This document shows positions 1 to 57,614 of a stretch of 57,614 bases of DNA, one piece after another. Origin of the DNA: Verrucomicrobiota bacterium (GTDB taxonomy: Bacteria > Verrucomicrobiota > Verrucomicrobiia > Limisphaerales > UBA9464); assembly GCA_947454705.1 (NCBI GenBank), contig CANGKZ010000033.1:1-57614 (forward strand). The letters run 5' to 3'. Positions within the stretch are counted from its first letter, which is position 1. Each line of letters opens with the position of its first letter. The notes under the pieces were generated by a model that ran no database searches, was not told the origin of the DNA, and saw nothing but the letters and a program-made list of their open reading frames with translations. Position numbers and translations under genes: made by a program.

Positions 1-128
1 CTTTGGACTTTGGACTTTGGACTTTGGACTTTGGACTTTGGACTTTGGACTTTGGACTTTGGACTTTGGACTTTGGACTTTGGACTTTGGACTTTGGACT
101 TTGGACTTTGGACTTTGGACTTTGGACT
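1..128. repeat. Heptanucleotide tandem repeat (ctttgga), about 18 copies
   Basis: The first 128 bases are an uninterrupted array of the 7-bp unit ctttgga, about 18 copies with no visible variants, probably continuing upstream of the window. It stops eight bases before the stop codon of the Hsp70 gene, so it lies in that gene's 3' flank. Because 7 is not a multiple of 3, every frame reads a 7-residue peptide repeat without stops on the plus strand; this is a by-product, not a gene. A short relic of the same unit occurs at 10647-10662. Confidence 0.95.
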
Positions 129-135
129 CCGCGGC

Positions 136-2049
136 TCACCCAATCATCCCGCGTCGGCGCAGTTCCGCCTCCATCACCTGGTCCATCGCGTATTCCGCGA
201 GCGCCGTCGTCACCTGATCCAGATCCGCCGTCGCGGCCTTGAGCTTTGCCGGATCACCGGTTTTGGTTCGCGGATTCTCCAGAGAGAGCACGGCTTCCAC
301 CGCATCGAGCGCGGCGTCGATCTGCTTCTTGTACTCCGGATCGAGTTGATCGTGGTACTCGGCCATCGTCTTGCGCGTGGCGACCAGCGTCTCGCCCGCG
401 CGCAGCTTGGCTTCAATCCACTGACGCGCCCGCAAATCATCAAAGGCGTTCTCGACCGATTCCTCGACCATGCGCTGCACGGCCGCATCGTCCACATCCA
501 CCGCCGACTTCATTTCCACCCGCTTCTGGTGGCCGGTCTTCACGTCGCGCGCGAGCACGTGGAGGATGCCGTTGGCGTCGATCTCGAACTGCACGCCCAC
601 GCGGGGAACTCCCTTGGGTGCGGCCTCAAATTCGATTTCAAACCGGCCCAGCGACCAGTTGTCCATGGCCCGTTCGCGTTCGCCCTGCAGGACGTGAATC
701 AGCATCGACCGCTGATTGTCCACCGCGGTGGTGAACAGCTCGCCGGCCTTCACCGGAATGGTGGAGTTGCGGTGGATGATCACGTTCATCAACCCGCCAA
801 AGGTCTCGATGCCGAGCGACAGCGGAGTGACGTCGAGCAGGAGCAGGTTCTTGAGTCCGCCCGACAGAATCTCGCCCTGGATCGCCGCGCCGAGGGCCAC
901 CGCTTCGTCCGGGTTCTGACTGGTGTTGAGCTGCGGTCCCACCGCCTTGTGATGCTCGGTGCCGAGGCGCAGATCGCCGCGGGTTTCCTCGAACTCCGCG
1001 CATTGGAACCACTCCGCCACCAGCTTTCGAACGAGCGGCATGCGGGTCTGGCCGCCGACCAGAATAACCTGCTGCAGATCCTTCGGCTCCAGTTTGGCAT
1101 CGGCCAGCGAACGCAGGCAGTGGCTGCGGGTTTGCTCGATCAAGTCGCGGGTGAGCGACTCCAACTGCTCGCGCGTGATTTCGAGCGAGAAGCTGAAGGT
1201 CGGCGTGAGGAAGGGCAGGGAGGCTTCGGTGCGCGTCTCGGATGAGAGGCGGATCTTCACCTGCTCGGCGACTTCGCGAATCCGGCTGAGCAATCCCGCC
1301 TGCTCCGTGGCGTCGGGGCCGCCGGCGTCGCGGATCTTGGATGCGAGAAAATCCGTGATGCGACGGTCCAGATCGTCCCCTCCCAGCCGCGTGTTGCCGT
1401 GCGTGCTCAACACCTGGAACACGCCCTGGTTCAGCTCGAGAATGGAAAGGTCAAATGTGCCGCCGCCGAGGTCGTACACCGCGATCTTGGAACGTTCGCC
1501 GAGACGGTCGAGCCCGTAGGCCAGCGCCGCCGCGGTGGGTTCGTTCACGATGCGCTCCACCTTGAATCCGGCGAGTTCGCCGGCGCGGATGGTGGCGTTG
1601 CGCTGGGCGTCATTGAAGTACGCCGGGACCGTGATCACGGCGCGGGTGACCGGTTCTCCGAGCGCGGCCTCGGCATCGCGCTTCAACTTCGAGAGCACCT
1701 GCGCGGAGATTTCTTCCGGCGTCCAGCTGCGGCCCCGGATGTCGAAATGCACCGGACCCGATCCCGTCCGCTGAACCGGATAGGTCACCCAGAGATCCTC
1801 GGGCGGAATGTCGGTGCCGCGACGGCCCATGAAGCGTTTGACCGAATAAAGCGTTTCAGCGGGATGCAGCGCGCGAACGCGATTTGCGGCGTGACCCACA
1901 ATGGGGGCGGCGTCGCCCGCGGGGAGGTGAACCACCGACGGGGTCAGGCGCTGACCCTCGGGGTCCGCGATCACGTAGGGAATGCCACTGTCCACGACCG
2001 CCACCAGGGAGTTGGTGGTGCCAAGGTCGATGCCGACGATTTTGCTCAT
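136..2049 (-). CDS. Hsp70 family chaperone (DnaK/HscA-like)
   Basis: This is a 637-residue Hsp70-family ATPase, a cytoplasmic chaperone that binds unfolded segments under ATP control. The N-terminus reads [14 protein letters not shown], the phosphate-1 loop of the actin-like ATPase fold. The phosphate-2 segment [13 protein letters not shown] lies near residues 190-203, and the adenosine motif VGGQTRMP near residue 327. A beta-sandwich substrate domain with [11 protein letters not shown] follows, then a rather short helical lid ending in RRRGMIG rather than the acidic EEVD-like tail of some DnaKs. I chose the ATG at 2047-2049 because the ATPase fold begins there; a frame extension upstream is not family-like. 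No dnaJ or grpE is adjacent, so it may be an accessory Hsp70 rather than the main DnaK, and no symbol is given. Confidence 0.93.
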
Positions 2050-2135
2050 GTGCGACGCGGAACGTGGTCGATGCCGCCCCGAAGGGCAAGGGGGCACCGG
2101 AATTGAAACAACCTCCGGAAGCTGAAAGAGAGTTC

Positions 2136-2280
2136 AACCATAGATGGACACGGATGAACACAGATCGAAAGGCGCGGAACCGAAGGATTCATGAATCTCC
2201 CAACAGGTGAAGAATTCGGAAGCGCTCCAAGCCTTTCATCTCCCTCTCCATCAGCGTTTATCTGCGTTGCTCTGCGGTTT
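2136..2280. repeat. Dispersed intergenic repeat, inverted arms
   Basis: The 242-bp gap between the radical SAM and Hsp70 genes contains a stretch of the type atagatggacacggatgaac (2141-2160) and, facing it, a stretch like cgtttatctgcgttgctctg (2255-2274). From general knowledge, such sequences recur between genes in Verrucomicrobiota and some other phyla. The two arms look like ends of a non-coding repeat. I see no ORF inside. Confidence 0.5.
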
Positions 2281-2291
2281 GAAACTGCCGG

Positions 2292-3869
2292 TCAGGGCAG
2301 CGGGGTGGGTTCCGATCCGAGATGCCGCGCCTGGCGGCTGGGAAGCGCCGCGGCGGCCCGGCGTACTTCCTTGAGCACCTTGCGCCGGGTGTGTCGCGGG
2401 AGGACGTCCACCGGCAGCTGGCTGTGACGCGAGGCCCAGGGTGGTTCGTCGTCCCGGCCGATGCGCCGGTAGTCGGCCAGCAACAGTTCCGTTGCACGGG
2501 CGAGGTCCACCGTCGGGCGGGTTTCCAGATACTCCAGCAGCAGGGAGTACTGGCGCTGAAGCGCAATGCCCGTGGTTTTCACGTCCTGCTCGTGCAGCCA
2601 GTCGGCAAACGCCATGAAGCCGTGAAAGCGCGATCCGTCGTCCCACACCAAGCCCAGCGATTCCGTGAAATTCCCGCTGTTGCCGAACACATCCCAGAAC
2701 GCGGCAAATCGGCGCAACCTGCCCAAGTCCTGCGCGCTGAGGAGACGGTTTTGCAGGATCTCGTAGGGCGGATGCGGGTTGTACACCATGCCCCATTCGG
2801 CGTCGTGACGGATGATCGGTGTTCCGCGAAGTCGCTTCAGAATTCCCACCTGGATTTCCTGCGGGCGAAGCGCGAGCAATCGGTCAAAGCCCGTCGCGAA
2901 GCTCTCCAGCGTCTCACCGGGCAGGCCGGCGATCAGGTCGGCATGGATGTGAACTCCGCTCTCGGCACGCAGCCAGCGGAGGTTGTCTTCGAGTCGTGCG
3001 TGGTCCTGTCGGCGCCGGATCAGTTGCTCCACCTCGGGATTCAACGACTGCACGCCCACCTCAAATTGCAGCCCGCCGGCCGGAAACTTTTTGATCAATT
3101 CACGCAATGCCGTCGGCAACCGATCCGGCACCATCTCGAAATGGACAAACATCCCGGGCTGCCAGCGCTCGAGGAAGAAATTGAGAATCGCGCTGCTGGT
3201 GGGGAGGTGGAGGTTGAAGGTGCGATCGACGAACTTGAACCGCCGCGCGCCGCGATCGAGCAGTTGCTGCATCGATTCCAGAAACGCCGCGAGCGGGAAC
3301 TGGCGCACGGGCAGATCGATTGAAGACAGGCAGAATTCGCAGGTGAAGGGGCATCCTCTCGAGGCCTCCACATACATCACCCGATGCGCGAGATCTTGCT
3401 CGTCGTAGAGTTCGTAGGGCAGCGCCACCTTCGCGAGATCCGGCAGCGGGGCGGTGATCACCCTGGGTGGACGCGGCGCGTCGGAAAGCAACTGGCGGCA
3501 CAAGTCGGCAAAGGCCAGATCGGCCTCGCCCGTGATGACGTGATCCGCTCGGCGCACGATTTCCTGATCGCCCGTCTCGTAGCTCACCTCCGGGCCGCCG
3601 AGCACCACGATCAAGTCCGGACGGACGCGCTTCAGGATTCCCACCAGCTCGGTCGTGGCGGTGATATTCCAGATGTAAACGCCGAAGCCCACGATCCGCG
3701 GATTCCTCGACAGGATCGCATCGGCGATTTCGATCGGCTTCTGGTTGATGTCGTACTCGGCAATCTCCGCGCGGCCCTTCAAGTCGCCAAGGTTCGCCAT
3801 CAAATACCGCAGCCCGAAGGCCGCGTGGATGAACCGCGCGTTGAGGGTGGAAAGCAGGATGTCCGGCAT
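2292..3869 (-). CDS. B12-binding domain radical SAM protein (DUF4080-type C-terminus)
   Basis: This 525-residue protein has an N-terminal Rossmann-like cobalamin-binding region (residues about 1-135, including GFGVYIWNITATTE and VVLGGPEVSYE). A radical SAM core follows, with the [4Fe-4S] cluster cysteines C173, C177 and C180 in RGCPFTCEFC. The C-terminal third resembles the DUF4080 domain found in this subfamily. It probably performs a radical methylation or rearrangement on an unidentified substrate. The start follows the GNAT stop by 12 bp, so HAD, GNAT and this gene are probably one transcript, although their roles do not obviously connect. The N-terminal sequence MPDILLSTLNARFIHAAFGL is a recognisable start for the family. 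Confidence 0.88.
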   Translation of the reverse strand: MPDILLSTLNARFIHAAFGLRYLMANLGDLKGRAEIAEYDINQKPIEIADAILSRNPRIVGFGVYIWNITATTELVGILKRVRPDLIVVLGGPEVSYETGDQEIVRRADHVITGEADLAFADLCRQLLSDAPRPPRVITAPLPDLAKVALPYELYDEQDLAHRVMYVEASRGCPFTCEFCLSSIDLPVRQFPLAAFLESMQQLLDRGARRFKFVDRTFNLHLPTSSAILNFFLERWQPGMFVHFEMVPDRLPTALRELIKKFPAGGLQFEVGVQSLNPEVEQLIRRRQDHARLEDNLRWLRAESGVHIHADLIAGLPGETLESFATGFDRLLALRPQEIQVGILKRLRGTPIIRHDAEWGMVYNPHPPYEILQNRLLSAQDLGRLRRFAAFWDVFGNSGNFTESLGLVWDDGSRFHGFMAFADWLHEQDVKTTGIALQRQYSLLLEYLETRPTVDLARATELLLADYRRIGRDDEPPWASRHSQLPVDVLPRHTRRKVLKEVRRAAAALPSRQARHLGSEPTPLP

Positions 3870-3881
3870 CGGAGGCGGAGC

Positions 3882-4373
3882 CTACCTGATGGATCCGAGG
3901 TGCACCAGCAGGACGGGGAGACCACCTTTGGTACAGTTTGGGTCCGGGAATTCGACATCGATGCGTCGGGCGCCCATGCGGAGGTAGAAGCCTTCGGCGT
4001 TGGGGTCCGACACAATCCGCAATTCCTGCCATCCCAGCCGGACGCCCTCGCGGCAGGCGTGGTCGAACAAGGCGCGTCCGATCCCGCGTCCCATCGCGCC
4101 CGGCAGCACCCACAGGTGGTCCAGGCGCAGGCTCCTGCCCAGAGGCTGGAGCTGGTACCATCCGACCGGCCAGCCGGCGTCTATCACCACGCCGGTCGGT
4201 CGCGATTGGATTTCCTCCGCGCTCACGGTGAGCTGCGGGGACCATTCCTGGAGCTGGCTTTCCGGGTAGCCCCAGTGGCGTTTTGCGGCGTGCGCGATTG
4301 CGGTCAGGGCTGCGGCCATCGAGGGATCCGCACGCACTACCGGGTGAACGAGGGAGTCGTCGGATCGAAGCAT
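3882..4373 (-). CDS. GNAT family N-acetyltransferase
   Basis: This is a 163-residue acetyltransferase. The acetyl-CoA binding signature (R/Q)xxGxG/A is visible as GAMGRGIGRALFDHA, preceded by the strand LRLDHLWVLP. The late LRIVSDPNAEGFYLRMGARR segment is the typical GNAT C-terminal motif (motif B). I chose the ATG at 4371-4373; an upstream in-frame extension would run into the preceding HAD gene. It lies 25 bp after the HAD gene and 12 bp before the radical SAM gene, suggesting co-transcription. The substrate cannot be read from sequence. Confidence 0.85.
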   Translation of the reverse strand: MLRSDDSLVHPVVRADPSMAAALTAIAHAAKRHWGYPESQLQEWSPQLTVSAEEIQSRPTGVVIDAGWPVGWYQLQPLGRSLRLDHLWVLPGAMGRGIGRALFDHACREGVRLGWQELRIVSDPNAEGFYLRMGARRIDVEFPDPNCTKGGLPVLLVHLGSIR

Positions 4374-4398
4374 GACCAGCAAGGAGGCTGCGAAACCC

Positions 4399-5184
4399 TC
4401 AGGAACCGCGGGGAAACAGCGTTTCCAGCGCTTCAAACACGCCGTCGCCACAGGACTGCGCGGCGATGTATCCGCCGTGGCTTGCGACCTGCGCCTTCAC
4501 GGTGGGAAGCCCGTTGGAGGGCGTGGCGAGCCAGCGCGCGAACTTCGGCTGGAGCATGGGGAGATCGTTCAGGTGATCGCCCGCGGCAAAGGTTTCACCG
4601 GCCGTGCGCCCGGTGAGACGCTGGATTTCCGCGAGCGCGGTGCCCTTGCTGTAGTCGCGGTGGCTCAGACGCGAGTACACGTCGTTCCGCACCGAGACCA
4701 ATTCCGGTACGGATTCGCTGTAGACTTCGAGCTCGGCCTGGATGGCGTCCATCTGGCTGTTGCTCCGCGCAATCACGCACAGCGGCGACCATCCATCGGC
4801 GTAGAAGGTGGCGTCGTAGCGCTCCTCCAGCACCCGGGCGAGCTGTTTCAATTCCGGGGCATGGGTGGCGTAGATGGCGGCGTGGTCGCTGTGGCAGCGG
4901 TCGTTCCAGGGCTGGACCGGTTCGAAGTGGCCGCCCACATGACGGTAGATCTCGCGCTCCACCGCGACCACGTAGTCCGGGATCACCTGCATGCGCGAGC
5001 GGCCGATGCTCTCCATGAGGCTCGCGAGGTCGCGCCCGGTGTTGATGACCCACAGCACGCCCGACGTCTGCAGCGCCTTCAAGCGCTCCTGCAGGACCAC
5101 CGGCACGGGGCCGTGGCTGAAGTCGGCATGGATGGTGCCGTCGAAATCGGTGGAAACGAGGCGGAGCGGGCGGTTCGGTTTCAT
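4399..5184 (-). CDS. HAD superfamily hydrolase (Cof/sucrose-phosphatase-like)
   Basis: This is a 261-residue haloacid-dehalogenase-type phosphatase. Motif I, STDFDGTIH, carries the nucleophile Asp and acid/base Asp near residue 14. Motif II is NTGRD. KGTAL, near the middle, supplies the motif III lysine, and GDHLNDLPML is motif IV with its metal-binding aspartates. The long cap between motifs II and III places it in the C2-capped Cof/SPP-like group, which act on sugar phosphates or similar small phosphates. The ATG at 5182-5184 was chosen because motif I starts 12 residues after it. It is the first gene of the HAD / GNAT / radical SAM cluster and diverges from the TPR gene. Confidence 0.87.
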   Translation of the reverse strand: MKPNRPLRLVSTDFDGTIHADFSHGPVPVVLQERLKALQTSGVLWVINTGRDLASLMESIGRSRMQVIPDYVVAVEREIYRHVGGHFEPVQPWNDRCHSDHAAIYATHAPELKQLARVLEERYDATFYADGWSPLCVIARSNSQMDAIQAELEVYSESVPELVSVRNDVYSRLSHRDYSKGTALAEIQRLTGRTAGETFAAGDHLNDLPMLQPKFARWLATPSNGLPTVKAQVASHGGYIAAQSCGDGVFEALETLFPRGS

Positions 5185-5352
5185 CAATCGGGCTTCGGAT
5201 GCAGGATCACCATCGGACGGGCGGACAGCTCGGCTTCGGTTTCGGGGGCGGTGGATCAGGATCTGGAACTTCAACTCAATCCAACTCAACTCGCTCCCCA
5301 CCAAGCCGCAGCCTTGCGGACGGCAAGCATCCCGACGAGGGTATCGGCGTCA

Positions 5353-5856
5353 ATGGCCATGTCCCACCAGGATCTCTACGACGACGCAATGTACGAATAC
5401 TCGACCGGGAACTATCCCCGTGCGCTCGAGTTGCTCGCCTCGATCCTCGCCGAGGATCCGGTTCACTTCGACGCCCAGCTTGCCGTGGCCATGTGCCATT
5501 ACCGGCAGGGCGACTTCCCCACGGCCATCCGCGAGGGGCACAAGGCGGAGAAGCTCAAGCCCAACGAGCAGCTGGTTCACACGAATCTGTCGCTGTTCTA
5601 CATGAAGTCGGGCGACAAGCAGACCGCCGAGAAACATGGACTGCAGGCGCGCATCGCTTCGTGGAAGGAAAACATGGCCCCGCCTCCCGCGGCCGGTGCC
5701 GGCGGCGCTGCTGGCAATTCGAATGCGGTTGAGGACGAACTCCGCATGGCCCAGCCCAAGGCGCCTTCAGTGAAGCTTCCGGAAAAGTTTCCCGACATGC
5801 CGTGGAAGAAGAGCAAGGCCCCGATCACTCCGCCGCCCCCCTCCAAACCCCAATGA
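5353..5856 (+). CDS. Tetratricopeptide-repeat protein
   Basis: This is a 167-residue protein of unknown role. Residues about 8-95 form roughly two and a half TPR helices: YEYSTGNYPRALELLASIL, then AVAMCHYRQGDFPTAI, then a third ending GDKQTAEKHGLQAR. The tail is rich in Ala, Gly, Pro and Lys and ends PPPPSKPQ, probably disordered. There are two candidate starts, ATG at 5353 and ATG at 5359; gaggg at about 5336-5340 slightly favours the first. The stop overlaps the Rieske start as ATGA (5853-5856), so the two are translationally coupled. TPRs suggest a scaffold for protein contacts. Confidence 0.8.
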   Translation: MAMSHQDLYDDAMYEYSTGNYPRALELLASILAEDPVHFDAQLAVAMCHYRQGDFPTAIREGHKAEKLKPNEQLVHTNLSLFYMKSGDKQTAEKHGLQARIASWKENMAPPPAAGAGGAAGNSNAVEDELRMAQPKAPSVKLPEKFPDMPWKKSKAPITPPPPSKPQ

Positions 5857-6194
5857 GCGCGAGCCGCGAATACGACATTGCCGACACCGCGAGTCTCGCC
5901 CCCGGCGCAGCGCGCAGCGTGGAAGTGGATGGACGGCGCCTCGCGCTGGTGCATCTGGAGCAGGAATTTTTCGCCATCGACGATGCCTGCCCGCATCGCG
6001 GCGGCCCGCTCGGCGCGGGATTCGTGAAGGATTGCCGCGTGCATTGCCCGCTTCATGGCTGGGGCTTTGATGTCACCACGGGAGCCTGCGATGTCCGGCC
6101 CGACAAACCGGTGCGCACGTATCCGGTGACGGTTCGCGACGGACGCGTGTGGGTGACGCTGGAGCCGCGCGTCGGTTCCGCAGCCGTCGTTTAG
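5853..6194 (+). CDS. Rieske [2Fe-2S] ferredoxin-like protein
   Basis: This 113-residue protein consists of a single Rieske domain. The cluster ligands are in CPHRGGPLG (Cys and His) and CPLHGWGF (Cys and His), separated by 16 residues as in soluble Rieske ferredoxins and NirD-like subunits. It would carry one electron at a time to an oxygenase or reductase, but no such enzyme is adjacent. The ATGA overlap with the TPR gene shows coupling. It has no signal peptide or membrane segment, so it is cytoplasmic. Confidence 0.9.
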   Translation: MSASREYDIADTASLAPGAARSVEVDGRRLALVHLEQEFFAIDDACPHRGGPLGAGFVKDCRVHCPLHGWGFDVTTGACDVRPDKPVRTYPVTVRDGRVWVTLEPRVGSAAVV

Positions 6195-6271
6195 CCGGTC
6201 GTCCGGCGGACGTTTCCCGATTTTCCCGTCTTTTTTTGCCCGGGATTTCGAGACACCGTGTCGCGCGCGCC

Positions 6272-7456
6272 ATGTCCGACCTGAGACTCCTCCATCTCAA
6301 CACGCAGTTCGCCTCCATGGGCGGACTCGAGGCGGTGCTGCGTCGTCATCATCTGGAGGACGAACGCTTCGGAATCGATTCGCGGTTCATCGTGTACTAC
6401 GAGCCGCCATCGGCCGGATTCCCGCGGGCCAGCTTTCTCAACTTCAGCGACCGAACCTCCATTTCCCAAGCTCGCACGGCGCAGCGTGCGGCCCTCAACG
6501 CCTTCGAACCCGATGTGGCGCTGTACCACACGGTGTGGGGCGTTCCGTATCTGGCAGAGCTCGACCGGGCGCATCGCCGCGTGCTGATGTTGCACAGCGA
6601 TATTCCGCGGCTGGATGGGTTTCTTCGCAGCCGATTGCCGTGGATGGATGCCGTGATCGGGGTCAGCCAAACGCTGCTCGATCGCGCGGCGGCCGCGGCG
6701 CCAGCGGGCCTCGGTTTGGGTCCGGAGCGAATGCACCTCGCGCCGTATCCGGTTGTGCCACCGGTGCTCCCTCCGCGCGCGCCGCGTGACCCGGATCGAC
6801 CGTTGGTGATCGGCTATTGCGGCCGACTCGTGCGCGAGCAGAAACGCGTGGAGCGGCTTCCGGAGTTGATCGCGCACCTGGATCGACTCGGCATCGCGTA
6901 TCGATTCGAACTCCTCGGTGAAGGCCCCGAGCGCGCGTGGCTGGAGGCCCAACTTCCCGATCGCACGCGCCACGTGTTTCACGGAAGAAAATCGGGAACG
7001 GAATATTGGGACATCCTGCGCTCGTGGGACGTGATGGTGTTTGTCAGCGATTACGAGGGCACTCCGATCGCCCTGCTCGAAGGCCTCGCGGCGGGGGTGC
7101 TTCCGTTGCATCCCGACTTGAAGTGCGGCGGCGATCAAATGGCCCGTCGCGTGTCGCCTTCGCTGGTGTATCCGGCGGGGGATCCGGAGGCGGCGGCGCG
7201 GGCCCTGCAGCATTTGTCCTCGTGGCCGGCCGGAGAATGGAAGCGCCTGCGGGATCATGCTTCGGCGGCGGTCGAGCCGCACCTGGGCGATCGTTATCTG
7301 GCGGGAATTGCGGCGTTCCTGAAATCGCTATCTGCGCTGCCGGATCGGACGAAGCCCCCGTTTCCCAAGCGGCCGTGGCCGGTGGATCACCTCGCGTTTG
7401 GCACGCTCGATCGGATCAGCTCGCTCAAGCGCCGGATTTTGGGCGGCGGGCAATGA
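6272..7456 (+). CDS. Glycosyltransferase, GT4/GT1-like (GT-B fold)
   Basis: This is a 394-residue GT-B glycosyltransferase. The N-terminal half begins LRLLHLNTQFASMGGLEAVL, with the glycine loop that contacts the acceptor. The C-terminal half starts near residue 170 with VIGYCGRLVREQKRVERLPEL and carries the donor-binding E-x7-E-like segment YEGTPIALLEGLAAG near residue 268. The start ATG at 6272 was chosen over upstream in-frame sequence that is not family-like. It converges on, and overlaps by 32 bp, the methyltransferase of the flippase operon. The neighbourhood suggests surface polysaccharide or O-glycan assembly; the sugar is unknown. Confidence 0.88.
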   Translation: MSDLRLLHLNTQFASMGGLEAVLRRHHLEDERFGIDSRFIVYYEPPSAGFPRASFLNFSDRTSISQARTAQRAALNAFEPDVALYHTVWGVPYLAELDRAHRRVLMLHSDIPRLDGFLRSRLPWMDAVIGVSQTLLDRAAAAAPAGLGLGPERMHLAPYPVVPPVLPPRAPRDPDRPLVIGYCGRLVREQKRVERLPELIAHLDRLGIAYRFELLGEGPERAWLEAQLPDRTRHVFHGRKSGTEYWDILRSWDVMVFVSDYEGTPIALLEGLAAGVLPLHPDLKCGGDQMARRVSPSLVYPAGDPEAAARALQHLSSWPAGEWKRLRDHASAAVEPHLGDRYLAGIAAFLKSLSALPDRTKPPFPKRPWPVDHLAFGTLDRISSLKRRILGGGQ

Positions 7457-8216
7457 CCGCCACGCCGGCATAAATCGCGGCGGGATGCGACGCATCCACC
7501 ACGCCCTGCGATGTGAAACGCCGGGCGATGGCATTGAGCATCGGAAGCCACACCCAACCATACAGGCGTCGCACGATGGCCAGCAGCTTGTGGCAGATCG
7601 GGCGTTCGGGCAGGTGTAGGGAATTGGCCGCGTAATGGACCATTTGAATCGCCCCGCGCGCGCCCGCGGTGAGTTTCCAGGAAGCCTCCACGCGGAGTCC
7701 GGCGCGTTCCACGGCGCATTCCAATCCACGCGCGGTCCAGCGGTGGTAATCGTGAGGACACCCGTGTTCCTCGAACATGCCGTGGGTGGTGATCAATACC
7801 TGACCGCCCGGCTTGAGCAATCGCGCGCACTCCGCGAGGTACGCAGCGGGATCCGGCACGTGTTCGAGCACCTGCGTGGAGAGCACGGCGTCGTAGGAGG
7901 CATCGGGCTCCTCGGTCATGCCATTCGCGGGCAGCAGTCGATCCACCGCAGGTCCGGGCGTGACGTCAGCGCGGATGTAGGTGGTGATTCCGCGGAAGAG
8001 GGATCGATACGGCGCGCCGCCGCTGCCGTAGTCGAAGAGCGATCCCGACACGCGCTGGGCGAAGCGCTCCACCACGTCGCGCAGATCCGTAAAGCTGAGG
8101 CAATTGGTCTCCGAAAGCGGCGGCGCGAGACGGCTGGCCAGGTAGGCGTCGGCGTGGATCACGTCAGACAGCCGAGATTCCGTACCGGCGGAGGTTGGCG
8201 AACCGGTGGAACTCAT
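7425..8216 (-). CDS. Class I SAM-dependent methyltransferase
   Basis: This is a 263-residue methyltransferase. Motif I is LFDYGSGGAPY, close to residue 61. The segment VLSTQVLEHVPDP is a typical motif IV, and ARLLKPGGQVLITTHG is the post-motif strand. It is the last gene of the flippase operon: its ATG overlaps the stop of the TylF-like gene as ATGA (8213-8216). Its 3' end overlaps the convergent glycosyltransferase. In this context it probably methylates a sugar or a lipid-linked intermediate, but that is inference from neighbours. Confidence 0.87.
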   Translation of the reverse strand: MSSTGSPTSAGTESRLSDVIHADAYLASRLAPPLSETNCLSFTDLRDVVERFAQRVSGSLFDYGSGGAPYRSLFRGITTYIRADVTPGPAVDRLLPANGMTEEPDASYDAVLSTQVLEHVPDPAAYLAECARLLKPGGQVLITTHGMFEEHGCPHDYHRWTARGLECAVERAGLRVEASWKLTAGARGAIQMVHYAANSLHLPERPICHKLLAIVRRLYGWVWLPMLNAIARRFTSQGVVDASHPAAIYAGVAVIARRPKSGA

Positions 8217-8971
8217 TGCCGGAAGAGCACGGCCTGCGTGGATTCAGGAAGGCTGATCAGCTCCTGCTTGAATTCGCGGCAGGCGACATCAATGGCCTGA
8301 CGTGCGGCATAGCACGCGGGCCAGTTGTAATCGTCGAACACGATCATTCCCCCCGGCGAAAGGCGTTCCAGGCAGAAGCGCGTCGCGGCTGCGGTGGGTT
8401 CGTGCAGGTTCACATCGATGTGCGCAAAGGCGATCCGGTCGGCCTTCACTTCATCGAGTGTCCCAGGAATGAGGCCGGCAATGACATGCACGTCGGCCAG
8501 CGGATCGCGCAGCAGTTCGATCACCTGGTCGCGCGGGGCCAGTTTGCATTGGTCGATGGCCACGTGGGAGCCGTCGCGCGCGGCATCGATTTTCTGGTAT
8601 CCCGCAAAGGTGTCGAGGAACCAGCCGCGGCGTTTCACCCCGAGTTCGCGGGAGAGATCGAGCATCAGCCGCGCGGCCCCGCCGCTGCCGGTGCCGGCTT
8701 CGAAGAGATCGCCCGGGACGCCGCGCGTCAGCCGGATGCTCTGCATGAGGGTGTAGAGCTTCTGACGTGACAGCATGGTGTGTCCCAGCACCGCGGGGGT
8801 GAACCAGCGGTCAAACCCGGGGCTGCGCCAGGGGCGGAAGAGGCGGGCGTGATCCTCGGGGCCGGTGTAGAGCGCGTCGTCGGGCAGGGGATCGGGAATC
8901 ACCTGCGGGTGACGCCGGACCAGCTCGAGTCCGAGCGGAACAAGAATGCGATTGGCGAGCTGGCGGAACAT
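8213..8971 (-). CDS. TylF/MycF-like O-methyltransferase
   Basis: This 252-residue protein resembles the TylF/MycF macrocin O-methyltransferase family, which methylates sugar hydroxyls using SAM and a divalent metal. The SAM loop is GDLFEAGTGSGGAARLML. The distal FAHIDVNLHEPT and GGMIVFDDYNWPA segments carry the aspartates that in the family bind metal (D-x-D and DDY). I took the ATG at 8969-8971; sequence further upstream overlaps the flippase end and is not family-like. It lies 16 bp after the flippase stop and is coupled to the next methyltransferase by ATGA. Confidence 0.84.
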   Translation of the reverse strand: MFRQLANRILVPLGLELVRRHPQVIPDPLPDDALYTGPEDHARLFRPWRSPGFDRWFTPAVLGHTMLSRQKLYTLMQSIRLTRGVPGDLFEAGTGSGGAARLMLDLSRELGVKRRGWFLDTFAGYQKIDAARDGSHVAIDQCKLAPRDQVIELLRDPLADVHVIAGLIPGTLDEVKADRIAFAHIDVNLHEPTAAATRFCLERLSPGGMIVFDDYNWPACYAARQAIDVACREFKQELISLPESTQAVLFRQ

Positions 8972-8987
8972 GCGAGATGCGGAACGG

Positions 8988-10490
8988 TCAGAAGTTTCGG
9001 AGCATGTTGACCAGCGCAGTGCGAGACAAGCCCGAGTTCGCGGGACGCCGGAACCAGGCCAGCGCGATTCCGGGCAGGATTCCCGCAAGTGTGGCCGCGG
9101 CGCCGGCAGCAATGGCCAGCGGACCCGGACGCAGCTGCTGGACGATCAACCATCCGGCGAGCCCCGCCACCCCGGCGGCGGCGACCCCGCGGATCCACAC
9201 GGTGGTGAACAATTGGAAGGGCGATTCCTTCACCAGATGCGCGTAGCGGGAGAGAATGGGAGTCAGCGTTCCAAACGCCGTTGCCAGCAGGAAGGAAAGC
9301 ACCACGCCGGTGGGCCCGAACTTCCAACCCAAGGGAATGGAAAGCACCACGGCGGCGATCAATTCTCGCTCCACGTACCGGGCGAGCATTTTGAAATCGC
9401 CCCGGCCGAGCAGGAAGAACGCCGTGGGCGAGGAAAACGTGGTCACGCAAAACCGCGCCGCGAAGAGCAACACCAGCAGCGGCGCGGGGCTCCAGTCCTT
9501 CTTCATCAACCACTCCAAAAACGGCGGCAGTGTGGGGACACACGCGCCGAGCGCGGCCCCGCAGATCCACGCGTTCAAGCGGAGCAGGGGCTGTTCGAAT
9601 CGGCGGGCCGAATCGTGTCCCGACGCCACCAACGGCCACATGGCCTCACTCGCGGCCTGAAGGCAGTTTCGGACGATGGCGAAGATTCGGGTCAACACCA
9701 TGTACGTCGCCGCCTCCTCCTGTTGCGGGACGAGCCCCACGATCACGATGTCGAAGGAGAACAGCAGGAGGATCGATGCCTGACTGCGAAAAGCGGCGAG
9801 TGCCTCAGAACGCAACCCCGCGAGTCGTTTGAGGAATGCGGCATCGCGACGGAACTCGATCAAGGGAAGGCCGGGCTCGGTCAACCGGGCCAGGTAACCG
9901 GCGGCGAAGAATTGGATCACCGCACCGATCAGGAGGGATACAGGGAAGGCCCACACCCGCATTCCCTGATGAAAACACAGGGCGAGCAGGGCGAGATTGC
10001 CGAGCGATGCGAATCCGTTGATGGCAAACACCTGAGCCTGTCGGCCGAGCCCGGTGAGGAGCGTCGCCTGCATCTGGGCCATCAATCCCATCGCGCCGGC
10101 GGCCCCGAGCAGTAGGTAAAAGGACCACGGCTCGTGGGCGGCGCTGGCGTTTGGGGTGAGGGCGTACAGCACCATCAGCAGCGCGCCGACGAGTAACGCG
10201 ACGACGCCAACCCAAGATTGGAGCGACTGGCTGAAGTGAAGGAGGTCGACCCGTTCCTGGTCCGCGGAATCGAGACTTCGGGCGGCGAGGAGGCGACGAT
10301 TGACCACCATGCGGAATCCGCCGTCCAGAAGAGGGAGATACATCATCATCCCGAGTGCGGCGCCGACGACGGCGTACTCGGGTTTCGAGACGTGGTCTGA
10401 GAGCAGGCGAAGCGTGGCCAATCCGGAGACAACGGAGCCTCCGGTGGCAAACACCCGCCAGGCAACGGTGCGTGCGAAGGCCAGATCCAC
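8988..10490 (-). CDS. Polysaccharide biosynthesis flippase (Wzx/MATE-like)
   Basis: This is a 500-residue integral membrane protein with many hydrophobic segments spread over its whole length, starting with ARTVAWRVFATGGSVVSGLA. Size and pattern fit the oligosaccharide flippase family, which moves lipid-linked glycans from the cytoplasmic to the periplasmic face. It is the first gene of a three-gene operon with two methyltransferases and faces a glycosyltransferase, consistent with export of a methylated glycan. A few conserved prolines and an amphipathic loop are all that can be seen, so the call rests mainly on hydropathy, length and neighbours. Confidence 0.78.
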   Translation of the reverse strand: MDLAFARTVAWRVFATGGSVVSGLATLRLLSDHVSKPEYAVVGAALGMMMYLPLLDGGFRMVVNRRLLAARSLDSADQERVDLLHFSQSLQSWVGVVALLVGALLMVLYALTPNASAAHEPWSFYLLLGAAGAMGLMAQMQATLLTGLGRQAQVFAINGFASLGNLALLALCFHQGMRVWAFPVSLLIGAVIQFFAAGYLARLTEPGLPLIEFRRDAAFLKRLAGLRSEALAAFRSQASILLLFSFDIVIVGLVPQQEEAATYMVLTRIFAIVRNCLQAASEAMWPLVASGHDSARRFEQPLLRLNAWICGAALGACVPTLPPFLEWLMKKDWSPAPLLVLLFAARFCVTTFSSPTAFFLLGRGDFKMLARYVERELIAAVVLSIPLGWKFGPTGVVLSFLLATAFGTLTPILSRYAHLVKESPFQLFTTVWIRGVAAAGVAGLAGWLIVQQLRPGPLAIAAGAAATLAGILPGIALAWFRRPANSGLSRTALVNMLRNF

Positions 10491-10849
10491 AGGGCGCGAA
10501 CGCTCTCACGCGCCGCCCATCAACGCCAAGACCGAATCCGAATTGGAAACGGTGAGCGAAGGATTTGAAACGGATGAAAGCAGGAACCAGAAACCGTTCG
10601 TTCTTCTTCCCCGCGGAGGATTCCTCCAGAGCCCATTGAACCCCTTGACTTTGGACTTTGGATTCAACGGGGCCAGACGTTTGGCAGTGGCGCTGCTTGG
10701 GGCCCGGGGTGTTGGGGAATAATCCCCTATTTTTAAGAAATGTCGCCCGGTTGTAACCGGAGCATGGGCTCGAAGTTCATCTCGTCGCGGGTTGCGACAG
10801 GTCTTCATTCCAGTCCGACCCAGTCGGCGTTTACACAACATTTACAATC
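10491..10849. other. Intergenic region with two palindromes and a heptamer relic
   Basis: This 359-bp region lies between the divergent flippase and giant CotH genes and has no gene. It contains a relic of the ctttgga repeat (10647-10662), a 14-base hairpin ggggaataatcccc (10714-10727) followed by a T-rich run, and a palindrome ccggttgtaaccgg (10747-10760). The palindromes lie 90-135 bp upstream of the 10850 start and could be operators or a promoter-proximal terminator. I could not identify a clear -35/-10 pair. Confidence 0.6.
10714..10727. promoter_or_regulatory. Hairpin followed by T run (possible terminator or operator)
   Basis: GGGGA and TCCCC pair around an ATAA loop, followed at 10730-10734 by five consecutive T. 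On the plus strand this resembles a weak Rho-independent terminator, but no plus-strand gene ends just before it, so an operator or an attenuator of a leader transcript is equally possible. Confidence 0.35.
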
Positions 10850-13800
10850 ATGAATCCTTCCCATTCAGGGTTCGCGTATTCCCTTCGGAATTCAGTGCTT
10901 CGATGGCTCGGTCTGCTCGCCGCGCTTGGGGCGTTCACCTGGATCTCACGGGCTTCGATCGTCATCAGCGAGATTCACTATCACCCGGTGGAGAATGCCG
11001 CGTTCAACACCGACGGCACTCCGGTTCTGGATCTGAGCAACGACGTTCATGAATTCATCGAATTGCAGAACACGGGATCGGCACCGGTGGATTTGTCCGG
11101 CTGGACGCTCTCCAGCGGAGTCCGTTTTACGTTTCCCAGCAACACGGTGATTGCGTCCGGTGCCTTCCGCGTGATTGCGCGGGTGCCTGCGAGGCTCGCC
11201 GCGGTGTACGGGTTGGTCGCATCAGAAGTTCTCGGGCCGTATTCCGGGACGCTGTCGAACTCGGGCGATACGGTGCGCCTGCGCGATGCATCGGGGGCGA
11301 CTGTGGATTCGGTGTCCTATTCGTCGCGGTTTCCGTGGGCGCAGTCGGCCGATGCGCTTGGGGTTCAGGACGTGTTTTCCGGTCTGGACTCGGAGGCGTT
11401 TCAATACAAGGGACGGTCGCTCCAACGCGTGAGCGCCACGTGGGCGTCGAATGATCCGGCCAACTGGCTGGCATCGCCCGTGAGTGGGCCGACTCCGGGA
11501 GCGGCGCAGGCCGTAACGCGGGAAGTTCCGGCTCCGGTGGTGATCGCGCAGTCCGCAGTGCAGTCCACGGACGGAACCCTTCCGGTGCGGGCCGGCGTGG
11601 GAGTCACGGTGAACTGCACGTGGTCGGGCGCGCAGTCGCTGTCGAACGTGCAACTCGAGTACTTCAAGGACGACGTCAATTCGACCTCCGAGGAACGGGT
11701 GCTGGTGTCCATGAAGTCGCTTGGCGGGGGACGCTACACGGCGGAGATCCCCGGGCAGTCGGACCGGACCATCGTGCGGTACCGATTCCGGGCGGATCGC
11801 GGATCAGGAAGCGAGGCGGTGTCGCCGAGGTCCGATGATCCTCAGATCGCGCCGACCGGCCCCTCGGGTGCGCTAGAAGCGTGGTTCGGATATTTCGTCA
11901 CTCCGGTTCGCACCACGAGCAATGCGGCGATCTACGATGTGATGGTTTCCACGGCGGGGCTGACCCGGATGGCGAGCAACGTGTCGCAGAATCCGAAGCG
12001 CGTGACGGCCGGTTCGGCGGCGGGCCTTCCGCGTGACACTCCGTATGTGGCGGCATCGGCACCGCAGTGGAACGGAACGGTTCCCGGCGTGTTTGCCTCG
12101 GACGGTCAGGTGTGGGACATCCAAATTCGGTACCACGGCAGCCGGTACCATCGCGCCTCTTCAAATCTGTCGTACAAACTCCATTTCCCGGATCACCAGC
12201 CGTTCAACGGGCAGACGTCGTGGTTCGAAACCCTTCACGGGACCGAATTCATCGAGGCGCAGAAGCTGAACCGGCTCGTGGGCCTTCCGGCATCGCGGAT
12301 GCGCCGGGTGGATTGGTACCTGAACAGCAGTGCGAATCTGGTTCATTCGGAGCAGGGGGAATACGCCGGGGAGATGCTGGATCTGTGGCATGAATTGCAG
12401 CAGCAGTTGAATCCCGGGTCTGAACGCGAGGAGACAGGAGAGTTGTACAAGGACGTCGGCAACCGGGACGCCTCCCAAAATAATTTGGAGGGACCTTTTA
12501 CCCGCGGAGATGAGGCCCCGCTGGCTGCGAATTCCTCGTGGACGCAGCTTCAGCGCTACGACTGGACCTTCACCCTCCAAAATCATTCCTGGAAGGGGCC
12601 TGCGCCGATTCGCGATCTGATCGAAGGCATGTGGGCCGCGCGTGGCGATTCGCCGACCACCCATAATTTCGCGGACGACGCGGCCAAACTCGCGCGCACC
12701 CGGGCCTGGTTCACCAACAACTGGGGCATCGAGACCACCCTGACTTCGATGGCGTTGTTGGAGTGGATGAGCATTTGGGACGATGCGGCGCAGAACCACT
12801 TTTTCTGGCGTCGTGCCAACGGCAAATGGTCGCGACTGGGGTGGGACTACGACGGCGTGCTTGGCGGAAGTGGAACCGGTGGCGGAGGAGGTCCAGGCGG
12901 CGGGGGCGGGGGACCCGGGGGAGGTGCGACCCAGACCATCTGGGGCGGCGAATACGGCGCAACGACGGTGTTTGATGGCGTCAACTGGTGGAAGGACACC
13001 TTCTACAAATGCTTCCGGAGCGAGTACAAACAGCGACTCTGGGAATTGAACAACTCGGTGCTGGATCCGGTGAACCTGACCGCGCTGGGGCTGACCCAGG
13101 CCACGACCTTCGCGAAGACGCGTCAGGCCTCGGTGAATTCGCAGCTCGGATCCATGGGCACATACACGCGGCCCGATCGTCCGGTGTCCCTGTTTCCAGC
13201 CGATGGGGCGGCGATCGCCGGAACGACCAATCTGGTGACCAGCGCCTACACGCATCCTAGCGGCGTGGCCCATGCCGCCACGCGGTGGGAGATCCGTACC
13301 GCTTCGGGTACGTACGAAGAGCCGCTGGTGCGCGAGACCTCGACCAATGCGCTGACGGCGTTCGCGATTCCGGTCGATCGCCTCACCTACGGGCAAACCT
13401 ATTATTGGCAGGCGGTTCATCTGGATGAGGCGGGGCATCCTTCGAACGTTTCCGCCGAGACCAAGTTTACCTGGGGGCTGTCGGCCGTGGCTTCTGGTTT
13501 GGTGGTGTTGAATGAAATCCTCGCGAACAACGCGGGGGCGGTGGCCACGGATTGGGGCACACCGGATTATATCGAGCTTCGAAATAACGGATCGACCGAT
13601 GCTTCCGTGGGCGGGCTTTCGTTGACCGATGAAGTCTCCAATCCGTCGAAGTACCTGATCCCCGCAGGAACCACCATTCCGGCCGGCGGTCAGGTGGTGT
13701 TCTGGTGCGACAGCGCAACCAACGCTGCGGGATTCCACACCGGATTCCGGCTCAACGCCGAAGGACAGACCGTGTTGCTGATGAGCGGGAGCACGATCCT

Positions 13801-15577
13801 CGACAGCGTGCAGTTTGGCCTGCAGGCGGCGAATGTGGCGGTGGGGCGTATCGCAAATGGTACAGGTGGATGGCAGGCGAATTCGCCGACGCCCGGGGCC
13901 GCGAACTCGGCCCTGGCCACGGGGCCGGTGACGGCGTTGCGCATCAACGAATGGATGGCCAACCCGGCGGTGGGGGACGACTGGTTTGAACTCTACAATA
14001 CCGACGACCGTGTGGTGCCGCTCTCGGGCCTGATGCTGAGCGATACCCCGTCCCGTCCGGCGATCACGCAGCTGGCCCCGCTTTCCTTTATCGAGGCCAG
14101 GGGGTTCCGGCGATTCCATGCGGATGGCACTTCTGGTGGTCAAACGCATGCCAACTTCAAGCTCGATGCGTCGGGGGACACGCTTTTGATTACGGCTGCG
14201 AACGGAATCACGATGCTGGACCAGGTGCGGTTCAACGCGCAGGACCGCGACATTTCCGAAGGGCGCTTCCCGGATGGGGCGGACACGACCGCGCGCTTCA
14301 GCGGCCAGACCGCCTCGCCGGGAGAAGCGAATTGGATCGAGTCCCAGGTGGTGATCCAGGAAGTGCTGCCCCGCGCGACCGCACCGAAGGAGGCTGCGGT
14401 CGAGCTCTACAACACGGGGGCGTCGGCCGTGAATCTCGGGGGATGGTGGCTGAGCGATGATGCCGCGGTGCCGCGTAAATACCGGATTCCCGACGGCACC
14501 CAGATCGCGGCGCACGGGTATTGGGTGGTGTATGCCAGCGCGTTGGCCTCGGGATCGGTTCCATTCGCGGTGAAACCCGCGAAAGGGACCGTGGTGCTCT
14601 CGGCTGCGGATTCGGCCGGTTCGCTGACCGGCTTCGGCGCCCGTGCGGAATGGGGAGTGGTGGCTCAGAATGTCTCAGTGGGACGCGTCGCGGCCCTTGG
14701 TCTTGATTCAGCGTCCCAGGGCGTGGCTTGGTGGCCCTTGGTTTCGACCACCTTTGGCCGGGATGATGCGTCGACCGTCGCGCAGTTTCGCACTGGATCC
14801 GGCGCTGCCAATTCGAGCCCGCGCGTGGGGCCGGTGGTGATCAACGAACTCCACTATCATCCCGCGAGCCAAGGCACGGCGGTGGAGGAGTTCATTGAAT
14901 TGCTTAATCTTTCGACAGCATCCGTGGAACTGGGCGGCTGGCGACTTAGCGGGGATGTGAGTTTTTCAATCCCCACCGGCACGCGACTCGCGGCAGGGGC
15001 GACGTTGCTCGTGGTTCCGTTCGATCCTGCGGATACCGCGGCGAAGGCCGCCTTCACCACGGCCTATGGTGTGTCGCAGGGGGTATCAATTTTGGGACCG
15101 TATTCGCCGCACCTTCCGAATGATTCCGGCACGGTGATGCTGGGAGCACCGGACACCCTGGAGGGGGCGGCGGTGTTCAGGACCGTGGACACGGTGACCT
15201 ATCTGGACCAGGGGGCGTGGCCCGTGGCGGCGGACGGAAGCGGGGCCTCGTTGCAACGGGTGGATCTCACATCCATCGGCGCGAGCGCATCGGCCTGGGT
15301 GGCTGCGGCTACGTCGGCTGGAGCGATCAATGCGGCGCAGTCCGGCGGGGTTCAGTCGGCACCGGTGCTGACCCTGGGAAGGTCCGCTTCGGGGGATTGG
15401 ATTGGGACGGTGACTTTGAAGTCGGATGCGGGCGCGACCTGCGTGATTCAGTTCTCCGCGGACCTTCAAACCTGGGAGACGTTGACCACGGTGGCGGCTT
15501 CGGGATCGGCCGTATCCTGGTCGGATCCAGCCTCGGGAAACCGGGTTCGATATTATCGGGCGGTGGTGAATCCATGA
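10850..15577 (+). CDS. Giant secreted protein with lamin-tail and CotH-kinase domains
   Basis: This is a 1575-residue exported protein. Residues about 15-36 form a hydrophobic signal segment (RWLGLLAALGAFTWISRAS). Five lamin-tail-like beta-sandwich domains are recognisable by motifs such as VVINELHYHP and FIELLNLSTASVELGGW, starting near residues 38, 883, 1029, 1166 and 1329. Between the first and second, residues about 359-760 form a CotH-like domain, with WDIQIRYHGS, the KL-containing phosphate-binding stretch, and RLGWDYDGVLGG as the metal-binding loop. A glycine/proline-rich insertion (about 672-693) interrupts that loop. The tail ends with a segment of the type ADLQTWETL, then RVRYYRAVVN, a C-terminal signature I associate with secreted Verrucomicrobiota proteins. 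CotH proteins are atypical kinases; the substrate here is unknown. Confidence 0.88.
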   Translation: MNPSHSGFAYSLRNSVLRWLGLLAALGAFTWISRASIVISEIHYHPVENAAFNTDGTPVLDLSNDVHEFIELQNTGSAPVDLSGWTLSSGVRFTFPSNTVIASGAFRVIARVPARLAAVYGLVASEVLGPYSGTLSNSGDTVRLRDASGATVDSVSYSSRFPWAQSADALGVQDVFSGLDSEAFQYKGRSLQRVSATWASNDPANWLASPVSGPTPGAAQAVTREVPAPVVIAQSAVQSTDGTLPVRAGVGVTVNCTWSGAQSLSNVQLEYFKDDVNSTSEERVLVSMKSLGGGRYTAEIPGQSDRTIVRYRFRADRGSGSEAVSPRSDDPQIAPTGPSGALEAWFGYFVTPVRTTSNAAIYDVMVSTAGLTRMASNVSQNPKRVTAGSAAGLPRDTPYVAASAPQWNGTVPGVFASDGQVWDIQIRYHGSRYHRASSNLSYKLHFPDHQPFNGQTSWFETLHGTEFIEAQKLNRLVGLPASRMRRVDWYLNSSANLVHSEQGEYAGEMLDLWHELQQQLNPGSEREETGELYKDVGNRDASQNNLEGPFTRGDEAPLAANSSWTQLQRYDWTFTLQNHSWKGPAPIRDLIEGMWAARGDSPTTHNFADDAAKLARTRAWFTNNWGIETTLTSMALLEWMSIWDDAAQNHFFWRRANGKWSRLGWDYDGVLGGSGTGGGGGPGGGGGGPGGGATQTIWGGEYGATTVFDGVNWWKDTFYKCFRSEYKQRLWELNNSVLDPVNLTALGLTQATTFAKTRQASVNSQLGSMGTYTRPDRPVSLFPADGAAIAGTTNLVTSAYTHPSGVAHAATRWEIRTASGTYEEPLVRETSTNALTAFAIPVDRLTYGQTYYWQAVHLDEAGHPSNVSAETKFTWGLSAVASGLVVLNEILANNAGAVATDWGTPDYIELRNNGSTDASVGGLSLTDEVSNPSKYLIPAGTTIPAGGQVVFWCDSATNAAGFHTGFRLNAEGQTVLLMSGSTILDSVQFGLQAANVAVGRIANGTGGWQANSPTPGAANSALATGPVTALRINEWMANPAVGDDWFELYNTDDRVVPLSGLMLSDTPSRPAITQLAPLSFIEARGFRRFHADGTSGGQTHANFKLDASGDTLLITAANGITMLDQVRFNAQDRDISEGRFPDGADTTARFSGQTASPGEANWIESQVVIQEVLPRATAPKEAAVELYNTGASAVNLGGWWLSDDAAVPRKYRIPDGTQIAAHGYWVVYASALASGSVPFAVKPAKGTVVLSAADSAGSLTGFGARAEWGVVAQNVSVGRVAALGLDSASQGVAWWPLVSTTFGRDDASTVAQFRTGSGAANSSPRVGPVVINELHYHPASQGTAVEEFIELLNLSTASVELGGWRLSGDVSFSIPTGTRLAAGATLLVVPFDPADTAAKAAFTTAYGVSQGVSILGPYSPHLPNDSGTVMLGAPDTLEGAAVFRTVDTVTYLDQGAWPVAADGSGASLQRVDLTSIGASASAWVAAATSAGAINAAQSGGVQSAPVLTLGRSASGDWIGTVTLKSDAGATCVIQFSADLQTWETLTTVAASGSAVSWSDPASGNRVRYYRAVVNP

Positions 15578-15729
15578 GGAGCGCGGCGGGAGTGGATGAA
15601 AAAAACGCAAGATGTGAATAGGGAAGTTCCTTACTCCCCTCTTGACCGGGGCGTCGCATCATCTTATCACGCAATCCCAGCCGTCCGTCCCCCGACCCAC
15701 CCCAGTACCCTACCTAACCCTCTACCCCT

Positions 15730-16023
15730 ATGACCAAGCGTGACCTTGTCGTGCGCATTGCCGCAGAAACCGGCCTGATTCAGGAGCAGGTTTTGGATGT
15801 GGTCCAGAAAACCCTGGACTATATCGCGGAGGCAGTCGCCCAGGGAAAAAATGTGGAGCTGCGAAATTTTGGTGTCTTTGAAGTGAAGATTCGGAAAGCC
15901 CGCATTGGCCGGAATCCGAATTCCCCGGAAAAAGATGTCCCGATTCCGCCGCGAGCTGTGGTGAAGTTCAAGCCCGGCAAGGAAATGCGTGAATCGGTGA
16001 TCAAGTTGACTCCGAAGGCCTGA
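15730..16023 (+). CDS. HU/IHF family DNA-binding protein
   Basis: This 97-residue protein belongs to the bacterial histone-like HU/IHF family, which bends and compacts DNA. The N-terminal helices begin MTKRDLVVRIAAETGL. The core ELRNFGVFEVKIRKARIGRN leads into the beta-arm. The tip residue usually follows RNP, here RNPNSPEKDVPIPP, and the closing segment VVKFKPGKEMRE is diagnostic. The length matches the family norm of about 90-100. A strong hairpin and T run follow (16101-16131). HU and IHF subunits cannot be separated without alignment. Confidence 0.93.
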   Translation: MTKRDLVVRIAAETGLIQEQVLDVVQKTLDYIAEAVAQGKNVELRNFGVFEVKIRKARIGRNPNSPEKDVPIPPRAVVKFKPGKEMRESVIKLTPKA

Positions 16024-16100
16024 TCCGGCGCTCGCGCTGGAAATCCCCGCAGGACTTCCACACCACGGGATTCCGGGGATTGACGCCTGTCTCAAACTGC

Positions 16101-16131
16101 GGGAAGCGCCTCCACCGGCCGCTTCCCTTTT
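16101..16131 (+). terminator. Rho-independent terminator after the HU-like gene
   Basis: GGGAAGCG (16101-16108) pairs perfectly with CGCTTCCC (16120-16127) around an 11-base loop, followed by TTTT. It lies 78 bp past the HU-like stop codon and about 30 bp before hisS, so it separates the two transcripts. Confidence 0.75.
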
Positions 16132-16159
16132 CCGTGTCGTTGGGTAGGCTCGGCGGACG

Positions 16160-17410
16160 ATGAGTGAACGTTTGCCGGGATTTCGAGATTTCTACCCCGA
16201 ACCGCTTCCCACGCCCGACGCGTGGAGCTGCGATCTTCGCCAACATCTGTTTGCCCGGTGGCGGGAAACAGCGCGCCGATACGGGTTCCGCGAATACGAC
16301 GGTCCGCCGCTCGAACCCCTCGAGCTCTACACCAACAAGTCCGGCGCGGAAATCGTCGCCCAGCTCTTCAACTTCACCGACAAGGGCAACCGCGAGGTGT
16401 CGTTGCGTCCCGAGATGACGCCGACCGTGGCCCGCATGATCGCCACCTCGGAACGCGCCTATAAGAAACCCGTAAAGTGGTTCTCCATCCCGCAGTTGTT
16501 CCGATACGAGAAGCAGCAGAAGGGCCGCCTCCGGGAACACTTCCAGCTGAACTGCGACATCTTCGGCGAGGCCGATGTGAGCGCGGATGCCGAGATCATC
16601 GCACTGTTGATCGATGTGCTGCGCGGACTCGGGCTGACCTCGGCGGATTTTGTGATCCGGTTGAGCAGCCGTCAGGCCTGGCAGCGTTTCTTCGCGGCGC
16701 GGGGCGGCGACGCGGCGAAGGCCTATGAGTTTTATCAGGTGGTGGACAAGATCGAGCGGGAGCGTCCCGAGGTCAGCGCGGAGAAGCTCGCTCCCCTTGG
16801 TGTGAAGCTGGAGGACGTCCGCGCCTTCATCGATTCCAGCGTTCCCGAGCCGGAACTCCAGTCGGTCCTCGACAACCTTGCCGCCCGCGGATTGGCCGAC
16901 TTTGTGAAGGTGGACTATGGCGTGATCCGCGGTCTTGCCTATTACACCGGCGTGGTGTTCGAAGCCTTTGATCGCAAGGGCGAGTTCCGGGCCATCGCTG
17001 GCGGCGGTCGATACGACCAACTCGTGGAGCAGGTCAGCCAGGGTTCCGTGAAACTGCCCGCGCTCGGATTCGGCATGGGCGATGTGGTCCTGGCCGAGCT
17101 GATCAAATCCCGCGGTCTGGTGCCTTCCTTCGCCGGACGGTTTGCCGCCGTGGTGGTGATCGAGGATGAAACGCTGCGGGCGGAGTCGCTCCGGCTCGTC
17201 CAAACGCTTCGCGAAGCCGGTCACGCCGTGGAATACGCCCTCACCCCGACCAAGGGCGACAAGCAGTTCAAGCGGGCCCTGGAATTGGGGGCATTGAACA
17301 CGGTGCGACTCGAGCGCGGGGCCGATGGAGCCCTCACCGCCCGGGTTCGCAACCTCGCCACCCGTGCCGACACTGTCGTCGCACCCGAGGCGGTCGCCGG
17401 GCTGTTCTGA
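16160..17410 (+). CDS. hisS: Histidine--tRNA ligase
   Basis: This is a 416-residue class II aminoacyl-tRNA synthetase that charges tRNA-His. It opens with MSERLPGFRDFYPE, the typical HisRS start. Motif 2 is visible as FSIPQLFRYEKQQKGRLREHFQLNCDI (split here: FRYEKQQKGRLREHFQ near residue 115). The histidine-specific segment GLAYYTGVVFEAFD appears near residue 256 and motif 3 GFGMGDVVL near residue 312. A C-terminal anticodon-binding domain (AVVVIEDETLRAESLRLVQT and onwards) is present. Length is usual for the family. It follows the terminator of the HU-like gene and precedes the HIT gene by 54 bp. Confidence 0.96.
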   Translation: MSERLPGFRDFYPEPLPTPDAWSCDLRQHLFARWRETARRYGFREYDGPPLEPLELYTNKSGAEIVAQLFNFTDKGNREVSLRPEMTPTVARMIATSERAYKKPVKWFSIPQLFRYEKQQKGRLREHFQLNCDIFGEADVSADAEIIALLIDVLRGLGLTSADFVIRLSSRQAWQRFFAARGGDAAKAYEFYQVVDKIERERPEVSAEKLAPLGVKLEDVRAFIDSSVPEPELQSVLDNLAARGLADFVKVDYGVIRGLAYYTGVVFEAFDRKGEFRAIAGGGRYDQLVEQVSQGSVKLPALGFGMGDVVLAELIKSRGLVPSFAGRFAAVVVIEDETLRAESLRLVQTLREAGHAVEYALTPTKGDKQFKRALELGALNTVRLERGADGALTARVRNLATRADTVVAPEAVAGLF

Positions 17411-17464
17411 TTTTGGTACAGCCCGCCGACTTGCATGCCGGACCGCTCATCGTAGGCTGACCTC

Positions 17465-17965
17465 ATGGACGTCCTTCACGCGCCGTGGCGCATCGACTAC
17501 ATCCTCGCGCCCAAGCAGGTCGCGGGCCCCGGTGAGCCGTCGCTGTTCACACGCATCGCGCAGAGCTCGGACGACGTGGCCAACTACGTCATCGCCCGTT
17601 CCAAGAGCTGCTACGCGGTGCTCAACACGTTTCCGTACAATGGCGGACACGTGATGGTGGTTCCGTACCGCCAGACCGCGGGGCTGGACGAATTGTCCGA
17701 TGAGGAGACGCTGGATCTCATGCGCTTGCTGAAGCGCTGCCAGGCCGCACTCACCGAGACCATGCGGCCGCAGGGGTTCAACGTGGGGATCAACCTGGGG
17801 CAGGTGGCTGGGGCGGGGATCGTGGAGCATTTGCACGTCCACATTGTTCCGCGCTGGAATGGGGATATGAATTTCATGCCGGTCATCGCCGGCACCAACG
17901 TGGTTCCGGAAGCCCTCGCCGACACCGCCGCAAAACTTCGCGCAGCATTGAATCGTTCCGCATGA
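17465..17965 (+). CDS. HIT family nucleotide hydrolase/phosphorylase
   Basis: This is a 166-residue histidine-triad protein. The triad HLHVHIV lies at about residues 121-127, preceded by GINLGQVAGAGIVEH and followed by PRWNGDMNFMPV, a pattern of the AP4A-phosphorylase/GalT-like HIT branch. The middle His would form the nucleotidyl intermediate on substrates such as dinucleoside polyphosphates. The stop overlaps the PhoH-like start as ATGA (17962-17965), so it heads a coupled run with phoH, ybeY and recO. Confidence 0.92.
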   Translation: MDVLHAPWRIDYILAPKQVAGPGEPSLFTRIAQSSDDVANYVIARSKSCYAVLNTFPYNGGHVMVVPYRQTAGLDELSDEETLDLMRLLKRCQAALTETMRPQGFNVGINLGQVAGAGIVEHLHVHIVPRWNGDMNFMPVIAGTNVVPEALADTAAKLRAALNRSA

Positions 17966-19029
17966 AAAAGGCCGCCGCATCGTCCGCTTCCGCCCCGGCA
18001 ACTCCTCCGGCTCCTGCCGCAAAAGCTTCGGCTCCCGCTGACGCGCCGGCGTCGCAGCCCGTGGTGGCCGAGACGCTCCAGTTTGAATCGGCCCGCTCCG
18101 CGCAGATGGCCTACGCGGGCGACGAGCGAAACTTGAAATCGCTCGAAACCGAACTCGGCGTGAAGGCGACCACCCGCGACGGATGGATCCGCCTCGAGGG
18201 ACCGGCCGATGCCGTGGACCGCGCCAAGCGCCTGCTGCAGGCCCTGGAGAAGGGGCATCGCGATGGCGGGGCACCGCCCAAGATCCGCGAATTCGCCCAG
18301 GCGTTGAGCGTGGTGAAGGGCGATGGCGCCTCCGCGCTGGAGAATCTCGTGGCGACGCGCATCAGCACCTCGCCGAAGAAATCGTCGATCACTCCCAAAA
18401 CAGTTGGGCAGCAGCTGTACGTCCAGGCGATCCGCGATCACGACATCACCTTCGGCATCGGTCCTGCCGGCACGGGCAAAACCTACCTGGCCATGGCCAT
18501 GGCGGTGTCCGCGCTCAAGGATGGGAAGGTGGGGCGCATCATTCTCACCCGTCCCGCAGTCGAGGCGGGTGAAGCACTGGGATTCCTCCCGGGCGATCTT
18601 TACCAGAAGCTCGATCCCTATTTGCGTCCGCTCCACGACGCGCTTCACGACATGATGCCGGCCGACGAAATCGAGCGGAACATGGAGCGCGGGATCATTG
18701 AGATCGCTCCGCTGGCCTACATGCGCGGCCGCACGCTCAACCAGGCGTTCATCATTCTCGACGAGGCACAGAACACCACGGCCGAGCAGATGTTGATGTT
18801 CCTCACCCGCCTTGGGTACGGATCCAAAGTGGTGGTCACGGGTGATCCCACCCAGATCGATCTTCCCAGCAGCAAGAAGTCCGGATTGCTGGAAGCACAG
18901 CGCGCCCTCAAGTCGGTCGAGGGAATTGCGCTGATCCAATTCGAAAAACGCGACGTGGTGCGTCATCCGCTGGTGCAGCGAATTGTGACCGCCTACGAGC
19001 GTCATCGCGGCACCCAGGCCCCGGGCTGA
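17962..19029 (+). CDS. PhoH-like ATPase
   Basis: This 355-residue protein is a PhoH-like P-loop ATPase. Residues about 1-35 are low-complexity (Ala/Pro/Ser-rich) and probably disordered. A short KH-like/R-domain region leads to the P-loop GPAGTGKTYLA near residue 168. The Walker B motif is AFIILDEAQNT, and LTRLGYGSKVVVTGDPTQ is the sensor stretch typical of PhoH. In many bacteria phoH sits just before ybeY, as here, and the pair is tied to RNA metabolism; the exact role is not established. It is translationally coupled to the HIT gene and ends 19 bp before ybeY. Confidence 0.92.
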   Translation: MKKAAASSASAPATPPAPAAKASAPADAPASQPVVAETLQFESARSAQMAYAGDERNLKSLETELGVKATTRDGWIRLEGPADAVDRAKRLLQALEKGHRDGGAPPKIREFAQALSVVKGDGASALENLVATRISTSPKKSSITPKTVGQQLYVQAIRDHDITFGIGPAGTGKTYLAMAMAVSALKDGKVGRIILTRPAVEAGEALGFLPGDLYQKLDPYLRPLHDALHDMMPADEIERNMERGIIEIAPLAYMRGRTLNQAFIILDEAQNTTAEQMLMFLTRLGYGSKVVVTGDPTQIDLPSSKKSGLLEAQRALKSVEGIALIQFEKRDVVRHPLVQRIVTAYERHRGTQAPG

Positions 19030-19048
19030 TCCCAGACCCTCAAGTGTC

Positions 19049-19591
19049 ATGGGCCGATCCACCGCATCCAATGCCGGCGCAGGGACCCCAATGCCAAAGG
19101 GGCCTTCGGTGGAAGTGGTGGTGTCCGATCGCCAGCGGACCCGTCCGGTTCGTTCCGCCGCAATCCGCGCGTTGGCGGAGTCGGTGGCGCAACGCCAGGG
19201 CGTGGGGCTGGAACTCGGGATCCATCTGGTGTCGCCCAAGGAAATGGCCCGGGTCAACTGGCAGTTCCTGCAGCACGAGGGCTCGACTGATGTGATCACG
19301 TTTGATCACGGCAGCCGTGCCGATCATCTCCACGGGGAGCTGTTCATTTCGGTTCACGATGCCGTCCTCCAGGCGGCCGAGTTCGGCACCGAATGGCGGC
19401 AGGAACTTCTCCGGTACGTGATTCATGGCATCCTGCATCTGCAGGGGTTCGACGACCTTGATCCGGTCTCGCGCAAGCTTATGAAACGCCACGAGGAACG
19501 CCTTGTCCGGGCCGAGTCGGACCGGGCGGTGGAGCTGGAGCGTGTTCCAAAAAAGGTTCACGCCCGTCGGAAGCCCCGGGGCGCGAAATGA
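19049..19591 (+). CDS. ybeY: Endoribonuclease YbeY
   Basis: This 180-residue protein is the single-strand endoribonuclease that matures 16S rRNA 3' ends and supports ribosome quality control. The family core is visible: GIHLVSPKEMARVNWQFLQ, STDVITFDH, then the metal site HGILHLQGFDD. In the family norm this reads H-G-x-L-H-L-x-G-x-D-H; here the third metal-ligand His is Asp. A later ATG at 19091, eight bases after aggga, may be the real start, which would remove 14 residues. Its last codons overlap the recO start (ATGA, 19588-19591). Confidence 0.9.
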   Translation: MGRSTASNAGAGTPMPKGPSVEVVVSDRQRTRPVRSAAIRALAESVAQRQGVGLELGIHLVSPKEMARVNWQFLQHEGSTDVITFDHGSRADHLHGELFISVHDAVLQAAEFGTEWRQELLRYVIHGILHLQGFDDLDPVSRKLMKRHEERLVRAESDRAVELERVPKKVHARRKPRGAK

Positions 19592-20217
19592 ATTCCGAGC
19601 GCGCCAGCGGCATCATCCTGCGCGTCCGGCCGCTCACGGACACGAGTTTGATCGTTCACTGGCTGTGTCCCGAGGCGGGCCGCATCGGCACCGTGGCCAA
19701 GGGCGCCCGCACGGCCAAGTCGTCGTTCGCCGGCAAGCTCGACACGGGATTCGAGGCGGAGTTCGCGTTCCAACGTTCCAAGCGGTCGGACCTGCACGCG
19801 CTCCGAGAAGTCGTGGTGCGATCCATGAACACGGGGCTCCGGGCGGATTATGCGAAGCTGACCCACTGGGCCTACGGCGTGAATCTGGTCGAGGCCATGA
19901 CCGAAACGGAGACGCCGCTGCCGGAGGTGTTCGACTCGGTCGTGGGATTCCTCCATCACCTCGCCTCCACACCGCCACAGCCGCGGAACATTCTCGCGCT
20001 GGAGCTTCGGGTGCTTTCGGTGCTCGGGCTGGAGCCGGAATCGGAGGGGGACGAGGCGTTGCTGATCCGGGATCTGATCGATTTGCCGTGGTCGGAGTTA
20101 CCAGGATTGGTGCCATCGGGTCCGGCGGTGCGGCGACTCCGGGCCTCGGTGCAGCGTGCGCTGATGACCCATCTGGGCCGGCTCCCGCGCGGGCGCAGCG
20201 AGTGCCTGGGAGGCTGA
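19588..20217 (+). CDS. recO: DNA repair protein RecO
   Basis: This 209-residue protein helps load RecA onto SSB-covered single strands in the RecFOR pathway. The N-terminal OB-fold begins MNSERASGIILRVRPLTDTS, with SLIVHWLCPEAGRIGTVAKGAR following the family pattern. The helical second domain starts near residue 85. No Cys4 zinc finger is seen and the protein is short compared with the usual 230-250, so it appears to be the zinc-free variant. Its start overlaps ybeY, placing it fourth in the HIT / phoH / ybeY / recO run. Confidence 0.86.
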   Translation: MNSERASGIILRVRPLTDTSLIVHWLCPEAGRIGTVAKGARTAKSSFAGKLDTGFEAEFAFQRSKRSDLHALREVVVRSMNTGLRADYAKLTHWAYGVNLVEAMTETETPLPEVFDSVVGFLHHLASTPPQPRNILALELRVLSVLGLEPESEGDEALLIRDLIDLPWSELPGLVPSGPAVRRLRASVQRALMTHLGRLPRGRSECLGG

Positions 20218-20317
20218 CTCCGGGGTGCCGCCCGGAGGGGTTGCGCGGTGTCCGGGAGCTCCTATCTTGCCGCGCCGGTTTCAACCCAAACGTCAACTCC
20301 GCGAGATTCCTTCCACC

Positions 20318-20968
20318 ATGTCCCCGATTTCCACTTCCACGCTTCTCGAAGCCTTGAACTGGCGCTACGCCACCAAGAAGTTTGATCCCACCCGCAAGAT
20401 TCCCGCCGAGACCTGGACCGCGCTGGAAAACGCGCTGGTGCTCAGCCCGAGTTCGTTCGGAATCCAGCCCTGGAAATTCATTGTGGTGACCGATCCTGCA
20501 GTGCGCGCGAAGCTGGTGCCGGTTTCCTGGGGGCAGACCCAGCCGGTGGACTCGTCGCATCATGTGGTGTTCGCCGTGAAGAAGGGCCTGGGCGAACCGG
20601 AAATCACCCGCTACATCGCGCGCACGGCTGAAGTGCGTGGGGTGCCGGTGGCCGCGCTCGACGGGTTCAAAAACATGATGCTCGGCAGCCTGCAGAAGGC
20701 TGCGGCGGGCGGGTTCCTCGACGCGTGGCAGACCCATCAGATTTACATCGCCCTCGGCCAGTTCATGGCCAGCGCGGCGGTGCTCGGAATTGATACCTGC
20801 CCGATGGAAGGCATCGAGCCGACCAAGTACGACGAAATCCTCGGCCTCACCGGCACCGGCTACACGACCGTGGTGACCTGCGCCGCGGGCTATCGCGCAG
20901 CGGACGATAAATACGCGACCTTGCCCAAGGTTCGGTTCCCGGTGGACGAAGTGATCACCCGGATCTGA
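20318..20968 (+). CDS. Nitroreductase family NAD(P)H-dependent oxidoreductase
   Basis: This is a 216-residue FMN-binding nitroreductase. The N-terminus LLEALNWRYATKKFDP is the phosphate-contacting RxxxxF motif, SPSSFGIQPWKFIVV is the isoalloxazine site, and the C-terminal GIEPTKYDEILGL and KVRFPVDEVI segments are typical. Such enzymes reduce quinones, nitroaromatics or dihydropteridines; the natural substrate cannot be told. The ATG at 20318 was chosen as the first codon before the conserved N-terminus. It converges on the SnoaL-like gene with a 20-bp gap. Confidence 0.9.
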   Translation: MSPISTSTLLEALNWRYATKKFDPTRKIPAETWTALENALVLSPSSFGIQPWKFIVVTDPAVRAKLVPVSWGQTQPVDSSHHVVFAVKKGLGEPEITRYIARTAEVRGVPVAALDGFKNMMLGSLQKAAAGGFLDAWQTHQIYIALGQFMASAAVLGIDTCPMEGIEPTKYDEILGLTGTGYTTVVTCAAGYRAADDKYATLPKVRFPVDEVITRI

Positions 20969-20988
20969 AGCACTGCGCGCCAACGGGC

Positions 20989-21390
20989 CTATTCCTGGGC
21001 CGGGTCGAGCGACCTGGCTCCGGGGATGGCCCAGGCCCGTTGGATGCGGCCTCCGGCGACTTCGTAGATCATCGTCATTTCGAGCGTGCCCGGTCCTTCG
21101 GGAAAGGTCCGGGTGATTCGCTCGTGGTCCACGACGGTGCGGCCCATCACGATTCGCTGGAGGAGTTGGGCGTGGAGATTCGGCTCCTTGAACCGGGCTC
21201 CGAACCGTTCCCGAAGCTGATGGCTGCCGTGGGCTTGAAGCGTGGAGGGGAACTCGAAGAGCTGGGCGTCGTCGGCATAGACCCCGAGCAGGGCTTCCAA
21301 ATCCCGGGCGTTGTAGGCATCGAGCTGACGCTGCACCACCGACTCGGAGGTTTCGACCGGGGACGGATTGAAATCAGGATTGGTACTCAT
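20989..21390 (-). CDS. SnoaL/NTF2-like protein
   Basis: This 133-residue protein has the cone-shaped SnoaL/NTF2 fold pattern: a first helix VVQRQLDAYNARDLEALLGV, YADDAQLFEFP, then paired strands ending MTMIYEVAGGRIQRAWAIPG. Members include ketosteroid-isomerase-like enzymes and binding proteins, so a function cannot be assigned. The ATG at 21388-21390 was chosen; its first bases overlap the 3' end of the upstream methyltransferase by 17 bp, suggesting a two-gene operon. Confidence 0.8.
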   Translation of the reverse strand: MSTNPDFNPSPVETSESVVQRQLDAYNARDLEALLGVYADDAQLFEFPSTLQAHGSHQLRERFGARFKEPNLHAQLLQRIVMGRTVVDHERITRTFPEGPGTLEMTMIYEVAGGRIQRAWAIPGARSLDPAQE

Positions 21391-22198
21391 GGGGTGGTTG
21401 GGGTACGGGCCGACGGACCAGTCGCAGCATTTCGTTTCCACCTGGCTGGAGCTCGTACGGAACCTTCACGCGTTCGGCCCGCGCACCGAGCTCCCGCGCG
21501 GTTTTTAGGACGGTTTCCACGTGGGGGGATGGGGTGCCTGCGAGCGTCAGCAACGGAAAGAGGCGCACCTCGGGTGCCAGCCGCAGCAGTTCCACGGTGG
21601 CGCGCCGGTGGAACTCCGCATCCAGCTGCTCCGTGTAGAGAAAAAGCAGGTGGGAACAGAGCACCAGATCGAAGGCGTCGTCGGGAAAGGGCAGGGAAGG
21701 AAGCGAGGCGGTTTGGTATCGCTGCGCTGTCCGTCCGGCGTCGAAGTCGGCCAGAAACCGCTCCAAGGCCTGGCGCCTTCGATCGCGAAGCGCATCGGGG
21801 GACGAATGGTAGCTCCAGCCCCATCGGGACGGATCCGCACGGACGGCCCCCAGAATGGAATCCGCCGCGGCGTCAAAGCGGCTGCGTATCTCCGGTCCTG
21901 TGAGCGAGTACAAGGGATCGACTGCGGTCACCCGGCGTCCGAGGGCATTCCATTCGGCTGCAAAACTGGCGGGGCCCCCGCCGCAGTCGAGGATTTGCCG
22001 GGAATAATCCTCTGCTCCGAGGAGAAACATCCGCTCGTATTCGTCCGCGGTTCGACCCCACGGAACAATGGTGGCAAGGGGGATGGACACGGCTTGTCGA
22101 ATCGGTTTCCCGTCGCCATTTGGCCGATGGTGCTTCGTTGGATCGGGGCTAGGCGGGGCGTAACCGAGAACAACGGACAGGAGTCCTGATCGCGTCAA
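21374..22198 (-). CDS. SAM-dependent methyltransferase-like protein
   Basis: This 274-residue protein resembles a class I methyltransferase. The SAM loop is ILDCGGGPASFAAEWNALG. A typical post-motif pair appears later as PFPDDAFDLVLCSHLLFLYT. The first 35 residues contain little conserved sequence, so the start at 22198 is tentative; the recognisable fold begins near SIPLATIVPWGR. The substrate is unknown. It overlaps the SnoaL-like gene by 17 bp. Confidence 0.75.
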   Translation of the reverse strand: MTRSGLLSVVLGYAPPSPDPTKHHRPNGDGKPIRQAVSIPLATIVPWGRTADEYERMFLLGAEDYSRQILDCGGGPASFAAEWNALGRRVTAVDPLYSLTGPEIRSRFDAAADSILGAVRADPSRWGWSYHSSPDALRDRRRQALERFLADFDAGRTAQRYQTASLPSLPFPDDAFDLVLCSHLLFLYTEQLDAEFHRRATVELLRLAPEVRLFPLLTLAGTPSPHVETVLKTARELGARAERVKVPYELQPGGNEMLRLVRRPVPQPPHEYQS

Positions 22199-22326
22199 TC
22201 GGATTTCCTGCGAGGAAGTGAATCCCGGTCGTCTCGCCTATTGCAGGCGGCGGGTCCGCTGGGTCAGGCTTACGCAGTTCTTCACGCACCGAATCACTGG
22301 CTCGTCCCCATCTCTCTTTTTCAAGC

Positions 22327-23322
22327 ATGAAAGCTGCCGTGTTTTCCGCTGTTCAGTCCCTGGCTGTTGACCACGTCGCCAATCCGGCGGCCGCCGCGGG
22401 GGAAGTGGTGGTTCAACTCAAGGCGGCGGCGCTGAACCACCGGGATGTCTGGATCAAATCCGGGCAGTACGCCGGGCTTAAGTTTCCGGTGATTCCTGGA
22501 TCCGACGGCGCCGGCGTGGTGGTTGAGGTCGGGGCGGGCGTGGATCCGAAGTGGCTTGGACGCGAGGTCATCCTGAATCCGTCGCTCGACTGGGGCCACC
22601 ACGAGCGCGCGCAGGAACCGCGGTTCTCGATCCTCGGCATGCCCAAGGATGGAACGCTGGCCGAGATGATCCACATTCCCGCCACGCAGCTCGCCCTGAA
22701 GCCGGCGCATCTTTCCTGGGAAGAGGCGGCCGCGTTGCCGCTGGCCGGTTTGACCGCCTATCGGGCCGTGTTCAGCCGGGCAAACCTCCAGGCGCATGAG
22801 AAAATCCTGATCAACGGCATCGGTGCCGGCACGGCGATGTTTGCCCTCCAGTTCGCCGTGGCTGCGGGCGCAGTGCCGTTCGTGACTTCCAGCTCGCCGG
22901 AGAAACTGCTCAAGGCGTCCCAGCTCGGGGCCCGTCACGGAACGCTCTACACCCACGGTCAGTGGGCCAAGGAGTTCGAAGCCCATTACGGGGAATTCGA
23001 TGTGATCGTGGACAGTGCCGCCGGCCCTGGATTCGGAGATCTCGTCGATCTCGCCGCGCCCGGAGGCCGGATCGTGTTTTTCGGGGCCACGCGCGGGAAT
23101 CCTCCCGAGCTGGCGACTCGGAAGGTGTTCTGGAAGCAGCTCTCGCTCCTCGGCACCACCATGGGAAGCCCGGCGGATTTCCAGGCGATGACGGAATTCG
23201 TCACCACCAAGGGAATCCACCCGGTGGTCAGCTCGGTGTTCCCGCTGGATCGCGTCGCCGAAGCCTTCGACCTGATGGAACGCGGCGGCCAGTGCGGCAA
23301 GATCGTGGTGCGGATCTCGTAG
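22327..23322 (+). CDS. Zinc-free medium-chain dehydrogenase (quinone oxidoreductase-like)
   Basis: This is a 331-residue MDR-superfamily oxidoreductase. The GroES-like N-terminal half includes ALNHRDVWIKSGQY and the conserved PVIPGSDGAGVVVEVG. The nucleotide-binding half contains ILINGIGAGTAMFALQFA and VIVDSAAGPGF. The catalytic zinc cysteines of alcohol dehydrogenases are absent, so it fits the NADPH:quinone reductase or enoyl-reductase branch. It is monocistronic. The 299-bp gap after it holds a palindrome acaccgttcggtgt (23441-23454) and the chemotaxis promoter. Confidence 0.88.
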   Translation: MKAAVFSAVQSLAVDHVANPAAAAGEVVVQLKAAALNHRDVWIKSGQYAGLKFPVIPGSDGAGVVVEVGAGVDPKWLGREVILNPSLDWGHHERAQEPRFSILGMPKDGTLAEMIHIPATQLALKPAHLSWEEAAALPLAGLTAYRAVFSRANLQAHEKILINGIGAGTAMFALQFAVAAGAVPFVTSSSPEKLLKASQLGARHGTLYTHGQWAKEFEAHYGEFDVIVDSAAGPGFGDLVDLAAPGGRIVFFGATRGNPPELATRKVFWKQLSLLGTTMGSPADFQAMTEFVTTKGIHPVVSSVFPLDRVAEAFDLMERGGQCGKIVVRIS

Positions 23323-23586
23323 TCCGTGTTTCACATTTGATACCGCCTTCCGCGACACCGAAATCGGGTCCGCGGAAGGTCATCACGTCGATTCCACCCG
23401 GCCCGACGAATCCTCGTCCGCCGTCTCATTCAGTCGCCTGACACCGTTCGGTGTAGGGCGGATGGTGGTGTTCACAAAAGGTCCTGTTTATGGGCTTTTT
23501 CGTGCATTCGCGAAGTCGCTTCAAAGTGAGGGGATCTAATTGGTGAAATGAGTTTCATCTAAATCCGCAGGAACGGCGTTTTCTTC

Positions 23587-23613
23587 TAAAGCTTTTAGGG
23601 AATTTCCCGATAA
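23587..23613 (+). promoter_or_regulatory. Sigma-28-like promoter of the chemosensory operon
   Basis: TAAAGCTT (23587-23594), 11 bases, then CCCGATAA (23606-23613). The FliA/sigma-28 consensus is TAAAGTTT-N11-GCCGATAA, so spacing is exact and the -10 has one mismatch. Transcription would begin about seven bases downstream, at or next to the cheA ATG (23622), giving a leaderless or nearly leaderless mRNA. No Shine-Dalgarno precedes that ATG, consistent with this. A chance match in an A/T-rich patch remains possible. Confidence 0.5.
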
Positions 23614-23621
23614 GCCGATCA

Positions 23622-26039
23622 ATGGATGAATACGTCAAAGAGTTCCTCGTGGAGAGCTACGAGAATCTTGACCGACTGGACCGCGACCTAGTGGCCCTTG
23701 AGAAGGATCCGCGCTCCAAGGAGACGCTCGATAGCATCTTCCGCACGATCCACACAATCAAAGGGACCAGTGGATTTCTCGGATTCGGTCGGCTCGAGGC
23801 AGTGACCCACGTGGGAGAGAACCTCCTGAGTAAATTGCGAGATGGTATTCTCATCATCTCTCCGCGCATCACGACGGCTCTGTTGAGCCTGGTGGATGCG
23901 GTCCGCTACATCCTGAACCAGATCGAGAGCACCGGGGAAACCGGGACGAAGGAATTCGCCGAGCTGATCCAGGAACTCACCCGCCTCAACGACGGGGACA
24001 CCGCTCCCGCCACTCCGGTTTCGCTGCCGCCCGTGACGGCTGCCGCGGCTCCCGAGGTCGAAGCTCCATCCCCCGTAGTGGCAACGCCGGCTCCCGCCGC
24101 CGTGGTCGCTCACGTGGAGGTTCCGGTTCCCGCGCCCACTCCAGCTCCAGCCCCGGCTCCAATTCCGGTGGCTGCGGTTGCTCCAGCTCCCGCGCCGGCA
24201 CCAACGCCCGCGCCTGTTGCGGTTCCTCAACCGGTGAAGGCCGTCGTCGCTCCGGCTCCGACGCCAGGACCGACTCCGGCTCCCACGCCCGTTGCGGCCC
24301 CCGTCGCAAGCGCAGAGCCTGCCGCTGAAGTTCACGACGCAAAGGGGTCCGCTGTTTCCGACAGCACCATCCGCGTGGACGTCGGCCTGCTCGACAAATT
24401 GATGAACCTGGTCGGTGAGCTCGTGCTCGCCCGCAATCAGGTGCTGCAATACACGTCGCGCTGCAACGAATCGACCTTCCAGGCCACATCGCAGCGGCTG
24501 AATCTGATCACCACGGAACTGCAGGAGAGCGTCATGAAGACGCGCATGCAGCCCATCGGCAACGTGTGGAGCAAGCTTCCGCGCGTGGTTCGCGATCTCT
24601 CGGCGTCCTGCGGCAAGCAGGTTCGCATCGAGATGGAGGGCAAGGAAACCGAACTCGATAAGACCATTATTGAGGCCATCAAGGATCCTCTGACCCACAT
24701 CGTCCGCAATGCGGTCGATCACGGCATCGAATCGCCGGATAACCGCGTCGCCCGCGGCAAGGAAGCGGAAGGGTGCCTGAAAATGCGCGCCTTCCACGAG
24801 GGCGGACAGGTGAACATTGAAATCTCCGACGACGGCGGCGGCATCGACTGCGCCCGGGTGCGTCAGAAGGCCCTCGATCGCGGGTTGATCACTCCCGAGC
24901 AGGCCGCACGGCTGACGGATCACGAGGCATTCCACCTCATCTTCCTCCCCGGGTTCTCCACTGCGGAGAAGGTCACCAACGTGTCCGGCCGCGGCGTGGG
25001 CATGGATGTGGTGAAAACCAACATCGAGAAGATCGGCGGAACCGTGGATCTCCACAGCCAGCTCGGCGAGGGAACCACGCTAAAGATTAAGATCCCGCTG
25101 ACGCTTGCGATCATTCCGGCGCTGATCGTCACCAGCTGTGGCGATCGCTTTGCCATCCCGCAGGTCAGCCTGCTCGAACTCGTCCGATTGGAGGCCGAAC
25201 AGGCCGCCGCTCAGATCGAGCTCGTTCACGGCGCCCCGGTCTATCGCCTCCGCGGCCAGCTTCTGCCGCTCGTTTATTTGAACGAGCAGTTGAAGGTGGA
25301 ATCCGCCCAGCCGCTCACCGGCGAGGAACCGGTCAACATCGTCGTGCTTCAGGCCGATGGACGCCCGTTCGGTCTCGTGGTGAATCACATCAACGACACC
25401 GAGGAAATCGTGGTGAAACCGCTCGGCAAGCAATTGAAGGGCGTGCCCGTGTTTGCCGGTGCCACCATCATGGGCGATGGACGTGTCGCCTTGATTCTCG
25501 ACGTGCTGGGCATTGCTCAGCAGGCCGGCGTCGTCAACGAGACCCGCAACCGTTCGCTCGGAGATCCCGCACCGGTCCGCCGGGGCATGGATTCCCGGCA
25601 GACGCTGCTGGTGTTCGATGCCGGGCAGGGGAGTCGCATGGCGATCCCGCTCTCCATGGTGGCCCGCCTCGAAGAGTTCAAGCGCAGCTCGATCGAATTC
25701 TCCGGCGCCCAGGAGGTGGTGCGTTATCGCGGCCAGATTCTCCCACTGGTCCGTGTTGCGCGCCACGTCCCGGTCGTTCGGGAGGAAACCGATTACGACG
25801 CCGATGTCATGCAGGTCGTGGTCCATACCGAGCAGGGCCGATCCGTCGGTCTCGTGGTCGGAAAGATCAGCGACATCGTTCAGGAAACCATCACGGTGAA
25901 GCGTCACGCCTACGGAAACGGCCTGTTCGGATCCGTCGTGATCCAGGACCAGGTCACCGATCTGTTGGACGTCCGCGCGGTCGTCCGTGCCGCGGATCCC
26001 AGCTTCTATCCCGCCGCTCCTGCGGCCCACGCCGAATGA
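23622..26039 (+). CDS. cheA: Chemotaxis histidine kinase CheA with two CheW-like domains
   Basis: This is an 805-residue CheA. The Hpt domain (residues 1-105) carries the phospho-accepting H44 in FRTIHTIKGT. A long Ala/Pro-rich linker (about 126-242) replaces the CheY/CheB-binding P2 domain. The dimerisation helices start at VDVGLLDKLMNLVGELVLAR (about 252). The kinase domain has the N box LTHIVRNAVDHGIE (about 356), G1 DDGGGID and G2 GRGVGMDVV. A CheW-like domain begins near residue 492. A second CheW-like segment (about 655-790, QTLLVFDAGQGSRMAIPL) follows, which is unusual. It is the first gene of the operon and overlaps cheW as ATGA. It phosphorylates CheY and CheB in response to receptor state. 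Confidence 0.95.
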   Translation: MDEYVKEFLVESYENLDRLDRDLVALEKDPRSKETLDSIFRTIHTIKGTSGFLGFGRLEAVTHVGENLLSKLRDGILIISPRITTALLSLVDAVRYILNQIESTGETGTKEFAELIQELTRLNDGDTAPATPVSLPPVTAAAAPEVEAPSPVVATPAPAAVVAHVEVPVPAPTPAPAPAPIPVAAVAPAPAPAPTPAPVAVPQPVKAVVAPAPTPGPTPAPTPVAAPVASAEPAAEVHDAKGSAVSDSTIRVDVGLLDKLMNLVGELVLARNQVLQYTSRCNESTFQATSQRLNLITTELQESVMKTRMQPIGNVWSKLPRVVRDLSASCGKQVRIEMEGKETELDKTIIEAIKDPLTHIVRNAVDHGIESPDNRVARGKEAEGCLKMRAFHEGGQVNIEISDDGGGIDCARVRQKALDRGLITPEQAARLTDHEAFHLIFLPGFSTAEKVTNVSGRGVGMDVVKTNIEKIGGTVDLHSQLGEGTTLKIKIPLTLAIIPALIVTSCGDRFAIPQVSLLELVRLEAEQAAAQIELVHGAPVYRLRGQLLPLVYLNEQLKVESAQPLTGEEPVNIVVLQADGRPFGLVVNHINDTEEIVVKPLGKQLKGVPVFAGATIMGDGRVALILDVLGIAQQAGVVNETRNRSLGDPAPVRRGMDSRQTLLVFDAGQGSRMAIPLSMVARLEEFKRSSIEFSGAQEVVRYRGQILPLVRVARHVPVVREETDYDADVMQVVVHTEQGRSVGLVVGKISDIVQETITVKRHAYGNGLFGSVVIQDQVTDLLDVRAVVRAADPSFYPAAPAAHAE

Positions 26040-26527
26040 GTCGCGAACCCGTCCAGACCCGAAACAGCGAGACGCGTCAGTTCTCGACCTTCTTCCTCGA
26101 TGACCAGTTCTTCGGGGTGGAGGTGCTCTCGGTGCAGGAAGTGATCCGGTACCAGGAAATGACCCGCGCCCCCCTCGCGCCCGCGATGGTGAAGGGCCTC
26201 ATCAACCTCCGGGGCCAGATCGTCACTGCGATCGACATCCGCCAGCGCCTTGGCATGCCGGCCCGTGCCGCGGACAAACTGCCCATGAATGTGGTGGTTC
26301 GTTCCGATGACGGCGTGGTGAGCCTGCTGGTGGATTCCATCGGCGAAGTCGTCGAAGTCGGCGACGAAGCCTTCGAGCGTCCCCCGAAGACCCTCGGCGC
26401 CGCGGCGCAGGAGCTGGTCAAGGGCGTCTATAAACTCAAGGAGCGCCTACTCCTCATCCTCGACACCGAGCGCGCCATCACGCTGCCCGGCATCACCAAT
26501 CGAACCTCCACTGCGGTGGCCGAGTAA
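26036..26527 (+). CDS. cheW: Chemotaxis coupling protein CheW
   Basis: This 163-residue protein is the SH3-like adaptor that links receptors to Che[21 protein letters not shown] is the usual start of the fold, and [19 protein letters not shown] is the core motif shared by CheW and CheA-P5. It closes with ILDTERAIT. Its ATG overlaps the cheA stop (ATGA, 26036-26039). With two more CheW-like modules in CheA, the system has three such domains. Confidence 0.94.
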
Positions 26528-26583
26528 TTCAGGCCGCCAACGATTCAATCCGTTTACCCAATCTCCCTTTTCTCAGTCCAGCC

Positions 26584-28806
26584 ATGCAAAGTACCACTCA
26601 TCACAGTCGATTCACCCAAAGCTCGGGATCTTCGCGCATTCCGGTGCGTGATCTCGCTCCGTCCCGCAACGGAAATGGATCCAACTCCAATTCCAATTCC
26701 AGCCACCGCAATGGGCAGCATAGCTCCAACGGCGCGCCCCATTTCGAAAACGGCCACGCCCATCAGTCGGCGCCGTCCACGAGCCAGCACGGCGAGCTCG
26801 GAAATTCTCTGCGTCAGAAACTCCGTGACCTCGGCCTCGGTGCCCGGGTGTTCATCGGACTCGCGGCGATCGCGCTGAACGTGGCGGTGCTGATCTTCGT
26901 GTACCAGACGACGCTGTCGAACGTCCGCGTCGGCGGGCCGGTGTACAACCAGATTGCCGATGCCAAGGACGTTGTCGCCGACATCCTGCCGCCGCCGCTC
27001 TACATCATTGAGGCGTTTCTCAACACGCACGAGATCGAGGATCGAACCGACAAGGAATCCCTGCAGAAGCAGATCGTGCGCAATGCCGAGCTTCACAAGG
27101 AATACAACGACCGCCACGAGGTTTGGGCCAAGAAGCTGCCTTCGGGGGCCTTCCGTTCGGCCATCGTTGAGGAAGCCCACGCTCCGGCGGTGGCATTCTT
27201 TGAAGCCGTGGAAAAGGAATTGATCCCCGCCATGCAACGCGGGGATCGGAAGGGCGCCCGCGATGCGATTGAGAATCACGTCAAGCCGCGCTTCGAGGAG
27301 CATCAGGCAGCCATCGCCAAGGCGGTGAAGCTCGCGGAGCAGGAGCAGTCTTCCATTCAGAAGCATGCCGATGAAGTCACCTCCAAGGCGACGACCCAGG
27401 TGGCGGTTCTGCTCGCGATCGCCATTGGTATCGCGTCCTTTGTGGGGCTTGTTCTTACCCGCAGCGTTGCCCTTCCGGTGAACCGCATGAAGAGCGAGCT
27501 CGACCTGATCAGCAAGGGCGACAATTCGGTCCGTCTGGTTGTGGACTCCCGTAACGAAGTCGGCCAGATCGCCGTGACGGTGAACAACGTCATGGAACAG
27601 ATCTGCGACCAGATGCGCATCAACCAGGAACACCAGAATCAGGCGAATGCGATGCAGAAATCCTCTGCCACCATCGAGTTCCTCCCGGATGGAACGGTCG
27701 TGACCGCCAATGAAATCTTCTGTCGCGTCATGGGGTACTCGCTGGAGGAGATCAAGGGGCGCCATCACCGCATTCTTTGCGATCCGTCCTATGTCAACAG
27801 CAACGAGTATCAGCAGTTCTGGAATGATTTGAGGGACGGACGTCCCCAGAGCGCTGACTTTAGACGGTTCGCGAAGGACGGTCGGGAAGTCTGGTTGCAG
27901 GCGCTCTATAATCCCGTTGCAGATGAGTCGGGTCGCGTGGTGAAGGTGATCAAACTCGCCACCGATGTCACCAATCGGAAGCAGATGGAAGCCAGCCTGG
28001 CCCAGACCATGGATGCGGTTTCCGGCAACGCGCAGACCCTCGGGTCCGCCTCCGAAGAACTCGCGGCGAACAGCCAGCAGATGGTGAGCAACGCCGAGGA
28101 GACCGCCACCCAGGCCGGTGTCGTGTCCGCAGCCGCGGAGCAGGTGAGCAAGAACGTGCAGACCGTCGCCACCGGCACCGAGGAGATGAGCGCGAACATT
28201 CGCGAGATCGCCAAGAACGCGCAGGAAGCGGCCAAGGTGGCTGCCACCGCCGTTCGCGCCGCCGAGGTTACCAACTCCACCGTGTCCAAGCTCGGTGAGA
28301 GCAGCGCGGAAATCGGCCAGGTCATCAAGGTCATTACCTCGATTGCCCAGCAGACCAACCTCCTCGCCTTGAACGCCACCATCGAAGCCGCCCGCGCCGG
28401 AGAAGCCGGCAAGGGATTCGCGGTGGTCGCCAACGAGGTCAAGGAACTCGCCAAGGAAACCGCCAAGGCCACCGAGGACATCAGCCAGAAGATCGAGGCG
28501 ATCCAGACCGACACCCGCAGCGCGGTGGCGGCGATCAACGAGATCAGCACGGTGATCAACCGGATCAACGACTATCAAAACACGATCGCCAGCGCGGTCG
28601 AGGAACAGACTGCAACGACCAACGAGATCAGCCGAAACGTGGCGGAAGCCGCCCGCGGAGCCTCGGAGATCGCGCAGAACATCACCGGCGTCGCCCAGGC
28701 GGCGAAGAGCACCATGTCCGGTGCGAACGACACCCAGAAGGCGTCGGCCGAACTCTCCCGGATGGCGTCGGAGCTCCAGTCCCTCGTCGCCGAGGTGCGC
28801 CGTTGA
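26584..28806 (+). CDS. Methyl-accepting chemotaxis protein with PAS domain
   Basis: This is a 740-residue receptor. Residues 1-80 form a cytoplasmic extension rich in Asn, Ser, His and Gly (such as [12 protein letters not shown]), unusual for an MCP. TM1 is about 88-107 and TM2 about 270-292, enclosing a helical periplasmic sensor of about 160 residues. HAMP follows (about 293-345), then a PAS domain (about 358-470, [17 protein letters not shown] and [14 protein letters not shown]). The signalling hairpin has its tip at about residue 587 ([20 protein letters not shown]). No C-terminal CheR/CheB-docking pentapeptide is present (it ends AEVRR). It lies 56 bp after cheW and probably senses a periplasmic and a cytoplasmic input. 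Confidence 0.94.
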
Positions 28807-28839
28807 ACCGGCCACAACCCCGTATCGGAATCCCATTCT

Positions 28840-29205
28840 ATGCGCGCCCTGATTGTAGATGATTCAAGGTCGATGCGGATGATCCTGACCAAGATCCTTC
28901 GTGAGATCGGATTTGAGTGCAGCGAATCGGCCGACGGCCAGGCTGCCCTCGATCGCCTCAATCGCGGCGAGGCCTTCGACCTGATGCTGGTGGATTGGAA
29001 CATGCCCATCATGAACGGGTATCAGCTGGTCTGCGCGGTTCGATCGAACCCGCTGCTCGGCGATACGCGGATCATGATGGTCACCACCGAGACCTCCATG
29101 ACCCAGGTGCAGGCCGCCCTGAGTGCGGGAGCCAACGAGTATCTCATGAAGCCCTTCACCAAGGAGCTGCTTCTGGAGAAACTGCAATTGATCGGAATCA
29201 GCTGA
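28840..29205 (+). CDS. cheY: Chemotaxis response regulator CheY
   Basis: This is a 121-residue stand-alone receiver domain. The acidic pair is D7/D8, the phospho-acceptor D52 in LMLVDWNMPIMNG, the switch Thr at 82/83 in MVTTET, and the conserved Lys K104 in LMKPF. Phosphorylation by CheA would alter its binding to a motor or other output. It lies 33 bp after the MCP and 12 bp before cheB. A second single-domain receiver (32785) is in the same operon, so the division of labour is open. Confidence 0.92.
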   Translation: MRALIVDDSRSMRMILTKILREIGFECSESADGQAALDRLNRGEAFDLMLVDWNMPIMNGYQLVCAVRSNPLLGDTRIMMVTTETSMTQVQAALSAGANEYLMKPFTKELLLEKLQLIGIS

Positions 29206-29217
29206 CGCGTTCCGATT

Positions 29218-30375
29218 ATGCGCCGAATCCGAGTCCTGATTGTCGACGACGCCGTGGTGATCCGGCGGATGCTGTCCGACTGCCTTGCCGGCGACCCCGG
29301 CATCGAGGTGGTGGGAACCGCACCCGACGGGAAGATCGCCCTGGCCAAGATGGATCAAGTGAACCCGGATTTGGTGACCCTGGACATGGAGATGCCGGTG
29401 ATGGGGGGACTGGAGACGCTGACCGCGCTCCGGAAGACCCATCCGAAGCTTCCGGTGATCATGTTCAGCACGCTCACCGAGCGCGGGGCATCGGCAACCC
29501 TCGATGCCCTGGCGCGCGGCGCGAGCGACTACGTCACCAAGCCCGCCAACGTGGGCAGTGTGACGGTGGCCATGCAGCGAATCCGGGATGAACTCGTCCC
29601 GAAGATTCGTTCGCTATGCAAGGTGGAGCAGTTTGTCCCGACTCCGCGCCTTTATTCCAATCCGGTGATGACTGCGGCTCCCACCCGGAGCCGGTCGTCC
29701 CCGCAACGTCCGGAGGTCCCGCTCGTCGGTGGCCGGCCGGAGCTGCTGGTGATCGGGGTTTCCACCGGGGGCCCCAATGCCCTCGCAGCCCTGCTGCCGA
29801 AACTGAGCCGTTCGTTTCCTGTACCTATTTTGATCGTTCAACACATGCCGCCCCTGTTTACCCGATTGCTTGCCGAGCGCCTTGCGGCGGTCAGCGGCAT
29901 GCCCGCGCGGGAAGGCGTGGCCGGGGCGGTGTTGAAACCCGGGGAGATCTGGGTGGCCCCCGGAGGTCATCACATGGAGGTGGAGCGGAATCTCAACGTG
30001 CTTCGCCTGAAGATCCATGAGGAGCCGCCGGAGAACTCCTGCCGTCCCGCCGTGGATGTTCTATTTCGTTCTGCCGCCCGTTCGGTCGGTTCCCGGTGTG
30101 TGGGAGTGATCCTCACCGGAATGGGATCGGACGGCGTGCGCGGCTGTGAAGACCTGCGAGACGCCGGAGCCCAGGTGCTCGCACAGGACGAGGCGTCCAG
30201 TGTGGTCTGGGGCATGCCCGGCGCCGTTGCGCGCGCGGGTCTCGCCCACCGCGTGCTCTCCCTCGATGAGATGCCGGTGGAAATCAATCGTCGAATCTTT
30301 CCGGGTCTCGTTTCTGGTTCCTCCAGTGCGGCGAACACCCCGAGTCAGTCTGCCAGTCTGCTCAAGGCCGCATGA
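29218..30375 (+). CDS. cheB: Chemotaxis protein-glutamate methylesterase CheB
   Basis: This is a 385-residue CheB. The receiver domain (1-120) has D10/D11 and phospho-acceptor D56 in TLDMEMPVMGG. A Pro/Arg-rich linker follows. The methylesterase domain (about 175-375) has the Ser-His-Asp triad at S182 (IGVSTGGP), H209 (VQHMPP) and D305 (GMGSDGV). It removes methyl groups added by CheR and can deamidate receptor glutamines. The stop overlaps cheR as ATGA (30372-30375). Confidence 0.95.
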   Translation: MRRIRVLIVDDAVVIRRMLSDCLAGDPGIEVVGTAPDGKIALAKMDQVNPDLVTLDMEMPVMGGLETLTALRKTHPKLPVIMFSTLTERGASATLDALARGASDYVTKPANVGSVTVAMQRIRDELVPKIRSLCKVEQFVPTPRLYSNPVMTAAPTRSRSSPQRPEVPLVGGRPELLVIGVSTGGPNALAALLPKLSRSFPVPILIVQHMPPLFTRLLAERLAAVSGMPAREGVAGAVLKPGEIWVAPGGHHMEVERNLNVLRLKIHEEPPENSCRPAVDVLFRSAARSVGSRCVGVILTGMGSDGVRGCEDLRDAGAQVLAQDEASSVVWGMPGAVARAGLAHRVLSLDEMPVEINRRIFPGLVSGSSSAANTPSQSASLLKAA

Positions 30376-31382
30376 ATCCTTCCACACCCCAATCGCCACG
30401 CATCCCTGCGAGGTTTCCGCTCCCCGCAGGCGCGCCGGCACGGCCGACCTCGGTCTTCGGCACACCCTCGACCCCGCCGCGTCCCACGGGCAGCGGTCCG
30501 GGCGGATTTCCCGCCCCGCTTCCTGCTGCCGCTGCGCCAGCGCCGATGGCACCGCCGGAAAAAATGTCCGCCGCTGATTTCGACTACATCCGCAACATGG
30601 TCCGGGACCAGGCGGCGATCGTGCTCGAAGTCGGCAAGGAGTACTTGGTCGAATCGCGTCTGCTCACGCTCGCCCGCAAGGAGGGCTTGAACACGGTTTC
30701 CTCCCTGGTGACGCAGCTGCGTGCCGCGCCGGGCGGGCCACTGCAGCGCAAGGTGGTCGATGCAATGACCACGAACGAGACCTCGTTCTTCCGCGATCTG
30801 CATCCGTTCGAAACCCTCCGCAAGGCGATCATCCCGGCGGCGATGGAGCGACGGAAGGTGGAGCGCCAGCTCAACATCTGGTGTGGTGCCGCCTCCACTG
30901 GTCAGGAGCCCTACAGCATCATGATGCTCATCCATGAGCATTTTCAGGAGCTGCTGGGATGGAACTTTCGGTTTGTGGCCACGGATTTGAGCTCCGAGGT
31001 GCTGGCTCGCGCCAAGGCCGGCCGGTTCTCTCAGCTCGAGGTCAACCGCGGCCTGCCTGCACCTCTTTTGGTCAAACACTTCATGCGACACGGCATGGAG
31101 TGGGAGATCCGCGAGGACATCCGCAAGCGCGTCGAGTTCCGCGAACTGAATTTGATCCGCGAATGGCCGGTGATGCCATCGATGGATATTGTCTTTCTGA
31201 GAAACGTCCTTATCTATTTCGACGCCGACACGAAGCGTCAGATTCTTGGACGGATCAGGAGGTTGTTACGGCCGGGCGGTTGCCTGGTATTGGGGGGAGC
31301 GGAAACCACCCTGGGTCTGGACGACAATTACGAACGCGTCGTTGTTGACCGGACCACGTTTTACCGGGTTCGAGCTGTCTAA
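30372..31382 (+). CDS. cheR: Chemotaxis protein methyltransferase CheR
   Basis: This is a 336-residue CheR. The first 60 residues are a Pro/Ala/Ser-rich extension. The helical N-terminal subdomain (about 65-125, IRNMVRDQAAIVLEVGKEYL) precedes the SAM domain with WCGAASTGQEPYSIMM. The FVATDLSSEVLARAK segment and DIVFLRNVLIYFD are typical. It methylates glutamates on the MCP, opposing CheB. The MCP lacks the CheR-tethering pentapeptide, so recruitment would have to be untethered. Confidence 0.94.
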   Translation: MNPSTPQSPRIPARFPLPAGAPARPTSVFGTPSTPPRPTGSGPGGFPAPLPAAAAPAPMAPPEKMSAADFDYIRNMVRDQAAIVLEVGKEYLVESRLLTLARKEGLNTVSSLVTQLRAAPGGPLQRKVVDAMTTNETSFFRDLHPFETLRKAIIPAAMERRKVERQLNIWCGAASTGQEPYSIMMLIHEHFQELLGWNFRFVATDLSSEVLARAKAGRFSQLEVNRGLPAPLLVKHFMRHGMEWEIREDIRKRVEFRELNLIREWPVMPSMDIVFLRNVLIYFDADTKRQILGRIRRLLRPGGCLVLGGAETTLGLDDNYERVVVDRTTFYRVRAV

Positions 31383-31396
31383 CAGGGGGAATCCGA

Positions 31397-32242
31397 ATGA
31401 TTGATCTCAACAATCTCATCGAGCAGGCCAACAACCTGACTCCGCTTCCGGCAACCACGGTTCTATTGGCGCAGCTGGTGTGCAGCCCGGACTGTTATCT
31501 GGAGGATGTGGCGGAACTGATCGGCTTCGATCAGGCGTTGACGCTCAAATTGCTGCGCGCGGCGAACTCCGCTGCGAGCGCGAGTGCCGTTCGCTACGGA
31601 ACGGTCAAGGAGGCCGTGGCGCGGTTGGGGACCGCCCAGGTGCTGGCATTCGCGGTGGCCTGCAGCACGCGTCCGTTTCTCCAGGCTGCGGTGCCCGGAT
31701 ACGGACTCGATGAAGGCGCGTTGTGGCGTCATTCCGTGGCCTCGGCCATTGCCGCCGAAGTCGTGCCCGAGCTGTGCCGGGTGGAAGTCCCGCCCGAATC
31801 GTTCACCGCCGCGCTGCTTCACGATGTGGGCAAGCTGGTCATGGGACGCTTCCTCACGCCCGAGGTGCGCGGATATCTCCGGCGAGCCTACGAGGTGGAC
31901 CACATCCCGCAGCGCGAGGCCGAGAGTCTCCTGCTCAATGTCCATCATGGGGAGCTCGGCGGCATCATCGCCCAGCATTGGAAACTTCCGGTGCGTGTCG
32001 TTCAGGGCATTACGCATCACCACACGCCCGACCGCGGCATGGATGTGATCTGCGACGTCACCTACCTCTCGAATCAAATCGCCAAGGGGATCGAGGCGAG
32101 CGTCGAGGGACGCGCCTACGAAATGAAGCTGGAGCCCGAGGTGACCGAACGGCTCGGAATCGAACCCAAAATCGTGGAGAGCCTGTGTCCGATCGCCGCG
32201 TTGCGATACGCGCAGGTGGGCCGTCGTTACAATGCGGTCTGA
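31397..32242 (+). CDS. HDOD domain protein
   Basis: This is a 281-residue HDOD-domain protein. It starts LPATTVLLAQLVCSPDCYLE and AELIGFDQALTLKLLRAANS, the standard HDOD opening, and continues with SAVRYGTVKEAVARLG. Unusually for HDOD it keeps HD-like residues (LWRHSVAS, LLHDVGKLVMG), though a full HD phosphohydrolase site is not evident. HDOD proteins act in cyclic-di-GMP and stress signalling and are seen beside chemosensory genes. It lies 14 bp after cheR, with a likely ribosome site in aggggg (31384-31389). Confidence 0.88.
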   Translation: MIDLNNLIEQANNLTPLPATTVLLAQLVCSPDCYLEDVAELIGFDQALTLKLLRAANSAASASAVRYGTVKEAVARLGTAQVLAFAVACSTRPFLQAAVPGYGLDEGALWRHSVASAIAAEVVPELCRVEVPPESFTAALLHDVGKLVMGRFLTPEVRGYLRRAYEVDHIPQREAESLLLNVHHGELGGIIAQHWKLPVRVVQGITHHHTPDRGMDVICDVTYLSNQIAKGIEASVEGRAYEMKLEPEVTERLGIEPKIVESLCPIAALRYAQVGRRYNAV

Positions 32243-32263
32243 TTCCGTAGCGCACTTTTAACT

Positions 32264-32752
32264 ATGCAAACAACCAACGTGCAGGTGATCGGCGAAGTCT
32301 GTGAGCTGCTGAACAGCGGCATCAGCGAAGTGTTCAGCACCATGTTCAGCCAGTCCGTCGAGGCGATTTCGCCGCCGGATCTTCGGTTGACCCAGGAGGT
32401 GCTGATTGCCGGATCGGTCGGGTTCGTGGGCGAGGCCAACGGCGTGGTGTACGTGCACCTGACCGAATCCTTCGCCAAGTCGCTCGCCTCGGGCATGCTT
32501 CAGATGCCGGAGAACGAACTGGACGACGAAATGGTCAACGATGCCGTGGCCGAGATCAGCAACATGATCGTGGGCTCGGTGAAGTCGAACCTTTGCGACC
32601 GCGGCTTCCCGTGCGTCCTGACCATCCCGTCCATCGTTCGCGGACGCGACTTCGGCGCCGAAGCCTCCGCCGGCTCGGAACGCGCCAGCCTTGGTTTCCA
32701 ATGCGGACCCGGTCAGCTCTTCGTGGAAGTGCTGGCACGGCCTCCCCAATAA
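32264..32752 (+). CDS. CheX/CheC-like CheY-P phosphatase
   Basis: This 162-residue protein resembles CheX, a CheY-P phosphatase. The catalytic E-x2-N pair is E97/N100 in DAVAEISNMIVGSVKS, the same spacing as CheX of other bacteria. A beta-rich segment with SVGFVGEANGVVYVHL precedes it and LGFQCGPGQLFVEVL ends it. Only one E-x2-N site is visible, as in CheX rather than CheC. It would reset the CheY proteins of the operon. It is 21 bp after the HDOD gene and 32 bp before the second cheY. Confidence 0.85.
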   Translation: MQTTNVQVIGEVCELLNSGISEVFSTMFSQSVEAISPPDLRLTQEVLIAGSVGFVGEANGVVYVHLTESFAKSLASGMLQMPENELDDEMVNDAVAEISNMIVGSVKSNLCDRGFPCVLTIPSIVRGRDFGAEASAGSERASLGFQCGPGQLFVEVLARPPQ

Positions 32753-32784
32753 CGAACTCAGCCTTCAGGTTTCCCAATCACGAC

Positions 32785-33171
32785 ATGAGCAAAAAGATTC
32801 TGACGGTGGACGACAGTCGTACCATCCGAATGATCATCCGACGCGCGTTCAAGGCGCATGACTGCACCTTTGTCGAAGCCGGCAATGGCGAGGAAGGCCT
32901 CGCGGTTGCCGCCAAGGAAAAGCCCGACCTCATCATCCTCGACATCACCATGCCGGTGATGGACGGGGCGACGATGCTGGGTCGGCTGCGGCAGGATCCG
33001 GACCTCAAGGGGATCCCGGTGATCATGCTCACCGCCGAGTCCGGCCAGGACAACGTGGCCCGCATTGCGGGTTTGGGAATCAGTGATTACGTGGTCAAAC
33101 CGTTCAAAGACGACGTGCTGCTGGAAAAGGCCTCCAAGGTCATTCCGCTGGCACTGCTCCAAGCCGCCTGA
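32785..33171 (+). CDS. Second CheY-like response regulator
   Basis: This is a 128-residue receiver domain. Acidic pair D9/D10 (VDDSRT), phospho-acceptor D53 (LIILDITMPVMDG), Thr83 (MLTAES) and Lys105 (VVKPFKD) are all intact. The ATG at 32785 was chosen as the codon before MSKKILTVDD; the longer upstream reading would overlap the CheX-like gene. Its last stretch KVIPLALLQAA is longer than that of the first CheY. It sits between two CheX-like modules, so a phosphate sink or a second output is plausible. Confidence 0.92.
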   Translation: MSKKILTVDDSRTIRMIIRRAFKAHDCTFVEAGNGEEGLAVAAKEKPDLIILDITMPVMDGATMLGRLRQDPDLKGIPVIMLTAESGQDNVARIAGLGISDYVVKPFKDDVLLEKASKVIPLALLQAA

Positions 33172-33190
33172 CAGCGGCGGAAAGAATCCG

Positions 33191-34105
33191 ATGCAACAGC
33201 CTGCACCCCGCTCCCTGTTTCCGACGAAGCCGCTTGCTCCGCGGCCCGCTTCGACGCCGCTGGGTGGCACTCCCCTGGGTGCGAGCCGACCGCTCGTGCC
33301 GGGCGCTCCCGCTCCTGGAGCCCCCAGGCCCGGCGCGCAGCCGGTGCCGCAAAAGCCCGGCGCCCCGGCCAAGCCCGGCGCTCCCGCCGCGGGCACCACG
33401 TCGGAAATCACCAAGCGTTTCGGCCTCGAGCCGCTGCCGGAAAGCGTCGTCCAGCTCACGCGGCTCGTGGCCCGACGCGAGGCCTGCGCCGATGAAATCG
33501 CCAAGGTCGTCTCCAAGGACCCCGCGATCTCCAAGCGCCTGCTTCGTTTCGCCAATCCCAAGGCCGCCGACGAATCGGATTACATCATCACCGAGGTCGG
33601 CTCCGCCCTCATGCGCACCGGCATGTCCCCGGTGATCCTGCTGGCGATGCTTGATCCGCTCATTCGCGCCGTGATCAAGGCCTTCGAAATGGGCCAAACC
33701 CACCTCAAGCACGAACCCCTGATTCACTGGCATCCGTTCCAGGGAACCCACCTGCTGGGCATCGTCGGTTTTTCCGGCAATGCCACCGGAGTGGTCCACA
33801 TCCGCATCGAACCCGGCGTGGCGCAGCGCCTTGCAGCGGCCATCATCGGAGTGGAACCGAGCGATCTGCAGGATCCCGCGGAAGTCGATGACGTGATCGG
33901 CGAGCTGGTCAACATCGTCGCCGGAAATCTGAAATCGAACCTCTGCGATGCCGGCATCCCGTGCACGCTGACCCCGCCGCGGGTGGAACGCGCGGCGGAC
34001 TGCAAAATCATCACCATCCCCGGCGGCGTTTCCGAGCGACTCGGATTCCTGGCCCCGGATTACCAGATCCTGGTGGATGTGAGCGTCAACCCCTGGACCG
34101 AGTAA
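33191..34105 (+). CDS. HDOD (N-terminal part)-CheX fusion protein
   Basis: This is a 304-residue fusion. Residues 1-70 are a Pro/Ala/Gly-rich disordered lead. Residues about 78-165 match the opening of an HDOD domain (LEPLPESVVQLTRLVARREA, EIAKVVSKDPAISKRLLRFAN) but stop before the second half, where the 281-residue neighbour continues. Residues about 172-300 are CheX-like, with E238/N241 in IGELVNIVAGNLKSNL and a beta-rich close. It resembles the two preceding unlinked genes joined together. It is the last gene of the operon, 19 bp after the second cheY and 50 bp before the terminator. It may be a CheY-P phosphatase with a sensory HDOD half; this is inference. Confidence 0.82.
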   Translation: MQQPAPRSLFPTKPLAPRPASTPLGGTPLGASRPLVPGAPAPGAPRPGAQPVPQKPGAPAKPGAPAAGTTSEITKRFGLEPLPESVVQLTRLVARREACADEIAKVVSKDPAISKRLLRFANPKAADESDYIITEVGSALMRTGMSPVILLAMLDPLIRAVIKAFEMGQTHLKHEPLIHWHPFQGTHLLGIVGFSGNATGVVHIRIEPGVAQRLAAAIIGVEPSDLQDPAEVDDVIGELVNIVAGNLKSNLCDAGIPCTLTPPRVERAADCKIITIPGGVSERLGFLAPDYQILVDVSVNPWTE

Positions 34106-34154
34106 AACCCGCACCGGATTACGGACGGCCGCCGTTCGAAAGGATCAGGAAACG

Positions 34155-34187
34155 AAACAGGGCCCGCCATCACGGCGGGCCCTGTTT
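34155..34187. terminator. Bidirectional terminator, 14-bp perfect stem
   Basis: AAACAGGGCCCGCC (34155-34168) and GGCGGGCCCTGTTT (34174-34187) pair perfectly around a 5-base loop. T runs follow on the plus strand, and on the minus strand the stem itself ends in TTT. It serves the convergent chemosensory operon and the aminotransferase gene. Confidence 0.9.
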
Positions 34188-34193
34188 GTTTTC

Positions 34194-34207
34194 AAAGGAG
34201 GTGGATC
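34194..34207 (-). promoter_or_regulatory. Anti-Shine-Dalgarno-like element in aminotransferase 3' UTR
   Basis: On the minus strand the bases just before the terminator read CACCTCCTTTGA, close to the 3' end of 16S rRNA (CACCTCCTTTCT). On the plus strand it appears as a strong AAAGGAGGTG with no usable start codon after it. It may be chance or a 3'-UTR element able to pair with ribosome binding sites. Confidence 0.25.
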
Positions 34208-34233
34208 AATTCTGATCTGACCCACGCCGCGCC

Positions 34234-35403
34234 TCAGAGGCTGCGGACGAAACGGTCGAGACGGTCGAGTCCCTTCTCGATGTTGGCCAGGCCGGTGGCG
34301 TAGCTGATGCGGAGGTAGTCGTCGGCACCGAAGGCGATTCCCGGAACGGCGGCGACCTTTTCCTGCTCGAGCAGGCGGGCGCAGAAATCCGCCGACTTCA
34401 GGCCGGTCTTGGAAATGTTCGGGAACAGGTAGAACGCGCCCTTGCTGTTCACGCACGAGATGCCCGGGATGCTGTTCAGCTTCTGCCACGCGTAGGTGCG
34501 GCGCTTGGCGTATTCCGCGAGCCAGAGGGGCAGATGCGCCTGCGATCCGGTCAATGCCGCCACGCCGCCCTTCTGCGCGAAGGAGCAGGGGTTGCTGGTG
34601 CTGTGGGACTGCACGGCGTCGATGGCCTTGGCGATCGGCTCCGGAGCCGCGAGGAACCCGAGACGCCACCCGGTCATGCTCCACGCCTTGGCGAAGCCGT
34701 GGACAATGATGGTGTGGTCCTTGTGGGCCTGGCTGAAGCTGGCGACGCTCTTCACCACCGCGCCGTCGTAGGTAAGGTGCTCGTAGATTTCATCGCTCAT
34801 GATGAGCACGCCCTTTTCGACGCAGATGTCGCCGAGGGCCTTGACCTCTTCCGGCGTGTACACGCTGCCGGTGGGGTTGCTCGGGGAGTTGAGGATGAAG
34901 AGCCGGGTCTTCGGCGTGATGGCCGCGCGGAGCTGCTGCGGAGTGACCTTGAATTCGGTTTGGTCGGTGGTGGTGAGGATCACCGGGGTCGCGCCCGCGA
35001 GCTTCACCATCTCGGGATAGCTCAGCCAGTAGGGGGAGGGGATGATCACTTCGTCGCCCTCCTCGCAGGTCGCGAGAATGACGTTGTAGCACGAGTGCTT
35101 GCCGCCGTTGCTGACGATGATCTGGGACGGCTTGTACGAAAGCCCGTTCTCCTTCTGGAACTTGTCGGCAATGGCCTGGCGGAGTTCCGGAATGCCGGAG
35201 CTCGGAGTGTACTTGGTGAAGCCGGCGCCGATGGCCGACGTGGCGGCGTCCTTGATGTGTTGCGGGGTGTCGAAATCCGGCTCGCCGGCACCAAAACCCA
35301 CGACGTCCTCACCCGCGGCTTTCATCGCCTTGGCCTTGGAATCAATGGCCAGGGTAAGCGACGGGGACAACGAGGCTGCGCGATGCGCGATCTTGTAGTT
35401 CAT
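34234..35403 (-). CDS. Pyridoxal-phosphate aminotransferase (aspartate aminotransferase class Ib)
   Basis: This is a 389-residue fold-type I PLP enzyme. The Schiff-base lysine is K239 in HGFAKAWSMTGWRLG, the phosphate and carboxylate contacts include N176 (SNPTG), D204 (SDEIYE) and R247. The N-terminus LSPSLTLAIDSKAKAMKAAGEDVV is typical of the class Ib aspartate/prephenate aminotransferase subgroup. It would interconvert aspartate and oxaloacetate and may also use prephenate. It is monocistronic and converges on the chemosensory operon across a shared terminator. Confidence 0.93.
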   Translation of the reverse strand: MNYKIAHRAASLSPSLTLAIDSKAKAMKAAGEDVVGFGAGEPDFDTPQHIKDAATSAIGAGFTKYTPSSGIPELRQAIADKFQKENGLSYKPSQIIVSNGGKHSCYNVILATCEEGDEVIIPSPYWLSYPEMVKLAGATPVILTTTDQTEFKVTPQQLRAAITPKTRLFILNSPSNPTGSVYTPEEVKALGDICVEKGVLIMSDEIYEHLTYDGAVVKSVASFSQAHKDHTIIVHGFAKAWSMTGWRLGFLAAPEPIAKAIDAVQSHSTSNPCSFAQKGGVAALTGSQAHLPLWLAEYAKRRTYAWQKLNSIPGISCVNSKGAFYLFPNISKTGLKSADFCARLLEQEKVAAVPGIAFGADDYLRISYATGLANIEKGLDRLDRFVRSL

Positions 35404-35515
35404 AAACAGGGCGCGCGGAGGTTGGGGAACCCGCGTCGGGAGGCAAGCGGAACTTCACGTTTCCGTCACCGGTCGGTACCCCGGGGCGCTCCCTGCATGT
35501 ACCAAAATGGGTGCG

Positions 35516-37117
35516 TCAAACCCTGACCGAATCCCAGTCCAGACCGAACCGGGCGAGGTACTTTCTCAGTCGGTCGGCATCGTTCACCGCCTTGCGCTTT
35601 TCCCGGCTGACCGAAAACAGCGCGCGCCCGGCTTCGGAAAGCGACCGCGATTTCCGGCAGGCCACAACCACCTCGCGCAACTGCACGCGGTCGAAACGAT
35701 CCAAGTTTGATACTCCCTCGATCCCGAGCAGCGCGAGCAGCGGATCCGACGCATCGCCGGCACGTGCCACCGGTCCCCACTCGGAGCGCAGGCGTTCCAG
35801 CTCGGCATCGAGAAGTACCGCCGTGATGCGTCCTCCGGGCGCGAGCGTGGCCAGACGGGTCACGCACGCATTCAGGTCGCGGAAGTTCGCGGTCCATCGC
35901 GCCTCGGGCGATCGGGCAAACTTCAGGAACCGCTCCCGCAATTCCCGGCTCAAGGTCACCCGGAGGTTGCGTCGCCGGCCGGCCTCCTCGAGTTCGAAGT
36001 CCAGGTTGGGCTCGATGTCCTCGGGGCGTGCCGCGAGGCCGGGCAATCGGAAGGTCCACAGATGAATGCGCGCCAGCAGGTCTTCGCGGAAACGTCCCGC
36101 CGCGACATCGGCCCGGAGGTCGCGGTTCGTTCCGGCGATGAGTTGAAAATCGCTCCCCACTTCGCGATCGCCGCCCAGCGGCAGGAACCGCTTTTCCTCG
36201 AGAGCGCGCAACAGCATGGCCTGTTCGTCCGGTCCGAGTTCGCCGATCTCATCGAGGAACAGCAATCCCCCGTCGGCGCTGCGCAACAGCCCCGGACGGT
36301 CCTTAGCCGCCCCGGTGAACGCGCCCTTCACGTGACCAAACAAGGCCGACATCGCGGCGTCGCCCCGCAGCGTGGCGCAGTTCAGGTCCACCATCGGACC
36401 GGTCAGTTGATGACGCGACTTCTTGAGTTCGTAGATGCGGCGGGCGAGCCGTGATTTGCCCGACCCCGTGGGTCCGAGCAGCAGCATGGGTTCCGTGGAA
36501 TGGATGGCGACCTGTTCAATGGAATCGATCAGCTGATTGAACTTCGCATTGCGCGTCTCAATTCCCGACTTGAGGAACGACACCGCATCCAGGGTTTCCC
36601 GCGAGAACCGGGCCGCGATGCGGTCGTACTTCGAGAGGTCGAGGTCGATGATGCTGAAGCTGCCCTTCGGATCGTCGCGTCGGCTGGCCTTGGGGGAAGT
36701 CTGGATCAGCCGCGCCGGGAGGTGTCGCGACTCGGTCAGCAGGAAGAGGCAGATCTGCTGCACATGGGTTCCCGTGGTGATGTGCACTAGGTACTCCTCC
36801 GCGTCGGGTCGAAACGGATAGCTCCGCGCCCACTCGTAAAGCGACGCGTACACTTCCTCGAAATCCCAGGGATTCTCCAACGGCTGGGGAATGAGATTCA
36901 CCCGGATGTCTTTTCGGACCCGGGCGAGATCCGCCGCCACGCACCGCGCCGTGTCCACATGCGCGGGCTGGTGCAGCAGTTCCACGCGGTCCACGGGCAG
37001 GTCGTCGTGCTGGGCCAGCGACACGGTCGGCCGCCACTTGGCCCACCGCTCCTGTCGGAACCCGGAATCCAGCGTGCTGCCCAGGATTCCCAAGATCACA
37101 CGTGGCTTCGATGACAT
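35516..37117 (-). CDS. rtcR: RNA-repair transcriptional activator RtcR
   Basis: This is a 533-residue sigma-54 activator, the length usual for RtcR. Residues about 1-180 form the CARF-like sensor of the family (VILGILGSTLDSGF, VHITTGTHVQQICLFLL). The AAA+ domain has the P-loop GPTGSGKS at 215-222, the sigma-54 contact loop GAFTGA at 265-270 and Walker B LLFLDEIGE near 286. The C-terminal part is the DNA-binding region. The ATG at 37115-37117 was chosen because sequence upstream is not family-like and would enter the promoter region. It is divergent from rtcB-rtcA, which it presumably activates in response to RNA-end ligands. Confidence 0.95.
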   Translation of the reverse strand: MSSKPRVILGILGSTLDSGFRQERWAKWRPTVSLAQHDDLPVDRVELLHQPAHVDTARCVAADLARVRKDIRVNLIPQPLENPWDFEEVYASLYEWARSYPFRPDAEEYLVHITTGTHVQQICLFLLTESRHLPARLIQTSPKASRRDDPKGSFSIIDLDLSKYDRIAARFSRETLDAVSFLKSGIETRNAKFNQLIDSIEQVAIHSTEPMLLLGPTGSGKSRLARRIYELKKSRHQLTGPMVDLNCATLRGDAAMSALFGHVKGAFTGAAKDRPGLLRSADGGLLFLDEIGELGPDEQAMLLRALEEKRFLPLGGDREVGSDFQLIAGTNRDLRADVAAGRFREDLLARIHLWTFRLPGLAARPEDIEPNLDFELEEAGRRRNLRVTLSRELRERFLKFARSPEARWTANFRDLNACVTRLATLAPGGRITAVLLDAELERLRSEWGPVARAGDASDPLLALLGIEGVSNLDRFDRVQLREVVVACRKSRSLSEAGRALFSVSREKRKAVNDADRLRKYLARFGLDWDSVRV

Positions 37118-37154
37118 ATCCCACAGGATAAGAAACGAGCGGATAGGCGCGCCA

Positions 37155-37217
37155 CCAAAAACCGGGTTGAACCCGCGATCCGTCGGAGCTTTATGGAAAT
37201 ACGCCAAAAACCGCGTT
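37155..37217. promoter_or_regulatory. Direct repeat, candidate RtcR-binding sites
   Basis: CCAAAAACCGGGTT (37155-37168) and CCAAAAACCGCGTT (37204-37217) are identical at 13 of 14 positions, 49 bp apart, close to a whole number of helical turns. They lie about 80 and 31 bp upstream of the sigma-54 -24 element. The first also forms half of an inverted repeat (CGGGT TGA ACCCG at 37163-37175). This layout suits activator upstream sites. Confidence 0.5.
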
Positions 37218-37247
37218 TTCTGGCCGTAACGAGTGGGGATTCCGGGT

Positions 37248-37262
37248 TGGCATGCCGCCTGC
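37248..37262 (+). promoter_or_regulatory. Sigma-54 promoter of rtcBA
   Basis: TGGCAT-N5-CTGC at 37248-37262 matches TGGCAC-N5-TTGC with two mismatches; the invariant GG (37249-37250) and GC (37261-37262) and their spacing are intact. Initiation near 37274 would leave a leader of about 38 bases. An adjacent RtcR gene makes sigma-54 dependence expected. Confidence 0.75.
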
Positions 37263-37311
37263 GATAAGGGGAGTGTCGATACACGACAAGACGAAGAAAC
37301 AAAGGCATTCG

Positions 37312-38706
37312 ATGAACACGAACGAGTTGGTGGAATTGGGGATTGGGGAAGGGGACGCCCTGCGGCTGGCCAAGGACTTGATGGCGACTTGGGCGCTGGC
37401 GGGAGTGAACCCGAAGACGTTTCGTGCCGAAATCGAAGCCGTGGTGGGGAACCCGTCGGCCTTCGAGGCCGATGCGGAACGGGGCGGGCTGGCGCGGGCG
37501 TTGATCGCCGGAGCGAAGTATCGGCGCGCACAGCCCGCCCCCTGGAAGCAGTGGGGTGCGGGGCTCGAACAGGAAGCCATCGCCCAGATGCGTCGCGCCA
37601 GCCAGCTCCCGGTCTCGGTGGCCGGGGCGCTCATGCCTGATGCCCACGTGGGCTACGGCCTGCCGATCGGCGGCGTGCTCGCCACCGAGGGCTCGGTGAT
37701 TCCGTACGCGGTGGGCGTGGATATTGCGTGTCGCATGAAGATGACCGTGCTGGATCTGCCGGTGCGCGATTTGGAGCGCCGACGCGACAAGCTGGTCCGG
37801 GCCATTGAGGACGAAACCCGTTTCGGAATCGGTGCGCGCTTCAAGGTCCACCGCGAGCACGAGGTCATGGATGCCGATTGGTCCGTGAGCCCGATCACGC
37901 GTCAGAACAAGGACCGCGCCGCATCGCAGCTTGGAACCAGCGGAAGTGGAAATCACTTCGTGGAGTTCGGCGTGTTCACCAATCCGGAGCCGATCGGCGA
38001 GTTGCCGGCCGGCGAACACGTGGCGCTGCTCAGCCATAGCGGAAGCCGCGGAACCGGGGCTGCGGTGTGTGATCACTACAGCAAGCTGGCCATGCGGTTG
38101 CGGTCGGATCTGCCGAAGGAAATGCGCCAGCTGTCCTGGCTCGATTTGGATTCGGCCGAGGGCCAGGAGTATTGGGCGGCGATGGAGTTGATGGGTCAGT
38201 ACGCGTCGGCCAACCACGCGTTGATCCACCGGCACATCGCTCAGCATCTCGGGCTCGAAGTGCGGCTCGATGTGGAAAACCACCACAACTTCGCGTGGAA
38301 GGAACGCCATCGCATTGACGGTGTGGAGCGCGACCTCGTGGTGCATCGCAAGGGCGCCACACCGGCCTCGGCGGGGGTGCTGGGAATCATTCCTGGTTCC
38401 ATGGCTTCGCCTGGATTCCTGGTGCGCGGACGCGGGAATCCAGAGTCGTTGAACTCGGCCTCGCACGGTGCAGGCCGCGTGATGAGCCGCACCAAGGCGG
38501 CGGCCACCTTTGATTGGAAGACCGTGGGTCGCGAATTGAAGGAGAGCGGGGTGGATCTGCTCTCGGCGGGCCTCGACGAGGTGCCGGGAGTGTACAAGGA
38601 CATCCATCAGGTGATGGCGGCGCAGACGGATCTCGTGGAAGTGCTCGGACGTTTTGATCCCAAGCTGGTCAAGATGGCCCCCCACGGGGAGCGGCCGGAG
38701 GATTGA
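37312..38706 (+). CDS. rtcB: RNA-splicing ligase RtcB
   Basis: This 464-residue RtcB joins RNA ends with 2',3'-cyclic phosphate and 5'-hydroxyl, using GTP and manganese. Family signatures: PDAHVGYGLPIGGV, GVDIACRM (the family norm is GVDIGCGM, so two residues differ), SGSGNHFVEFG, SHSGSRGTG, HNFAWKE, and near the C-terminus ASHGAGRVMSRTKA with the His that carries GMP. The start at 37312 (MNTNELVELGIGEG) was chosen because an upstream in-frame ATG-like region overlaps the sigma-54 promoter. It is the first gene of rtcBA. Confidence 0.95.
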   Translation: MNTNELVELGIGEGDALRLAKDLMATWALAGVNPKTFRAEIEAVVGNPSAFEADAERGGLARALIAGAKYRRAQPAPWKQWGAGLEQEAIAQMRRASQLPVSVAGALMPDAHVGYGLPIGGVLATEGSVIPYAVGVDIACRMKMTVLDLPVRDLERRRDKLVRAIEDETRFGIGARFKVHREHEVMDADWSVSPITRQNKDRAASQLGTSGSGNHFVEFGVFTNPEPIGELPAGEHVALLSHSGSRGTGAAVCDHYSKLAMRLRSDLPKEMRQLSWLDLDSAEGQEYWAAMELMGQYASANHALIHRHIAQHLGLEVRLDVENHHNFAWKERHRIDGVERDLVVHRKGATPASAGVLGIIPGSMASPGFLVRGRGNPESLNSASHGAGRVMSRTKAAATFDWKTVGRELKESGVDLLSAGLDEVPGVYKDIHQVMAAQTDLVEVLGRFDPKLVKMAPHGERPED

Positions 38707-38797
38707 GCCTCTCGAACGAGGCTCGTTGCGGAGCGGATAAAGAGGTGCGGGGGCGGGGACGACGTTGCAGTGCGCTGCGTCGGGACTCCGCCCCCGC
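38705..38797 (+). ncRNA. Structured intercistronic RNA between rtcB and rtcA
   Basis: Two stem-loops are visible. First, GAGCCTC (38705-38711) pairs with GAGGCTC (38718-38724). Second, an extended hairpin: GCGGGGGCGG (38747-38756) pairs with CCGCCCCCGC (38788-38797), then CGACG (38760-38764) with CGTCG (38778-38782), then CAG/CTG closing a TGCG loop. It could be an RNA processing signal, an attenuator, or a small RNA; Rtc loci are sometimes linked to Y RNAs, but no Ro60 gene is here. Confidence 0.45.
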
Positions 38798-38835
38798 GGA
38801 AACGGGGTGGGATTTCGGGGAGATGGCGGTGTCGC

Positions 38836-39876
38836 ATGATTGAAATCGATGGATCACAGGGAGAGGGCGGAGGGCAGGTGCTTCGGTCGGCGCTGGGGCT
38901 TTCCATGGCCACGGGACGGCCGTTTCGCATGACCCAAATTCGGGCTGGTCGGAAGACTCCTGGATTGATGAAGCAACATCACACTGCCGTGGAAGCCGCG
39001 GCCCGGATCTCCGGCGCGGAGGTGATCGGTTCGTTTGTGGGATCGACCTCGCTGGAGTTTCGACCGGGCCGTGTGGTGACGGGCACCTACGACTTCGACA
39101 TTGGGTCGGCAGGCAGCACCATCCTCGTGTTTCAAACGTTGCTCCCGGCCTTGCTGTCGGCGTCGGAGCCGACCGTGCTGACGCTTCGGGGCGGCACCCA
39201 CAATCCGTTCGCACCTTCGTTTGAATTCTTGGAACGGAGCTTTCTGCCCTGCCTCCGGAGAATAGGCGTGGCAGTCCATGCCGAGTTGGTTCGGCCCGGA
39301 TTCTTCCCGGCGGGCGGCGGCATTTTGAAGCTGCGCGTGGAGCCTTCGACGCGTTTGTCGACATTCGACCTCCTCGACTGCGGGGAACTGTCGGCCCCCG
39401 TTGCACGCGTGCTGCTCTCGCGGTTGCGGTCCGCTTGGGCGAATGACGGGATTCAGATCCTGAGGGAACAACTCGGACTCGCGGAATCGGCGGTGGAAAC
39501 GGTTTCGGTTCCCGATCCGATCGGCCCCGGGAACGCGCTCCTGGTCGAGTATCGCATGGAAACGTTCTCGGCCGTGTTCACGGGCATTGCCGATCGGCGG
39601 GCCACCAGCGGAGATGCCGCCCGGGAGGTCTGCGCCGAAGCATTGGCCTGGCGGAAGGCATCGGTGCCGGTGGACGAACATCTGGCCGATCAACTCCTGC
39701 TCCCGCTCGCACTCGCCGGTGGAGGAAGCTTCCGCACCACCGCACCTTCCGGCCATTCCCGAACGCATGCCGACATTATCCATCGGTTCCTTCCGGTTCG
39801 GGTTGGGTTTGAGCTGGATTCAGATCGGACATGGCGCGTTGCGGTGGAGGGCGAGTCTCGCGCATCGACGGCTTGA
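38836..39876 (+). CDS. rtcA: RNA 3'-terminal phosphate cyclase RtcA
   Basis: This 346-residue protein converts RNA 3'-phosphates to 2',3'-cyclic phosphates with ATP, via an adenylated His. Family signatures are IEIDGSQGEGGGQVLRSALG at the start, GLMKQHHTAVEAAA, the GSAGSTILVFQTLLPALL segment, and HLADQLLLPLALAGGGSF. A C-terminal THADIIHRFLPV region contains the candidate nucleophile His. The start ATG at 38836 was chosen as the codon directly before MIEIDG. It follows rtcB across the structured gap. Confidence 0.95.
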   Translation: MIEIDGSQGEGGGQVLRSALGLSMATGRPFRMTQIRAGRKTPGLMKQHHTAVEAAARISGAEVIGSFVGSTSLEFRPGRVVTGTYDFDIGSAGSTILVFQTLLPALLSASEPTVLTLRGGTHNPFAPSFEFLERSFLPCLRRIGVAVHAELVRPGFFPAGGGILKLRVEPSTRLSTFDLLDCGELSAPVARVLLSRLRSAWANDGIQILREQLGLAESAVETVSVPDPIGPGNALLVEYRMETFSAVFTGIADRRATSGDAAREVCAEALAWRKASVPVDEHLADQLLLPLALAGGGSFRTTAPSGHSRTHADIIHRFLPVRVGFELDSDRTWRVAVEGESRASTA

Positions 39877-39909
39877 AGTGTCGATCGGAACCGTGGATTC
39901 AAGGGGCGG

Positions 39910-42900
39910 ATGATTCCCTTGCCACACGCACCGAGGCAGAGCGCATTCCATCGCGTTGTCACAACCGCGCTGGGATTTCTGTTCGGGCTGATGGGGTTCG
40001 TGTTCGTTGAGACCGCCTTCGGCGCGGGGCCGGAGCGATTGGGTCCTTCGTCACGGCGCACCGCGATCGCCTTTTCCGAACTGCATTTTGACGCGGATCC
40101 GGCGACGTCATCGCGAACGGGCTCGATGGAATTCGTGGCTCTCTTCAATGGCGACATCCTCCCGGTCGCGCTCGATGGCCATCGTCTCTCCGGCGCGATC
40201 CAGTTTCGTTTTCCTTCGGGCACACGGCTCGCCCCCGGGGCCACGTTGCTCGTTGCCCGGGATCCCCAGAAGATTCGTGCGCTTCATCCTTCGGCCACGG
40301 TGCTGGGTCCGTACGAGGGCTCGCTGCATTCGGAAGCGTTCCGACTCGAACTCCACGACGAATTCGGCGCCCTGCTGCTGGAGGTGCGCGTGGATCCGCA
40401 GGCCCGCTTTCCGGAGTTGAAGTCGAGGTTGGGACAATCGCTCGTGCTGACGCGTCCCTCGTACGGGGAAGGGAGTGTCCGCGCTTGGAGCCTCGGAGGG
40501 CGTCCGCTCGAATCGAATGGTAGTTCCGACGCGGGTTCCCAGTTGTCCCCCGTGGTGTTTAACGAGCTCCACTTTCATCCCATTTCTGGTTCGGACCACG
40601 ACCAGTTCATCGAGCTGTTCAATCGCACGGAACTAAGCGTGGATCTGACCGGATGGCGATTGAGCGGCGGCGTGGAATTCACCTTCGCCCGGGGAACGGT
40701 GATTCCCGCCCGCGGATATCTGGTGGTGGCGCGTGATGCCCGGCGGCTTCGCGGAAGGTCCTCCTTCCTCAATCGTGGGAACTGCATCGGCAACTTCTCC
40801 GGTGCGCTCAGCCACTCGGGAGAACGCATCGCCCTGGAGCGGCCAGCAGCGGGTGCGCGTGCCGCGGCGGGTGGATTTGAACTTGCGGAAGAAATGACCT
40901 ACCGCGCCGGTGGCCGCTGGGGGGTGTGGTCAGACGGCGGCGGGAGCACCTTGGAGCGGATCGATCCGGAGGCCGATGCTCGCGATGCGGATTCGTGGCG
41001 CGACAGCGATGAGTCGGCGAAATCGGAATGGACCCCAGTGGAATTCAGCGGACGCGTGGGCCCCGGGCTTGGAATCGGGGCAGGGACCTCTCTGCACCTT
41101 TACCTGCTCGGCGAAGGCGAGTGCCGCGTCGATGACGTGGAGCTGCGCGTGAATCAGGGCACGAATCGCGTGGTGAACGGGGGCTTCGAAGCCGCTTTGC
41201 AGGGCTGGAAGCCGATGGGCGCGATGGATCAATCCGGCGCTGAGCCAGGCGGCTTCAGCGGGGGCATGAGTTTGCATCTGCGCGCGGGCTCCCGGGGGGA
41301 TCCCGGGGCGAACAAGGTAGTGTCCGCCACGTTTGCAGCGGTGAAGGAGGGCGATTGGATCACTCTCCGATGCAAGGCGCGATGGCTCAGTGGATGGCCG
41401 GAATTGCTGCTGCGTCTTCAGGGCGGCGGGGCCGAGGCGGCCGGGAAACTCAAGCGGCCGATCATTTCTGGTACGCCAGGAGCGCGCAATTCCCGGGCGG
41501 TGTCGGCCGCCGGGCCTGCGATTCGATGGGTGGAGCATTTTCCCGTGTTGCCTCCGGCGAATGTTCCGGTGGTGGTGACGGCACGCGTCGAGACCCGGGG
41601 TGGACTCGATCGCGTGATGCTTCGGTATCGTGTGGATCCGGGCGTGGAAGTTCATGACCTCGCCATGAACGACCGCGGCGAGTCGGGCGATGCGGTGGCG
41701 GGCGACGGCGTGTTTAGCGTCACCGTTCCTGCGCAGCCCGCGGGGGCACTGGTCGCGTTTCATGTGGTTGCGGTCGGAGGCAACGGAGCAACGAATTCTT
41801 ATCCGCGCGAAGTGTTCCCCCGATCCGCCTCGGGCCGGTTTTTTCCCGGTGATTCGCTGTCGCACGAGTGCTTGGTGCGGTTCGGCGAGCCTCGGATCGA
41901 GGGTCCTTTGGCCACGTACCGAATTTGGATGACCCAGGCGAATCGGGATCGATGGATCGCCCGCGACCGCTTGAGCAATGCGGATCTCGACGTGACGTTC
42001 GTGTATGACGATCGACGCGTGATCTACGGGGCGGGGGCGCAAACGGCGGGCAGTCCGTGGCACACGGATCAGATGGCCACAGGGCCGGATGGCACGAACC
42101 GGTTCGACTACGTGGTGCATCTGCCCAAGGACGAACCGGTGCTCGGCGAGACGGATCTGAACCTGGTGATCCCGGGAAACGGCGACGGCTCCAACAGCAG
42201 CGATTTGAGCGCGCTCAGCGAGCCGGTGTCGCTGCAGGTATTTCACGACCTCGGCCTTCCTACGCTGCACCGGCGCTTCATTCATCTGTTCGTGAATGGG
42301 AGTGAACGGAGTGCGGTGTCCGGAGTGCCCGGGCATTTCGTGTATGAAGATGTCCAGCAGCCGAATGGGCATTCGCTGCAAGGCTGGTTCCCCGGGGCGT
42401 CCCACGCGCCCTGGTTCAAGATTGAGGATTGGTTCGAGTTCACCAATGCCATCGCCACCACGTTTGAGAACAAGGATGCCGACCTGCTGCGCCGCGTGAT
42501 TCCGGGAACCACGAGCCTCAGCACGGCCCCGTATCGGTTCATGTGGCGTCTTCGCGGCGTGCACGCGGGGGAATCGGCCAGTGACTACGGCGGGTTGTTT
42601 GAATTGATCGATGCCATGAGTCCCACGCTGGATCCCGCGGCGGAGGTGGACGTGGAGCGGGTGATGCGCGTGGCGGATCTGGACCAGTGGTTCCGGGTGA
42701 TCGCGTGTCAACGCGCGCTCGGGAACTGGGATTCCTACGGCTGGGATCGGGGCAAGAACTGCTACCTCTTCCGACCCCGCGGGGGGCGATTCGTGCTCGT
42801 TCCCTGGGATGTGGACGCCACGCTTGCGCTCGGCGGCAAGGAACCCGACAGCGACTGGTTCGAAGTCAACGATCCGCGCCTCGCATCCGCGTTGCGCGTG

Positions 42901-43368
42901 CCGCGCGTGAGGCGGAGTTATCTTCGATCGCTGCAGGAAGTGCTCGACGGGCCGTATCGCGAGGGTCGGCTGGAGGCGCAGTTCGACGAGCGCACCCAAG
43001 CGTTGCACGCGGCCGGGGTGACGACCGATTCGCAGCTTACAATTGAGAACAAGGCCTATTTGAAGACGCGTCGTGCGCACCTGCGAACCGAGCTGGCGCG
43101 GCATGCTGCGTCCTTCGCCGCCGAGTTGGATCCGCAGACGGGAACAACCCCTTCCCCACGCACCCTGCATGGCACGGCCCCGCTGGCGGTGGAATCCATC
43201 CGAGTTCACGGACGTCCGCTGGAGATTCGCTGGAAAAGTGTGACCGAATGGACTGCCCAAGTGCCGTTCGAACCCCCGAATGGGGCACGGGAAGCTGCGG
43301 TGGAATGCATCGGCTTCGATCGATTCGGAGCTCCGGTGTCGCAAGCTAGGATTGTGCTCCGATGGTAA
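39910..43368 (+). CDS. Second secreted lamin-tail / CotH protein
   Basis: This 1152-residue exported protein has a long N-region and a hydrophobic segment (about 15-37, TTALGFLFGLMGFVFVETAF) as signal. Lamin-tail-like modules start near residues 50 and 217 (SPVVFNELHFHP, DLTGWRLSGGVEFTF). A beta-rich galactose-binding-like segment follows (about 395-480), then an Ig-like region. The CotH-like domain covers about 660-1080, with TYRIWMTQANRDRW, a variant phosphate loop, and FVLVPWDVDATLALGG as the metal-binding part. It lies 33 bp after rtcA but is unrelated in function. Compared with the 1575-residue protein the CotH core is similar but the accessory domains differ. Confidence 0.85.
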   Translation: MIPLPHAPRQSAFHRVVTTALGFLFGLMGFVFVETAFGAGPERLGPSSRRTAIAFSELHFDADPATSSRTGSMEFVALFNGDILPVALDGHRLSGAIQFRFPSGTRLAPGATLLVARDPQKIRALHPSATVLGPYEGSLHSEAFRLELHDEFGALLLEVRVDPQARFPELKSRLGQSLVLTRPSYGEGSVRAWSLGGRPLESNGSSDAGSQLSPVVFNELHFHPISGSDHDQFIELFNRTELSVDLTGWRLSGGVEFTFARGTVIPARGYLVVARDARRLRGRSSFLNRGNCIGNFSGALSHSGERIALERPAAGARAAAGGFELAEEMTYRAGGRWGVWSDGGGSTLERIDPEADARDADSWRDSDESAKSEWTPVEFSGRVGPGLGIGAGTSLHLYLLGEGECRVDDVELRVNQGTNRVVNGGFEAALQGWKPMGAMDQSGAEPGGFSGGMSLHLRAGSRGDPGANKVVSATFAAVKEGDWITLRCKARWLSGWPELLLRLQGGGAEAAGKLKRPIISGTPGARNSRAVSAAGPAIRWVEHFPVLPPANVPVVVTARVETRGGLDRVMLRYRVDPGVEVHDLAMNDRGESGDAVAGDGVFSVTVPAQPAGALVAFHVVAVGGNGATNSYPREVFPRSASGRFFPGDSLSHECLVRFGEPRIEGPLATYRIWMTQANRDRWIARDRLSNADLDVTFVYDDRRVIYGAGAQTAGSPWHTDQMATGPDGTNRFDYVVHLPKDEPVLGETDLNLVIPGNGDGSNSSDLSALSEPVSLQVFHDLGLPTLHRRFIHLFVNGSERSAVSGVPGHFVYEDVQQPNGHSLQGWFPGASHAPWFKIEDWFEFTNAIATTFENKDADLLRRVIPGTTSLSTAPYRFMWRLRGVHAGESASDYGGLFELIDAMSPTLDPAAEVDVERVMRVADLDQWFRVIACQRALGNWDSYGWDRGKNCYLFRPRGGRFVLVPWDVDATLALGGKEPDSDWFEVNDPRLASALRVPRVRRSYLRSLQEVLDGPYREGRLEAQFDERTQALHAAGVTTDSQLTIENKAYLKTRRAHLRTELARHAASFAAELDPQTGTTPSPRTLHGTAPLAVESIRVHGRPLEIRWKSVTEWTAQVPFEPPNGAREAAVECIGFDRFGAPVSQARIVLRW

Positions 43369-43764
43369 GCCGAAGGGGGAGTTGAAGTTGAAAGGTTGAA
43401 TTTGGAAACGTTGGTTGAAGGGGTGAAAAGGTGAAGCGTTGAACGGGAATCCGACGCTGCCGCGAGGGTTTTCTCATTCGTTTGGAGTCCCGTCTTCAGA
43501 CGGTTCGGGGAGGCGTGTCTCGAGGGATGCAGCAGCTTGATTCTCAACCGTTCGATGGCCCCTTGGTTTTCACCTTTTTCCTTTGAACTTTTGCCTACCC
43601 TCCGGGGCCTGCTTTCCTGCTTTCCAGATTCAACCCCTTAGCTGTCGGACACGCGTTCTGGCATTGGCTGCTGACAGCAGTGCAGCGGTTGGAATAACTT
43701 CCGCTTATTCCTGACGCGTTCGCGGTGCTGTCCGGGTTTACTGCGTCTCCTTTCCAATCTGACT
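43369..43764. other. Intergenic region, purine/pyrimidine arms and dispersed repeat
   Basis: This 396-bp gap has no gene. Its left part (43380-43443) is purine-rich with repeated gttgaa and ggtgaa words; its right part (43557-43637) is pyrimidine-rich and roughly complementary, so the two can pair imperfectly over about 110 bases of spacer. The right arm ends in gctttccagattcaacccc (43619-43637), which recurs as gctttccaaattcaccccc at 50785-50803. Confidence 0.55.
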
Positions 43765-44367
43765 ATGGACATCGATCCCAAGGATCTCGTCGCCCAAGCC
43801 GCCGAGGCGCGTCCCGCAGCCGGCCCGGCGTGGTTGAACTCCGCGGTGGCCATCACGGTGGCCTTGCTCGCCACGTTTACCGGCATCTGCAAGGTGAAGG
43901 ACGATAATTTGGTTCAGGCCATGCAGCAGTCCCAGGCCGACAAGCTCGACCACTGGCAATATTATCAGGCGCGGAACATTCGCGAGGAGGTGGCGCGTGC
44001 CACGTTGGTGCAGCTTCGACTTCAGAAGAAAGCCGCGCCGCCGGCCCTGGCGGCCGAGTACGACGAACAGATCGAGGCGTACGAAAAAGTGTCTGCGGAA
44101 CAGAAGTCCAAGAAGGAGGAGCTGCGGAAAAGCGCCGAGCGCGATCAGGCGAACTACGACGCAATCAACTATCGCGACGACCAGTTTGATCTTTCCGACG
44201 CCTGCATCGCCATCGCGATTTCCCTGCTGGCAGTCACTTCACTCACGCAGCTCCGATGGCTCTTCATCGTGGCCATGATTCCGTCTGGTTTTGGGGTGTT
44301 GATGGGAATGGCAGGCTTGATGGGATGGCACTTCCATCCCGACGCGCTGATCCGCCTCCTCAGTTGA
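43765..44367 (+). CDS. DUF4337 membrane protein
   Basis: This 200-residue protein matches the DUF4337 pattern: a first membrane segment (about 24-41, LNSAVAITVALLATFTGI), then KVKDDNLVQAMQQSQADK and a charged helical region likely to be a coiled coil (about 60-130), then two C-terminal membrane segments (about 145-185, IAIAISLLAVTSLTQLRWLF and IPSGFGVLMGMAGLMGW). The function is unknown; it probably spans the inner membrane. It converges on the PqqD-like gene with a 24-bp gap. Confidence 0.85.
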   Translation: MDIDPKDLVAQAAEARPAAGPAWLNSAVAITVALLATFTGICKVKDDNLVQAMQQSQADKLDHWQYYQARNIREEVARATLVQLRLQKKAAPPALAAEYDEQIEAYEKVSAEQKSKKEELRKSAERDQANYDAINYRDDQFDLSDACIAIAISLLAVTSLTQLRWLFIVAMIPSGFGVLMGMAGLMGWHFHPDALIRLLS

Positions 44368-44391
44368 CGCACCGCGAAATCGGCGTGCCCC

Positions 44392-44700
44392 TCAAGATCC
44401 GGGCGGAGTGAAATTGTGGCTCGATGAATCTGCGATGACTCCGGCCGATAGAAGGCCTTCGATCAAGGTCCGGGTGGTCGCTGGCACCAGTTCAAACTCG
44501 GACTCCATCAGGGTGCAAAGCTCCTGAATGGAACGCTCCCCGTCGCAGTGTGAAAGGATCAGCTCCGCCGGATCATTCAGGGTGATCAAATCTCCGGTGG
44601 ATTCTTCATACAGCAGGCAGCCGTCGGGAAGGGGCTCCCAAACGAAACGATCGGTGACGTTCGGACGTAGATCCAAACCGGTTGAATGAGTCGTACTCAC
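44392..44700 (-). CDS. PqqD-like peptide-recognition protein
   Basis: This 102-residue protein has the PqqD fold pattern, a winged-helix RiPP recognition element that binds leader peptides for modifying enzymes: LRPNVTDRFVWEPLPDGCLL, then YEESTGDLITLNDPAELIL and the helices CDGERSIQELCTLMESEFE. It ends with a Ser/Pro-rich tail. No radical SAM or other modifying enzyme is adjacent. It lies 58 bp after a 51-residue twin-arginine mini-protein on the same strand, which is a natural candidate partner. That link is inference from proximity. Confidence 0.85.
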   Translation of the reverse strand: MSTTHSTGLDLRPNVTDRFVWEPLPDGCLLYEESTGDLITLNDPAELILSHCDGERSIQELCTLMESEFELVPATTRTLIEGLLSAGVIADSSSHNFTPPGS

Positions 44701-44758
44701 TGAAGTTCAGAAGATCGGATTACGTTCACTCGTGCACCGACTACTCGTTGTCCGCGGC

Positions 44759-44914
44759 TCACAGAACTTCGTCCTGCCGGGATTCGCCGAAGAGGGGATC
44801 CGCCTTCGCCTGTCGGATGGAATGAACCACCAGGACGGGAACGACGGTCCGTTTGGCCGCCTTGCGCAGGAATTCACGCCGACTCTTCAGCACCGATGGA
44901 CTTAATTTCTTCAT
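44759..44914 (-). CDS. 51-residue mini-protein with twin-arginine motif
   Basis: A small reading frame of 51 codons starts ATG AAG AAA TTA. The peptide begins MKKLSPSVLKSRREFLRKAA and continues through a moderately hydrophobic stretch (TVVPVLVVHSI) to a charged tail ending RQDEVL. SRREFLRKA fits the S-R-R-x-F-L-K Tat signal, and QAKAD could be a cleavage site near residue 38, leaving a 13-residue product. It lies 23 bp after the delta-60 protein and 58 bp before the PqqD-like gene, on the same strand. It may be a secreted peptide or a precursor of a modified peptide. Confidence 0.6.
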   Translation of the reverse strand: MKKLSPSVLKSRREFLRKAAKRTVVPVLVVHSIRQAKADPLFGESRQDEVL

Positions 44915-44937
44915 TCTGCGTTCGGGAGGTCGGGATC

Positions 44938-47900
44938 CTACTGCGCGGGGATGACTCCGCGGGGTTGTTGGAAGAATCCGTCCGAGGAAAGAATTGTGGC
45001 GACACCCGTGCTTCGGTTGACGCGGTAGATTCGGCTTTCTCCGGGGCCGGCTCCGGATTTGCCATCGGTCACGATGTAGTTGCCATCGGCCTCGATGGCC
45101 ACGTGGGTGGGTTGGAGGAATTGGGGATCGGAGGAGATGTCCGACTGCACGCCGCCGGGAAGTGTCACGCGAATCAGCTTCTTGGCCACTGCATCCACCA
45201 CCACCAGGCTTGTGCCGTCGGTCTCCACGGCCATTCCGATCGGCCGGGAAAAACCTGTTGCCAACACGGTCTGGGCTCCGGTGGTCGAATCCACCTGGAG
45301 GATTTGATTCGGCCGTCCTCCGCCATTGCCGAAATCGGAGACGTAAATGTCACCGCTGGGTGCGAGCGCCAGGCCCTGGAGGAAGTAAAAGAGATTGAGC
45401 GAACTGAGCGTGTTGGTGCTGCCCCCGGGATCGATCCGGAACACGGCGCCGGCAGTGGTGGCTCCGACGTGGTAGCCGTAGTCCGCATCGGCAACCAGCA
45501 GCTTGCCGGTCGAATCGACTTTGATTCCGACGGGTGTCACAATCGGGGGACCGGCCACGAGACGGGTGACCGCGCCGGTTTGCCGGTGCAGACGGAAGAT
45601 ACTCGATCCGCGGGTGCCGAATCCGGACGGGTCGTAATCGTAATCTGCCACGATCAAATTTCCCGAGGCATCGAGGGCGATGTCGTACGGGTCCTTGAAC
45701 TGCGTGGAGATCACTTTTTGGGCGAGTCCCGTCCGGTCCACCAGGAGGATCGTCCCAGTGCCGCGATACGGGCCCCGGTCCACGATCAGGTAGTCACCGG
45801 CGTCGAATCGAACGGCCATCGGCAGGATGGTGAAAACCTTTTCTATCGAGTTGCCGGCCGAATCCGCGGCCTTGACCCGAATGCTGTAGGACAGGTCGGC
45901 CAGAGCCGGCACGGTCAGAACTTTGAGGGTGGATCCCGAGATTGAGAAACGGACGTTGTCCGTGCCTCCGGTGCCGCCCACCAGGCTGTAGGTGAAGGTG
46001 CTGCCGCCGTCAGGGTCGGTCGCGCTCAACGTTCCAATGGTGGTTCCGGAGGCGGCGGCATCGAGTACCCGGTTCGAGCTGAGGGTGAGGGTGGTGGGGG
46101 ACGAGGTATCGAGGGAAATGGCCGCGTTGGCTCCGAGCGATCCGGTGTCGCCCGGCGTGGCCAGAGTCAGCACCGCGGCATTTCCCGCCGCGTCGGCGAT
46201 GGTGCCGCCATTGAGCGACAGGGCAGTGGTACTGGTGAAGTCCAGGTCGGTGGCAGTGTCCCCCGCCTGCGGGACGTAGTTGAAGGTAAGTGTGCTTGTG
46301 CCGCTGCCTCGATCGTAGCTGGCGGCCCGATCAGTGGTGCCGGTCTCCAAGGTCAATTGCGGTATCCCGGTGACCATCACCGGTTCCGAAAAGTTCACGG
46401 TAACCGCGATCGTGGATCCGGTGCCGTACAACCCGTCGGCACTGCTCGAGCTGACGCTGGTAACCGTCGGACTTGTCGATTCAATGAGGGCGAGCCGCGT
46501 CAGCGAGTTGCGCGAAATGGGCGGAAACAGGTTGCCGCCGATGGTAGCAAATGACCCGCTTGCAAACAGCGAGTCACCGGAAATAAACAGGTAGTTTACG
46601 AGGCTGCCTGCATTGGGGTTCCAACTTTGGAGCGTTCCGTCCGTCGCCAGTGCTGCGATGTTGTTTCTGGTCGTCGACGCGATGGACGTGAAGTTTCCCC
46701 CGACGTAGATGATTCCGTTGGAGATCGCGAGCGCGCTGACGGTGTTGTTTGCATTGGGATCCCAGCTCGACAAGGTGCCGTCGCTCCCGATTGCCGCCAA
46801 ACGATTGCGGCTGGTTCCGCCAATGGTGGTGAACGCCCCACCGGCGTAAATGGTGCCTCCTGAAACCGCGAGCGTGTTGACGTTGCCGTTGGCATTGGGA
46901 TTCCAGCTCGAAAGGGTTCCGTCTGTGCCGATTGCCGCGAGCCGACTGCGGGCCGTTCCTCCGATGTTTGCAAAGGTGCCGCCTGCGTAGATCGTCGTGC
47001 CGGAAAGGGCGAGGGTCGAAACCGTGTTGTCTGCGTTTGGATCCCAGCTGGACAGGGTGCCGTCCATCCCGATTGCCGCGAGCCGATTGCGCGTGCTCGC
47101 CCCGATCGTGGTGAAGGCGCCAGCCGCATAGATGGTGCTGCTGGAAATGATCAGGGCCGAGACGGTTCCGTTTGCGTTGGGGTCCCAGTTGGAAAGCGTG
47201 CCATCCGTTCCGATTGCCGCCAGTCGGTTGCGCGCCGTTCCGCCTACGGTTGTGAATGCTCCGCCTGCGTAAAGGGTGCCTCCCACCAGCGAGAGAGCTT
47301 TGACGGCGCCGTCTAGGTTGGGATTCCAACTGCTCAGGGAACCATCTGGCGCAACCGCTGCCAGGTAATTTCGGGTGACTGGCCCGACCATGCTCATACC
47401 GCCGCCGAGGAAGACGGTGCTGCCTGAAACAGCGACGATTCTTGCGGCATTGTTCAAGGTGCAGGCATTCCAACTGGTAACGGTCCCATCCGTTGCAATG
47501 CCTGCAAAGCCCGGTCGGTTGATCGAGCCGATGGTGGCAAAGGAGCCAGCGGCGAACACTGTACTGCCAGAAATCGCCAGGGAAGTGACCGCTCCTCCTC
47601 CTCCGGGATTCCAGCTGGTCAGGGTTCCGTTCGTTCCGACCGCAGCGAGGTTTACGCGCGCTACCCCGCCAATGGTTGTGAAGCTGCCTCCCAAGTACAC
47701 AGTGTTTCCAGAGAGGGCTATCGCACTGACTGAGTTGTTCGCGTTGGGGTTCCAACTTCCAAGTGTTCCATCGATTCCAATGGCGGCCACGCGATTGCGG
47801 GTGGTCGAACCGATCGTCTGGAAGACCCCGCCCACGTACACGGTGTCCCCTGAGACCACCAGGGCACTGACTGAAGCACTCGCATTGGGATTCCAGCTGG

Positions 47901-48630
47901 CCAGAGTCCCATCCGTTCCAATCGCGGCCAGCCGGTTTCGGGTCGATGCACCGATCGTCGTGAATGCCCCGCCCACGTACACGATGTCCCCGGAGATCTG
48001 CATCGCGGCGACGGTGCCGTTGGCATTGGGATTCCAGGGTTTCAGCGTTCCGTCAGTCCCGATTGCCGCGAGCCGGTTTCGTGTGGTGCCGCCAATCGTG
48101 CTGAAGCTTCCGCCCACGTACAGGGTGCTTCCAGAGAGGACCATGGCTGACACGGCTCCGTTTGCCACCGGGTTCCAGGTCGTCACGGCGCCGGTGCTGT
48201 CGATGTGCGCGAGGTTGTTCCGGGCGTCGACCCCGACCACGGTAAACGTACCCCCGATGTACCAACCGCCGTTGCCGTCGGGAACGGCAGAGTTGATCGT
48301 TCCCAGCACATGGGGATACGACAGATCGATGGCTCCGGTCGTGACGTCCACCTTGGCGCCGCCACCGGTCTGGGCGTACATGGTATTGAAGTTGCCTCCC
48401 AAGTACTGAGTTCCATCCGATCCGATGGCGATCGCGGTTACGTTGCCGGCTGGCCCGTATTGAATGCGGTTGATCGCTTGAGTTTGGAACTCCAGACAAA
48501 TCCACGAAAGCGTCGCGAGGAGCATCCCGATTCGGCACGGAAGGCGGGCTCGGACACTGCGAAAGAAGGATCCAAGGCGGGAAGGCGGGATCATGTGGGC
48601 AAAAGGAATCAAGGGGTGACGCCTCCTCAT
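44938..48630 (-). CDS. Secreted delta-60-repeat and NHL-like beta-propeller protein
   Basis: This is a 1230-residue exported protein. The start at 48630 overlaps the preceding stop as ATGA, favouring coupling, although a second ATG at 48594 is possible; a hydrophobic segment (about 32-52) acts as signal. Residues about 60-700 hold some 13 copies of a 47-residue repeat, consensus TIYAGGAFTTIGGTxRNRLA then AIGTDGTLSSWNPNANGTVS, matching the delta-60 repeat of bacterial surface proteins. A cadherin/Ig-like region follows (about 705-930), then an NHL-like propeller (about 930-1225, LIVADYDYD, IYVSDFGNGGG). Copies 9-12 are nearly identical. The role is probably binding or adhesion outside the cell; no active site is seen. 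Confidence 0.86.
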   Translation of the reverse strand: MRRRHPLIPFAHMIPPSRLGSFFRSVRARLPCRIGMLLATLSWICLEFQTQAINRIQYGPAGNVTAIAIGSDGTQYLGGNFNTMYAQTGGGAKVDVTTGAIDLSYPHVLGTINSAVPDGNGGWYIGGTFTVVGVDARNNLAHIDSTGAVTTWNPVANGAVSAMVLSGSTLYVGGSFSTIGGTTRNRLAAIGTDGTLKPWNPNANGTVAAMQISGDIVYVGGAFTTIGASTRNRLAAIGTDGTLASWNPNASASVSALVVSGDTVYVGGVFQTIGSTTRNRVAAIGIDGTLGSWNPNANNSVSAIALSGNTVYLGGSFTTIGGVARVNLAAVGTNGTLTSWNPGGGGAVTSLAISGSTVFAAGSFATIGSINRPGFAGIATDGTVTSWNACTLNNAARIVAVSGSTVFLGGGMSMVGPVTRNYLAAVAPDGSLSSWNPNLDGAVKALSLVGGTLYAGGAFTTVGGTARNRLAAIGTDGTLSNWDPNANGTVSALIISSSTIYAAGAFTTIGASTRNRLAAIGMDGTLSSWDPNADNTVSTLALSGTTIYAGGTFANIGGTARSRLAAIGTDGTLSSWNPNANGNVNTLAVSGGTIYAGGAFTTIGGTSRNRLAAIGSDGTLSSWDPNANNTVSALAISNGIIYVGGNFTSIASTTRNNIAALATDGTLQSWNPNAGSLVNYLFISGDSLFASGSFATIGGNLFPPISRNSLTRLALIESTSPTVTSVSSSSADGLYGTGSTIAVTVNFSEPVMVTGIPQLTLETGTTDRAASYDRGSGTSTLTFNYVPQAGDTATDLDFTSTTALSLNGGTIADAAGNAAVLTLATPGDTGSLGANAAISLDTSSPTTLTLSSNRVLDAAASGTTIGTLSATDPDGGSTFTYSLVGGTGGTDNVRFSISGSTLKVLTVPALADLSYSIRVKAADSAGNSIEKVFTILPMAVRFDAGDYLIVDRGPYRGTGTILLVDRTGLAQKVISTQFKDPYDIALDASGNLIVADYDYDPSGFGTRGSSIFRLHRQTGAVTRLVAGPPIVTPVGIKVDSTGKLLVADADYGYHVGATTAGAVFRIDPGGSTNTLSSLNLFYFLQGLALAPSGDIYVSDFGNGGGRPNQILQVDSTTGAQTVLATGFSRPIGMAVETDGTSLVVVDAVAKKLIRVTLPGGVQSDISSDPQFLQPTHVAIEADGNYIVTDGKSGAGPGESRIYRVNRSTGVATILSSDGFFQQPRGVIPAQ

Positions 48631-50012
48631 TTCTCAACCACCCGGAAGAATTGATTTCCCCCGTCCGCAGCGGCGGCGGTTTCCACCACCAGACGGCCTT
48701 GTACCAAAACCGGTGCCTCCGGGATGGCGCTCCAGTGCGACAGATCCGAAGAAACCTCCACGGCGTAGCGGGTTGCATTCGGTGCGCTAATGAGGTCTCC
48801 GTTCTGGTCCCCGAAGGTCAGTCGCACGCGGCCGTCCGCCGTCGATTCCGGCGACGCCAGCTGCTGCAATCCGCGCACCACCAGAACGGCATTTGCGCTC
48901 ACTTGGCTTCCGGCAGATGAACTCACCTGAACCGAGTAGAGCCCCGCTTGCTGCTTCGACACCTCGTTCAAGGTGAGGGTCGAATCCGTGGCCCCACTCA
49001 GAGCCACTCCGTTGAAAAACCATTGGAAGGCGTTGCCGCTTCCGCCGGCTGCGGTGCTGAAGGTCACCGAGGCCCCGGCGAGGACGGTCTGGCTCAACGG
49101 GTGCGCGGTGATCTGCGGTCCCGACCCACGAAGCGCCAGGCTGTGGCTTCCGCGGGCTGCGATGGCGCGGATGTCGTGTCCGGCCAGATTCAACTGCCCA
49201 GAACTGTTGTCGCCCCAACCCACCACGGAGCCATCGGCCTTGAGAGCCAGGCTGTGGGTCGATCCTGCCGCAATGGCAGTGACCGAGGAGAGTCCCGCCG
49301 GGACGCTCGACTGCCCGGAGAGGTTGTTTCCCCACGCCACCACGGTTCCGTCGCGCTTGAGAGCCAGCGTGTGATTTTCCCCGGCGGCGATGGCAATGAC
49401 CTCGTTCAATCCGTCCGGCACCACGGTCTGTCCCGCGTCATTCAATCCCCACGCCACCACGGTTCCGTTCGCCTTCAGGGCCACGCTGTGATCGCGTCCG
49501 GCATCGATGGCGATCACATCGGTCAACGTCGACGGCGGCGTGGTGCGTCCATTGCCGTGAAATCCCCACCCCACCACCGTCCCATCGCGTCGAAGCGCCA
49601 GGCTGTGGAATCCTCCGGCCGCCACCGCGAGCACGTTCGTCACGCAGTCGGGCAGCGTCAGCAGCTCGTTCCCATGAAATCCCCAGCCGGTCACGGTTCC
49701 GTCGGACTTGAGGGCCAGCGCGTGAACGATTCCCGCGGAGAGCGTCACCACTCCGGTCAGGGAGGGAGGGGGAGAAGAGCGTCCGTCGCGGCTCATTCCC
49801 CACCCGACCACGGTTCCGCGTTGGGTGAGCGCCAGACTGAAATCACGTCCCGCCGCCACCGCGACCGCGTCGCTCAACCCTGCGGGGGGAAGGGATTGTT
49901 CGTAATTGTTTTGCCCAACGGCCGAGACGGCGCCCGCGCGCGCGGGGAAACTGCCCAAAGGCACCATCAAGATCAGTAACGCCAAGACCGTCACCTGGCG
50001 AATCGAGTGCAA
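48627..50012 (-). CDS. Secreted RCC1-repeat and Ig-like protein
   Basis: This protein of about 461 residues has seven RCC1-like repeats (AIAAGENHTLALKRDGTVVA-type, spacing about 42-50 residues) forming a propeller, then an Ig-like domain (VLAGASVTFSTAAGGSG, then AGLYSVQVSSSAGS) and a C-terminal segment VSSDLSHWSAIPEAPVL ending QFFRVVEK. The last is the same kind of terminal signature as in the 1575-residue protein. A signal segment VLALLILMVPLG is visible. The start is uncertain: I used TTG at 50012 just before HSIRQVTVLALL; a GTG at 49994 is an alternative and a distant ATG at 50225 precedes unlikely sequence. It heads the operon 50012 to 44392. Confidence 0.8.
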   Translation of the reverse strand: MHSIRQVTVLALLILMVPLGSFPARAGAVSAVGQNNYEQSLPPAGLSDAVAVAAGRDFSLALTQRGTVVGWGMSRDGRSSPPPSLTGVVTLSAGIVHALALKSDGTVTGWGFHGNELLTLPDCVTNVLAVAAGGFHSLALRRDGTVVGWGFHGNGRTTPPSTLTDVIAIDAGRDHSVALKANGTVVAWGLNDAGQTVVPDGLNEVIAIAAGENHTLALKRDGTVVAWGNNLSGQSSVPAGLSSVTAIAAGSTHSLALKADGSVVGWGDNSSGQLNLAGHDIRAIAARGSHSLALRGSGPQITAHPLSQTVLAGASVTFSTAAGGSGNAFQWFFNGVALSGATDSTLTLNEVSKQQAGLYSVQVSSSAGSQVSANAVLVVRGLQQLASPESTADGRVRLTFGDQNGDLISAPNATRYAVEVSSDLSHWSAIPEAPVLVQGRLVVETAAAADGGNQFFRVVEK

Positions 50013-51192
50013 GCCATCGGCGTCGCGTGTGTGGACAAGAGATTCAACCTGAGAACGGCGGGAAGCCCGAGAGTGACTTGGCTGGAGACTGCTTTCTGCG
50101 TGCTTCAATTGGCCAATGCCTTTCTTCGTGGATGCGTCGTGGCGCTTGTTTGCTGGTTCCGGTTCGAGTGCTGTGCCGGGTCCAAGAACCAGTCCAGGCA
50201 ACAGTCTAGCCCCAAGAGGTCCCATCGGCGCAATTCATGTAAAGGTGTAGGCATATCTGGCGGGTGGGGAATCGAGGATCGGAGATCGAAGATCGCAGAT
50301 CGTGTCTCGGTGGAGGGCGGCGTTCCACCCACGCCCCATCTTCGTCTTTGAGCCCCGTGTGAAGTCGCAGCCCGGAACCCGGAGGAGAACCGCAGAGGCG
50401 CAGAGACGCAGAGGAGGGGAACTTCGGAGGGAGCGGGCCGGAAGGACTCTTTCGGAGATCGCAGATCGAAGATCGTGTCTCGGTGGAGGGCGGGGTTCCA
50501 CCCACGCCCCATCTTCGTCTTTGAGCCCAGTGTGAAGTCGCAGCCCGGAACCCGGAGGAGAACCGCAAAGGCGCAGAGACGCAGAGGGGGGAGCCTCGGA
50601 GGGAGCGAGCTGGAAGGACTCTTTCGGAGATCGCAGAACGAAGATCGTGTCTCGGTGGAGGGCGGGGTTCCACCCACGCCCCATCTTCGTCTTTGAGCCC
50701 CGTATGAAGTCGCAGCCCGGAACCCGGAGGCGAACCGCAGAAACGCAGAGGAGTCTCCGCGTTTTTCTCCATTCCGGCTTTCAAGCTTTCCAAATTCACC
50801 CCCGCGCGTTTTGAGCCTTTTCGGCCCGTTTTTCGCAATTGTGAAAGTTTTTTGACCGTGCGCGGAACGCACACTAGCCGGACGTCCTAGCGATTGGATT
50901 AGATGGGATAAGAAATCGTCTTAGCGGGCGATTTTGTGGCGATCCGAGTGGGTCGTCTCGTCGCAGCGAACACTGAACGTGCGACGAATTGGTTCGGCCC
51001 TGGCTGAGCCTCCATCCCGATCCCGGGCGTGCGCACGCCCTCCAAGGCGTCGGGAAAAAGCGAGGCTCCGCCCCACGCGAAACCAATCGGGGTTTCAGTC
51101 CAATCCACATCGATGCACGCGCGACCCTCCATCGCGCGAGCGGGGGACCGTGTCCACGCGGCATCGATGGCAGACCCGCAAGGAGAAGTTCC
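50013..51192. other. Long intergenic region with tandem repeats
   Basis: This 1180-bp gap has no gene. Part 50256-50750 is the tandem array described separately. Part 50760-50810 carries a dispersed repeat (gctttccaaattcaccccc). Around 50858-50872 is a hairpin GTGCG-cggaa-CGCAC preceded by TTTGACC, a possible promoter-operator element. The stretch 50880-51180 shows nothing clear except a good Shine-Dalgarno aggaga at 51181-51186. Confidence 0.6.
50256..50750. repeat. Tandem array of about 172-bp units (three copies, one partial)
   Basis: The word cgtgtctcggtggagggcgg recurs at 50301, 50474 and 50646, giving spacings of 173 and 172 bp. Each unit contains ttccacccacgccccatctt, gaagtcgcagcccggaaccc, and cgcagaggcgcagagacgca. 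The last word belongs to a widely spread intergenic repeat and occurs in variant form at 55898-55940. Apparent open frames across the array are artefacts of its repeat structure. Confidence 0.92.
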
Positions 51193-53841
51193 ATGCAACA
51201 CTCGGTGACCGCATTCACCCGTCGGTATTCTTGGCTTCGGTTTCATTGGCTCATTCCCACCCTCCTCTCGCTCTGGCTCGGACTCAGCCAGGCTTCCGCC
51301 CAGCTCCTTGGGCCACCCACGGTAACTGAAGTGACCGCCCTTTCGGGCCAAACGCGCCTCTCGCCGATCTTCGGTGGAGTGACGCTTTCCTCCTCCGGCG
51401 AATACTTCGCCATCGGATCCCGCGCGTCGGTTCCCCAATTCACACCGGCAACGGTCCGGGGATGGAAATCAACCGATGCCATCAACTGGACCTTTGCACT
51501 GCCATCGAACGACGACAGCAAGGTGGTTCCTGTGCTGGGGCTCAACGGCTCGCGGTTGTTCGTCACCACCGACAATGGCGCGATCTACTCCCTCGATGCC
51601 CAGACACCGGATCCGCTCGCCCCAACCGCATTGCGGGTCAAGTGGACCGTTTCCCTCGGTGCGGGCGTGCGATCCCAAGTCGCGTTGAGTCCGGATCATT
51701 CAATCCTGTACGTGCGCACCATCAACGGGCTGCTGTACGCGCTGCGCACCAGCGACGCCCTGGCCGCAGGTCAAACGCGTGCGCTGTGGTCCGCCCCGGC
51801 AACCCTCTCCGACGGCCTGCCACCGGCTCAGGGCGAGCACACCTACACACAGAACTCCCCGCCCGTCGTGGTCGACGACGGCACATCGCCCGGCCGGGTG
51901 TATCTCGCCACCGCGAATGGCAAAGTGCTCGGATATCGGACTTCCGGAACCAGCCCAGTCCCGGTGTTGAACCTCAACCTCAGCACCCAGCCCGCGCTGA
52001 TCGCCCTGTTTCAACAAGGTGGACACTTCGGAACTCCATCGGCCACCGTGGAGGCGTCCATGGCGGTGGGCACCAATGGCTGGCTCTACGTCGGTACGCG
52101 GAACTTCGGCACGGTGGGTGCGTTTCAAGTCCTCGCGGCGGTGGATCCAGCGTCTGCTTCGATGAAATGGGTGAGCTCCATCGGCACTCAGGACGGCGCT
52201 CAAACCCTCGGAATGATTGCCGCCCCCGTGCTGGACCGCGCGGGGTATGTCTATGCCTCGGACTTCGGTCATCAGATTGAACAACTCGATGCGATCACCG
52301 GAGCAAAACGCCGGGTGTGGACCGATTTCATCATCACCGGAAAGCTGTGTCAGACTCCGGCGCTGACCGAGGACGGATTGCTCATCGTGGCGGGCTCTTC
52401 GGCAGGTACGTTTGGAAAAGCCGATTTGGTGGCAGTCCGCTCCAACGGGGCATTGGGGGCCTGGGATCCAGGCAGCTCGCAGTGGGCCTCCCTCGGGGAT
52501 GATCCGCCGCTGTGGGCTGTGAAGGCGGACGTGCTGGAAACCTCGGGCGTGTGCGACTTCTTCGGCGCTCCCGCGATCAGCAGCAGCGGCATGATCTACC
52601 TTGCCGACACGCGAGGACGGATCCTAAAGGTGCAGGGGACCACCCCGTTGATGGAAGGCCCCTGGCCGACCCTCGGCGGGGGCAACCGACACTCGGGGAC
52701 TCCGCTCAACTACACGTGGAGCATCACGCGAATCTTCCCCATGGGCTCATCGAGCGGGAGTCCGATCATGACCGTGTACAACATCGACAATGCGAACCGG
52801 TGTCTCGGCTACTCATACGGCAACTACATGGGATCCTACGCCAGCTACGCGGCGACCTTTTGGAACCCGCTGTATCCGGCCCTGATTGCGAAACCGCAAA
52901 GCCCCTACCACGCCGAGGCGCTGAACTCCAACACCCGGGGCGACGTGGTGGGCCGCGACCTCCAGCTCAGCCAAGCCGCCTACTGGCCCCAGGGAATCTA
53001 CCGTCCTAAAACCGATCGGCAGTTGCTCACGGTGCCATCGGGCCGGGATGCAAACGGTCAGTCCTTCGCCGTCCTTGCCTCTGCGGCAATTGGGATCGAT
53101 GAAGCAGGAAACATTATCGGGAATATTTATGGGAGCAGTGCTTCAGGGCTCATTCGATGGCAGGCGGATGATCTACAGAATCCGAGGCCGATTACTCCGC
53201 CTGTAGGAAACGCTGCCAATTGCTTGGGAGTAACTGCGCGTGGAATGACCTTCGGAAGAGCCAGATTCTCACAGGGTTCTCCTGCCTACCATGCGTTTAG
53301 AATTGAATCGACCGATTTGCGGATCAACTCGTTCGCGGACCTCGGCACCCTCGCAGACACTGCATTCGCGAAGAATCCCAACCTCACTTCAGAGGCGCTC
53401 TCGGCCCGGGATGACCTCGGAATTGTAGGACGAAGCCAGAACTCCAGCGGCATCATGCGAGGCTTCCTTGTAAAGTACTTCTACGATGTGATGACCGATC
53501 AGCTCACAACTCCGAATCTGAGCGCGGTCAACGAGTTGCCGGGCAGTGCCGGAAGCACGAGTGTGTCTTCCAGTGCGGCCTACGGAGTCGATCGCGTGGG
53601 AACGATCGTGGGAACCGCTCAGGATGCGTTGGGTCAAAATCGCGCTGTGAAATGGGAAGGGGTTCCAACGAATCCTGGAAGCAGCCAAATCACCGATCTC
53701 AACACGTGGCTCTCCCCCTACAGCGGTTGGGTGCTCCAGTGTGCCACGGGCATCAGTGAGGAGGGATTCATTGTCGGATACGGGACTTTCGCCGGATCTC
53801 CGGCCTGGTTCATGCTTTATCCAAGCCGCGGCGGGAATTGA
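51193..53841 (+). CDS. Secreted PQQ-propeller and HAF-repeat protein
   Basis: This 882-residue protein has a Shine-Dalgarno AGGAGA eight bases before ATG 51193 and a signal peptide ending near residue 37 ([14 protein letters not shown]). Residues about 60-500 resemble a PQQ-like beta-propeller of BamB type (repeats such as [20 protein letters not shown] and [20 protein letters not shown]). Residues about 520-880 are HAF repeats ([35 protein letters not shown]). Such proteins are exported and usually of unknown role. The gene is followed by two pseudopilins on the same strand, 71 bp away, and may share their transcript. Confidence 0.85.
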
Positions 53842-53912
53842 ACGCACATCGGCGCGGCAGCGCTTTCGGATCATTGGGCCGCTCTGCCGGGCGGTCTGTT
53901 CTTCAAAAAGAC

Positions 53913-54773
53913 ATGAGAACCTCACATCAAAGATCACAGAAGCACCTGCGAGGATTTACCCTCGTAGAACTGCTGGTTGTGATTGCTGTGATTGGAATTC
54001 TTGCCGGTCTGCTCCTCCCCGCCTTGAGCAAGGCTCGACAAAAGTCCCTAACTGTGGCGTGTTTGAACAACCTTCGGCAGGATGGGATTGCAGGTAGCTT
54101 GTACACTTCGGATAATCGCGATTTCCTTGTTCCCAACAATCCATTTGACTACGGAGATGGATCTCAGCCGAGGTTGCCAACCTGGGCGGGAATGACGGCT
54201 GCCTATGGTTTTCCGGACGGAACGAACGAGGCAAACTTGCTGGGAGGATATCCAGGACAGCCTCACATCGGCGTTCTCGGGCCCTATATCAAAACGACAC
54301 GGGTCTTTAAATGTCCCGCAGATCGATCTATGACGATACTCTCAGGAAAAAGCCATTCGAGAAACCGAAGCTACGTGATGAATGGATTTATCGGGAGTGA
54401 CTCCATTAGAACGTTGGGTGGAAGTGCCATACTACCTCAGGTGCTAACCCTCGGGCAGTTGGCTCAGCTGAATCGTCCAGAAATCTTTACCTGGATCGAT
54501 TCGCACGAGGATTTTCTCGATACTTGCTCAATGAATGTGGTCTACGGGATTTGGTATCAAGCCTTTGAAGGCCTTCCCGGTTCACGGCACGAAGGGGGCG
54601 CTGGAGTCGTTTTCATGGATGCCCATGCCGAGAATCACAAATGGAAGAATGAGGAGACGAAGCCGGCGGTACTTGGAGTACTGAAACTGAGTGAAGGCTC
54701 AACAAATGCGGTTACCGAAGACTTCATATGGCTCCGTCAGCGGATGATTCGAAGCACACTCGATCGGTGGTAG
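53913..54773 (+). CDS. Type II pseudopilin-like protein (copy 1)
   Basis: This 286-residue protein begins with a short basic leader and the prepilin signal [20 protein letters not shown], with G at -1, F at +1 and E at +5 for prepilin peptidase. The rest is a globular region with [19 protein letters not shown] and [16 protein letters not shown]; the last is the H-x-x-G-x-x-V-x-F-x-D-G-H-type tail seen in the DUF1559-like family of Planctomycetes and Verrucomicrobiota. The start ATG at 53913 was chosen. It is followed by a near-identical paralogue 85 bp downstream. Confidence 0.9.
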
Positions 54774-54858
54774 TTCATTTCTAGGGCGGACTCGGTCTCG
54801 TTCAACGAAATGCGGATTGCTGATCCGCTTTACCGGACTGTCTGTTTCTCAGTGAGAC

Positions 54859-55719
54859 ATGATAACCTCACGTCAAATATCACAGAAGCAGTTGCGAGCA
54901 TTTACCCTCGTGGAATTGTTGGTTGTGATTGCTGTGATTGGAGTTTTGGCGGGTCTCCTCCTACCTGCTCTAGCTGGTGCCAAATCGAAAGCTCACACTG
55001 TTGGTTGTCTGAACAATCTCCGTCAGGATGCCATTGATGGACATCTTTACACATCCGACAATGGCGATTTCCTCGTTCCAAATAATCCAGTCACCCACGG
55101 CGACAGCGCCAAACCAATGTTGGCAACTTGGGCTGGCAACGCCGCAGCGTACGGGCTACCGGATGGAACAAACGACGCCAATCTTTTGGGCGGCTATCCT
55201 GGTCAACCAAACCTCGGGGTTCTCGGTCCCTACGTGAAAACAACGCGGATCTTCAAATGTCCCGCGGATCGATCGATGACTACCCTTTCTGGGAAGCGAT
55301 ATCCGAGGAATCGGAGCTATGTCATGAATGGGTTTATCGGTACGACTTGGCTTCAAAATATTGGATCAGAGGCGTTCTTCCCCATTGTTTTGACCCTTGG
55401 TCAGTTGTCGCAGGTGAATCGCCCGGAAATCTTGACATGGATTGATTCGCATGAAGACGGGCTTGGATTATGCGCCATGAACGTTGTCGATAGCGGTTGG
55501 AACCACGCCTATGAAGGCTTGCCCGGATCGAGGCACGGTGGTGGCGCCGGCGTTGTGTTCATGGATGCTCATGCCGAAAACCACAAATGGCGGAACGAGG
55601 AAACCAAAGCCCGGGTCACAGGCACATTCGTTGGCGGTGTTGAATCAAGCGACCATCTCACCGAGGATTTCATCTGGCTGCGTCAGCGAATGATTCGTGG
55701 CACGCATGATCGATGGTAG
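54859..55719 (+). CDS. Type II pseudopilin-like protein (copy 2, Ala at -1)
   Basis: This is a 286-residue paralogue of the preceding gene, the same length and about three-quarters identical by eye. The signal reads [20 protein letters not shown], so the residue at -1 is Ala instead of the usual Gly, which may slow or prevent prepilin-peptidase cleavage. The tail repeats [18 protein letters not shown] and ends IRGTHDRW like copy 1 (IRSTLDRW). The similarity extends about 40 bp upstream of the start codons, so the duplicated unit included its leader. Confidence 0.9.
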   Translation: MITSRQISQKQLRAFTLVELLVVIAVIGVLAGLLLPALAGAKSKAHTVGCLNNLRQDAIDGHLYTSDNGDFLVPNNPVTHGDSAKPMLATWAGNAAAYGLPDGTNDANLLGGYPGQPNLGVLGPYVKTTRIFKCPADRSMTTLSGKRYPRNRSYVMNGFIGTTWLQNIGSEAFFPIVLTLGQLSQVNRPEILTWIDSHEDGLGLCAMNVVDSGWNHAYEGLPGSRHGGGAGVVFMDAHAENHKWRNEETKARVTGTFVGGVESSDHLTEDFIWLRQRMIRGTHDRW

Positions 55720-56078
55720 GCATCCGTCAATTCTCCCCGCTCCTCGCGGAGCCGCCGACGGAAAAGGGGGGATCCTGCAGCCTGTAGACTGTCCAATTTT
55801 CCCTCAGTGCGGTTGCCGGTCGCGTGGAAGGGCCTCCGCCTCGTCCCCTTGGCGGCAAACGGGGAGTCGGCATCCGGCATGCGTGCCGGTGGCCCTCTTC
55901 TGCGTTTTCTCCGCGCCTCTGCGTCTCCGCGGTTTGATCCATCAACTTGGCCGTTCGCCTTGGCCGAACGGGTGGCGGCGGAAGGGGAAGTGATCGAAAT
56001 TCCTTTTTGATCTTGCCGGGATTTCCCCTGAACCGGTACTAACTGCGGCTCGGAGTGTTCCGCACGCCGATGGGTCGT
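55720..56078. other. Intergenic region with dispersed repeat
   Basis: This 359-bp gap has no gene. It holds a dispersed repeat of the type tgcgttttctccgcgcctct (55901-55920) continuing into gcgtctccgcggtttgatcc, a relative of the cgcagagacgcagagg word of the 172-bp array, and a hairpin CCGGCA-tgcg-TGCCGG (55874-55889). Confidence 0.6.
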
Positions 56079-56168
56079 GGAAGGGTGGCTGAGTGGTTAA
56101 AGGCACCTGACTCGAAATCAGGAGATGTCGCAAGGCATCCGGGGGTTCGAATCCCTCCCCTTCCGCCA
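56079..56168 (+). tRNA. tRNA-Ser (anticodon CGA)
   Basis: The acceptor stem GGAAGGG pairs with CCCTTCC, followed by discriminator G and an encoded CCA (56166-56168). The anticodon stem CCTGA/TCAGG closes the loop CTCGAAA, so the anticodon is CGA. The long variable arm typical of tRNA-Ser is present (agatgtcgcaaggcatc), and the T loop is TTCGAAT. The downstream helicase gene begins only 35 bp after it on the opposite strand. Confidence 0.95.
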
Positions 56169-56203
56169 CTGACCAAAGGATGGAAAACCTCCGTTCCATG
56201 CCG

Positions 56204-57614
56204 CTACTTCGGCGACGAGAGCGCGCTTAGTCTGTCGATCAGACGCTTCATCTCCTTCTCGGGGCTGTGCCACCAGTCCGTAGACCAGATTCGGTGAAGT
56301 TTCCACCCGAGCCCTTCGAGAATCGATTGACGGAGTTTGTCCCGGTCTCGAGCGGTCGCTGCGCGGTGGTAAGTCGCACCGTCACATTCTACGCCGAGCA
56401 GGTATCGACCCGGAGCCTTTGGATCAACGATACCCAAATCGATGCGATATCCGGAGCATCCAATCTGATAGTGGACCTCGTAGCCAGCTCGCCGAATCCG
56501 TTCGGCGACCATCACTTCAAACTCCGAGTCCGCTTCGGCAGAGGAGTATGGAGTCGTTGCGGCGGATAGGGCTCTCGGACCACGATCGGCGTAGTCGAGA
56601 AAAAGTTTGAGATCGCGTACGCCACGCGACCTGGTTCGGGTGAGATCTATCTGGTCGGCGCGTAGGCCGCTAAAAACCTGAATTTCGTGCTTTGCGCGGG
56701 TGATGGCAACATTCAGCCGGCGCTCGCCGCCGTCTCGATTGATTGGGCCGAAATTCATTGAAACTTTGCCGGCTTCATCGGGGCCGTAGCAAATTGAGAA
56801 GAAAATCACATCGCGCTCGTCTCCTTGTACGTTTTCGAGATTTTTGACGAATACCGGCTCACCTTCAACGGGCGGTTCCTCACCAAAATGCGGTTCAATC
56901 TCTGGGTGTTTGCGGCGCTCTTCGTCTAGCAGGTTCTCTACGAGCTGCTGTTGCGCTTGGCTGAAGGTGACTACACCGTAGGAGCGGATTGGTCCGTCGT
57001 TGGATAGAAGGCGCTGAACCAGCTCTGCAACCAATGCTTCGGCCTCCTTCTTGTTGGTTCGGCTAGCACCTTTGTCGTATCTGGCCTCGGGCAAATAGCG
57101 GTAGCGAACGCCGCCATGGCCTGTCTCTGGAGAGGGAAAAGTCAGCAGGTCGTTTTCGTAATATTGACGGTTGCTGAAGGTAATCAGACTCTCGTTGCGG
57201 CTTCGGTAGTGCCATTGAAGGCGTTTGTGGCGTACCTGATTGCTGATCAGTTCGTCGAGGACGCTCTCCAGATCCTTGTGCGCATCCGGAGTCAGGTCGT
57301 CCACATCTCCATCTGTCGAGTTATTAAAGAAATTTGTGGGTGGTAGCTGCTTCGGGTCACCGACCATGATCAATTGCTTCCCCCGGGCGATGGCTCCAAC
57401 GGCGTCCCAAACTGGAATTTGTGAGGCTTCGTCGAAAATGACCACGTCAAAGCTGTCGTGCGATGCATCTAGCAGGCCGTTGAAAAACCCCTGTTTATCT
57501 ACCCGATTCTCTCCTGAGCGGTGTTCAAAAGGCTGAAAACTGGATTTGGCAAAAGGGTGGCCCGGCGGTGTGGGGCTGACTGGGTTCCATTTTCCCAGTC
57601 TCCCGACACACCGC
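56204..57614 (-). CDS. Superfamily-1 helicase with C-terminal nuclease-like domain, 5' partial
   Basis: The reading frame is open to the window edge, so the N-terminal part is missing; at least 469 residues are present. Walker B is VVIFDEASQIPVWDA, followed by GDPKQLPPT (motif III-like), the YRSRNESLITFSNRQYY segment, VQGDERDVIFFS (motif V) and NVAITRAKHEI (motif VI). The last 110 residues read DSEFEVMVAERIRRAGYEVH, then YRIDLGIVDP, LLGVECDGATYH, and LGWKLHRIWSTDWW, a restriction-endonuclease-like fold (DUF559/MTES_1575 type). Proteins joining such helicases with this nuclease, often with a DUF4011 N-terminus, are seen in phage defence. It sits directly next to a tRNA gene, a common insertion point for islands. 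Defence is inferred. Confidence 0.85.
   Translation of the reverse strand, partial: RCVGRLGKWNPVSPTPPGHPFAKSSFQPFEHRSGENRVDKQGFFNGLLDASHDSFDVVIFDEASQIPVWDAVGAIARGKQLIMVGDPKQLPPTNFFNNSTDGDVDDLTPDAHKDLESVLDELISNQVRHKRLQWHYRSRNESLITFSNRQYYENDLLTFPSPETGHGGVRYRYLPEARYDKGASRTNKKEAEALVAELVQRLLSNDGPIRSYGVVTFSQAQQQLVENLLDEERRKHPEIEPHFGEEPPVEGEPVFVKNLENVQGDERDVIFFSICYGPDEAGKVSMNFGPINRDGGERRLNVAITRAKHEIQVFSGLRADQIDLTRTRSRGVRDLKLFLDYADRGPRALSAATTPYSSAEADSEFEVMVAERIRRAGYEVHYQIGCSGYRIDLGIVDPKAPGRYLLGVECDGATYHRAATARDRDKLRQSILEGLGWKLHRIWSTDWWHSPEKEMKRLIDRLSALSSPK

Follow-up and report, generated by a model that had tools for sequence, protein, structure and literature searches.

The protein half-HDOD-CheX joins the N-terminal half of an HDOD domain to a CheX domain, and sequence comparison indicates that it belongs to an old, conserved chemotaxis-operon family of Verrucomicrobiota rather than being a recent accident of one genome. 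We favour, as the probable function, a phosphatase of CheY2-P whose HDOD lobe is non-enzymatic and serves in docking or regulation.

The half-HDOD-CheX gene and its operon

The gene is the last of ten co-directional chemotaxis genes in the window (the whole 57,614-nucleotide stretch of DNA that was analysed). We read these genes, cheA-cheW-receptor-cheY1-cheB-cheR-HDOD-cheX-cheY2-half-HDOD-CheX, as one operon. For the first three the names come from reading, and other loci have comparable genes in a comparable order; the next six were assigned with Pfam, and the last from its open reading frame, its Pfam domains and its orthologues elsewhere.

23622..26039, + strand, cheA
26036..26527, + strand, cheW
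26584..28806, + strand, chemoreceptor (MCP) gene
28840..29205, + strand, cheY1
29218..30375, + strand, cheB
30372..31382, + strand, cheR
31397..32242, + strand, full-length HDOD gene
32264..32752, + strand, solo cheX, with its own ExxN motif (AEISNM)
32785..33171, + strand, cheY2, a single receiver domain; conserved neighbour and likely substrate
33179..33184, + strand, GGAAAG, resembling a ribosome site, 6 bases ahead of the half-HDOD-CheX ATG (read from the sequence)
33191..34105, + strand, half-HDOD-CheX gene, 304 amino acids
33191..33397, + strand, residues 1-69, leader rich in Pro, Ala and Gly (20 Pro, 13 Ala, 9 Gly)
33428..33667, + strand, residues 80-159, HDOD N-terminal half (Pfam profile, PDB profile and fold matches)
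33626..33688, + strand, residues 146-166, predicted single long helix (79-99 of the core model) that ends the HDOD half and opens the CheX domain as its first helix
33641..34102, + strand, residues about 151-304, CheX domain (Pfam, PDB profile and fold matches)
33902..33904, + strand, E238 codon (E in 26/26 aligned members)
33911..33913, + strand, N241 codon (N in 24/26 aligned members; T in the two receiver-fused members)

The gap between cheY2 and the half-HDOD-CheX reading frame is 19 bases. Pfam bore out the separate HDOD (31397-32242) and CheX (32264-32752) genes that a preliminary description of this DNA had noted upstream, and that description was also right about the kinship of the fusion's two domains to these unlinked genes. 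Low-complexity stretches rich in Pro and Ala occur in the same operon in the CheR N-terminus (30372-30560), CheA (23622-26039) and the fusion protein (33191-33397); the core alignments of the half-HDOD-CheX family exclude leader residues 1-69.

On the window protein, Pfam matched residues 80-159 to HDOD (positions 2-80 of the 196-position profile, E 9.9e-9, 35.4 bits against a cut-off of 22.9), in agreement with the half-length HDOD domain proposed earlier at about 78-165, and CheX at residues 189-273 (E 3e-16, 59.7 bits, cut-off 27). The HDOD part thus corresponds to the N-terminal 40% of the domain, with CheX in place of the HD-like second half. Profile comparison against PDB chains gave HDOD 3m1t (E 2.9e-9) and CheX 3iic (E 4.6e-15). 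These two matches overlap at the common helix, the HDOD match extending to profile position 93 and the CheX match starting from 83, and residues about 145-157 match both families. CheX therefore starts near residue 146-151 rather than at 165. E238 and N241, the very residues first singled out in the CheX-like domain, lie in the ExxN position and correspond in the alignment to the IGELGNM motif of CheX from Thermotoga (1squ). Against the curated Thermotogales CheX equivalog NF041094, the window protein scored 37 bits, below the 280-bit cut-off.

Predicted fold

We modelled the core with AlphaFold2, using an alignment (A2) of the window core and 25 named loci (defined below), and obtained a pLDDT of 85.9 and a pTM of 0.81. 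Four HDOD-lobe helices are predicted to lead into one 21-residue helix (residues 146-166), which is also the first helix of CheX. The preliminary description had proposed structure prediction as a check on whether the half HDOD folds; in this confident model it does, and it is joined to CheX by the one common helix.

In fold comparison, the CheX part of the core model matched 8 CheX or CheX-like entries (Z 17.6-19.8). One of them, 3hzh_B, is the CheX chain from the Borrelia complex of CheX with CheY (Z 18.3, 147 residues, 2.6 A). HDOD entries 3p3q (Z 9.8, 71 residues, 2.7 A) and 1vqr (Z 8.9, 70 residues, 3.0 A) were also matched, and more weakly 3ljx, the same protein as 3p3q (Z 5.0, 65 residues, 2.6 A); all three scores lie in a range (Z under about 13) that can be common among helical bundles. 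Foldseek alone found no HDOD chain at E < 0.1 for the core model (best 3p3q, E 0.16), and we base the assignment on the Pfam, PDB-profile and fold-comparison matches; the sequence evidence agrees with the structural HDOD match. Given the fold of the lobe and the overlap at the common helix, the half HDOD in the model looks like a complete N-terminal lobe rather than an arbitrary truncation.

Distribution of the domain pair

The same domain pair, which the earlier description had suggested looking for in other genomes, is present in many of them. With few candidates scored per genome and E-value limits of 1e-10, 1e-20 and 1e-40 in the order, phylum and class samples, the numbers of genomes matching across both domains are lower bounds: 21 of 293 in the order (own genome included), 6 of 286 in the class (three of them outside the order) and, in the phylum sample, the window's own genome alone among 387. 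Within the 21, the gene is interrupted by stops in G078 and cut at a contig end in G219; a seventh match in the class sample (G727) runs off the edge of its contig. A search of 23 other genomes from the same family gave no half-HDOD-CheX match.

A scan of named species genomes with one exact peptide pattern, by which more distant fusions could be missed, including any outside the phylum, gave 33 stretches and 29 relatives, all from Verrucomicrobiota taxa save L060 and L062, which are labelled only 'bacterium'. Leaving out L070 (stops), L075 (most of the HDOD half missing), L078 (solo CheX) and L080 (a contig-edge fragment), we retained 25 named loci from 23 genomes, the pairs L063/L073 and L065/L072 each coming from one genome. 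Loci of the order sample and the named genomes overlap, and identical reading frames were counted once. Orthologues of the window fusion, spread over many families, are 31-52% identical to it; a distant member, L077, has an HDOD part at 18.7 bits, below the Pfam cut-off of 22.9. Plasmids gave no match to the fusion, and viral contigs gave 6 pattern stretches, none of them a relative. Three plasmid-borne CheX genes of other phyla matched solo CheX; the two examined, annotated at 133 and 155 codons, are too short for the fusion.

Origin of the fusion and selection on its domains

In a tree of 101 CheX domains, 31 fusion rows (L075 included) form one clade with support 100/95, in an analysis whose bootstrap had not settled (0.909). 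The input was 110 matches, from which twelve were left out (one duplicate, eleven with poor coverage), and the L068 solo CheX was put back by hand. Inside the clade lies one degenerate solo-type CheX, from L072, on a very long branch (4.54), which we treat as a long-branch placement. When five long-branch rows were left out, all 30 fusion rows again formed one clade (support 99). The fusion CheX clade stands apart from the operon's solo CheX, and an AU test rejected sister kinship of the window's two CheX domains (p-AU 0.0028). In the HDOD tree, the 31 half-HDODs likewise form one clade (99/98; one extra row is the front piece of an interrupted fusion). Both domains of the window protein fall within the clades of other members. 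The simplest reading of these trees would be one ancient fusion event. Because the half-HDOD clade has the HDOD type of the window operon as its closest neighbour in this tree, which is unrooted and comprises 92 columns and 76 rows, the half-HDOD possibly derives from an ancient duplication of the operon's HDOD.

Among 11 close pairs, of which several have dS values near or past saturation, dN/dS was 0.10-0.30 for the half-HDOD in 7 (those with finite dS) and 0.10-0.18 for CheX in 9. Pairwise identity averages 47% in the half-HDOD and 44% in CheX. The codon comparisons thus indicate that the half-HDOD is under purifying selection.

These results do not support the origin first proposed, namely duplication and fusion within the window operon. 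That a recent event of this kind left the half-HDOD as a remnant is very improbable: both domains do occur unlinked beside the fusion in the same operon, the half-HDOD resembles the operon's HDOD (E 2e-6, in that single comparison) and the CheX domains of the fusion and the solo gene are 36% identical over 118 positions, but the one old clade, the orthologues across many families, the AU test and the selection acting on the supposed remnant all argue against it.

Receivers beside and within the fusion

A CheY2-type receiver accompanies the fusion in 24 of the 25 named loci: its gene adjoins the fusion on one side or the other in 20 and is separated from it by one gene in 2 (L066, L074), and in 2 more (L063, L065) the receiver is fused in frame. 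The remaining locus, L062, lies at a contig edge, with no CheY2-type receiver in view. The intervening gene in L066 (9049-9969) and L074 (6676-7611) is a further HDOD gene, located between cheY2 and half-HDOD-CheX (by Pfam for L066). Solo CheX occurs in 19 of the 25 loci and a full HDOD gene in 16. CheX, CheY2 and the fusion stay linked even where the remaining operon is of another type, with a CheA 42-44% identical to the window's, compared with 62-83% in the others (loci with CheA in reach).

In L063 (1105-2202) and L065 (279-1373), CheY, half-HDOD and CheX form one open frame, and all three domains score in Pfam. Both proteins carry Thr at the catalytic Asn position (ExxT), and both genomes hold a second, ExxN copy lacking the receiver (L073, L072). 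With Thr at that position, these receiver-fused members at least may be non-phosphatases. A model of the natural CheY-half-HDOD-CheX protein does not fix the receiver-CheX arrangement (pTM 0.63); its fold comparison gave, among the matches listed, nearly all receivers. L072 also encodes, at 12618-14246 and in the same locus as its half-HDOD-CheX, a CheR fused to a CheX that is degenerate (18.8 bits, cut-off 27) and does not have ExxN.

The receiver fusions bear on a different reading of the family, in which the main task of the CheX domain is binding of CheY2, to hold or to sense it, with catalysis secondary or lost and the output carried by the HDOD lobe. It would explain why the two in-frame fusions retain the CheX domain yet have ExxT for ExxN, alongside a second, receiver-free ExxN copy in each genome, and it fits an operon that already has a solo CheX with its own ExxN. 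We nevertheless consider it unlikely, as both catalytic residues are retained in 24 of the 26 aligned members, and a protein that only binds would not need them to that extent.

HDOD, CheX and CheY2-type receivers elsewhere in the phylum

The association extends beyond the fusion. In 35 of 49 other CheX loci (a count that leaves out L105, which is the window itself), the gene beside CheX encodes a protein whose CheY2-type receiver is 57-69% identical to CheY2. Where the frame is clear these receiver proteins are about 385 residues long (for example L010 316-1956 and L084 1060-3160); the one scanned by Pfam has two receiver domains and a STAS match below cut-off. Within the order, 15 of 18 stand-alone CheX loci have an HDOD gene as divergent neighbour, compared with 1 of 24 in other orders of the class, as counted in 1.5 kb flanks with a profile built from half-HDODs, which may miss far HDODs. 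From the receiver neighbours and the divergent HDOD neighbours, we conclude that HDOD, CheX and CheY2-type receivers recur together in the phylum in three arrangements: operon, divergent pair and fusion.

This recurrence also bears on a reading in which the HDOD lobe is a pairing arm that binds the corresponding N-lobe of the operon's own full HDOD protein, or a second copy of itself, so that a mixed HDOD-CheX complex senses a signal and gates the phosphatase. Full HDOD genes in 16 of 25 fusion loci, the divergent HDOD neighbours of stand-alone CheX and the position of the operon's HDOD type as nearest tree neighbour of the half-HDOD would all suit it; however, 9 of the 25 loci have no full HDOD gene in the stretch fetched, some of these being short, and we regard this reading as improbable.

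The HDOD gene of the operon can outlive the operon. In the genus-mate G006 (L112; G006:C41 4209-8727, corresponding to window positions 22222-35454), the genes flanking the operon are kept (85% and 93% identical), with no che gene between them and only the HDOD gene remaining (83% identical). A query with the half-HDOD-CheX fusion met only this HDOD gene in G006. Because HDOD sits inside the same operon in other families, we infer loss of the che genes at this site rather than insertion.

G006 gave no FliG match. Above cut-off, FliG was found in 19 of 21 fusion-bearing genomes, compared with 98 of 272 others (Fisher p 9e-7, a value that ignores kinship); the two fusion-bearing genomes that lack a FliG match are G173 and G078. 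In the window's own genome, FliG and four genes of the PilT family score above cut-off. On the basis of the FliG association and the FliG of its own genome, the operon is probably a flagellar chemotaxis operon.

A proposed role for half-HDOD-CheX

The preliminary description had suggested a phosphatase with a regulatory half, and a phosphatase remains the reading we favour: the CheX domain of the fusion would dephosphorylate CheY2, the product of the neighbouring gene. Phosphatase activity is suggested by the conserved ExxN pair together with the predicted fold, and CheY2 as the substrate by gene order and the natural receiver fusion. The helix bearing ExxN would put its Glu and Asn into the active site of the receiver, as in the CheX mechanism; the catalytic role of this pair reportedly goes back to work on Thermotoga and Borrelia. 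As the HD-like half is missing, the HDOD lobe is expected to be a non-enzyme, and this absence, together with selection on the lobe, suggests a docking or regulatory role. Joined through the continuous helix, the lobe would place the phosphatase on a partner: on CheY2, on the full HDOD protein or at some other point of the pathway. The operon would then have two sinks for CheY2-P, the solo CheX and the fusion, which differ in placement or control.

More tentatively, the HDOD N-lobe could be a docking module for the CheY2/CheX pair, with half-HDOD-CheX its minimal covalent form and the ExxT CheY-half-HDOD-CheX proteins a catalytically silenced form, complete in itself, that reads or stores phospho-CheY rather than clearing it. 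If so, HDOD domains in the phylum would act as partners of CheX and CheY2-type receivers.

Relation to known systems

Like characterized CheX proteins (PF13690; Thermotoga 1squ/1xko, Borrelia 3hzh, Vibrio 6vpw), the window protein has the full CheX fold and sequence, with ExxN in register and a CheY gene adjoining. The solved CheX chains that were matched begin at the first CheX helix, whereas here a half-HDOD lies ahead, sharing that helix. Its N-terminal helical lobe is alike in sequence and fold to that of HDOD proteins (PF08668; MmoQ 3p3q/3ljx, Cj0248 1vqr, 3m1t, 3i7a), but these have the second, HD-like half that CheX replaces here.

Among open-licence PMC literature, we found none combining HDOD and CheX. 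One study describes CheC/CheX fused to CheA in Leptospirae (PMC10782961). Those proteins similarly place a CheC/CheX phosphatase domain on another chemotaxis module, but the partner is the CheA kinase, whereas in the half-HDOD-CheX family it is a half-HDOD, plus CheY in two loci. The Verrucomicrobiota loci with CheX beside CheY2-type receiver proteins show the same pairing, in the order often with an HDOD gene, but as separate genes with no half-HDOD and with the receiver within a larger protein (of about 385 residues in those examined). Of two further papers, one treats HDOD as a domain whose function is unknown, with phenotypes in motility in several bacteria (PMC11004494); in the other, another HDOD protein has a swimming phenotype (PMC11813219).

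CheX and HDOD are both known families; the interest here lies in an HDOD lobe tied to known chemistry, and no new chemistry is implied. With the HDOD N-lobe linked, covalently and genomically, to a phosphatase of known chemistry and a candidate substrate adjacent, the family offers a direct way to test binding by the HDOD lobe, and the members that naturally have Thr for Asn and carry a receiver of their own provide a ready comparison for the CheX mechanism.

Two further features of the window lie outside the operon. Beside it, at 35516-39876, lies an rtc cluster for RNA repair, in which an RtcR regulator gene faces the genes of RtcB ligase and RNA 3'-phosphate cyclase. Very large proteins that look secreted are encoded at 10850-15577 and 39910-43368, and the two have similar repeated openings (for example EIHYHPV, NELHFHP).
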